Shown here: one piece after another, positions 1 through 36,248 of the stretch
How positions within the stretch are numbered: position 1 is the stretch's first letter
Layout: each line of letters opens with the position of its first letter
NCBI GenBank assembly: GCA_002695065.1
Contig: NZNW01000151.1
Coordinates: 19,278 to 55,525 of the forward strand
Direction: 5' to 3'
DNA: 36,248 nt
From: Salinicola sp.
GTDB taxonomy: Bacteria; Pseudomonadota; Gammaproteobacteria; Pseudomonadales; Halomonadaceae
The notes under the pieces: model-generated
What the model was told of the DNA's origin: nothing
What the model saw: only the letters and a program-made list of their open reading frames with translations
Database searches by the model: none
Translations under genes and position numbers: made by a program

Positions 1-176
1 CCGATCCACAGCGGGGACTGCCAGCGCCCCGCCGCGATCCAGGCCAGTGCCTTGCGCACCGCCTGCGGCGCGGCGCCGGCGATCCACAGCACGCCTCGCC
101 AGCGACGGCGCCGGAGGTCGTCGCTGCGACCGGTCAGCCAGTCGCCGAGCGGGGAGTGATCATTCGAAGCGGCCAT
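1..176 (-). CDS. tmcA: Probable tRNA(Met) cytidine acetyltransferase, N-terminal fragment
   Basis: Only the first 58 codons are in the window; the gene runs off the left edge. The reading frame opens at an ATG ten bases after the stop of the upstream membrane-protein gene and has no stop inside the window. The peptide has a short hydrophilic lead, a run of arginines, then RGVLWIAG, and later a W-rich stretch ending SPLWIG. This resembles the start of the N-terminal helicase-like domain of TmcA, where a hydrophobic strand (LLVLSG in E. coli) is followed by helices and a second strand containing LWIS. TmcA acetylates C34 of elongator tRNA-Met using acetyl-CoA and ATP. The identification rests on this short match alone, so another ATPase-like protein is possible. 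Confidence 0.45.
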   Translation of the reverse strand, partial: MAASNDHSPLGDWLTGRSDDLRRRRWRGVLWIAGAAPQAVRKALAWIAAGRWQSPLWI

Positions 177-185
177 CAGCGCAGT

Positions 186-599
186 CTAGCCGAAGGCGTC
201 GCCCAGATCGGGTTTCATCGTGGGGCAGTAACGGGCGACGGCCACCGCGAGGACGACCCCGCCCAGGGTCAGCGCCACCGGCAGCCAGCTGAACACGACA
301 CCGGAGGAGACGTAGAGATAGAGGAAGAACACCGTCATCACGCCGCCACCCAACAGCCGACCGGCCCTGGTGCCGGCCAGGTAGACGCTGGCCAGCACGC
401 CGACGAACGGGATCAACACGCTGAACAGGTTGATCACGAACTCGCGCCCGCCTTCGGCCACGCCTGGGAGGATCAGCCGCGCCACCAGCTCCCATGCCAC
501 CAGGTAGATCGCCACCGGCGCGGCAAAGCTGCCGATCAGGCGCAGCACGGTGCGGGTCGGCTCATCGGCGCCGGGCTTGTTGGACTGGGGCGTTTTCAT
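186..599 (-). CDS. Small integral membrane protein of unknown function
   Basis: A 137-residue protein I do not recognise. After a polar N-terminus of about 20 residues there are about four hydrophobic segments (roughly residues 21-44, 54-75, 82-101 and 102-123), so it is probably a four-helix inner-membrane protein. The C-terminus is short and polar. I chose the ATG at 599. The frame stays open further upstream, but that extension reads through the heptanucleotide repeat at 665-731 and gives a repetitive peptide unlikely to be real. The gene ends ten bases before the probable tmcA start, so the two may be co-transcribed. Nothing visible points to transport or enzymatic motifs. Confidence 0.7.
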   Translation of the reverse strand: MKTPQSNKPGADEPTRTVLRLIGSFAAPVAIYLVAWELVARLILPGVAEGGREFVINLFSVLIPFVGVLASVYLAGTRAGRLLGGGVMTVFFLYLYVSSGVVFSWLPVALTLGGVVLAVAVARYCPTMKPDLGDAFG

Positions 600-664
600 A
601 GCGGCAAACCATCCTGAACCATCGAACGAAACGCTGAGGCGGGTCAGCAGGAGAGCCAGATTAC

Positions 665-731
665 AGACGGAAGACGGAAGACGGAAGACGGAAGACGGAA
701 GACGGAAGACGGAAGACGGAAGACGGAAGAC
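665..731. repeat. Heptanucleotide tandem repeat (unit AGACGGA, about 9.5 copies)
   Basis: The unit AGACGGA is repeated without interruption for about 67 bases in the gap between the membrane-protein gene (start 599) and the MFS transporter gene (stop 882). All copies are identical. The rest of this 282-base gap holds no gene. It contains a purine/pyrimidine-skewed stretch and a short palindrome-like GCACGAAGTGC near 807. The perfect copies suggest recent slippage, so copy number may vary between strains. Confidence 0.95.
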
Positions 732-881
732 CAAACCATCACCATAAAACAAAGCAACCGGTTTTCGTCTTTGATCTGGCTTTTTCTTCCGACTTTCCTC
801 TTCCAGGCACGAAGTGCCGCTCTTCCAGCTTTTCGCTTACAGCTCCGAGCGAAGCTCAGGTGCGGCTCCGGCGCAGCCGGC

Positions 882-2432
882 TCAATGCTCGATCTTCTTG
901 AGCAGGAACACCAGCGGCACGCACAGCAGGTAGATGCAGCCCAGCCACAGGAAGATGTCGTTGTAGGCGAGCACCTGGGCCTGGATGCCGAAGCGCTGAC
1001 CGAGCAGAGCCACCGCGCTGTGGTAAGGATCGGCGACATGGCCGATCAGCATCGCCTGGTAGTTTTCGATCTGCTGCTGAACCACAACTCGCCCCTCGTT
1101 GAGCGCAGGGATCAGCTGGTTCCAGTGATAGTCCTCGCGCCAGTCGCGCACGGTGTCGAGCATCGCCAGGCCCACCGCGCCGCCGAGGTTGCGCATCACG
1201 CTGAAGAGTCCGGCGGCGTTGCCCAGCTCCTGCGGCGGCAGCGTGCCCAGCGCGATCCGCGAAGCCGGGATGATGCACAGGATCATGCCAACGCCGCGCA
1301 CGATCTGCGGCCAGAAGAACTCCCAGAAGCCCGACTCGCTGGTCAGGTTGTTGTTCATCGCCGTCCCGATGCCGATCAGCGTCAGGCCGAAGAACAGCAG
1401 TACCCGCAGGTCCACCGAGTTGGTCAGACGCCCCACGATCGGGGCGGTGAAGAACATCGCCACGCCGGTGACGAACATCACCTCGCCGATCTGCAGGCTC
1501 GAGTACCCTCTGACCCCGCCCAGGAACAGCGGCATCAGGTAGACCAGGCCGTACATCGCGATCCCCACCACGAACACGAGTCCCGTGCCGATCGAGAAAT
1601 TGAGATTGCGGAAGGCGTGGAGATCCACGATCGGCGAATGGTAGGTGAAAACCCGCCAGAAGAAGCCGATGCAGGAAGCGACGCAGAGCAGCGTCATCCA
1701 CACGATCAGCTCGCTGGCGAACCAGTCGTCACCGGGCCCCTCCTCGAGCACGAACTCGAGGCTGCCGAGAAACAGCGCGATCAGGATCAGGCCGCGAAAG
1801 TCGAGCCGCTTGGCCACGCTCGCATCGCCTTCGTCGATATCGAGGAAGCGCCACGCCGCCAGCGTGACCAGGATTCCCGGCACCACGTTGGCCAGGAACA
1901 GCCAGTGCCAGCTGAACAGTTCGGTGACATAGCCCCCCACGGTGGGCCCGATCGACGGCGCCATGGTCACTACCATGCCGATCACACCCTGGACGGCCCC
2001 CATGGCGCGACGCGGGAACAGCGAGAAGCTGATCGCCTGGGTGATCGGGATCATCGCGCCCCCCATGAAGCCCTGGATGGCGCGCAGCACGATCAGCTGT
2101 TCGATACTGTTGGCCAGCGCACAGCCGAGGCTGGCCAAAGTGAAACCGGCACAGGAGATGACGAAAGCCACCCGCGTCGACAGCCAGCGCATCAGCACGC
2201 CGGAGAGCGGGATCATGATGATCTCGGCGACCAGGTAGGAGGTCTGGATCCAGGATATCTCGTCGCTCGAGGCCGAGACGCCGGCCTGGATCTCGTTCAG
2301 CGAGCTGGCGACGATCTGGATGTCCAGGATCGCCATGAACATGCCGAACACCGCCGCGATGAAACCGAAGCGGTAGTGCCAGGACGGCATCTCCTGGGGG
2401 CCGGCGCCGCCTGGTGCCGCCACTTCACTCAT
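882..2432 (-). CDS. emrB: DHA2-family MFS multidrug efflux permease (EmrB type)
   Basis: A 516-residue inner-membrane protein with about 14 hydrophobic segments, the usual size and topology for the DHA2 (EmrB/QacA) drug:H+ antiporters. Visible motifs are LDIQIV in helix 1 (the LDxTIV motif D), the motif-A-like RWLSTR region after helix 2, and the antiporter motif C, GMVVTMAPSIGPTVGG, in helix 5. It exports hydrophobic toxic compounds through a periplasmic adaptor to an outer-membrane channel. It follows the adaptor gene by about 22 bases, so the pair forms an emrAB-like operon. I chose the ATG at 2432; a GTG three codons upstream has no better ribosome site. The substrate cannot be told from sequence, and no outer-membrane TolC-type gene is adjacent. 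Confidence 0.92.
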   Translation of the reverse strand: MSEVAAPGGAGPQEMPSWHYRFGFIAAVFGMFMAILDIQIVASSLNEIQAGVSASSDEISWIQTSYLVAEIIMIPLSGVLMRWLSTRVAFVISCAGFTLASLGCALANSIEQLIVLRAIQGFMGGAMIPITQAISFSLFPRRAMGAVQGVIGMVVTMAPSIGPTVGGYVTELFSWHWLFLANVVPGILVTLAAWRFLDIDEGDASVAKRLDFRGLILIALFLGSLEFVLEEGPGDDWFASELIVWMTLLCVASCIGFFWRVFTYHSPIVDLHAFRNLNFSIGTGLVFVVGIAMYGLVYLMPLFLGGVRGYSSLQIGEVMFVTGVAMFFTAPIVGRLTNSVDLRVLLFFGLTLIGIGTAMNNNLTSESGFWEFFWPQIVRGVGMILCIIPASRIALGTLPPQELGNAAGLFSVMRNLGGAVGLAMLDTVRDWREDYHWNQLIPALNEGRVVVQQQIENYQAMLIGHVADPYHSAVALLGQRFGIQAQVLAYNDIFLWLGCIYLLCVPLVFLLKKIEH

Positions 2433-2454
2433 GCCATGCACTCACGTGGCAGCG

Positions 2455-3546
2455 TCACGACTGCGGCCCGTCGTCCAGGTCGGGGCCGGGATCGAAGTAG
2501 ATCGCCTGGCCATCGACCTCGCGGGTATCCACCGAAGGCACCACCGAGAGACCGGACTGCAGCCGCCAAAGCTGATCCTTGGGCCCGGTGACCCGGATCT
2601 TGACCGGCACGCGCTGGACGATCTTGTTGAAGTTGCCGGTGGCGTTGTCCTGGGGCAGCAGGCTGAACTGGGTGCCGGTGGCCGGCGCCACGCTGTCGAC
2701 CTTGCCGGTGAAGTCGATATCCGGGTAGGCATCCACCGCCAGGGTCACCGGCTGGCCCACGCGCATGCGCTCGATCTCGGTCTCCTTGTAGTTGGCGACC
2801 ACGTAGGCGCTGGAGACCGGGACCAGTTGCATCAGGGTGAGCGACGGCTGGGCGAGATCGCCGGGCTCGACGGTCAGATTGCCGATGACGCCGTCGCGCC
2901 GGGCGACGATATGCGTCTTGGCGAGCTGGCTCTGGTTGTATTCGATGTCCGCTTCGGCGGCGTCCCGGTTGGCCTTGGTGCTGTCGATGGAGGCCTGGTC
3001 GGCCGACAGCCGCCGTTTGGCCGACTCGACGCTCGCCTGGCGCGCCGCCAGCGTCGCCTGGGCGACCCGCAGCGACGCCTGATCGTCCTGCAACTGCTGG
3101 CGCGAGGCGTAGTTGTTCGCCGCCAGCGACTGCGAGCGTTCGAGATGCTGGCGCGCCTGGGCGACGTCGGACTGGGCTGCGGTCACCTGGGCCTGGGCTT
3201 CGTCGATACTGGCCCGATCGAGCTCGACCTGACGCTGCGCCTGGGTCACGTTGGCCGAGCTGACGGCCAGTTGCGCCTGGGCCTGGGCCAACTGGCTGCG
3301 AGTATCCCGATCGTCGAGCTGAACCAGCAGGTCGCCCTGCTTCACCCGCTGGTTGTCGTCCACCGCCACTTCGGTCACGCGCGCGCTGATCTCCGCACGC
3401 ACCGCGACGCTATCGGTGTGCACGTAGGCGTTGTCGGTCTCGATGAAGAAGCGTCCGGTCTGCCACCAGTGCCACGCGAAGACGAGCGCCACCGCCAGCG
3501 CGACCAGTATCACGACTGCCGTGTAGAGTTTCTTTTTGATCTTCAT
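2455..3546 (-). CDS. emrA: HlyD/EmrA-type membrane fusion protein (efflux adaptor)
   Basis: A 363-residue periplasmic adaptor. The N-terminus has a lysine-rich start (MKIKKKL) and one transmembrane anchor at about residues 9-27. A biotinyl-lipoyl-like half motif follows (TDNAYVHTDSVAVRAEISARV), as in EmrA. Next comes a long Q/A-rich alpha-helical hairpin of about 100 residues, then the second lipoyl half (VARRDGVIGNLTVEPGD) and a beta-barrel region. It would link the EmrB-like permease to an outer-membrane channel. A longer frame starts at 3582, but that start has no ribosome site and would begin close to the operator palindrome, so I prefer the ATG at 3546. The gene diverges from the TetR regulator at 3671 and is probably repressed by it. 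Confidence 0.92.
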   Translation of the reverse strand: MKIKKKLYTAVVILVALAVALVFAWHWWQTGRFFIETDNAYVHTDSVAVRAEISARVTEVAVDDNQRVKQGDLLVQLDDRDTRSQLAQAQAQLAVSSANVTQAQRQVELDRASIDEAQAQVTAAQSDVAQARQHLERSQSLAANNYASRQQLQDDQASLRVAQATLAARQASVESAKRRLSADQASIDSTKANRDAAEADIEYNQSQLAKTHIVARRDGVIGNLTVEPGDLAQPSLTLMQLVPVSSAYVVANYKETEIERMRVGQPVTLAVDAYPDIDFTGKVDSVAPATGTQFSLLPQDNATGNFNKIVQRVPVKIRVTGPKDQLWRLQSGLSVVPSVDTREVDGQAIYFDPGPDLDDGPQS

Positions 3547-3590
3547 GCCGAGCCTATTTTCCTGCCAGAAGTGCGCGCCCATTCAATGTG

Positions 3591-3607
3591 TAGTGTAGAC
3601 TACACTA
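3591..3607. promoter_or_regulatory. Perfect palindrome, probable TetR operator
   Basis: The sequence TAGTGTAG-A-CTACACTA is a perfect 8-bp inverted repeat around one base. It sits in the 124-base gap between the divergent emrA-like and tetR genes. Its size and position are typical of TetR-family operators that control both the regulator and a neighbouring efflux operon. Binding by the adjacent regulator is an inference. Confidence 0.8.
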
Positions 3608-3670
3608 TCTTATTGAAAACGCCACCGCGTCGTATCGAAAAATCCGGCGTTGCCGACACGAGAGAAAGCC

Positions 3671-4327
3671 ATGTCGCCGTCACTTCCCAAAGATTCCCCC
3701 CCGACGACCGAGCGGGGCCGTCAGCGTCGGGACGCACTGCTCGACGCGGCACAGCAACTGTTTCTCGAGCGCGGCTACGGGCAGGTCAGCGTCAACGACA
3801 TCGTCGGTCGCGCCGGCGGCTCGCTCTCCACTCTCTATCGCCACTTCGGCAACAAGGAAGGCCTGTTCCAGGCCATGATCGAACGCCGTTCCCATCATAT
3901 CTACGGCACGCTGACCGACGACGGTGTCGACGAACTGACCATCGAGGCGGCGCTGCAGCGTCTCGGCATCGAGCTGCTGGTCAAGGTCATGGACGAGGAA
4001 ACCCTGGGCATCTACCGCGAAGTGGTAGCCGAGAGCCCCCGCCAGTCGCAACTGGCCCGGCTGTTCTTCGATGGCGGCCCCGGTCGTGTCCGGCTCGCCC
4101 TGGCGGACTACTTCGAGCGCCAGGTGCAGAGGCAACTGATGCCGGCGTGCGATACCGTCGAACTCGCCGGCGCCTTTCTCGGCATGTTGCTGGGCGAGTG
4201 GCATCTCATTCGCGTACTGCAACTGGAGTCGCCGCCCTCCCGGGCGGCGATCGAGGATCGGGTGACACGCTGTGTCGACCTTTTCCTGCATGGCGTCCAG
4301 GGCCGCCCCTCACGACGAGGCCAGTAG
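3671..4327 (+). CDS. TetR/AcrR-family transcriptional regulator
   Basis: A 218-residue regulator. The N-terminal helix-turn-helix covers about residues 17-65 (ALLDAAQQLFLERGY, then the recognition part GGSLSTLYRHFGNKEGLF), which is diagnostic of the TetR family. The C-terminal ligand domain resembles AcrR-like proteins with a TetR_C helical core. The start is the ATG at 3671, preceded by GAGAGAAA; an in-frame TTG seven codons upstream is less likely. It diverges from the emrAB-like operon and probably represses it through the palindrome at 3591-3607. Its 3' end overlaps the convergent molybdenum hydroxylase large-subunit gene by 18 bases, so no terminator separates them. Confidence 0.93.
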   Translation: MSPSLPKDSPPTTERGRQRRDALLDAAQQLFLERGYGQVSVNDIVGRAGGSLSTLYRHFGNKEGLFQAMIERRSHHIYGTLTDDGVDELTIEAALQRLGIELLVKVMDEETLGIYREVVAESPRQSQLARLFFDGGPGRVRLALADYFERQVQRQLMPACDTVELAGAFLGMLLGEWHLIRVLQLESPPSRAAIEDRVTRCVDLFLHGVQGRPSRRGQ

Positions 4328-6544
4328 CGCCTCGATGGTGATCGGCAAGTCACGATGGCGCTTGCCGGTGGCGTGGTAGAGCGCGTTGGAGATCGCCGGC
4401 GCAACGCCGGTCAACCCGATCTCGCCAACGCCACGACCGCCGAACTCGTTGTGCTTGAAGTCCGGGTAGTCGAGCAGCTCGACGTCGATCTCCGGCGCAT
4501 CGGCGTGCGTCGGGACGATGTAGTCGGCCACGTTGGCGTTGATGAGACGCGCATCCCGCGGGTCGTAGTCGAGCTTCTCGAGCAGGCCCATGCCGACCCC
4601 CATGACGATGCCGCCCTCGACCTGGTTGCGCGCCGTCGGCGGGTTGATCGCCCGGCCGATGTCGATCGAGGAGACCACCCGCGCCACGCGCACTCGAGAG
4701 ATTTCCGGATCGATACGGACCTCGACGAAGTGGGCGCCGAAGGAGCGGAAAGCGTACTCGCTGCGCTCGCTGCCGGGGGCGGCGCTGCCCTGACCGTTGA
4801 CGCTCGAAAGCTTGCTGGTCCCGAGGATCTCCTCGAAGCTCACGCGGCGCTTGCCGTCGGTGAGTCCACCCGCTTGTGCGGAGAGCGAATCGGCGTCGCT
4901 GCCTTCGAATGCCCCGCCGCTGCCGACTGCCACTTCCTTGAGCGCATCCAGCGCGTCGCGCGCCGCCGCCGCCACGGCGGGCAGCACCGTCGCCGTCGCC
5001 ATGGAGCCACCGGAGAGCGGCCCCGCCGGCAGGCTGGTCTCGCCCAGCTTGACCTCGATTCGCGAGAGCTCGGCGCCGGTGAGTTCGGCGACGGCCTGGG
5101 CGACGATGGTGTAGGTACCGGTACCGATGTCCTGGGTGCCGCAGGCGGCGAACAGCGAGCCGTCGGCGCGCAGCTCGACCCGCGCCTCGCAGGGCTGACG
5201 CCCGGCGGACCAGGTGCAGGAGGCCATGCCGTAGCCGATGATCTCGTCACCGTCGCGCATCGAGCCGATGGCCGGGTTGCGCTGCTCCCAGCCGAAGCGC
5301 CTGGCGGCGCTGGTCAGGCACTCGTCGAGATGCTTGCTCGACCACGGTAGACCGCTCGCCGGGTCCTGCTCGGCGTTGTTCTTCAACCGCAGCTCCACCG
5401 GATCCATCCCCAGCTCCACCGCCAGCTCGTCCATGGCGGTCTCCAGCGCGAAGATGCCCGAGACCTCGCCCGGTGCTCGCATCGGGCACGGCGTGCCGTG
5501 ATTCACCTCGAGCACGCGCTGGCTGGTCGAGACGTTGTCGCAGGCGTAGAAGCTCGGCGTGGCGCTGCCGCAGGTATCGACGTACTGGTGCACCAGCGAG
5601 GTCTCGGTGGTGCTGTCGTGGATCACCGAGGTGAGCTTGCCGCTGCGATCGGCACCCAGGCGGATGCGCTGACGCGAGGCGGGCCGATTGCCACCGCCGG
5701 TCATGTCCTGCTGGCGCGGCAGCACGACCTTCACCGGGCGGCCGGTCATCCGCGCCGCCACGGCGGTGGCGACCGAGTGGGGCCACATGAACAGCTTGTT
5801 GCCGAATCCGGAGCCGATGTAGTGGGAGATCACCTCGAGGTTCTCCTGGGCGAGCCCGAAGACCCGCGCCATGGCGTTGCGCTGGAAGAAGACGCCCTGG
5901 GTCGATTCGTGCACCACCAGGCGCTTGCCCGCGTCGCGCCACTCGGCGAGGGTGGCGTGCATCTCCATCTGCAGGTGGCTTTCGGCGGCGATGTGGTAGG
6001 TCGAGTCGACCTTGACCTCGGCGCCGCCGAATGCCGCTTCCGGGTCGCCCCGGGAGCTGCCGGCACTCTCCTGCAGCGTGCCCTCGGCATCGGTCTGCAG
6101 CAGCCCGACGACGGCGCCGCGCTCTTCCCGATAACGGGCAACCACGCGCTGGGCCGCGGCCCGCGCCTGCTCGAAGGTCTCGGCGACGACCAGTGCCACG
6201 TACTGGCCGTGGTAGTAGATGCGCTCATCCTCGAACGGCAGGCGCACCTCGTTGACCATGTCGCCATGGGCCATGGAGTTGGGCGAGCGGTGCAGCGCCT
6301 CGAAGTGGCCATGGTGGAAGATGTCCACCACGCCCGGCATCGCGCGGGCGGCGTCGAGATCGAGGGATTCGAGCACGCCGTTGGCGATGGTGGCCGGCAC
6401 CGGGTAGCCGTAGAGCATGCCGTCGACGTGGAGTTCGCCGGTGTAGCCGGCGCGGCCGGTGAGCTTGAATTCGCCGTCGATGCGCGGGGTGCGCTGGCCG
6501 ACGACGCGGGGCTTGTCGAAGTCGGGTTGGGTCATGTCGTTCAT
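4310..6544 (-). CDS. Molybdenum hydroxylase large subunit (PaoC/xanthine dehydrogenase type), operon 1
   Basis: A 744-residue molybdenum-cofactor subunit of the xanthine oxidase superfamily, similar in size and architecture to E. coli PaoC (YagR). Visible features are the N-terminal RIDGEFKLTGRAGYTGE substrate-entry domain, the glycine-rich GSGFGNKL loop, PMRAPGE in the cofactor region, CGTQDIGTGTYT, and the catalytic GVGE motif (glutamate at about residue 708) followed by the usual C-terminal tail. It would oxidise an aldehyde or heterocycle with water as oxygen donor. It is the last gene of a three-gene operon and overlaps the FAD subunit by an ATGA junction, with AGGAG upstream. The partner small subunit lacks a Tat signal, so this complex should be cytoplasmic. 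The substrate is unknown. Confidence 0.93.
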   Translation of the reverse strand: MNDMTQPDFDKPRVVGQRTPRIDGEFKLTGRAGYTGELHVDGMLYGYPVPATIANGVLESLDLDAARAMPGVVDIFHHGHFEALHRSPNSMAHGDMVNEVRLPFEDERIYYHGQYVALVVAETFEQARAAAQRVVARYREERGAVVGLLQTDAEGTLQESAGSSRGDPEAAFGGAEVKVDSTYHIAAESHLQMEMHATLAEWRDAGKRLVVHESTQGVFFQRNAMARVFGLAQENLEVISHYIGSGFGNKLFMWPHSVATAVAARMTGRPVKVVLPRQQDMTGGGNRPASRQRIRLGADRSGKLTSVIHDSTTETSLVHQYVDTCGSATPSFYACDNVSTSQRVLEVNHGTPCPMRAPGEVSGIFALETAMDELAVELGMDPVELRLKNNAEQDPASGLPWSSKHLDECLTSAARRFGWEQRNPAIGSMRDGDEIIGYGMASCTWSAGRQPCEARVELRADGSLFAACGTQDIGTGTYTIVAQAVAELTGAELSRIEVKLGETSLPAGPLSGGSMATATVLPAVAAAARDALDALKEVAVGSGGAFEGSDADSLSAQAGGLTDGKRRVSFEEILGTSKLSSVNGQGSAAPGSERSEYAFRSFGAHFVEVRIDPEISRVRVARVVSSIDIGRAINPPTARNQVEGGIVMGVGMGLLEKLDYDPRDARLINANVADYIVPTHADAPEIDVELLDYPDFKHNEFGGRGVGEIGLTGVAPAISNALYHATGKRHRDLPITIEALLASS

Positions 6545-7554
6545 GCCTGGCTCTCCTGTGTCTCGCTCGCCGGCGTCTCGCCACGGGCCGCGTTGCGCAG
6601 CGCGCGCACGATCGCCTGACGCGCCAGGGGAATCTTGTAGCCGTTGTGCTCACGCGCCTGGGCATCCTTCAGGGCGATGTCGGCGGCGCGCTCGAAGCTC
6701 GCCTTGTCGGCGCTCTGGCCGACCAGCGCCGCCTCGGCATCGCTGCAGCGCCACGGTTTGGTAGCGACCCCGCCGAGCGCGAGGCGCGCTTCCCGAATCG
6801 TGTCGCCGTCGAGCACCACCTGGGCGGCGCAGGAGGCAAGCGCGAACTCGTAGGAAGCGCGGTCACGCAGCTTCAGGTAGTGCGAACGGGCGTTTTCCAG
6901 CGGTGCGTCCAGGGTGATCGCGGTGATCAGTTCACCATTTGCCAGATCATGCTCGATGTGCGGCGTGTCGCCCGGCAGGCGGTGGAAGTCGGCGAAGTCG
7001 ACCTCCCGTTCACCGTCGGGCCCCTGCAGCGTCAACGTTGCGCCGATGGCGGCGATACCGACGCACATGTCCGACGGATGCACGGCGATACAGGCGTCGC
7101 TGCCGCCGAGCACGGCATGCATGCGGTTGATGCCGTCCATGGCGTCGCAGCCGCTGCCCGGCTCGCGCCGATTGCACCTGGCCGCCGGGTCGCGATAGTA
7201 GGGGCAGCGGGTGCGCTGCATCACGTTGCCGGCGGTGGTCGCCATGTTGCGCAGCTGGGTCGAGGCCCCCGCCAGCAGCGCTTCGGAGAGCACCGGATAG
7301 TGCGACTTGACCTCGGGATGGTGGGCCAGGTCGGTATTGGTGACCAGCGCCCCGATCCTGAGCCGGCCGTCGTCGAGCCGCTCGACCCGCTTGAGCGGCA
7401 GCGCGTTGATGTCGACCACGTTTTCCGGCTTCAGTACGTCGAGCTTGATCAGGTCCAGCAGCGTGGTGCCACCGGCGACGAAGGCCGCGTCGGGCATCGT
7501 TCTATGAGCGGCATGATCGACGCTATCGGCGCGGGAGTAGGCGAAGGTTCTCAT
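6541..7554 (-). CDS. Molybdenum hydroxylase FAD subunit with extra 4Fe-4S site (PaoB type), operon 1
   Basis: A 337-residue FAD-binding subunit of the CO dehydrogenase flavoprotein family. The FAD motifs FVAGGTTLLDL (about residues 25-35) and AGASTQLRNMATTAGN (95-110) are clear. A cysteine-rich insertion follows, with cysteines at about 117, 127, 136 and 155 (RCPYY, RCNRR, GSGCD, DACIAVHPSDMC). In E. coli PaoB (YagS) and 4-hydroxybenzoyl-CoA reductase-type subunits such an insertion carries a 4Fe-4S cluster. The start at 7554 has AGGAGG upstream and overlaps the small-subunit stop by ATGA; the frame is open further upstream only as a shadow of the small subunit. It passes electrons from the 2Fe-2S centres to FAD and then to an unknown acceptor. 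Confidence 0.93.
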   Translation of the reverse strand: MRTFAYSRADSVDHAAHRTMPDAAFVAGGTTLLDLIKLDVLKPENVVDINALPLKRVERLDDGRLRIGALVTNTDLAHHPEVKSHYPVLSEALLAGASTQLRNMATTAGNVMQRTRCPYYRDPAARCNRREPGSGCDAMDGINRMHAVLGGSDACIAVHPSDMCVGIAAIGATLTLQGPDGEREVDFADFHRLPGDTPHIEHDLANGELITAITLDAPLENARSHYLKLRDRASYEFALASCAAQVVLDGDTIREARLALGGVATKPWRCSDAEAALVGQSADKASFERAADIALKDAQAREHNGYKIPLARQAIVRALRNAARGETPASETQESQA

Positions 7555-8090
7555 GCCGCTCCCTCCTTGCGCGCGGCATCGTGGCCCAACTGCGCGCGAG
7601 ATTTCTGGATCGCTTCGACGATGTTCTTGTAGGCCCCGCAGCGGCAGATATTGCCGCTCATCGCCTCTTTCACGGAGGCGTCGTCGGTGCCGATGCGCTC
7701 GTCCGCGAGCAAGGCGGTGGCGGACATCATCTGCCCCGGCGTGCAGTAACCGCACTGGTAGGCGTCGCACTCGAGGAAATTCTGCTGCACGGGATGGAGT
7801 TCGCCGTCGCGGGCGAGCCCTTCCACCGTGGTCACCTGCTGGCCTTCACACATCACGGCGAGGCGCAGACACGAGTTCATCGCCTGGCCATCGACATGCA
7901 CGGTGCAGGCGCCGCACTGGCCGTGATCGCAGCCCTTCTTGGTGCCGCCGAGCCCGAGCTGCTCGCGCAGCACATCGAGCAGTACCGCATTGGGCGCGAC
8001 CTCGATCGTGCGGGGCTCGCCATTGAGCGTGAAATCGAGCCTGACGGTCTCGTCGGAGGGGTGGGGGGAATGCGCGGAATCGTCCATCAT
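7551..8090 (-). CDS. Molybdenum hydroxylase 2Fe-2S subunit (PaoA type, no signal peptide), operon 1
   Basis: A 179-residue iron-sulfur subunit with two 2Fe-2S sites. The plant-ferredoxin-type site uses C54, C59, C62 and C74 (GCDHGQCGAC). The helical-domain site uses C113, C116, C149 and C151 (CGYC, then CRC). The N-terminus is short and polar, with no twin-arginine motif, unlike E. coli PaoA and the paralogue at 24778-25470. The complex is therefore expected to stay in the cytoplasm. The start at 8090 follows GAGGAGCC. This is the first gene of the operon small-FAD-large, the same order as paoABC. No XdhC/PaoD-type insertion chaperone is adjacent, so cofactor loading must rely on a gene elsewhere. 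Confidence 0.93.
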   Translation of the reverse strand: MMDDSAHSPHPSDETVRLDFTLNGEPRTIEVAPNAVLLDVLREQLGLGGTKKGCDHGQCGACTVHVDGQAMNSCLRLAVMCEGQQVTTVEGLARDGELHPVQQNFLECDAYQCGYCTPGQMMSATALLADERIGTDDASVKEAMSGNICRCGAYKNIVEAIQKSRAQLGHDAARKEGAA

Positions 8091-8458
8091 GCCGGCTCCT
8101 CATCTGAATTTGGAGAGCCGCGGGTGTCAGGCGCGTCACTGCGCCTCGCCGCGGCTCGTCGTCTCGAGCGATGATGCCGCGCAACGAAGCGATGACCTGG
8201 GAGACAGGATCACGGGAGCGCGTACATCGTCGATGATCGCCGGCTGCGTCGCGAGCCAGCGGGACAAGCGTTTCGTCACGGAGTGATCGGGCAGCCGGCG
8301 TTGTCAGGACCCCAGGGCCGCCCATCGACAACAGCATAGACAGCTCATCCCGATCCCGCCCAATGCATCGCCAGAAAATTTTGTCGCACGGCGCCCTAAA
8401 GCATTCGACTTCCGCTAAGCTCTTCGGCTGACGAATTTCTACCGGTCGATCGGGGTCG
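8091..8458. other. Divergent intergenic region, no gene seen
   Basis: This 368-base stretch lies between the divergent first gene of molybdenum hydroxylase operon 1 and the Na+/H+ antiporter gene. It must carry promoters for both, but I cannot place convincing -35/-10 boxes. I found no strong palindrome, repeat or credible small coding frame. The part nearest the antiporter (about 8370-8440) is more AT-rich than the rest and is the likeliest promoter zone. Confidence 0.5.
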
Positions 8459-10177
8459 ATGAATACGCTATTTCTGGTTCTGATTCTGCTGCTGGTCGCC
8501 TCGGCGACCGGGGTCGTTACCCGGTTCGTTCCCGCCCTCCCGACACCGCTGGTACAGATATTTCTCGGCGCCCTGCTGGCATGGCCGGCGTCGGGCCTGC
8601 ACGTCGAGCTCGAGCCGGAGATATTCCTGCTGCTGTTCATCGCGCCACTGCTGTTTTCCGATGCCCGGCGCTTCCCCCAGCGCGAGTTCATGATCCTGCG
8701 CGGGCCGATCCTGGCCCTGGCGCTGGGGCTGGTGCTGTTCACGGTGGTCGGGGTCGGCTACTTCATCCATCTCCTGTTCCCGGCGCTGCCGCTGGCGATC
8801 TGCTTTGCCCTGGCGGCGATCCTCTCCCCCACCGATGCGGTGGCGGTATCGTCGATCTCCGGCCGCCTGCCGGTGCCGCCGCGCTTGATGCGAATCCTCG
8901 AGGGGGAGTCGTTGATGAACGACGCCTCCGGCCTGGTGGCGTTCAAGTTCGCCGTCGCGGCGGCGCTGACCGGCACCTTCTCGCTGACCGACGCGGCCGG
9001 GAGCTTCCTGCTGATCTCGATCGGCGGCCTGGTGGTGGGCGGGCTGCTGGCCTTCGGCTTCAATGTCCTGCGCACGCGGCTGATCGAACGCCATCTGGGC
9101 GAGGCCACCACGGTCCAGGTCATCCTGCTGGTGCTGCTGCTCCCCTTCGCCGCCTACCTGCTGGCCGAACATCTCGGCATGTCCGGCATCCTCTCCGCCG
9201 TGGCCGCGGGCATGGTGATGAATCGTGCCGACATCAAGCGCGTCGGCCAGCTCCACACCCGCATGCAGACCCAGGCGGTGTGGGAGATGCTCGAATTCGT
9301 CCTCAACGCGCTGGTCTTTTTGCTGCTGGGGTTCCAGCTGCCGGCGATCATCAGCGGGGCGCTGGACCATTCGCTGCACGATATCGGCGACTACGAATTC
9401 CTGCGCCTGCTGGGCTACGTGGCGGCGATCTCGATCGCCCTGCTCGCCTCGCGCTTCATCTGGATCTGGCTCGCCAGCGCCATCGGGCGGGGGCTGTCGA
9501 GAGTGATGGGCTTCATCAAGCGTCAGCCGCGCCTCCCCCCGCCGGCAAGCACCGGGCAGATTCCGGTGAAGCTGATGCTGGCGGCGACGCTGGCCGGTAT
9601 CCGCGGCACGATCACCCTGGCGGCGGCGCTGTCACTGCCGCACCTGATGAACGACGGCACCGACTTCCCGGCGCGGGAGTTGATGATCTTCCTGGCGACC
9701 GGCGTGATCCTGTTCACGCTGATCACCGGCAGCATCGGCTTGCCGCTGGTACTGCGAAACCTCAAACTCCCCAACGACACCCATGAATTCGAGGAGGAGC
9801 GCAAGGCGCGCATCGCCGGTGCCGAGGCCGCCATCTACCGCATCGAACGCTACCATCACGATCGCACCGGCGAGTTCGCCCGCAACAAGACCAACGACGA
9901 GACGATCATGGCGTTCAACGACATCAGCTCCCAGTTGATGAGCTACTACCGGGAGCGTCTGAACCTGCACTCCGCCGACACCGCCACGCCGCAGCTCGCC
10001 ACCTCCCGCCAGTTGGAGCGCGACACCCGCCTGGAGGCGCTGCGCGCCGAGCGGCGCCAGTACTACAAGCTGCGCCAGCGCGACCGTATCAACGACAATG
10101 TTCTGCGCAAGCTGGTCCGCGAGGTCGATCTGGCCGAAGCGGCGCTGACCGGGGACCAGGGTGTGGCGCATCACTGA
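8459..10177 (+). CDS. CPA1-family Na+/H+ antiporter (NhaP/YjcE type)
   Basis: A 572-residue inner-membrane antiporter. It has about 12 hydrophobic segments in the first 435 residues, then a cytosolic helical tail of about 135 residues rich in charged and glutamine residues. The CPA1 signatures are present: SPTDAVAVSSI with the ion-site aspartate, and EGESLMNDASGLVAFKF with the ND pair. It would exchange cytoplasmic Na+ (or K+/Li+) for H+, useful for salt and pH balance in a halophile. The ATG at 8459 is preceded only by a weak GGGG-like site. It stands alone on its strand before a DUF302 gene 79 bases downstream, so it may or may not share a transcript with it. Confidence 0.92.
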   Translation: MNTLFLVLILLLVASATGVVTRFVPALPTPLVQIFLGALLAWPASGLHVELEPEIFLLLFIAPLLFSDARRFPQREFMILRGPILALALGLVLFTVVGVGYFIHLLFPALPLAICFALAAILSPTDAVAVSSISGRLPVPPRLMRILEGESLMNDASGLVAFKFAVAAALTGTFSLTDAAGSFLLISIGGLVVGGLLAFGFNVLRTRLIERHLGEATTVQVILLVLLLPFAAYLLAEHLGMSGILSAVAAGMVMNRADIKRVGQLHTRMQTQAVWEMLEFVLNALVFLLLGFQLPAIISGALDHSLHDIGDYEFLRLLGYVAAISIALLASRFIWIWLASAIGRGLSRVMGFIKRQPRLPPPASTGQIPVKLMLAATLAGIRGTITLAAALSLPHLMNDGTDFPARELMIFLATGVILFTLITGSIGLPLVLRNLKLPNDTHEFEEERKARIAGAEAAIYRIERYHHDRTGEFARNKTNDETIMAFNDISSQLMSYYRERLNLHSADTATPQLATSRQLERDTRLEALRAERRQYYKLRQRDRINDNVLRKLVREVDLAEAALTGDQGVAHH

Positions 10178-10198
10178 TCGACACGCTGAACACGCATG

Positions 10199-10222
10199 CT
10201 CGAGCGACATTCTCGAGCGACA
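10199..10222. repeat. Short direct repeat CTCGAGCGACA (two copies, period 13)
   Basis: Two exact copies of CTCGAGCGACA begin 13 bases apart, in the gap between the antiporter stop and the DUF302 gene start. They lie 35-58 bases before the DUF302 ATG, where a regulator or promoter element could sit. A chance duplication is also possible. Confidence 0.4.
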
Positions 10223-10256
10223 CCACCGAACGACATCCTCGACCCGGAGACGACAC

Positions 10257-10772
10257 ATGCCCCGACCGTTCTTCCGCCAACTGCGCCTCGCGCTGATCAC
10301 CGCCGGCCTGCTGGGTTTCACCGCCGGCGTATCGGCGCAGTCGACACCGCCTGCCGAATCCGCACAGGAGACGACGCCATCCGTTCCCGGCATGATCGTC
10401 GCCAGGAGCGACGCCGGCGTGCACGAAACCGCCATCCGCTTCGCCGAACAGGCGCGCACCAGCGGCATGACCGTATTCGCCCGGGTCGATCACCGCCAGG
10501 GCGCGATGTCTCGCAGCATGGCGCTGCTGCCCAACGAAGTGATCATCTTCGGCGATCCCAAGGGTGGCACGCCGCTGATGCAGTGCGCTCCGACCGCCGG
10601 GATCGACCTGCCAATGAAGGCGCTGGTCTGGCAGGATGCGGATGGCCAGACCTGGCTCGGCTACAACGACCCGGCGTGGATCGCCCAGCGCCACGGCGTC
10701 GCCGACTGCCCCGCCGTCGAACCGCTCCAGCAGGCGATGCGGAAGCTGGTCGAGGCGACGCTGCAGGAGTGA
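10257..10772 (+). CDS. Secreted DUF302 protein
   Basis: A 171-residue protein with a clear Sec signal peptide: RQLRLALITAGLLGFTAGVSAQ gives a basic start, a hydrophobic core and an AxA-like cleavage site near residue 23. The rest is a DUF302 domain with typical elements: VARSDAGVHETAIRFAEQA, DHRQGA, IIFGDPKGGTPLM, DLPMKALVWQDADG and GYNDP. DUF302 proteins bind small molecules or act in redox homeostasis in some bacteria, but no general function is established. The start at 10257 has GGAG upstream; a longer open frame begins at 10161 but has no signal-like start. It ends 81 bases from the convergent SDR gene. Confidence 0.88.
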   Translation: MPRPFFRQLRLALITAGLLGFTAGVSAQSTPPAESAQETTPSVPGMIVARSDAGVHETAIRFAEQARTSGMTVFARVDHRQGAMSRSMALLPNEVIIFGDPKGGTPLMQCAPTAGIDLPMKALVWQDADGQTWLGYNDPAWIAQRHGVADCPAVEPLQQAMRKLVEATLQE

Positions 10773-10853
10773 TGTCGTGATGAAGGGCCGTCACCCCATG
10801 TCCAGGAAAGGAGAGCCGGCGGCGGTGCTGGAACCGGCCCGGCTTCGGTACAG

Positions 10854-11597
10854 CTAGGCTCTTAACCCCGCGGTGACGAACCCGCCATCGACGGCCAGGA
10901 CCTGCCCAGTGACGTAGGAAGCCTCGTCGGAGAGCAGGAACGCCACCGCATTGGCGACTTCATCGGGCTGGCCGTATCGATTCAGGGAGACGCGCTGATG
11001 CCACTGGTCGCGCACTTCGTCGGTATGGATGGCGCGCGCCAGCGGGGTGTCTATCGGCCCGGGGGCCACGGAGTTGACGCGGATCCCCCGCGAGCCCAAT
11101 TCGCACGCCATCACGCGGGTCAGCGCATCCTGCCCGGCCTTGGAGGCGCCATAGGCGCTGCGCCCCTTGTTGCCGCAGAGGCCCGAGACCGACGAAATAT
11201 TGACGATGCTCCCGGCGAGCCCTCGCGTCGTCCAGTAGCGGGCCAGCTCGCGCGATACCACGAAGGATCCGACCACGTTGACGTCGAGTATCCTGCGGAA
11301 CTCCTCGACGCCCGTTTCGATGGTCGACTTGTCGATGCCGATACCGGCGCAATTGACGACGCCGACCAGTCGGTAGCGCTCGGACAAGGCCGCGATGGCC
11401 GCTTCGATGGCCGCCTCGTCGGTGACGTCGCACGCGACGCCATCGCACGATGGTGCGTCCAGCCCGGCGCAGGCTTCCGCCAGGCCGGCTTCGGAGCGAT
11501 CGATGAGGCATACCGCCAATCCCCGCGTCTTCAACGTTCTTGCCACGGCCAAACCGATACCGGAGGCCCCTCCGGTCACCACCACTGCGTCTTGCAT
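10854..11597 (-). CDS. Short-chain dehydrogenase/reductase (catabolic operon)
   Basis: A 247-residue classical SDR. It has the cofactor motif VTGGASGIG (about residues 7-15), the DRS acidic region that favours NAD(H), NCAGIG, the catalytic SSVSG...YGASK set, and the C-terminal VDGGF. It resembles FabG-like 3-hydroxyacyl or secondary-alcohol dehydrogenases. The start at 11597 has GAGGATG upstream; a GTG at 11642 directly at the upstream gene's stop is less likely. It is the last gene of the thiolase-ligase-PPC-PPC-SDR operon. A role in oxidising a hydroxy intermediate (for example 3-hydroxyacyl-CoA) before thiolysis fits, but this is inferred from context. Confidence 0.9.
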   Translation of the reverse strand: MQDAVVVTGGASGIGLAVARTLKTRGLAVCLIDRSEAGLAEACAGLDAPSCDGVACDVTDEAAIEAAIAALSERYRLVGVVNCAGIGIDKSTIETGVEEFRRILDVNVVGSFVVSRELARYWTTRGLAGSIVNISSVSGLCGNKGRSAYGASKAGQDALTRVMACELGSRGIRVNSVAPGPIDTPLARAIHTDEVRDQWHQRVSLNRYGQPDEVANAVAFLLSDEASYVTGQVLAVDGGFVTAGLRA

Positions 11598-11642
11598 AGC
11601 GCCATCCTCGTGAGCTTTCGATTCGCGACCCGCCCCTGACAC

Positions 11643-12062
11643 TCAAGCCGGCTCTTCACCGTCGGGTATCCACTCCTCCAGCGTCACCTCGAAGGTCATG
11701 CAGACGGGATTCCAGCCGGCCAGGAAGGGCCCGCCGTAGACGTTGCCGTCGGTGTCCGCGACGATACCCGCCAGCGAGGCGACGGGAACGCCGTCGGCTC
11801 CGGAGCGGACCTCACCGGCGATACTGACCACCTCCACCGCCGGACCGGATACTTGCTGATAGCCACCATCGCGCGTGCCCAGGCTGGCGTCGACCAGACT
11901 CCCCAGCCCGCCTCGCACGAAGGCGTTCCGGAACCCTTCGGCCAGGCACATTTTCTCGACGCCCTGGACGAGGTCCTCGTTCGGCGCAATGCGGGCGTAG
12001 GCCACGCGCCCCATCCGCCCCGACTCTGTGATCACGACTCGCGTCGTCTCCGTAGTCGACAT
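11643..12062 (-). CDS. PPC/DUF296-domain protein, short form lacking the histidine motif
   Basis: A 139-residue single-domain protein of the PPC (plants and prokaryotes conserved, DUF296) fold. Family features are ARIAPNEDLVQGVEKMC, the FVRGGLGSLVDASLG core, VEVVSIAGEV, and TDGNVYGG followed by a final CMTFEVTLEEW strand. In many bacterial PPC proteins the equivalent positions read HxH and GGH. Here they read ASLAG (about 96-99) and GGPF (111-113), so all three histidines are absent. Bacterial PPC proteins form trimers and their function is mostly unknown; in plants the domain accompanies AT-hooks, but there is no AT-hook here. It follows a second PPC gene directly (one base between them), which suggests the two products form a pair. 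Confidence 0.82.
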   Translation of the reverse strand: MSTTETTRVVITESGRMGRVAYARIAPNEDLVQGVEKMCLAEGFRNAFVRGGLGSLVDASLGTRDGGYQQVSGPAVEVVSIAGEVRSGADGVPVASLAGIVADTDGNVYGGPFLAGWNPVCMTFEVTLEEWIPDGEEPA

Positions 12063-12063
12063 G

Positions 12064-12609
12064 TCACGACTCCTTGAACGGCTTCAACAAGGGAATGTTG
12101 GTCTCGTCGTCGAACGCCTGGCGCAGCTCGAACCCTTCGAGCGCCGTGACCAGCACGGAAATCGGCGTGGCGCCGATGATCGATGCCTGAGGCACGATAT
12201 GGCCGCCCTTGACGCTGCCGTCCTCGACGCGAACGGAAGCGTGGCAATGGACCAGGGGCCGCCCTTCCATGTCCTTGCCCAGGGTGGCATTGCCGAACAC
12301 CATGAACGACGCCCCCGCGTCGATGGGGCTGGAGTAGGCGATGACGGCCTTGCCGCTCGGGTCGGGAGGCGCGACGCAGTACTCGAGATGATCGAAGTGG
12401 CCACCCAGGATGGTGGTCGATGCGCTGGTGACGCCGATGGCCTGCAACGGCCGGACCAGCGCGTCGTAGAGCGAGCGCCCAGGCTGGAGCAGCAGCCGGA
12501 TATGACGGCCGCTTTGATAGTGCATGCTCTGGATCCGCACCGGACTGAAGCGACCGACATGGCGCAGCATGCGGGGCCGGTGATAACCGGACTGCAGCGT
12601 GGGGCTCAT
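12064..12609 (-). CDS. PPC/DUF296-domain protein, long form with HxH and GGH motifs
   Basis: A 181-residue protein, also of the PPC/DUF296 family. After an N-terminal extension of about 25 residues rich in arginine and histidine come RLLLQPGRSLYDALV, SASTTILGGHF (64-72), FGNATLG, then VHCHASV with H121 and H123, GGHI with H137, and a closing VLVTAL strand. The C-terminal tail contains DDETNIPLLKP. The three histidines are placed as in PPC proteins thought to bind a metal. The start overlaps the ligase stop by ATGA, so it is translationally coupled. Together with the histidine-less PPC protein just downstream it may make a hetero-oligomer working with the thiolase or ligase. The function is unknown; DNA binding and an enzymatic role are both possible. 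Confidence 0.8.
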   Translation of the reverse strand: MSPTLQSGYHRPRMLRHVGRFSPVRIQSMHYQSGRHIRLLLQPGRSLYDALVRPLQAIGVTSASTTILGGHFDHLEYCVAPPDPSGKAVIAYSSPIDAGASFMVFGNATLGKDMEGRPLVHCHASVRVEDGSVKGGHIVPQASIIGATPISVLVTALEGFELRQAFDDETNIPLLKPFKES

Positions 12610-14219
12610 GAGCGTGCCTCCCGATCCTCGATGGCTTGCCGGATGATCTTCTTGGTGATCTTGCCGTAGTTGGATTTCGGCAACGCCTCGAAGAGGTGAT
12701 AACGGCGCGGCACCTTGTAGCTCGAGACTCGCTCCTTGACCCAAGCCTGCAGCGCTTCCACGTCCAGTTGGCTACCCTCGGACGGCACCACCGCCGCGAC
12801 GCCGACCTCCCCCCACTGCTCGTCCGGCATCCCGACGATCGCCACTTCCCGAATCCCGGGATGGGTCAGCATCTTCTCCTCGATCTCCCGCGGATAGATG
12901 TTGGAGCCCCCCGAAATGAACATGTCGGAAGCGCGCCCGGTGATATAGAGAAATCCCTCTTCATCGAGATGCCCCAGGTCGCCGGTACGGAACCAGCCAT
13001 GGCGGAACGACTTCGCATTGGCTTCCGGATTGGCGTAGTAGCCGGCGAAGACACCGAGGCCACAGACACAGATCTCCCCCGTTTCATGGGGTGGCAGTTC
13101 ACGCCCTTCGTCATCCTGCACGGAAACCTGCATGGCGGTTCTGTCGTAGCCGCAGGTGCCGATCTTGAAGCCGCCGTCATCGGCGCTATGGAGGCTCGGT
13201 GGCAGCACGGTGATGTTTCCAGTGACCTCGCCCAGGCCGTAATACTGCACCAGCACCTTGCCGAGCCGCTCGAGCGCCCGTTTCTGATCGGCGCGATACA
13301 TCGGCGCGCCGGCATAGATGACGTAGCGCAGCGATGAATGGTCGTAGCGCTCGCAGGCGGGATCCTCGACCAGCATCTTGACGATGGTCGGCACGGTGAA
13401 CAGGTTGGTGATGCGATGCGTCTCGATCAGACGCCAGATCTCGTCGCCATCGAAGCCACTGGCCGTGGGCAACACGGTCTTGACCCCACGCGCCAGTTGG
13501 GTGAGGTAGTGTATTCCCGAGCCGTGGGACAGCGGTGCCACGACCAGACTGGCATCGGTCGCCTGATCCGTGCCGGGCATGAGATCGCAGAGGTGATTGG
13601 TGGTGATGAACCCCATCTGGCCATGCGTCAGCACCGCCGCCTTAGATTTTCCCGTCGTGCCCGAGGTGAAGAAGAACCAGCAGGGGTCATCGTGCTCCAC
13701 GTCGGCGTTGGCGCACGCCTGACCCTCGTACTCGCGCAGGAAGTCGTCGTATGCGGCATCGCCGAACGTCCCCTCCCCAATTCTTACGGTAAAGGTGAGA
13801 CCCGGGCCGATGTCGCGAATGGCCTCGTAGTGGCGCTCGAATTCCGCCCCGATGACAAGGATCCTGGCTTCGGTCAATTCGGCAAGCCACTGGGCCTCGC
13901 CGGGGGAGATCCGAAAGTTCGCCGGTGCCCACACCGCCCCCAGCCGAAACGCCGCCAGTTGGGTCTCCACCATCTCGAAACCGTTACGGCTATGGACCAG
14001 CAATCGATCTCCTTTGCCCAGGCCCCGTGCTTTCAGCGCCAGCGCCAGCGCGCTGACGCGCCGATCCAGCTCGCGCCATGACAGAGAGGCTTCGCCCATC
14101 GCCAAGGCCGGCGCATCGGGATATCGCCGCATCGCCTGGCTCAGGAAGTTGGCGAGGTTCATCACTCGCTTGCTGACCGGCACGATGCCGCCTGCCGGCT
14201 GTCGTACCGCCCCGCTCAT
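12606..14219 (-). CDS. AMP-forming acyl-CoA synthetase/ligase
   Basis: A 537-residue member of the ANL adenylate-forming superfamily. Motifs in order: the phosphate-binding FFFTSGTTGKSKAAVLTH at about 188-205, PLSHGSG, YYGLGEVTG (A5), GWFRTGDLG (A7), the hinge ITGRASDMFISGGSNIYPREIE (A8), and the catalytic lysine in SNYGKITKK near the C-terminus. It would activate a free carboxylic acid to its CoA thioester through an acyl-AMP. The length and motifs fit medium- or long-chain or aryl acyl-CoA ligases; the substrate cannot be read from sequence. Its start overlaps the thiolase stop by ATGA. Being directly downstream of a thiolase in an operon regulated with a TRAP importer suggests that it activates the imported carboxylate or its oxidation product. 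Confidence 0.93.
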   Translation of the reverse strand: MSGAVRQPAGGIVPVSKRVMNLANFLSQAMRRYPDAPALAMGEASLSWRELDRRVSALALALKARGLGKGDRLLVHSRNGFEMVETQLAAFRLGAVWAPANFRISPGEAQWLAELTEARILVIGAEFERHYEAIRDIGPGLTFTVRIGEGTFGDAAYDDFLREYEGQACANADVEHDDPCWFFFTSGTTGKSKAAVLTHGQMGFITTNHLCDLMPGTDQATDASLVVAPLSHGSGIHYLTQLARGVKTVLPTASGFDGDEIWRLIETHRITNLFTVPTIVKMLVEDPACERYDHSSLRYVIYAGAPMYRADQKRALERLGKVLVQYYGLGEVTGNITVLPPSLHSADDGGFKIGTCGYDRTAMQVSVQDDEGRELPPHETGEICVCGLGVFAGYYANPEANAKSFRHGWFRTGDLGHLDEEGFLYITGRASDMFISGGSNIYPREIEEKMLTHPGIREVAIVGMPDEQWGEVGVAAVVPSEGSQLDVEALQAWVKERVSSYKVPRRYHLFEALPKSNYGKITKKIIRQAIEDREARS

Positions 14220-15385
14220 CGGCTGCGCTCCATGACGCTGACGTAGTTCGCCACGGCGGCTCCGCCCATGTTGAACACGCCGGCCAGATTGGCACCGGGG
14301 ATTTGCATGTCGCCGGCCTCACCCATCAGCTGCATGCAGGCCATCACGTGCATCGAGACGCCGGTAGCCCCCACGGGATGGCCCTTGGCCTTGAGCCCGC
14401 CGGAAGGGTTGACCGGCAGCCGGCCATCCTTGTAAGTCCAGCCCTCGCGAATGGCACGATGGCCTTCACCGGGAGCCGTCAGCCCCATGGCTTCGTACTC
14501 GATCAATTCGGCGATCGTGAAACAGTCATGGGTTTCCACGACATCGAGGTCATCGAGGGTAATCCGGGCACTCTCCAATGCCGCGCGCCAGGCGCCGGCC
14601 GCACCGGTAAACGCCAGGGGATCACGGCGACTCAAGGCCATGATGTCGTTTTTCTGAACCCGGGAACGGAAAGCGATGGCCCGCTCCAGCGTCAGCGCCG
14701 TCTCCTCGTCGGCGAGCAGGATCGCCGCGGCACCGTCGGAGACCAGCGAACAATCGGTACGGCGCAACGGATCGGCCACGATGGGATTGTTGTCGCTGAC
14801 GGTATGGCAGAACTCGAACCCCAGATCCTTGCGCACATGGGCGAAAGGATTGGCAACGCCGTTGCGGTGGTTCTTGGCAGCGATGAGCGCCAGTTCCTCG
14901 CGCCGGTCGCCGTAGCGACGAAAATACTCATCCGCGATGCTCGCGAAGACACCAGGAAAGCCGCCTGCGGTCATCTCTTCCTTGCGATAGCTGGCACCCA
15001 GCAGGACGTCGCCGACCTCCGAGGTCGGCAGTGACGTCATTTTCTCCGCCCCTACCACCAGGGCGATTCTGCCACGGCCGGATTCGATGAAATCCAGCCC
15101 CGCATGCAGGGCGGCGGAGCCGGTGGCGCAAGCGTTCTCGAGCCGTGTCGCCGGCGTGTGCATGAGCTCGTCGTCCGCCATCGCCACCAGGGCGGCCTGG
15201 AAATCCTGTTTGGAGAATCCGTTGTTCATGACCCCCAGGTAGATGGCGTCGACATCGGCTGCCGGCACGCCTCCATGCTGCAGAACGTCCTTCACGACCT
15301 GGCCGATCATCGCTTCCGTGTCCGGCTCGGTACGTTTCCCGAAGGGAAGATGCGACCAACCGACTATCCGCGCTCGAGTTGACAT
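14216..15385 (-). CDS. SCP2-type thiolase family protein
   Basis: A 389-residue thiolase of the sterol-carrier-protein/SCP-x-like branch. Catalytic Cys86 lies in LENACATGSAAL. The HDCF motif (instead of the NEAF of classic thiolases) and GGLKAKGHPVGATG with the catalytic histidine are present. The C-terminal CxG loop of classic degradative thiolases is replaced by FNMGGAAVANYV, as usual in this branch. Such proteins catalyse thiolytic or retro-aldol cleavage of acyl-CoA and often need a DUF35 partner; none is present here. The start at 15385 has AGGAG at ideal spacing, and a perfect palindrome, probably the IclR operator, lies just upstream (15397-15413). It is the first gene of a five-gene operon that includes two PPC-domain proteins. 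Confidence 0.92.
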   Translation of the reverse strand: MSTRARIVGWSHLPFGKRTEPDTEAMIGQVVKDVLQHGGVPAADVDAIYLGVMNNGFSKQDFQAALVAMADDELMHTPATRLENACATGSAALHAGLDFIESGRGRIALVVGAEKMTSLPTSEVGDVLLGASYRKEEMTAGGFPGVFASIADEYFRRYGDRREELALIAAKNHRNGVANPFAHVRKDLGFEFCHTVSDNNPIVADPLRRTDCSLVSDGAAAILLADEETALTLERAIAFRSRVQKNDIMALSRRDPLAFTGAAGAWRAALESARITLDDLDVVETHDCFTIAELIEYEAMGLTAPGEGHRAIREGWTYKDGRLPVNPSGGLKAKGHPVGATGVSMHVMACMQLMGEAGDMQIPGANLAGVFNMGGAAVANYVSVMERSR

Positions 15386-15396
15386 GTTTTCTCCTG

Positions 15397-15413
15397 ATTC
15401 CATAAAATGGAAT
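15397..15413. promoter_or_regulatory. IclR-type operator 1, before the thiolase operon
   Basis: ATTCCAT-AAA-ATGGAAT is a perfect 7-bp inverted repeat with a 3-base spacer. It ends 12 bases before the thiolase ATG and directly abuts its ribosome site. The core TTCCATAAAATGGAA recurs on the opposite strand at 18311-18325 and, with changes, at 18518-18532. The pattern TTCC-N7-GGAA fits known IclR-family operators. Assignment to the IclR encoded at 15526 is inferred. A poorer copy (GGCCACATTATGGAA, 15495-15509) lies just before the iclR gene itself and could give autoregulation. Confidence 0.8.
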
Positions 15414-15525
15414 AAACAAATCGGCTTTATTTCAAGTTATTCGCCGACTATCAGGCCTTCAACATAAAAATCGATGATATCGACCAAATAATTAGGCCAC
15501 ATTATGGAACACGAGGACCAACGTG

Positions 15526-16311
15526 ATGAGTTCAGGCCATATTCAGGGGGCTCAGTCCACCTATCGCACCATGCAAGTGCTTCGCGCCATCGCCGGACAA
15601 CTGGGCAAAGGGGTATCGCTCGCCTACATCACCCAGCAGACGACACTCTCCAAACCCACCGTACATCGCCTGCTTCAAGCGCTCATGGCCGAAGGCATGG
15701 TCGAGAGAAGCGACGAGGAGGGGTACTTTCTCGGCCCGGAGTGCTATGCACTGGGCGTGATCGCCAACCAGCGCTATGGACTGAGCCAGATCGCCTCGAC
15801 GCCGGTGGCACGAATCGCCGCCGACACTGGAGACAGCGCCTTCTTTTCGCTGCGCAGCGAATGGCATTCGATCTGCCTGATCCGCGAGGACGGCAGCTAT
15901 CCGATCAAGACGCATGTGCTGCAACCGGGCACGCGGCTACCACTCGGGGTCGGCGGCGGCGGCATCGCCATGCTCGCCGCCATGGACGACGACGAGATCG
16001 AGCAGTGCCTGGAGGCCAACGCGGAGGAGTGCGCTGCGCGCTTCCCCAACGATCAGCGCGAGGATCATCGCCCCCGCATTGCCGAGTGCCGCGCACTGGG
16101 TTACGGCATCAACCGCGGCTCGGTGGTTTCCGGCTCGTGGGGAATCGGTGCCGCGGTGCGTGATTGTCACGGCCGGGTGCTGGGCTCTCTCTCGGTTGCC
16201 GCCATCGAGAGCCGCATGCAACCGGATCGCCAGCGCGAGCTGGGCCCGCGCCTGGTAAAGGAAGCCCAGGCCCTCGAGGCGAAGATCCGAAAAGCCCAGA
16301 TGACCAGGTGA
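15526..16311 (+). CDS. IclR-family transcriptional regulator
   Basis: A 261-residue regulator. The N-terminal winged helix (about residues 12-75) has QSTYRTMQVLRAIAG, LAYITQQTTLSKPTVHRLLQAL and the wing GYFLGPECYALG, all typical of IclR. The C-terminal effector domain contains LPLGVGGGGIAMLA and GYGINRG...GIGAAVRD, the usual small-molecule pocket elements. I chose the ATG at 15526, with GAGG nine bases upstream; the adjacent GTG at 15523 is possible. It diverges from the thiolase operon and probably controls it, together with the two TRAP-associated operons, through the repeated 15-bp palindromes. The effector is likely the imported carboxylate or a breakdown product. Whether it activates or represses is not visible. 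Confidence 0.93.
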   Translation: MSSGHIQGAQSTYRTMQVLRAIAGQLGKGVSLAYITQQTTLSKPTVHRLLQALMAEGMVERSDEEGYFLGPECYALGVIANQRYGLSQIASTPVARIAADTGDSAFFSLRSEWHSICLIREDGSYPIKTHVLQPGTRLPLGVGGGGIAMLAAMDDDEIEQCLEANAEECAARFPNDQREDHRPRIAECRALGYGINRGSVVSGSWGIGAAVRDCHGRVLGSLSVAAIESRMQPDRQRELGPRLVKEAQALEAKIRKAQMTR

Positions 16312-16329
16312 GCCGGACTGTCCGGCTCA
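16309..16329. terminator. Hairpin between convergent genes, formed from both stop codons
   Basis: TGAGCCGGA-CTG-TCCGGCTCA is a perfect 9-bp stem with a 3-base loop. Its two ends are the TGA of iclR and, on the other strand, the TGA of the SDR gene. It may act as a compact bidirectional terminator or mRNA 3' end stabiliser. Neither side has a convincing T-run, so rho-independent termination is not certain. Confidence 0.6.
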
Positions 16330-17130
16330 TCCGACGGCGGCGCGCAGCGAGAACCCTCCGTCGACATTCAGGCTGACGCCGGTGACATATCGTGCCATGT
16401 CGGAGGCGAGAAACAGCGAGGCGTTGGCAACGTCCCAGGCATCCCCCATGAACCCCATGGGACATTGGCGATTGCGCTTCTCGATCATCGCCTCGGCATC
16501 ACCACCGTAGGCCGCCGTCAATGGCGCATGGATCATTGGCGTGTTCATGAGCCCAGGCAGTATGCAGTTGGCGCGGATGCCGTCGGCAGCATACTGAGCC
16601 GCCAGATTCTCGGTGAAGGCGACGATCGCCGCCTTGGAGGTGGTGTAGGCCGAGTAGGCGAAACCGATCCAGCGCAGCGCGGCAATCGAGGAGATATTCA
16701 CGATGCTTCCCGCGCCTTGCCGGCGCATGATCGGCAGTACGTGCTTGCAGATCAGAAAAACGCTGGTCTGATTGATTCGCAAGACACGCTCCCACTCCTC
16801 CTCCGACGTCTCCTCGGGACCTCCCGTGATGGCAATGCCCACGTTGTTGTGCAGCACATCGATACCCCCCAGATGCCCCATCGCGGCCTCGACCATTGCA
16901 ATGATGTCATCGGTTCGGCTCACGTCTGCCGCTACCGTTTCGCAGAATCCCCCTTCGGCCTGAATCAAGGCCTGGGTTGCGCGCGCCGCCTCCAGGTCGC
17001 GATCCACGGCGATCACGCGAGCACCTTCACGGGCGTAGGCCACAGCCGCTGCCTTGCCATTCCCCCAGCCCTCACCACAGGAGCCGGCCCCCACAACCAT
17101 AACGCGCCTGTCATTCAGCAACGCCTTCAT
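16327..17130 (-). CDS. Short-chain dehydrogenase/reductase (TRAP-linked operon)
   Basis: A 267-residue SDR. The cofactor loop reads VVGAGSCGEGWGNG, which departs from the usual TGxxxGIG and is longer. The rest is typical: VDRD after beta-2 (NAD preference), the NNVG motif, SSIAALRW...YTTSK catalytic serine, tyrosine and lysine, and VDGGFSL at the end. The start at 17130 has AGGAGG upstream; a further in-frame start upstream has none. It lies 69 bases downstream of a TRAP substrate-binding protein gene on the same strand, so both may be transcribed from the IclR-type operator near 18311. It probably oxidises or reduces the imported compound or an early intermediate. It shares only general SDR similarity with the SDR at 10854-11597. 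Confidence 0.9.
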   Translation of the reverse strand: MKALLNDRRVMVVGAGSCGEGWGNGKAAAVAYAREGARVIAVDRDLEAARATQALIQAEGGFCETVAADVSRTDDIIAMVEAAMGHLGGIDVLHNNVGIAITGGPEETSEEEWERVLRINQTSVFLICKHVLPIMRRQGAGSIVNISSIAALRWIGFAYSAYTTSKAAIVAFTENLAAQYAADGIRANCILPGLMNTPMIHAPLTAAYGGDAEAMIEKRNRQCPMGFMGDAWDVANASLFLASDMARYVTGVSLNVDGGFSLRAAVG

Positions 17131-17199
17131 GTTCGCCTCCTCGCAACTGTTGTGCACCGGCCGATGGACATGACGGCCGGCTCGATGCCCGATGCCGAG

Positions 17200-18210
17200 T
17201 CATTCAGCGTCACGCACCCCAGCTATGGTTTGCTCGAAACTTTCGACCAGCTCAGGGCCAACCTTCCGGGACCAGGAATCGAACGTCTGGCGCGTGGCCT
17301 GCTGAAAAGCCGCCAGCTCGGCATCCTCCAGCCGCGTGACCTTCATGCCATGCTCGACAAGGATGTCGTATCCGGACTCGGTCTGTTCGCGAGTGAGTGA
17401 TTTCTGATACGCCATCGCCTCCTCGGCGGCCTGGCGCATAGTCGTCTGCATATCGGGACTCCAGGACTCCCATTTCGCCCGACTGACGGCAAGGAAGGCG
17501 GGATCGTATGAGTAGTGCCAGTCGGTCAGGTAAGTCTGAACCTCGTAAATCCGCTGTGGCACGATGATGGCGCCGACAGGATTCTCCTGCCCATCGACCA
17601 CACCCTGCTGCAGCGCCGAGAAGGTTTCGGTCCACTGGATCTGCTGCGGGTTGGCACCCAGCTCATCCATGACGTCGATGAACATCGGACCGGCAACGCG
17701 AACCTTCATGCCGCGCAGATCGTCGGGCGAGGATACCGGCTTGACGCTGTTGGTCAGCTCGCGGAAACCGCTCTCCCCCCAGCCGAGCACGACCAGACCA
17801 TGCTCTGCCATGATCTGCTCCATCCGACGAGCCGGTTCGCCCTCGAGCGTGGCATCGACCTCGTCGTAGTTGCGATACAGGTAAGGCAGGGAGAAGACCG
17901 CCATTTCCGGTATCAACGGCGACACCGATATAGCGGTCGAGAGCACGAAGTCGATGTCCCCACGCCCCACCATTTCCGCCTGGCGCAATTGATCGCCGCC
18001 AGACAGCACCGCATTGCCGAATACACGAACCTGCATGTCACCGTTGGTCGCCTCATCGACTAGCTGCGCAAAACGCTCGGCGCCCATATTGCGGCTGGTG
18101 GAGTCACTGGTTTCACTGGACAGCCTGAGCGTTTCGGCACTGACTGCTGCCGACGCCACGAGAGTGGCGCAACCCAACGCAACGATCCAAGCCTGTCTGA
18201 ATACTGGCAT
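17200..18210 (-). CDS. dctP: TRAP transporter substrate-binding protein (DctP), copy 1
   Basis: A 336-residue periplasmic solute-binding protein of the DctP family, with a signal peptide ending near SAAVSAET. Conserved parts are GNAVLSGGDQLRQAEMVGRGDIDF, IPEMAVFSLPYL, the ligand-binding region SPDDLRGMKVRVAGPMFIDV, and NPQQIQWTETFSALQQGVVDGQENP. Such proteins bind a carboxylate through a conserved arginine, here probably in KVRVAG. The start at 18210 has AGGAG at good spacing; a longer frame to 18267 lacks a signal-like start. It diverges from a second, closely related DctP gene (18551) that has the membrane subunits behind it. No separate DctQM accompanies this copy, so it probably shares them. 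Confidence 0.93.
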   Translation of the reverse strand: MPVFRQAWIVALGCATLVASAAVSAETLRLSSETSDSTSRNMGAERFAQLVDEATNGDMQVRVFGNAVLSGGDQLRQAEMVGRGDIDFVLSTAISVSPLIPEMAVFSLPYLYRNYDEVDATLEGEPARRMEQIMAEHGLVVLGWGESGFRELTNSVKPVSSPDDLRGMKVRVAGPMFIDVMDELGANPQQIQWTETFSALQQGVVDGQENPVGAIIVPQRIYEVQTYLTDWHYSYDPAFLAVSRAKWESWSPDMQTTMRQAAEEAMAYQKSLTREQTESGYDILVEHGMKVTRLEDAELAAFQQATRQTFDSWSRKVGPELVESFEQTIAGVRDAE

Positions 18211-18310
18211 AACGATCTCCTGATCCTTCGAAAGTGGGTGCCGAGTCATGACCGACTCCCGGAGCATCGTGAACCCACACCCACCTCAGCAATACGACAT
18301 ATTAACTACA

Positions 18311-18325
18311 TTCCATTTTATGGAA
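18311..18325. promoter_or_regulatory. IclR-type operator 2, upstream of dctP copy 1
   Basis: TTCCATTTTATGGAA is a perfect 6-bp inverted repeat with a TTT spacer. It is the exact reverse complement of the core of the site before the thiolase gene (15398-15412). It lies about 100 bases upstream of the dctP copy 1 start, a plausible activation or repression position. Confidence 0.78.
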
Positions 18326-18517
18326 CAAAGAAAGCCCACGTCGTAGCGCCATGCAATGCCGAAACGTCGATAACAACGCCCCTGTCCATCGGGGAAACAA
18401 GCGTGTCATGACGCCGAATGAAGTGAAAAACTGGAAATAACTGGACGCTATTTACAACCATCGTCCAATTTCGCAGACAGGTGGCGTCAGTCACTCTTCG
18501 CTCAACAAGAAATAAAA

Positions 18518-18532
18518 TTCCACTTTGCGGAA
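18518..18532. promoter_or_regulatory. IclR-type operator 3, upstream of dctP copy 2
   Basis: TTCCACTTTGCGGAA matches the other two sites in TTCCA-N-TTT-N2-GGAA and is close to the classic IclR half-site pattern. It ends 18 bases before the dctP copy 2 ATG, a position where bound protein would block transcription initiation. Confidence 0.75.
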
Positions 18533-18550
18533 CATTAAAGGCGAACGACG

Positions 18551-19552
18551 ATGAAGCTCTCGATAATCCCGACGGCAGTCGCACTGTGCTTGGCGCTATC
18601 ATCCAACTTGGCTCAGGCGGAGACCTATCGCCTGACGCACAACACTTCCGATGCCACGTCCTGGCAAAAAGGCGCAGAGAAATTCAACGAGCTGCTGGCA
18701 CAGGCTTCCGATGGCGACATCGGCGTGCGCATCTTCCCCAATGCCGTGCTCTCCGGCGGCGACCAGATGAAGCAGTCGGAGATGGTGGGGCGTGGGGACA
18801 TCGATTTCGTCATCACCTCGGCCATCAATGTCACCCCGCTGATTCCGGAGATGGCGGTGTTCTCGCTCCCCTATCTGTTCACCGACTACGAACAGGTGGA
18901 TCGCGCCATCCAGGGCGAGCCGGGCGATGCCGTGAAGGATATCGCCCGGGATAAAGGTATCGAGATTCTCGCCTGGGGCGAGAACGGTTTCCGCGAGCTG
19001 ACCAACAGCGTCAAGCCGGTATCCTCGCCCGACGATCTGCGCGGCATGAAGATCCGCGTCGCCGGACCGATGTATATCGATGTGTTCGACGCGCTGGGCG
19101 CCAACCCGCAACAGATCCAGTGGACCGAAACCTTTTCGGCGCTCCAGCAGGGCGTGGTCGATGGGCAGGAGAACCCGGTGGGATCGATCATCGTGCCGCA
19201 GCGTCTCTACGAGGTGCAGGACTACCTCACCGAGTGGCACTACTCCTACGACCCGATCTTCGTCGGCGTCAGCGAACGACTCTGGAACAGCTGGGACGCC
19301 GACACGCAGTCCCTGGTACGAGACGCCGCCCAGCAGGCGATGGCCTACCAGCGAAACCTGGCCCGCGAGCAGACGAGCACCGGGGTGGACACACTGAAGC
19401 AGAACGGCATGGAGATCACCACGCTGGATGAAGATCAGCTTCAGGCCTTCCGGGATGCTACCAGCGACGTCTACGACCAGTGGGCAGCGCGCGTGGGTGA
19501 GGATCTGGTGCAGACCTTCGAGCAGTCGGTCGGCGAAGCGGACAGCCAGTAG
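18551..19552 (+). CDS. dctP: TRAP transporter substrate-binding protein (DctP), copy 2
   Basis: A 333-residue periplasmic binding protein with a signal peptide ending about SNLAQAET. It is a close paralogue of the divergent DctP at 17200-18210: the segments GFRELTNSVKPVSSPDDLRG and ANPQQIQWTETFSALQQGVV are identical in both. Differences are spread over the N-terminal signal region, the C-terminal helices and loops around the pocket. It heads a dctP-dctQ-dctM operon, so it is the main binding component. The ligand is probably a carboxylate, transported with Na+ symport, which suits a halophile. The start codon at 18551 has AAAGGCG upstream. Confidence 0.94.
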   Translation: MKLSIIPTAVALCLALSSNLAQAETYRLTHNTSDATSWQKGAEKFNELLAQASDGDIGVRIFPNAVLSGGDQMKQSEMVGRGDIDFVITSAINVTPLIPEMAVFSLPYLFTDYEQVDRAIQGEPGDAVKDIARDKGIEILAWGENGFRELTNSVKPVSSPDDLRGMKIRVAGPMYIDVFDALGANPQQIQWTETFSALQQGVVDGQENPVGSIIVPQRLYEVQDYLTEWHYSYDPIFVGVSERLWNSWDADTQSLVRDAAQQAMAYQRNLAREQTSTGVDTLKQNGMEITTLDEDQLQAFRDATSDVYDQWAARVGEDLVQTFEQSVGEADSQ

Positions 19553-19585
19553 CCGGGTGTCCAGGCAGAACGAGGGTGGAACATC

Positions 19586-20062
19586 ATGCGATCAGTCTGG
19601 CGCCATCTCGAGGAAGTCATCTGCGGCTGCGTGTTTCTCTGCATGACGCTACTGGGCTTCATCAATGTCGCGGTACGTAATCTCACCAACTACTCGCTGG
19701 CATCGACCCAGGAGCTGATCATCAACGGCATGGTGCTGCTGACGGTCTTCGGCGCGGCGATCGCCGCGAAGAAAGGACAGCACCTCGCGGTCACGGTGTT
19801 CTACGACCTCGTTCCCGCTTCCTTTAAGCGGGCTCTGGTCGTCCTGTCGACGCTGTTGATCATTGCGACCCTGGCGCTATGCACGCTGTTCACGGTGACG
19901 CTGCTGAGCCACCAATTCACCAGCGGCGTCGTTTCCAGCGCGCTGCAGATACCGCAGTGGTACTACACGCTGATCGTGCCGCTGGGGTTCCTCATGCTGA
20001 TGATCCGCCAGCTCGAGCTGGCCATCGCCGAATTCCGACGGCCGGGAGACGCCTCATGCTAG
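19586..20062 (+). CDS. dctQ: TRAP transporter small membrane subunit (DctQ)
   Basis: A 158-residue protein with four transmembrane segments (about residues 10-30, 45-62, 82-106 and 122-145), the standard DctQ layout. The conserved EL motif region (STQELIINGMVLLTVFGAAIAAKKGQHLAV) is present. It forms the scaffold linking the binding protein to the DctM channel. The start at 19586 has GAGGGTGG upstream. Its last codons overlap the start of dctM by seven bases, which shows translational coupling. Confidence 0.93.
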   Translation: MRSVWRHLEEVICGCVFLCMTLLGFINVAVRNLTNYSLASTQELIINGMVLLTVFGAAIAAKKGQHLAVTVFYDLVPASFKRALVVLSTLLIIATLALCTLFTVTLLSHQFTSGVVSSALQIPQWYYTLIVPLGFLMLMIRQLELAIAEFRRPGDASC

Positions 20063-21381
20063 ACCTCTCAGCCGGTACGCAGATGATCATCCTGTTCTTC
20101 GTGCTGGTCCTCATTCGTGTCCCGGTGGCATTCAGCCTGGCGCTCTCCGCGATGGCCGCCATGTACGTGATGGGCTTCGGCCTCGACATGGTCGGTGACC
20201 TGATCGTCTCCGGCATCGCCAAGTACTCGCTGCTGGCCATTCCGTTCTTCATCCTCGCCGGCAACATCATGGGTATCACCGGCATTGCCGAGAAGATGAT
20301 CAACTTCTTCCGCACACTGGTGGGCGGTCTTCCGGGTGGGATGGGGCTGGTCGGCACCGTCGTCTGCCTGTTCTGGGGAGCGGTCAGCGGCTCAGGGCCG
20401 GCGTCGGTGGCGGCGATCGGGCCGCTGATCATTCGCGGCATGGTCGCCGACGGCTACTCCCGCGCCTTCGCGGCGGGCCTGGGCTGGACGGGCGCCGCCC
20501 TGTCCCTGATCATTCCGCCGTCGATCGGCCTGGTGATCTACGGGATTCTGGCGGGCACGTCCATTTCGGACCTGTTCCTGGCCGCCATTCTGCCGGGCTT
20601 GATGCTTGGCGTGCTGATGCTCTGCGCACTGCCGTTCGCCAAACTGATGCCCCCGCCGACAGCCGGCGAAAGCGCAGCGGCAGACACCTCCTTTCGACGG
20701 GTAGTGGAACGAGGAGACGGGCAACCCTACGCCAAACGTCTATTACGCTCGTTCCGTGAAGCCTTCTGGGGTCTGCTCACCCCCGTCGTCATTCTCGGCG
20801 GTATCTACGGCGGGCTGTTCACGCCCACCGAGGCGGCCATCGTGGCGACGGTATTCGCCATGTTCGTCGGCTTCTTCATCTATCGCACACTCAGCCTGCG
20901 CTCGTTGTTCGCCTGCGTGGCGGAATCGGCAGGGTCATCGGCGGTGGTCATGCTGGTCGTGGCGTTCGCCAGCCTCTTCGGTTGGGTAGTGGTCGTGGAC
21001 GGGCTGGTCAGCGACTACTCCGATGCCCTGCTCGGCGTGAGCCAGAGCCCTTGGGTCATCGTCCTGATGATGATGATCATTCTGCTGCTGGCCGGCATGT
21101 TCATGGACGCCATCACCATCATGTTCATCACCCTGCCGATCTTCATGCCGGTGGTTCAGCAGCTAGGGCTCGATCCGACCTGGTTTGGCGTGGCGCTGAT
21201 GACGGCGCTCTCCATCGGCCTCATCACCCCACCGGTGGGCATCAACCTGTTCGTGGCGGCCAATATCACCGGCCTGCCATTGGGGCGTATCGCCCGAGGC
21301 GTCGTCCCTTTCCTGATCGTCTCTTTGATCGGCTTGCTGATCGTGACCTACGTGCCGGCCATCTCGCTGATTGCGCTGTAA
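20056..21381 (+). CDS. dctM: TRAP transporter large membrane subunit (DctM)
   Basis: A 441-residue inner-membrane transporter with about 12 hydrophobic segments. It carries typical DctM features: IRVPVAFSLALSA, SLLAIPFFILAGNIMG, GAVSGSGPASVAAIG, PPSIGLVIYGILAGTS, FTPTEAAIVA, and ITPPVGINLFVAANI near the end. It is the Na+-coupled carboxylate symport subunit. The start at 20056 lies inside the dctQ 3' end; the frame is open further upstream only because of the overlap. A perfect hairpin follows at 21399-21420, closing the operon. Confidence 0.95.
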   Translation: MLDLSAGTQMIILFFVLVLIRVPVAFSLALSAMAAMYVMGFGLDMVGDLIVSGIAKYSLLAIPFFILAGNIMGITGIAEKMINFFRTLVGGLPGGMGLVGTVVCLFWGAVSGSGPASVAAIGPLIIRGMVADGYSRAFAAGLGWTGAALSLIIPPSIGLVIYGILAGTSISDLFLAAILPGLMLGVLMLCALPFAKLMPPPTAGESAAADTSFRRVVERGDGQPYAKRLLRSFREAFWGLLTPVVILGGIYGGLFTPTEAAIVATVFAMFVGFFIYRTLSLRSLFACVAESAGSSAVVMLVVAFASLFGWVVVVDGLVSDYSDALLGVSQSPWVIVLMMMIILLLAGMFMDAITIMFITLPIFMPVVQQLGLDPTWFGVALMTALSIGLITPPVGINLFVAANITGLPLGRIARGVVPFLIVSLIGLLIVTYVPAISLIAL

Positions 21382-21398
21382 GCCCATCGATCGGAACA

Positions 21399-21420
21399 AC
21401 GCCGGCCATGAGGCCGGCGT
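21399..21420. terminator. Hairpin after the TRAP operon
   Basis: ACGCCGGCC-ATGA-GGCCGGCGT is a perfect 9-bp stem with a 4-base loop, 18 bases after the dctM stop. A short T-run (CGTCGTTTCG) follows on the plus strand, so it is probably a rho-independent terminator for the TRAP operon. The 125 bases after it, up to the convergent gene at 21547, hold no gene. Confidence 0.7.
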
Positions 21421-21546
21421 CGTCGTTTCGCAGTCGCTGGTCACGCTCGCGCTTGGCGTCGCTCTCTCCGCCGTGCACTCCACGCCCCTCTATCCGTCAG
21501 GCATTTCGTGCCGTTCTACATCACGCGCTTCGCACCTTTCTCTCTG

Positions 21547-23772
21547 TCATGCACTCCGTGCCTGGGGCACGTCGTCCATCAGCTTGTCGAGGGTGATCGG
21601 CAGTTCGCGGATGCGCTTGCCGGTGGCGTGATGGACCGCGTTGGCGATGGCGGCCGCCAAGCCGGTGACACCGATCTCGCCGATGCCGCGGGCGCCGTAT
21701 TCGTTGAACGCCAGGTCCGGATGGTCGAGCAGGATCACGTCGATCTCCGGCTGGTCGGCGTGCACCGGCACCACGTATTCGGCGTAGTCGTTGTTGACCG
21801 GGCGGGCGTTGCGCTCGTCATATTCGGTGGCCTCGAACAGCCCCATGCCGATGCCCATCACCACGGCGCCTTCGACCTGATTGCGCGCGGTGGTTTCGTT
21901 GATCACGCGGCCCACGTCGATGGCGCTGACGACCCGTGCAACGCGCAGACGCGAGATACCCGGATCCCAGCGCACCTCGACGAAATGGGCGCCGAAGGAG
22001 CGGTAGGAGTATTTCGAGTCGGCCGCCTCGGTATGCGCTTCCCCATCGGCGCTGCCGTAGCGACCGGCTTCCAGAATGTCGGCAAAGCTCACCTGCTTGC
22101 CGTCGGCGCTGCGCAGGCCGCCGTCCGTGACTTCCAGATCGTCGCCGGACGCCCCGGCGAAGACGCCGTTGCTGCCGGTGGCATAGCGCTTGATCTCGTC
22201 GAGGGCGTTGCGCGCCGCCCCGGCGATGGCCGGCAGCGTGGTCGCCGTCGCCCAGGAGCCGCCGGAAACCGGCCCGTCCGGATAGGAGGAGTCCCCCAGC
22301 TTGATGGTGATGCGATCGATGGGGATGCCGGTCACATCGCTGACCGCCTGGGCGACGATGGTGTAGGTACCGGTGCCGATATCCTGGGTGGCGCAGGAGG
22401 CAAACGCCGTGCCGTCGGCACGGATCGAGACCCGCGCGTCGCAGGGGCGTTTCAGCGCTTCCCAGTTGCACGCGGCCATGCCGTAGCCGACGATTTCGCG
22501 GCCCTTGCGCATGCTGCCGATCTCGGGATTGCGGTCGGCCCAGCCAAACTTCTCCGCCGCCCGGTTCGTCGCTTCGACGATATGGTTGCTGGAGAAATCC
22601 AGATCCTGGCTCTCGTCGCGCTCGGCGTAGTTGTCGAGCCGGAACTGCACCGGGTCGACACCGGCAGCGTCGGCCATCTCGTCGACCGCCGACTCCAGCG
22701 CGAACAGCCCCGGCGCGGCGCCCGGTGCGCGCATCGAGGTGGGCGTGCCGCGATTCACCTGGGTGGTCTCGTGGCTGACCGTGAGGTTGGGACAGCTGTA
22801 GAGGCTCTTGGTCACGCTGCCGCAGGTCTCGACGTACTGGTCGGTATAGGACGTGGTGTTGATCGACTCGTGACGCAGCGACACCAGCTTGCCGTTGTCG
22901 TCCGTCGCCAGGCGCAGGCGCTGACGCGTTTCCGGCCGATGCCCGGTGGTGGTGAACATCTGCTGGCGCGGCACCACGAGCTGCACCGGGCGCCCGAGTT
23001 CCCGGGACACCGCCGCCGTGGCGATGGCGTGCGGCCAGGTCCACAGCTTGCTGCCGAAACCGGAGCCGATGTAGGGCGCGTGCACGGTGATCCGCTCCGG
23101 CGGAATGGCGAAGATCTTGGAGAGCGCGTTGCGTGCCACCACCACACCCTGGGACGCATCGAAGATCGTCAGCTCGTCGTTGTCCCACCACGCCGTGGAA
23201 GCGTGCATCTCCATGGGATTGTGGGTCTCCACCGGCGTGCGATAGGTCACGTCGATGGTGGTCGCCGCGCTATCGAACGCCGAGGCCGCGTCACCGCGAT
23301 CGTGATTGCCACTGCCGGCCTGGGTGCCGTTGGCCTCGACGCCCTGGTCGAGATTGGCCACGGCCTGGTCGGTCGAGTAGGTCACCTTGACACGTCGCGC
23401 CGCGGCCCGGGCGTTCTCGAAGGTGTCCGCGATCACCAGTGCCACGAACTGCCCTTCGTAGTAGACGCGTTCGTCCTCGAACGGCAGCCGGGTCTCCTCG
23501 ACCTTGTTGCCCTGGGCGAAGCTCGATGGCGTGTGGTACAGCGTCGGGAAGTGGCTGTGGTGGAAGATATCGATGACGCCCGGCATCTTGCGGGCCTCGT
23601 CGACGCTCAGTTGCGAGACCTTGCCGCTGGCAACGGTACTGAAGACGCCGTAGCCGTAGGCCAGGTTGGGCGGCAGGTTGTCGGCGGCATAGTTGGCGCG
23701 GCCGGAGAGCTTGTCCGGGCCGTCGATACGCGGCACGCCGGCGCCGATGATGCTCTGCTGTTTGTCGCTCAT
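21547..23772 (-). CDS. paoC: Molybdenum hydroxylase large subunit (PaoC type), operon 2
   Basis: A 741-residue molybdenum-cofactor subunit, a paralogue of the large subunit at 4310-6544. It shows PRIDGPDKLSGRANYAAD, GSGFGSKLWTWPHA, SMRAPGAAPGLFALE, CATQDIGTGTYTIVAQA and the catalytic GIGE motif (glutamate at about residue 699). It has no signal peptide of its own. In E. coli PaoABC the complex is exported folded, using the Tat signal of PaoA, and the same is expected here. The start at 23772 has GAGGAGA upstream; an earlier TTG lies before that site and is rejected. It lies 22 bases after the FAD subunit. By family it should oxidise aldehydes, perhaps aromatic ones; the substrate is not proven. 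Confidence 0.93.
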   Translation of the reverse strand: MSDKQQSIIGAGVPRIDGPDKLSGRANYAADNLPPNLAYGYGVFSTVASGKVSQLSVDEARKMPGVIDIFHHSHFPTLYHTPSSFAQGNKVEETRLPFEDERVYYEGQFVALVIADTFENARAAARRVKVTYSTDQAVANLDQGVEANGTQAGSGNHDRGDAASAFDSAATTIDVTYRTPVETHNPMEMHASTAWWDNDELTIFDASQGVVVARNALSKIFAIPPERITVHAPYIGSGFGSKLWTWPHAIATAAVSRELGRPVQLVVPRQQMFTTTGHRPETRQRLRLATDDNGKLVSLRHESINTTSYTDQYVETCGSVTKSLYSCPNLTVSHETTQVNRGTPTSMRAPGAAPGLFALESAVDEMADAAGVDPVQFRLDNYAERDESQDLDFSSNHIVEATNRAAEKFGWADRNPEIGSMRKGREIVGYGMAACNWEALKRPCDARVSIRADGTAFASCATQDIGTGTYTIVAQAVSDVTGIPIDRITIKLGDSSYPDGPVSGGSWATATTLPAIAGAARNALDEIKRYATGSNGVFAGASGDDLEVTDGGLRSADGKQVSFADILEAGRYGSADGEAHTEAADSKYSYRSFGAHFVEVRWDPGISRLRVARVVSAIDVGRVINETTARNQVEGAVVMGIGMGLFEATEYDERNARPVNNDYAEYVVPVHADQPEIDVILLDHPDLAFNEYGARGIGEIGVTGLAAAIANAVHHATGKRIRELPITLDKLMDDVPQARSA

Positions 23773-23794
23773 GTTCGATTCTCCTCGCAAGCAA

Positions 23795-24781
23795 TCAGGC
23801 GGCGGTCAGATCGGAAAGATTGCGCACGATGGCCTGCTGGCCGAGCGGAATCTTGTAGCCGTTGTGGGCGTAGGCGATGGCATTCTCGAAAGCGAGCTTT
23901 GCGGCGTCGGCAAAGAGCTGCTCGCTCGCGGTCTTTCCCTTGAGCGCCGCCTCCACCTCCGGCGCGCGCCAGGGCTTGGTGCCCACGCCGCCCATGGCCA
24001 CGCGGGCCTCGCGGATGGTGTTGCCATCCATCCGCACGATCACCGCGCTGGAGGCGAGGGCGAACTGATACGACTGGCGATCGCGCAGCTTGAGATAGCC
24101 CGACCGGCTGCCCTCGAGCGGCGCGTCGAGGATGACGTGGGTGATCAGCTCGCCCGGTTCCAGCGCGTGTTCGCGTTCCGGCGTATCGCCGGGCAGCAGA
24201 TGGAAGTCGGCGAAGTCGATCTCGCGGGTGCCTTCCGGCCCCTGAACCTCGACGGTGGCGCCGATCGCGGCCATCGCCACGCACATATCCGAAGGGTGGG
24301 TGGCGATGCAGGCGTCGCTGGTGCCGAGCACCGCGTGAACGGTGCGGTTGACGCCGCCGATCGCCGCGCAGCCGCTGCCCGGTTCGCGCTTGTTGCAGGC
24401 GGAGACCCCATCTCGGAAATAGGGGCAGCGCACCCGCTGCATGATGTTGCCGCCGGTGGTGGCCTTGTTGCGCAGCTGGGTCGAGGCGCCGGCCAGCAGG
24501 GCCTGGGACAGCACGGCGTAGTTCTCGACCACGCGCGCGTCCCGCGCCAGGGCGGTGTTGGTCACCATCGCACCAATGCGCAGGCGGCCATCGTCGAGGC
24601 GCTCGATCTCGTCGAGGGCGACACCGTTGATGTCGACGATCTTGTCGGGCTGCATGACGTCGAGCTTGACCAGATCCAGCAATGTGGTGCCACCGGCCAG
24701 GAACGAGACGGCGCGGTCGCTGCCGTGGGCGGCGACCGCCTGCTGCGCGCTGTCGGCGCGGGCGTATTCGAAATGTCTCAT
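23795..24781 (-). CDS. paoB: Molybdenum hydroxylase FAD subunit with extra 4Fe-4S site (PaoB type), operon 2
   Basis: A 328-residue FAD subunit. It has FLAGGTTLLDLVKLD, AGASTQLRNKATTGGN, and the cysteine insertion with C119, C129, C138 and C158 (RCPYF, ACNKR, GSGCA, DACIATHPSDMC). The spacing closely matches that of E. coli PaoB and of the paralogue in operon 1. The start at 24781 overlaps the small-subunit stop by ATGA. It would sit between the 2Fe-2S centres of PaoA and an external electron acceptor. As in operon 1, no separate accessory gene for cofactor insertion follows. Confidence 0.93.
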   Translation of the reverse strand: MRHFEYARADSAQQAVAAHGSDRAVSFLAGGTTLLDLVKLDVMQPDKIVDINGVALDEIERLDDGRLRIGAMVTNTALARDARVVENYAVLSQALLAGASTQLRNKATTGGNIMQRVRCPYFRDGVSACNKREPGSGCAAIGGVNRTVHAVLGTSDACIATHPSDMCVAMAAIGATVEVQGPEGTREIDFADFHLLPGDTPEREHALEPGELITHVILDAPLEGSRSGYLKLRDRQSYQFALASSAVIVRMDGNTIREARVAMGGVGTKPWRAPEVEAALKGKTASEQLFADAAKLAFENAIAYAHNGYKIPLGQQAIVRNLSDLTAA

Positions 24782-25470
24782 GCGTTGCCTCCCTGCACGT
24801 TGCCTCGAACGGACTGAATGGCCGCGACGATGTTCTTGTAGGCGCCGCAGCGGCAGATGTTGCCGCTCATCGCCTCGCGCACGTCGGCATCGCTGGTGCC
24901 GATCGATTCGTCCTGCAGGATCGCCACCGCGCTCATCATCTGCCCAGCGGTGCAGTAGCCGCACTGATAGGCATCGTGTTCGAGAAACGCCTGCTGAATG
25001 GGGTGCTGCTGGCCATTCTTCTCCAGCCCCTCGACGGTGGTGATCTCGTCGCCGTCGTGAGTGACCGCCAGGCTCAGACACGAATTGATCGAAGTGCCGT
25101 TGACCAGGATCGTGCAGGCGCCACACTGGCCGTGATCGCAGCCCTTCTTGGTACCGGTGAGACCGAGACCGTGGCGCAGCGCGTCGAGCAGAATCACGTT
25201 GGGGGTCACGTCCAACTGCTGACGCTGGCCGTTGACGGCCAGCGTAATGCGCTGTTTACCCTTCGCGGGCGGCGCATCGGTCTGCGTTGCCGGCTGGTCC
25301 GGCGAGCCGGCGTAGCTCACCTGGGAGAGCGCCGGGGCCGCCGCCACGGCCAAGCCGGAAACCCCCGCCGTCTGCAGAAACCGCCGGCGGCCCGGAGAGC
25401 GGGGCTGAGTCGAGTCGTTTCCGGGCTCGTAGATACCCACGCCCGTGCTCGATCGTTGATTATCGTCCAT
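24778..25470 (-). CDS. paoA: Molybdenum hydroxylase 2Fe-2S subunit with twin-arginine signal (PaoA type), operon 2
   Basis: A 230-residue iron-sulfur subunit. The N-terminus carries a twin-arginine signal (SPGRRRFLQTAGVSGLAVAAAP, about residues 25-46) with a cleavage region near SYAG. The mature part has both 2Fe-2S sites: GCDHGQCGAC with its fourth cysteine in NSCLSL, and CGYC...CRC. This matches E. coli PaoA, which directs the whole heterotrimer to the periplasm. It differs from the paralogue at 7551-8090, which has no signal. The start at 25470 follows GAGGA eight bases upstream. A 17-bp tandem repeat lies 35 bases upstream (25505-25538) and may be a regulatory site. Confidence 0.94.
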   Translation of the reverse strand: MDDNQRSSTGVGIYEPGNDSTQPRSPGRRRFLQTAGVSGLAVAAAPALSQVSYAGSPDQPATQTDAPPAKGKQRITLAVNGQRQQLDVTPNVILLDALRHGLGLTGTKKGCDHGQCGACTILVNGTSINSCLSLAVTHDGDEITTVEGLEKNGQQHPIQQAFLEHDAYQCGYCTAGQMMSAVAILQDESIGTSDADVREAMSGNICRCGAYKNIVAAIQSVRGNVQGGNA

Positions 25471-25504
25471 GGAGTCATCCTCATCAGTTTCCGCCCGATC
25501 CTGT

Positions 25505-25538
25505 TCGTTATTGCTATCGAGTCGTTATCGCTATCGAG
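25505..25538. repeat. 17-bp tandem repeat upstream of paoA (operon 2)
   Basis: TCGTTATTGCTATCGAG is followed immediately by TCGTTATCGCTATCGAG, a 16/17 match. It lies 35-68 bases upstream of the paoA start. Direct repeats of about this length in a promoter can be activator or response-regulator sites, but no binding protein can be named. Confidence 0.6.
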
Positions 25539-25745
25539 ATCGTTCGTGTCGGGCGCGCCTCATGTCGCCCGCGCGCGTTTGGCAAGCCCGCGAGGCAGAG
25601 GCAGGCAGCGAGAGTTCGCTGGCCGGGGAGTCGGTTGGACGCCGTCGTGTCAGGCGGCGGCATCACAGTCAACTTAGAGGAGGTTGGCGATGGTCGCAAA
25701 GCGACGGATGGCATTCAGGAGCAATCCGCCGCGATCGTGGAGGAA

Positions 25746-25760
25746 TGAGCATGATGCTCA
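25746..25760. promoter_or_regulatory. 15-bp palindrome upstream of the MipA/OmpV gene
   Basis: TGAGCAT-G-ATGCTCA is a perfect 7-bp inverted repeat around one base, about 70 bases before the start codon at 25831. It could be an operator. No regulator gene is adjacent. Confidence 0.4.
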
Positions 25761-25830
25761 ACAGGCTGGCCTTTTTACCTACACTACCGTATGTTTTTGC
25801 CGAACCCGCTTCGTCACAGGGATATGAGAC

Positions 25831-26601
25831 ATGACTGCTTCACGGAATGGCATCTGGTTGCTGGCAATCGCTGGTGGCCTATCGATCAGCGCCTCGGCCG
25901 CCGCCGCCCAGCCCGAATGGGAAGGCACCGTCGGCGCCGGGGCCATCTACAGCCCGGACTACCTGGGTAGCGACGACTATGAATGGAACGCCTGGCCGTC
26001 GCTGGATGCCACCTACGGCGACACCTTCTTCGTCAGCGTCACCGACGGCATCGGCTGGAACGTGATCAAGCGGGACAACTGGCGGGTCGCGCCGTTCATC
26101 GGCTACACCTTCGGCCGTGACGATACCGGCGACATCGATGACCTCGACCAGGTTGACGGCGGCGCCACCGCCGGACTCCGCGTCAGCTATCTCGACGAGG
26201 CGTGGCGCTACAGTGCCGCTGCGGAGACGCCCTTCAGCGGCGATATCGATGGCTACCGCGTCAGGTTCAAGGCGACTCATGTCACCAAGCTCGGCGAACG
26301 CATGGCCTTCACCATCGGGCCACGTTTCGAGTACACCAGCGCCGCCTGGACGGACGACATGTTCGGCGTCTCGAACCGCGAGAGCGCGCGCTCAGGTATC
26401 GATGCCTATGACCCGGATGACGGCTATTTCTCGATCGGTGGCGACGCCTCGCTCAGCTACTACCTCACCCGGCAGTGGTCGATCACCGGCTTGGTCGGCG
26501 TCTCGCGCCTGACCGGCGATGCCGCAGACAGCTCGATCGTCGACGATATCGGCGATGCGACCCAGTGGCGGGCGGGCGCGTTCGTCAATTATCATTTCTA
26601 G
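25831..26601 (+). CDS. MipA/OmpV family outer-membrane protein
   Basis: A 256-residue outer-membrane beta-barrel protein. The signal peptide (WLLAIAGGLSISASAAAAQ) is followed by GTVGAGAIYSPDYLGSDDYEWNAWPSLDATYGD-type alternating strands typical of MipA/OmpV. It ends in NYHF, with the terminal aromatic residue expected for BAM-dependent insertion. MipA in E. coli is a scaffold for murein hydrolase/synthase complexes, and OmpV relatives are of uncertain role; function here cannot be stated. AGGGATATGAGAC precedes the start. The gene diverges from the periplasmic-type molybdenum hydroxylase operon and is closed by a strong hairpin at 26647. Confidence 0.9.
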   Translation: MTASRNGIWLLAIAGGLSISASAAAAQPEWEGTVGAGAIYSPDYLGSDDYEWNAWPSLDATYGDTFFVSVTDGIGWNVIKRDNWRVAPFIGYTFGRDDTGDIDDLDQVDGGATAGLRVSYLDEAWRYSAAAETPFSGDIDGYRVRFKATHVTKLGERMAFTIGPRFEYTSAAWTDDMFGVSNRESARSGIDAYDPDDGYFSIGGDASLSYYLTRQWSITGLVGVSRLTGDAADSSIVDDIGDATQWRAGAFVNYHF

Positions 26602-26646
26602 GTCGTAGAGATCTAAATTCTAGCGACGTAATCTTAGAGACATAAA

Positions 26647-26688
26647 AGCGCCCGCCCCGGTGTCAGCCGGGGCGGGCGCTGTCGTTTC
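26647..26688 (+). terminator. Rho-independent terminator after the MipA/OmpV gene
   Basis: A perfect 14-bp GC-rich stem (AGCGCCCGCCCCGG paired with its complement at 26667-26680) encloses the loop TGTCAG. A short T-containing tail (GTCGTTTC) follows. It lies 45 bases after the stop codon. Confidence 0.85.
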
Positions 26689-26702
26689 TCAGCGTACAGT
26701 GC

Positions 26703-26869
26703 CTAAGGAAGCGCTGAATAAATCGCCGAACGAGATGAAGGGCAAGGCGCACGGAACGCAGAAGGCGAGACATAACATGGGGTTAAGCGAGCTTTCGACC
26801 GGGCTGGCGTTCCAGTACCGCGCAACGCAGCCATTCGCTCGTGCAGGCATTTATGCAGTGGTTCCCTAG
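26703..26869. mobile_element. MITE-like element with 21-bp imperfect terminal inverted repeats
   Basis: This 167-bp stretch has no transposase gene. Its ends form an imperfect inverted repeat: 26703-26723 against 26849-26869, 17 of 21 positions matching, sharing the inner ATAAAT and outer CTA. Further inside, GGAACGC and GCGTTCC are also inverted. The right end overlaps the nadA stop codon (TAG on the minus strand, 26866-26868). It resembles non-autonomous elements remembered from Halomonas genomes, but that is not checked here. Confidence 0.7.
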
Positions 26870-27909
26870 CGGCGCTTCAGCTCGGCGCCGAACTCCAGCA
26901 TCCGATCCAGTGGCACCAGCGCACGCGCGGCAATCTCGGGATCGACGTGAATCTCCTGGCCGCAGCCGTTGGCGTCTTCGAGTACCGCCAGCGTGTTCTC
27001 CAGCCCGTTCATCGCCATCCACGGACAGCTGGCGCAACTGCGACATGTCGCACCGTTGCCCGCCGTGGGCGCAGCCATGAAGGTCTTGTCGGGCATCAGC
27101 TGCTGCATCTTGTAGAAGATGCCGCGATCGGTGGCGACGATGAAGCTGGGGTTGTCGAGCTGCTGCGCCGCCGCGATCAGCTGCGACGTCGAGCCGACCA
27201 CGTCGGCGACCTCCACCACCGACGCCGGCGATTCCGGATGCACGAGCACCGCGGCTTCCGGATGCAAGGCCTTGAGCTCGAGAAGCCCCTTGGCCTTGAA
27301 CTCGTCGTGGACGATGCACTCGCCCTCCCAGCAGAGCACGTCGGCACCGGTGCGCTCGCGGACATAGTTGCCCAGATGGCGGTCCGGCGCCCACAGGATC
27401 TTTTCGCCCTGCCGGTCGAGATGGTCGATCAGCTCCACCGCGATGGAAGAGGTCACGACCCAATCGGCGCGCGCCTTCACCGCCGCCGAGGTGTTGGCGT
27501 AGACCACCACGGTACGCTCCGGATGCTGGTCGCAGAAGTCGGAAAAGGCATCGGCCGGACAGCCGATATCCAGCGAGCAGGTCGCTTCCAGCGTCGGCAT
27601 GAACACGCGTTTTTCCGGGCTCAGGATCTTGGCGGTCTCTCCCATGAAACGCACGCCGGCGACGATCAGCGTGGTCGCCGGGTGATCCTTGCCGAAGCGC
27701 GCCATCTCCAGCGAATCGGCCACGCAGCCACCGGTCGCCTCCGCCAGCGCCTGGATCTCGGGATCGGTGTAGTAGTGCGCCACCAGCACCGCATTACGCG
27801 CCTTCAACTGCGCCGCGATACGCGCCCGATAGTGCGCTCGGGCACTCTCGTCGAGCGTCGGCGGCGTGTTACCCGCCAAGTGCTCGCGAACCCGTTCACG
27901 CTGCGTCAT
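26866..27909 (-). CDS. nadA: Quinolinate synthase
   Basis: A 347-residue enzyme, the same length as E. coli NadA. It condenses iminoaspartate (from NadB) with dihydroxyacetone phosphate to quinolinate in NAD biosynthesis, using a 4Fe-4S cluster. Three cysteines at 111, 198 and 295 match the E. coli ligands 113, 200 and 297, in the contexts [14 protein letters not shown] and [20 protein letters not shown] and [12 protein letters not shown] are also conserved. The start at 27909 follows GGAGAG; a longer frame from 27933 has no ribosome site. Its stop codon lies within the terminal repeat of the MITE-like element at 26703-26869, so the end of the gene may have been shaped by the insertion. Confidence 0.97.
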
Positions 27910-27970
27910 GACGATTCTCTCCGCCCAAGTCATCGATATTCAGGAAGGCCTTTCCAGGAAGGCCTGAACG

Positions 27971-28003
27971 AGATCGGCCAGCCTATCATGGGCTGGCCGA
28001 TCT
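27971..28003. terminator. Strong hairpin between gnd and nadA
   Basis: AGATCGGCCAGCC and GGCTGGCCGATCT form a perfect 13-bp stem with a 7-base loop. It lies after gnd and before nadA on the shared (minus) strand. No T-run follows on either strand, so it may be a factor-dependent or bidirectional terminator, or an attenuator before nadA. A smaller imperfect hairpin made from two copies of AGGAAGGCCT lies next to it (about 27942-27964). Confidence 0.5.
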
Positions 28004-28064
28004 CTAGCGGGCACGGCGGCTGACTGCGACGAAGGTCTAGTGCAGTCAGCATGCTTGCAACCCC

Positions 28065-28206
28065 AACCTTCGAGCGAAAACTCGGCGAGCGATGGCCAGA
28101 CAAGGCAAAAATCGGGGAGGTAGCGGAGTTTACGAGCTGTAAATGAGCATTCCGACCCGATTTTTAACGCCGTATGGCCGAGCGCAGCCAGTTTTCGCCG
28201 AAGGTT
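28065..28206. repeat. Imperfect palindromic intergenic element next to the gnd stop
   Basis: About 142 bp with inverted ends. The left arm, starting AACCTTCGAGCGAAAACT, pairs with the right arm, whose complement starts AACCTTCGGCGAAAACT; both then carry GGCCA and AAAAATCGGG. The centre is TTTACGAGCTGTAAA. There is no gene inside. Its right edge falls on the last base of the gnd stop codon. It resembles a repeated intergenic family remembered from Halomonas and related gammaproteobacteria. Confidence 0.7.
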
Positions 28207-29621
28207 CAGTCCTGCAGCCACTCGGTGTGGAACGTCCCTTCCCGATCGACACGCTTGTAGGTGTGGGCGCCGAAGAAGTCGCGCTGGGCCTGGATCAGGT
28301 TGGCCGGCAGTTTCTCGCTGCGGTAGCTGTCGTAGTAGGCGATCGCGGAGGAGAACGTGGGTACCGGGATGCCGTTCTGGACCGCATGAGAGATCACGTC
28401 CCGAAGCGCCGATTGATAGTTGCCGGCAATCTCGCCGAAGTACGGCGCCATCAGCAGGTTCTTGAGCCCGGGGTTCTCTTTATAGGCGTCGGTGATCTTC
28501 TGCAGGAAGCGCGCGCGGATGATGCAGCCGGCGCGGAACAGCTTGGCGACCTCGCCGTAGTCGAGATTCCAGTCGTACTGCTCGGACGCCGCGCGCATCT
28601 GGGCGAAGCCCTGGGCGTAGGAGGCGATCTTGCTGAAGAAGAGCGCCTTGCGCACCTTCTCGATGAACTCGGCCTTGTCGCCCTGGAGCGGCGTCTCTGC
28701 CGGCCCTTTCAGCACCTTGGCGGCTTCGACGCGCTCGTCCTTCAGGGCCGAGATGAAGCGCGCGAAGACCGACTCGGTGATCAGCGGCAGCGGCACACCG
28801 AGATCCAGCGCGCTCTTGCTGGTCCACTTGCCGGTGCCCTTCTGGCCCGCCGAGTCGAGGATGATGTCGACCACGTCGTGATCGCTCTGGTCATCCTTCT
28901 TGGTGAAGATCCTGGCGGTGATATCGATCAGGTAGCTGTCGAGTTCGCCTTCGTTCCAGTCGCTGAAGACGTCGGCCAGCTCGGCGTTGGAGAGCCCCAG
29001 CGAGCCCTTGAGGATCGCGTAGGCTTCACTGATCAGCTGCATGTCGCCGTATTCGATGCCGTTATGGACCATCTTGACGTAGTGGCCGGCGCCATCCGGG
29101 CCGACATAGGCCACGCAGGGCTCGCCGTCGTCGGCGCGGGCGGCGATCTTCTCGAGGATCGGCGCCACCATGTCGTAGGCTTCCTTCTGCCCGCCCGGCA
29201 TGATCGACGGCCCTTTCAGCGCGCCCTCCTCGCCACCGGAGACACCGGTGCCGATGAAGTTGAAGCCCGCTTCGGAGAGCTCCTTGTTGCGCCGGATGGT
29301 GTCCTCGAACGGGGTGTTGCCGCCGTCGATCAGGATATCGCCCTGGTCGAGGTGCGGCGTCAGCGACGCGATCGTCTTGTCGGTGGCATCGCCGGCCTTG
29401 ACCATCAGCAGGATGCGGCGCGGCGTTTCCAGTGAGGCGACGAACTCCTCGACGCTATAGAACGGCACCAGCTTGCTGTCGGGATTTTCCTGCATCACTT
29501 CATCGGTCTTCTCCCGCGAGCGGTTGAAGATCGATACCGTGTAGTCGCGGCTTTCGATGTTGAGCGCCAGATTGCGCCCCATGACGGCCATGCCGACGAC
29601 ACCGATTTGCTGTTTGGCCAT
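28206..29621 (-). CDS. gnd: 6-phosphogluconate dehydrogenase, decarboxylating (NADP-dependent)
   Basis: A 471-residue enzyme of the long (gndA) type. It oxidatively decarboxylates 6-phosphogluconate to ribulose 5-phosphate, making NADPH in the oxidative pentose phosphate pathway. The N-terminal nucleotide fold starts [16 protein letters not shown], followed by NRSREKT, which favours NADP. The catalytic lysine lies in [17 protein letters not shown], and the family signature is [14 protein letters not shown]. The C-terminus ends FHTEWLQD, as expected. It is a single gene between polA and nadA on the same strand. The 109 bases before it show no clear regulatory motif. Confidence 0.97.
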
Positions 29622-29730
29622 TACCTTGTGCTCCTTGCGAAAATAAAGCCGTCACGCGGCGATAAACGATACGTCAATGTAAGTCGAATCCGTACAGGTC
29701 GAACCAGTGTAAGACAGCCGGGCGCAGGTT

Positions 29731-32508
29731 TCAGTGCGCTTCGTCCCAATTGGCCCCACTATTGGCATCGACGATCAGCGGGACATTGAGTTCGGCCGCA
29801 TCCTGCATCCTGCCCCGGATCGCGACGAGGAAGTCGTCGACCTGGCTCTCCTTGACCTCGAACACCAGTTCGTCGTGCACCTGCATCACCATCCAGGCGT
29901 CGAACGCCGCCTGCCCCTTGGCCGGATTGAGCCAGTGGTGCACGTCGATCATCGCCAGCTTGATGATGTCCGCCGCGGTGCCCTGCATCGGGGCGTTGAT
30001 CGCGGTACGCTCGGCGGCCTGGCGGCGGGCGTGGTTCTGGGCCTTGATCTCGGGCAGGTGGAGCCGGCGGCCGAACACGGTCTCGACGAAGCCATCCTCG
30101 CCGGCCTGGGCGCGGATGTTGTCCATGAACCTGGCCACGCCCGGGTAACGGTCGAAGTAGCGATCGATGTAGACCTTGGCCTGCTTGGCCTCGATGTGCA
30201 GCTGCCGTGAGAGCCCCCAGGCGCTCATGCCGTAGATCAGGCCGAAGTTGATCGCCTTGGCGCTGCGACGCTGATCGGTCGTGACCTTGTCGAGCGCGAC
30301 GCCGAAGACTTCCGCCGCGGTGGCGGCGTGGATGTCGCGGTCGTTGGCGAAGGCATCGAGCAGGCCCTTGTCATCAGAGAGATGCGCCATGATCCGCAGC
30401 TCGATCTGCGAGTAGTCGGCGGCAACGATCCGGTAGCCGTCGCGGGCGACGAACGCCTGGCGGATCTTGCGCCCCTCCTCGGTGCGAATCGGGATGTTCT
30501 GCAGGTTGGGATCGGAAGACGACAGCCGCCCGGTCGCCGTCACCGCCTGGTGGTAGCTGGTGTGCAGCCGGTTGGTGGCCGGATTGACCAGTCGCGGCAG
30601 CTTGTCGGTGTAGGTCGACTTGAGCTTGGTCATGCCGCGATGGGACATGATCAGCTTGGGCAGCGGGTAGTCCAGCGCCAGCTCCTCGAGCACGGCCTCG
30701 GCGGTACTCGGCGCGCCCTTGGGCGTCTTCTTGATCACCGGGATCTTCTGCTCCTCGAACAGAATCTCCGCCAGCTGCTTGGGCGAGCCCAGGTTGAACT
30801 CCTTGCCGGCCAGTTCGAAGGCTTCGGTTTCCAGCTCGCGAATACGGACTTCCAGTTCCTGGCTCTGGGTGTGGAGGCGCTTGGCATCCAGCGCGACGCC
30901 ATTGCGCTCCATGTGCGAGAGCACCGGAATCAGCGGTCGCTCGAGGGTATCGAGCACTTCGGCAAGACGGCCGGACGCCTCCACCTTCGGCCGCAGTTCG
31001 CGATGCAGACGCAGGGTAATGTCGACGTCCTCGCAGGCGTAGGGCACGGCCTCTTCCAGCGCGATCTGGTTGAAGGTGAGCTGCTTGGCGCCCTTGCCGG
31101 CGATCTCCTCGAAACCGATGGTCTTCTCGCCGAGATACTTGAGCGCCAGCGAATCCATGTCGTGGCGCGTCGCGGTGGAGTTCAGCACGTAGGACTCGAG
31201 CATGGTGTCGTTCAGCGCGCCGGCGACCCGGATCCGGTAGCGCGCCAGCACCGAAATATCGTACTTGAGGTTCTGGCCGATCTTGCCGATCTCGGGGTCT
31301 TCCAGCAGCGGCTTGAGCGCCGCCAGCACGGCGTCGCGGTCCAGCTGCGCCGGCGCGTCGAGATAGTCATGACCGACGGGGATGTAGGCCGCCTCGCCGG
31401 GCTCCAGCGAGAGGCCGATACCGACGATATCGGCCTCCATGTAGTTGAGACTCGTGGTTTCCAGATCGAAGCAGAACGCTTCGCTGGCTTTCAGCCGCTC
31501 GAGCCAGGTATCGAATTCCGCCTGCGTCAGCAGCGTCTGGTCGTGGCGCGCCGGCTTGGTCAGCGTCACGTCCTCGTCGATTTCCGATTTGCCAGCGTTC
31601 TCGGCGCCCACATCGTCGACGCCCTCGTCCTTGCCTTCGAGCAACTCGCCCAGCCAGTTCTTGAACTCGAGCCGGGTGTAGAGCGCCTTCAGCGCCTCGC
31701 GGTCGGGTGAGGCCAAGTGCAGGTCGTCGAGCCCCACCGGCAGCTCGCAGTCGGTCTTGATGGTGGCCAGCTGGTAGGAGAGATAGGCCTGCTCGCGATT
31801 CTCCTCCAGCTTCTTCGGCATCGTCTTGGCGCCGCGGAAACTCAGCGTGGTGACTTTCTCGAGGTCGGCGTAGATCGCGTCCAGCCCGCCGCCGATGCCC
31901 TGCAACAGGCCCAGCGCCGTCTTCTCCCCCACGCCCGGCACGCCGGGAATGTTGTCGATCTTGTCCCCCATCAGCGCCAGGTAGTCGATGATCAGCGACG
32001 GCGGAATCCCGAACTTGGCCTCGACGCCGGCGATATCCAGGGTCTCGCCCTTCATGGTGTTGACCAGGGTGATGTGCTGGTTGACCAGCTGGGCCATGTC
32101 CTTGTCGCCGGTGGAGATCACCGCATCGCGGCCGGATTCCGTCGCCAGCCGTGCCAGCGTGCCGATCACGTCGTCCGCCTCCACGCCCTCGATGCACAAA
32201 AGCGGCAGCCCGAGGGCGCGAACGCAGTCGTGCAGCGGCTCGACCTGCGGGCGCAGGTCATCCGGCATCGGCGGCCGGTGGGCCTTGTACTCGGCGTAGA
32301 TCTCGTCGCGGAAGGTCTTGCCCTTGGCATCGAACACCACCGCCATCGGGCTCTGCGGATACTGCTTGATCAGGCTCTTGAGCATCGCCAGCACGCCGCG
32401 GACGGCGCCGGTGGGCTGCCCATCGGAGGTAGAGAGCGGCGGCAGCGCGTGAAAGGCGCGATAGAGATAGGACGATCCGTCGACGAGGACGATGGGGGCA
32501 TCTGCCAT
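29731..32508 (-). CDS. polA: DNA polymerase I
   Basis: A 925-residue protein (E. coli 928). The 5'-3' nuclease domain covers about residues 1-290, with [23 protein letters not shown] and [18 protein letters not shown]. The 3'-5' proofreading domain starts near 335 and retains its catalytic DxE (D348 and E350 in FDLETTSL). The polymerase domain has [14 protein letters not shown] (motif A), [19 protein letters not shown] (O helix) and VHDELVFEV (motif C). All three activities should be present. It works in Okazaki fragment processing and excision repair. The ATG at 32508 gives the standard N-terminus; the frame stays open upstream but that part is non-homologous. It diverges from the DUF2782 gene. 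Confidence 0.98.
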
Positions 32509-32671
32509 GAGCTGCGTGATCCGTGGCTGGCTTTCGATCTCCTCATGATACGCAAGCCACGGCTCGGCGTCAGGGCGTTCGCCCCCCTGCGTCGGCGGGG
32601 TGGAAAGCGATACACTGGGTTCGTCCGTACCCCCGGGGGCCCGTGCCCCGAGACCAGCGAAGGAGTCCGCC

Positions 32672-32983
32672 ATGTCACGATGGCCGCGAAAGACCTCAAG
32701 ATCGCGAACGACGGCACTGCTGGCGAGCCTGCTGCTGGCGCTGCTGATCGCTGGGTCGGCGCTGCCCGCGTTGGCGCAGCCCGCGGAGCAGCCCAGCATC
32801 ACCTCGCAGCAGGACGGCCAGCGCACGATCGACGAGTACCGCGTCAACGGCAAGCTCTACGCGATCCGCATCGTGCCCGCCGACGGCAAGCCCTATTTCC
32901 TCTACGACGACAACGGCGACGGCGACTTCAGCCGCGTCGAGGCGTCCAGCGTTGCGGTACCGGCGTGGGTCAAACAGGAGTGA
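32672..32983 (+). CDS. Small exported DUF2782 protein
   Basis: A 103-residue protein. After a basic start ([13 protein letters not shown]) comes a hydrophobic signal or anchor segment ([21 protein letters not shown]), then a small domain with [35 protein letters not shown], matching DUF2782. Members of this family lie between polA and the thrB-type homoserine kinase in Pseudomonas and relatives, exactly the arrangement here. Their function is not known. The start at 32672 has AGGAG at good spacing; a longer frame begins at 32600 without one. The 163 bases between this gene and polA must hold both promoters. Confidence 0.88.
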
Positions 32984-32990
32984 TGCCGGC

Positions 32991-33033
32991 GCCGGACCGC
33001 GGGCGTTTCGGCTCGAGGCACCCGCGGTCCGGC
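32991..33033. terminator. Long-looped hairpin after the DUF2782 gene
   Basis: GCCGGACCGCGGG and CCCGCGGTCCGGC form a perfect 13-bp stem with a 17-base loop. It starts seven bases after the DUF2782 stop. No T-run follows, so rho-independent termination is uncertain; it may attenuate transcription towards thrB. Confidence 0.5.
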
Positions 33034-33112
33034 CCGCACACCGACCAGCGCCTGGATCGCCGGTAGGAGAGCGCCTCGCGAGCCGCTACAATGCGCGCTG
33101 CCTTTTTATCCT

Positions 33113-33140
33113 GCGGTTTTTCATCAGCGGTTTTTTATCA
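33113..33140. repeat. 14-bp tandem repeat upstream of thrB
   Basis: GCGGTTTTTCATCA is directly followed by GCGGTTTTTTATCA (13 of 14 match). It lies 30-57 bases before the thrB ATG, in the AT-rich part of the gap, close to the likely promoter. It may be a regulatory site or a slippage product. Confidence 0.5.
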
Positions 33141-33169
33141 CTAATGTCCGCCCCAGATTCCGAGATCCC

Positions 33170-34126
33170 ATGGCCGTATTCACCCCATTGAGCGACGATC
33201 AGGTCGCCGAGTTTCTCGAACGCTACACCGTCGGCCGCCTGCAGACGCTCAAGGGCGTGCCGCAGGGCACCGAGAACAGCACCTTCTTCGTCACCACCGA
33301 ACAGGGCGAGTGGGTGCTGACGCTGTTCGAGCAGGGGGAGTTCGAGGATCTGCCGTTCTTCGTCGACCTGCTGGACTATCTGGCCGCACGGCGGTTGCCG
33401 GTGCCGGGGCCGGTTCACGATCGCGACGGCGTCGCCCTGCAGCGCCTGGCCGGTCGCCCCGCACTGCTGTTTCCGCGCATGCCGGGCAGCCACCCCAGCG
33501 CCCCGAACCTGACCCAGTGCGCCGCGCTCGGCGATGCTTTGGGCCGGATGCACCAGGCCTCGCAGCACTTCACCGGCGAGCGCGCCAACCCGCGGGATCT
33601 CGACTGGCTCATGCGGCGCCATCGCGAGGTGCTGCCGTTTCTCTCCGACGACGACCAGGCCCTGATGAGCCGCGAGATCGCCGACTACACCCAGGCGTTC
33701 GACGGCATCGAGCTGCCCTCGGGCGCCATCCACGGCGACCTGTTCCGCGACAATACCCTCTACGACGGTGACCGACTCGGTGGCATCATCGATTTCTACA
33801 ACGGCTGCACCGGGGAGCTGCTGTTCGATCTGGCAATCGTGATCAACGACTGGGCCAGCGACGCCGATGGCAGCCTGAACGTCGCGCGCTACGAGGCGAT
33901 CCTGGCGCCCTACCTGCAACATCGGCCGCTATCCGCCAGCGAGCGTGCACTGTGGCCGACCATGCTGCGGATGACGGCACTGCGCTACTGGCTGTCGCGG
34001 CTGCTGGTGATCCACGTCGATCCGCCGGCCCACGACATCACGCCCCACGACCCGGCGCGCTTCCGCACGCTGCTGGGCAAACGGCTCGAGGCCGCGCCCC
34101 CCGGTTTCCCCGACGCCATCGCCTGA
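33170..34126 (+). CDS. thrB: Homoserine kinase (aminoglycoside phosphotransferase-like type)
   Basis: A 318-residue kinase of the APH/choline-kinase fold, the ThrB type found in Pseudomonas and related bacteria rather than the GHMP-type ThrB of E. coli. It phosphorylates homoserine with ATP for threonine synthesis. The start MAVFTPLSDDQVAEFLERY is typical. The nucleotide loop KGVPQGTENSTFFV, the catalytic HGDLFRDN (188-195) and the metal-site IIDFYNGC (D208) are visible, followed by LLFDLAIVINDW. The order polA - DUF2782 - thrB is conserved in related genomes. The ATG at 33170 is chosen; the upstream region lacks a strong ribosome site. Confidence 0.95.
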   Translation: MAVFTPLSDDQVAEFLERYTVGRLQTLKGVPQGTENSTFFVTTEQGEWVLTLFEQGEFEDLPFFVDLLDYLAARRLPVPGPVHDRDGVALQRLAGRPALLFPRMPGSHPSAPNLTQCAALGDALGRMHQASQHFTGERANPRDLDWLMRRHREVLPFLSDDDQALMSREIADYTQAFDGIELPSGAIHGDLFRDNTLYDGDRLGGIIDFYNGCTGELLFDLAIVINDWASDADGSLNVARYEAILAPYLQHRPLSASERALWPTMLRMTALRYWLSRLLVIHVDPPAHDITPHDPARFRTLLGKRLEAAPPGFPDAIA

Positions 34127-34295
34127 GCCGACGCCGTCAGACGGGCCAACGACGCCAATCACTGTACCTGTGGCGACTTTCGACTAGCTTTTCCCTGACA
34201 TCCAGGGCCGTGATCGTCATAATGCGCGCCAAATGCGTTCCCGGCACCGTCATCGTTCACGCCGGGTGTTCACCGCCGGTCGATCGGAGAGCGTC

Positions 34296-36206
34296 ATGAA
34301 GCATTCTTCCCCCGCCGCCAAGGCCCGCCGTACCTACAACATCGATCAGTGGGGCAGCGGCTATTTCGATGTCGACGATCAGGGCCGCACGCTGGTCCGC
34401 CCGCTGGGCAGCGAAACGCCCGGGCCGACGCTGGTGCTCGACACCCTGGTCGACCGCCTGCGCGACGCCGGGCTGCGTCTGCCGGTGCTGGTGCGATTCA
34501 TCGATATCCTCCACGACCGCGTCGAGCAGCTCTGCATGGCCTTCGACCGAGCGATGAAGGAGGAGGACTACCAGAGCAGCTATACCGCGGTCTATCCGAT
34601 CAAGGTCAACCAGCAGCGTCGCGTGGTCGAGGAGATTCTCGCCACCCAGGAGCGTGGCCATGGCCGGGTCGGGCTGGAAGCGGGCAGCAAGCCGGAGCTG
34701 ATGGCGGTGCTGGCGCTCTCCGGCGACGAGGGCTCGTCGCTGATCGTCTGCAACGGCTACAAGGATCGCGAGTACATCCGCCTGGCGCTGATGGGGGAAA
34801 AGCTCGGCCACAAGGTCTACCTGGTGGTCGAGAAATACTCCGAGTTGAGCCTGATCCTGGAGGAGGCCGAGAAGCTCAAGGTCAAACCGCGTATCGGCCT
34901 GCGCGCCCGGCTCTCCTCCGTCGGCAAAGGCAAATGGCAGGACACCGGCGGCGAGAAATCCAAGTTCGGGCTTACCGCCAGCCAGTTGCTGGCCATCACC
35001 GAGCGGCTGCGCGACGCCGACGCCCTGGACAGCCTGCAACTGGTGCACTTCCACCTCGGCTCGCAGATCGCCAACATCCGTGATATCCAGCGCGGCCTGC
35101 GCGAATGCGCGCGCTTCTACCACAGCCTGCGCGAGCTGGGCGCGCCGATCGATACGGTGGACGTCGGCGGCGGCCTGGGCGTGGATTACGAAGGCACCCG
35201 CTCGCGCAGTTTCTGTTCGATCAACTACTCGATGCAGGAGTACGCCACCAACGTGGTGTGGGCCTTCCGTCAGATCTGCGAAACCCACGACCTGCCGCAC
35301 CCCCGGTTGATTTCCGAATCCGGCCGCGCGCTGACCGCCCACCATGCGGTACTGGTCACCAACGTGATCGGCGAGGAGCGGCTCGGGCACATCGAACCGG
35401 AGCGCCGGGTCGAGGGCGACGCCCACGTCGCCGAGCTGTGGCGGGTCTACGATCGCCTCGAGGGCATGCGCGAGCCGCGGGACCTGGTCGAGGCCTATCA
35501 CGACGTGGTCCAGGCCGTGGGGGAACTGCAGGATCGCTTCGTGCTGGGACTGGCCGACATGCAGGCCCGAGCCGAGGGCGAGTCGGTCTACTTCGCCGCG
35601 TGCCAGCGTCTGCACCAGCGTCTCGACAACCGCAACCGTGCCCACCGGGAAATCGCCGACGAGCTGGCGGAGAAGCTCGCCGACAAGCTGTTCGCCAACT
35701 TCTCGCTGTTCCAGTCGCTGCCGGACGTGTGGGGGATCGATCAGGTGTTCCCGGTGCTGCCGCTGACCGGGCTGGATCGCGAACCGACCCGCCGCGGCGT
35801 GATCCAGGACATCACCTGCGACTCCGATGGCCGGATCGATCTCTACGTCGACGGCCAGGGACTCGAGAGCACGCTGCCGCTACCGGAGTGGGACGACGAT
35901 GACGACAAGCTGATCGGGCTGTTTCTGGTCGGTGCCTATCAGGAGATCCTCGGCGACCTGCACAACCTGTTCGGCGATACCGACTCGGTCGACGTCGCCC
36001 TCGACCACAACGGCGAGTGGCGGCTCTCCCACGTCCAGCAGGGTGACGCGGTCGCCGACGTGCTCGGTTACGTCAACTTCGACGCCGTGGCGCTCAAGCA
36101 GAAGCTCACCGAACAGCTGATCGCCAGCCCGCTGAGCGTCGAAGAGCGCGAACTGTTCGTCAGTGAACTGTCGGAAGGGCTCAGCGGCTATACGTATCTG
36201 GAGTGA
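34296..36206 (+). CDS. speA: Biosynthetic arginine decarboxylase
   Basis: A 636-residue PLP enzyme of the alanine-racemase-fold decarboxylase group. It converts arginine to agmatine, the first step of one putrescine route. The family start ARRTYNIDQWGSGYFDVDDQG is clear. The PLP-binding lysine K103 lies in AVYPIKVNQQ; HFHLGSQIAN (251-260) and VDVGGGLGVDYEG are conserved, as is SESGRALTAHHAVLV. The C-terminal domain is full length and ends EGLSGYTYLE. The start at 34296 has CGGAGAG upstream; a longer frame from 34233 is not family-like. No agmatine deiminase or other spermidine-pathway gene is adjacent. A heptanucleotide repeat begins directly after its stop. Confidence 0.97.
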   Translation: MKHSSPAAKARRTYNIDQWGSGYFDVDDQGRTLVRPLGSETPGPTLVLDTLVDRLRDAGLRLPVLVRFIDILHDRVEQLCMAFDRAMKEEDYQSSYTAVYPIKVNQQRRVVEEILATQERGHGRVGLEAGSKPELMAVLALSGDEGSSLIVCNGYKDREYIRLALMGEKLGHKVYLVVEKYSELSLILEEAEKLKVKPRIGLRARLSSVGKGKWQDTGGEKSKFGLTASQLLAITERLRDADALDSLQLVHFHLGSQIANIRDIQRGLRECARFYHSLRELGAPIDTVDVGGGLGVDYEGTRSRSFCSINYSMQEYATNVVWAFRQICETHDLPHPRLISESGRALTAHHAVLVTNVIGEERLGHIEPERRVEGDAHVAELWRVYDRLEGMREPRDLVEAYHDVVQAVGELQDRFVLGLADMQARAEGESVYFAACQRLHQRLDNRNRAHREIADELAEKLADKLFANFSLFQSLPDVWGIDQVFPVLPLTGLDREPTRRGVIQDITCDSDGRIDLYVDGQGLESTLPLPEWDDDDDKLIGLFLVGAYQEILGDLHNLFGDTDSVDVALDHNGEWRLSHVQQGDAVADVLGYVNFDAVALKQKLTEQLIASPLSVEERELFVSELSEGLSGYTYLE

Positions 36207-36207
36207 T

Positions 36208-36242
36208 GAGCCGCGAGCCGCGAGCCGCGAGCCGCGAGCCGC
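36208..36242. repeat. Heptanucleotide tandem repeat (unit GAGCCGC, five copies)
   Basis: Five perfect copies of GAGCCGC start two bases after the speA stop codon and run almost to the window edge. The unit differs from that at 665-731 but has the same seven-base period. The array may be part of a longer intergenic repeat outside the window. Confidence 0.9.
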
Positions 36243-36248
36243 GAAAGT

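Follow-up and report, generated by a model that had tools for sequence, protein, structure and literature searches.

The described system that comes closest to the locus analysed here is the CoA-linked deoxyribonate catabolism of Klebsiella michiganensis M5al (Price et al. 2019, PMC6365646). In the available part of that paper, a CoA-synthetase, a FabG-like beta-hydroxyacyl-CoA dehydrogenase and a thiolase are proposed to convert a beta-hydroxy acid to acetyl-CoA and a shorter acyl-CoA, and the thiolase is given as 47-50% identical to acetoacetyl-CoA thiolases. Structures have also been solved for bacterial PPC/DUF296 proteins. Among the papers covered under this term, which also catches DUF2961, we noticed no catabolic role for them. 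Their presence in a conserved island with a ligase, a thiolase, dehydrogenases and a transporter offers a concrete, testable enzymatic role.

A gene block present or absent at one site

The window is a stretch of 36,248 nucleotides from Salinicola sp., of which positions 10854-21381 form an eleven-gene block. It is composed of a thiolase-ligase-PPC2-PPC1-SDR1 operon, whose genes abut or overlap with gaps of about 1 base, and of iclR, SDR2, two dctP genes and dctQM (Table 1). A profile scan of the cluster proteins gave Pfam support for every named gene of the block, and the Pfam and NCBIfam matches confirm all the genes named in an earlier note on this DNA (two DctP, DctQM, IclR, thiolase, ligase, two PPC and two SDR). 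We propose, with a probability of roughly 0.6, that we are looking at an IclR-controlled island, exchanged horizontally, for the catabolism of a single small carboxylic acid that is already beta-hydroxylated or beta-oxidised, with PPC2 and PPC1 as one metal-dependent enzyme of the pathway.

Both flanking genes share a contig in 12 Salinicola genomes; in eight of these they lie 0.7-1.5 kb apart, and in the other four they enclose the cluster. The limits that the note had drawn approximate the edges of this present-or-absent block between two conserved flanking genes. This presence or absence at a single site, together with the co-inheritance of the genes, led us to reject chance clustering. The S. 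halimionae version (L007, the same as G017) is devoid of SDR2 and dctP1. The version of G013 (L046) lacks SDR2, dctP1 and both PPC genes, and its thiolase, ligase and dctM frames are interrupted; the absence of the PPC genes may reflect decay or an assembly error.

Table 1. Genes and operator-like palindromes of the island, with positions in the window.
Feature	Position	Strand	Support and remarks
SDR1, FabG-like short-chain dehydrogenase	10854..11642	-	Pfam PF13561; later start 11597 possible
PPC1, PPC/DUF296 protein	11643..12062	-	PF03479, 55 bits (cut-off 25)
PPC2, PPC/DUF296 protein	12064..12609	-	PF03479, 26.7 bits (cut-off 25)
AMP-forming acyl-CoA ligase, NCBIfam PRK07470 type	12606..14219	-	NF005676, 856 bits (cut-off 774)
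SCP2-type thiolase, PRK07516 type	14216..15385	-	NCBIfam NF005704, 653 bits (cut-off 412); start most likely 15385, from sequence
Operator-like palindrome 1	15397-15413		between thiolase operon and iclR
IclR-family regulator	15523..16311	+	PF01614, PF09339
SDR2, second short-chain dehydrogenase	16327..17157	-	PF13561
DctP1, second TRAP solute-binding protein	17200..18210	-	PF03480; ORF opens 18267, start 18210 likelier
Operator-like palindrome 2	18310-18326		upstream of dctP1
Operator-like palindrome 3	18517-18533		upstream of dctP2
DctP2, TRAP solute-binding protein	18551..19552	+	PF03480; nearest solved relative 4p8b, 37% identity
DctQ, small TRAP permease subunit	19586..20062	+	PF04290
DctM, large TRAP permease subunit	20056..21381	+	PF06808; ORF opens 19879, start 20056 likelier

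Distribution and co-inheritance

Related gene sets were found in Halomonadaceae, Burkholderiales, Rhodobacterales and Rhizobiales, often on plasmids; the plasmid-borne versions occur in soil, marine and skin bacteria. The laboratory strain Paracoccus denitrificans PD1222 carries the thiolase, the ligase, a tandem PPC gene, an SDR, an IclR regulator and a TRAP system. The earlier note had proposed a dedicated carboxylate catabolic system with PPC participation and had asked whether its genes are kept together elsewhere. They are: the gene set is conserved together in other genomes, which supports the proposal, and the scattering that the note held to speak against it did not occur.

The thiolase homologues were collected by best match and are thus a non-random sample. 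We took 13 of the 17 places of the first homologue search (the other four being the window and L006-L008), 40 of the 65 of the second (in which G273 is the already included L011), six of the seven of the third (the seventh is L010) and 20 of the 53 of the fourth. L034 was removed as a duplicate of L009, and three short loci, L057-L059 (from 4 of 67 genomes), were excluded from the counts. The HMMs were built from loci that were also scored by them.

PPC genes stand beside 42 of the 47 full-length ligases scoring at least 700 bits and beside none of the 19 below this cut, which was chosen once the scores were known. The count disregards three ligase matches that are not full-length (L010, L066 and a second match in L074), and the L073 ligase, cut by a contig end, fell under its 250-bit floor. 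Loci L046, L090, L105, L106 and L114 have a ligase above 700 bits and no PPC gene. On a tree of 83 thiolases, which omits L046, L066 and L073, 5 changes suffice to explain the PPC label; the mean after shuffling was 28.1, and none of 500 shuffles gave a value as low. The absence of a ligase from Phyllobacterium sp. 628, as an incomplete gene table had it, was rejected, with tblastn locating the gene at L155:1062-2543.

The neighbouring genes vary by locus, with a transketolase at L131, valine-type genes at L135, an FGGY kinase at L136 and L146 and an acetolactate synthase at L101 and L149. We also looked for an additional enzyme recurring across the clusters, and no clear one emerged.

Activation and cleavage enzymes and the putative pathway

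The thiolase residues C83, H283-D284-C285 and H333 (domain numbering) are present in all 42 aligned sequences, with the Cys, HDCF and GH residues intact, and the catalytic-type residues of the ligase are also conserved among its homologues. A Ser-Tyr-Lys set and an Asp after the nucleotide-binding strand are typical of active, NAD-type SDRs; SDR1 has them as S149/Y162/K166 and D46, kept in 26 of 26 aligned homologues. Judging by these features of its sequence, we propose that SDR1 is a 3-hydroxyacyl-CoA or 3-hydroxyacid dehydrogenase.

From this gene content we infer the following order of steps. DctP2 and its paralogue DctP1 would bind the acid and DctQM would import it, after which the ligase would convert it to a CoA thioester at the expense of ATP. 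SDR1 and/or SDR2 would perform the NAD-dependent oxidation of the beta-hydroxyl group, and the SCP2-type thiolase would release acetyl-CoA from the resulting beta-keto thioester, leaving a shorter acyl-CoA. PPC2 and PPC1 would together make up one metal-dependent enzyme, most likely decarboxylating, rearranging or hydrolysing either the free acid or the CoA thioester near the ligase step. The lack of an acyl-CoA dehydrogenase and of a hydratase is expected for a substrate that enters the pathway as a beta-hydroxy or beta-keto acid.

The earlier view that the cluster has no dehydrogenase of a known pathway and matches no described route is not supported: SDR1 is FabG-like, and the ligase, SDR and thiolase together follow the logic of the K. 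michiganensis deoxyribonate pathway, as presented in the accessible part of PMC6365646. The system may still be called undescribed in that the literature searched yielded no description of the island, but its reaction logic has this Klebsiella precedent.

Transport and regulation

The TRAP set is complete, with family matches for DctP (twice), DctQ and DctM. The search of DctP homologues for a ligand clue gave no firm lead to the substrate; 4p8b or 4oan reportedly bound 2-acetolactate. At many loci the TRAP system is a different one, whose DctP shows just 27-31% identity, while the thiolase and ligase there stay similar.

The IclR protein scores below every NCBIfam cut-off, the best being BhcR with 108 bits for a required 350. 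A degenerate palindrome pattern, composed after the sites had been seen, gave 7 strand-matches for 0.15 expected, and this number was reached in none of 100 shuffles; the matches include a fourth palindrome-like place at 15494 with 2 mismatches. Across the whole 4.68-Mb genome, the pattern TTCCRYNNNRYGGAA has 7 occurrences, of which 3 are inside the cluster; the reversed control pattern has 2. The three similar palindromes of the earlier note are thereby borne out as sites at cluster promoters that make up 3 of the 7 genome-wide. Among loci having an IclR gene, palindromes lie near a cluster gene in only 15 of 30. We propose that the IclR protein regulates the island, and it would do so by binding the three palindromes.

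Two diverged PPC proteins

PPC2 starts at 12609, where an ATGA overlaps the stop of the ligase gene. A start at 12744 was rejected: up to residue 45, that ORF translates the ligase gene in a different frame, and this also explains the short match in G013. For the residue analysis we aligned domain matches of at least 60 bits, a limit that excludes the first half of L061's interrupted tandem gene. Y93, H122, H124, G137 and H138 of PPC2 are present in 43 of 43 sequences and form an invariant HxH...GH motif resembling a metal site. PPC1 is devoid of the His triad and has its own conserved set (P28, G55, S56, E78, T124 and E126 in 44 of 44, domain-segment numbering). In many species the two are fused into one tandem protein, with full-length tandem matches at 27 loci; in a PF03479 scan of four tandem proteins, that of L070 reached 22.9 bits, below the cut-off of 25. 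Based on these sequence features, we propose PPC2 as the catalytic subunit and PPC1 as its non-metal partner.

A predicted model of a tandem protein has a pLDDT of 96.9. The eight significant fold matches that Foldseek returned for it are all PPC proteins, one of them titled 'metal-containing'. The next credible match is 1xv2, which is acetolactate-decarboxylase (ALDC)-like (probability 0.98, E 0.033, TM 0.27-0.30). In the sole aligned stretch, HxH...GGH of PPC2 coincides with the motif of ALDC, at a non-significant hhalign probability of 1.1. PPC1, PPC2 and the four tandem proteins gave no match to PF03306, the alpha-acetolactate decarboxylase family, at E values up to 1.

Public records often annotate such proteins as 'PPC domain-containing DNA-binding protein'. 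Here, PPC/DUF296 looks like one of the likely enzymes of the island. More tentatively, at somewhat less than even odds, PPC2/PPC1 or the tandem protein might represent a new class of metal-dependent enzymes with an ALDC-like fold. The substrate would be a beta-oxo or alpha-hydroxy-beta-oxo acid, either free or as the CoA thioester, and the acid-degradation route concerned would be widespread in alpha-, beta- and gammaproteobacteria. In that case, the public label is wrong for these bacterial members.

Alternative explanations

Many SCP2-type thiolases have a DUF35 (OB-fold) partner. PPC2/PPC1 might replace it as a non-enzymatic accessory subunit of the thiolase, given that the Pfam scan of the cluster proteins detected no DUF35 match and that the PPC genes adjoin the thiolase gene in L010 and L070. 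Nevertheless, PPC keeps with the ligase on plasmids of Chelatococcus (two) and Phyllobacterium (two), and the thiolase is absent from these clusters and from the whole plasmids (E 1e-60). In L128 as well, PPC is with the ligase and apart from the thiolase, and the near thiolases of L067 and L110 stand with neither ligase nor PPC. We consider a thiolase subunit unlikely. The least likely of the readings weighed here is a DNA-binding or regulatory function, as the public annotation has it and as the PPC domain of plant AT-hook proteins might suggest. The core motif of AT-hooks is RGRP; our AT-hook scan found no such core and gave scattered GRP triplets at non-conserved places. Moreover, the invariant residues include the metal-site-like His triad, and the PPC genes are packed in an enzyme operon beside a gene for an IclR regulator.

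Two readings concern the substrate. The island might be a functional equivalent of the K. michiganensis pathway for 2-deoxyribonate, or serve another 2-deoxy-sugar acid, as the shared CoA-synthetase, FabG-like dehydrogenase and thiolase would suggest. However, none of the 11 cluster proteins scanned is a glycerate kinase, a CoA-transferase, a lactonase or an MFS transporter. In the part of PMC6365646 that was available, PPC has no counterpart among the Klebsiella genes described, and the identity of the Klebsiella thiolase to acetoacetyl-CoA thiolases suggests a subfamily other than that of the island. This makes such a substrate decidedly improbable. We give the same low standing to an acetolactate-type (alpha-hydroxy-beta-keto acid) pathway, in which acetyl-CoA and lactoyl-CoA would arise from acetolactyl-CoA through the ligase and thiolase, with PPC2/PPC1 serving as an ALDC-like enzyme of decarboxylation or rearrangement. 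The motif alignment and the Foldseek match to an ALDC-like protein are consistent with it, as are 2-acetolactate being a reported TRAP ligand (PMC5812351, in the part available) and the acetolactate-synthase genes annotated near L149 and read from sequence near L101. Yet the PPC2/ALDC sequence match is non-significant and PF03306 gives none, DctP2 shares just 37% identity with 4p8b, and the acetolactate-synthase genes are set apart from the operon. The exchanged, IclR-controlled island with PPC2/PPC1 as one of its enzymes is the reading we prefer; with it, a further catabolic route would be recognised, carried on plasmids by bacteria of soil, marine and skin origin.

Comparison with known systems

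The solved PPC/DUF296 (PF03479) proteins 3hwu, 3htn, 2dt4 and 2h6l (AF0104), all significant fold matches of the tandem protein, are of about 140 residues and are titled putative DNA-binding, metal-containing or hypothetical. In contrast, the island has two diverged PPC domains, paired or in tandem, inside a catabolic operon. To alpha-acetolactate decarboxylase (PF03306), the PPC proteins may have a distant fold similarity (1xv2), and their HxH...GGH aligns with its motif, with no significant sequence similarity and no Pfam match. TRAP clusters with an IclR regulator are alike in having carboxylate import by DctP, DctQ and DctM under local control; the island differs from them by two DctP paralogues beside one DctQM and by a TRAP type that varies between loci. 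Lastly, as in the K. michiganensis deoxyribonate pathway, a CoA-synthetase, a FabG-like SDR and a thiolase are clustered, a likeness drawn by family description from the available part of that paper. Compared with what is presented there, the island uses a TRAP rather than an MFS transporter, has a thiolase of the SCP2 type and adds the PPC proteins.

Organization of the cluster

The gene families called with Pfam and NCBIfam agree with the gene list of the earlier note, and some start positions were corrected. The thiolase gene overlaps that of the ligase by four bases, as does the ligase gene that of PPC2; PPC2 and PPC1 are one base apart, and PPC1 abuts SDR1. The source genome (4.68 Mb, 153 contigs) has Salinicola corii as its closest named relative, with 99% identity for PPC2. 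A 305-nt stretch of dctP1 (17483-17787) is found inverted in dctP2 (18968-19272) at 86% identity, for ~60% identity overall between the two proteins, which might reflect a recent gene-conversion event or, alternatively, strong constraint on this segment.

Features of the cluster (window positions)
Feature	Position	Strand	Remark
SDR1	10854-11642	minus	thiolase-ligase operon
PPC1	11643-12062	minus	thiolase-ligase operon
PPC2	12064-12609	minus	thiolase-ligase operon
ligase	12606-14219	minus	same tight operon as thiolase
thiolase	14216-15385	minus	tight operon with ligase, PPC2, PPC1 and SDR1
palindrome	15397-15413		just upstream of thiolase
iclR	15523-16311	plus	
SDR2 and dctP1	16327-18210	minus	between iclR and dctP2-dctQ-dctM
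palindrome	18310-18326		just upstream of dctP1
palindrome	18517-18533		just upstream of dctP2
dctP2-dctQ-dctM	18551-21381	plus	

Orthologues of the two flanking genes, one for a Na/H exchanger and one for a molybdopterin dehydrogenase, were sought in 17 other Salinicola genomes, and both were found on one contig in 12. They are 0.7-1.5 kb apart in eight genomes (G002, G004, G005, G008, G010, G011, G015, G016) and 9.2-11.4 kb apart in four (G003, G007, G013, G017; for G013, the distance runs to a match that covers only part of the query, 2-460). Those four are exactly the thiolase-positive Salinicola besides the source genome in our search of Halomonadaceae, and in each of them the thiolase gene lies between the two flanking genes. 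In the remaining five genomes, the exchanger match is absent from four, and G006 has only a paralogous dehydrogenase. The interval thus behaves as one block, in a pattern that fits gain or loss alike. The cluster that the earlier note proposed as a candidate carboxylate catabolic system is confirmed, with good support for its being one unit. The G017 copy (L007) is devoid of SDR2 and dctP1, and that of G013 (L046) of SDR2, dctP1 and both PPC genes. In L046 (G013:C1:997000-1015000), the thiolase, ligase and dctM frames are interrupted (6266-13896), consistent with either a decaying copy or assembly errors.

Seven sites of the form TTCCRYNNNRYGGAA occur in the source genome, three of them in the cluster, and the reversed control pattern yields two. 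With one mismatch allowed, the six other Salinicola-type loci (L006-L009, L035, L046) also have sites in front of thiolase/iclR or dctP. Of the loci listed with an IclR gene (30, window counted), half have a site close to a cluster gene and the other 15 have none there; the frequency of the pattern over all 86 loci is 0.047 per kb. We infer that IclR binds these palindromes.

Distribution of the gene set and association of PPC genes with the ligase

A PPC2 search of 58 genomes, the source genome and relatives, yielded four full-length matches, in the source genome and three other Salinicola, all of them in the cluster. A fifth, short match in G013 was rejected as ligase sequence out of frame. 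The thiolase was matched in 17 of 250 Halomonadaceae and 60 of 295 genomes of the Jannaschia rubra family (both at E 1e-100), in 4 of 67 genomes of the family (1e-130) and 7 of 399 of the order (1e-145) of locus L010, and in 53 of 385 genomes of the class of locus L011 (1e-145).

Among the 86 loci examined, PPC genes adjoin 42 of the 47 full-length ligases of at least 700 bits, the exceptions being L046, L090, L105, L106 and L114, and none of the 19 full-length ligases of 250-700 bits. When the PPC label, carried by 42 rows, is mapped onto a tree of 83 thiolases, it requires 5 changes, compared with a mean of 28.1 after shuffling, and none of 500 shuffles gave a count that low. Halomonadaceae harbour two versions of the gene set: that of Salinicola and Vreelandella has separate PPC genes and clusters with Burkholderiales, and the other (L036-L040) has a tandem PPC gene and is nested among Jannaschia-family loci. 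This distribution fits horizontal transfer.

In seven loci (L061, L064, L069, L074, L076, L079, L080), thiolase, ligase and PPC genes occur together and neither a TRAP nor an IclR match lies within 5.5 kb; the PPC gene of L061 is interrupted. A tree group of alphaproteobacterial thiolases, 58-64% identical (L083, L084, L111-L115, L118-L120, L123-L127), has no PPC gene within 5.5 kb, with the ligase mostly absent; it may be an older lineage with kinship to the island thiolase. Two further thiolase groups without PPC (L041-L045 and L085-L099; 51-59% identical) resemble parallel clusters for acid degradation; many of their loci include an SDR and a ligase of lower score. In an initial set of 22 PPC-less loci, 11 share a gene read as PAS-domain.

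Plasmid-borne loci

The thiolase was found in 83 plasmid records (E <= 1e-100) and tandem-PPC relatives in 63. Carriers among the 28 regions read include Sinorhizobium meliloti Ak57 pSymB, Agrobacterium tumefaciens, Bartonella sp. HY328, Rhizobium leguminosarum, Sulfitobacter indolifex, Paracoccus denitrificans PD1222, Roseomonas mucosa and Variovorax paradoxus. Labels given to the PPC protein in the records are 'DUF296 domain-containing', 'PPC domain-containing DNA-binding protein' and 'DNA-binding protein', or it is listed as hypothetical. In tblastn comparisons with the window proteins, identity is 59-72% for the thiolase, in loci that have one, and 52-63% for the ligase (matches >500 bits). 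The TRAP system varies: seven loci (L136, L137, L138, L142, L143, L144, L158) have a DctP 60-65% identical and a separate DctQ, and 14 others (L131-L133, L135, L139, L140, L145, L146, L148, L149, L151, L154, L155, L157) a DctP 27-31% identical and, where annotated, one long permease subunit with no separate DctQ, presumably a fused DctQM.

The Chelatococcus (L146, L154) and Phyllobacterium (L153, L155) plasmids keep the ligase, IclR and PPC genes, along with the SDRs and TRAP system in all but L153, and the thiolase was not found on these records at E 1e-60. L134, L141, L150 and L152 have a thiolase without an intact PPC gene nearby. Therefore, within plasmid records PPC is linked rather more closely to the ligase than to the thiolase. 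In Skermanella mucosa, the plasmid with the thiolase and ligase genes is not the one that carries the tandem PPC gene.

In L134 (Aminobacter sp. MSH1 pUSP2, 949-14918), the thiolase, ligase and SDR genes lie beside genes for IS66-type transposases and for nitrile hydratase/amidase; all that is left of PPC is a partial PPC1 match on the opposite strand. In L135 (R. leguminosarum WSM2304 pRLG203, 7745-11542), the PPC gene is followed directly downstream by genes for an acyl-CoA dehydrogenase and two members of the enoyl-CoA hydratase family, and by mmsB; this set is of valine type and might point to a branched product. On a Vescimonas fastidiosa plasmid (L156, 1332-11448), a distantly related PPC gene (25% identity) stands in a row of Bacillota genes that also encode a TRAP transporter, an MBL-fold hydrolase and proteins of the 2-oxoacid-dehydrogenase type, possibly another catabolic context for a PPC protein.

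The PPC proteins

In 43 PPC2 domains with matches >60 bits, encoded either by separate genes or as the first half of a tandem protein, seven residues never vary: G20, Y93, G112, H122, H124, G137 and H138. In the alignment of 44 PPC1 domains, P28, G55, S56, E78, T124 and E126 are invariant and the His triad is absent. Full-length tandem matches occur in 27 loci. In L070 (7145-12549) and the Agrobacterium locus L132 (12612-14510), a tandem gene coexists with separate PPC2 and PPC1 genes, and an Lrp/AsnC-type gene lies nearby (annotated in L132, read from sequence in L070); the tandem and the separate form may not be fully interchangeable.

The model of the L039 tandem protein has a mean pLDDT of 96.9. 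All eight Foldseek matches at E <= 0.001 are PPC proteins of ~140 residues, including AF0104, titled 'metal-containing'. The next high-probability match is to 1xv2, a protein that resembles acetolactate decarboxylase (probability 0.98, E 0.033, TM 0.27-0.30). Profile comparison with two Halomonadaceae acetolactate decarboxylases was not significant (probability 1.1), the sole aligned stretch being the HxH...GGH motif. A motif scan of the PPC proteins did not find the AT-hook RGRP core. A metal, catalysis and PPC2-PPC1 pairing are inferred; that the pair represents a new enzyme class is a tentative reading (probability about 0.4). In the open-licence literature, which leaves subscription journals mostly outside, no paper was found that combines DUF296 with thiolase and TRAP transporter, DUF296 with acetolactate decarboxylase, or the PPC domain with acyl-CoA and thiolase.

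Proposed pathway and comparison with known systems

In loci selected for carrying PPC, the catalytic Cys, HDCF and GH residues of the thiolase are present in 42/42, the conserved ligase motifs in 41/41, and S-Y-K of SDR1, with an Asp characteristic of NAD-type SDRs, in 26/26. A pathway of CoA activation, SDR oxidation and thiolysis is likely. As ligase, SDR and thiolase come without acyl-CoA dehydrogenase or hydratase, the gene set suggests an acid that enters with its beta carbon hydroxylated or oxidised. A TRAP binding-protein structure with 2-acetolactate probably exists. The nearest solved DctP is 4p8b (37% identity), and PMC5812351 names 2-acetolactate among TRAP ligands. The same ligase-SDR-thiolase logic has been proposed for deoxyribonate catabolism of Klebsiella michiganensis, but its accessory genes, as described in PMC6365646, are unlike those of this cluster, which we therefore do not file under the deoxyribonate pathway.
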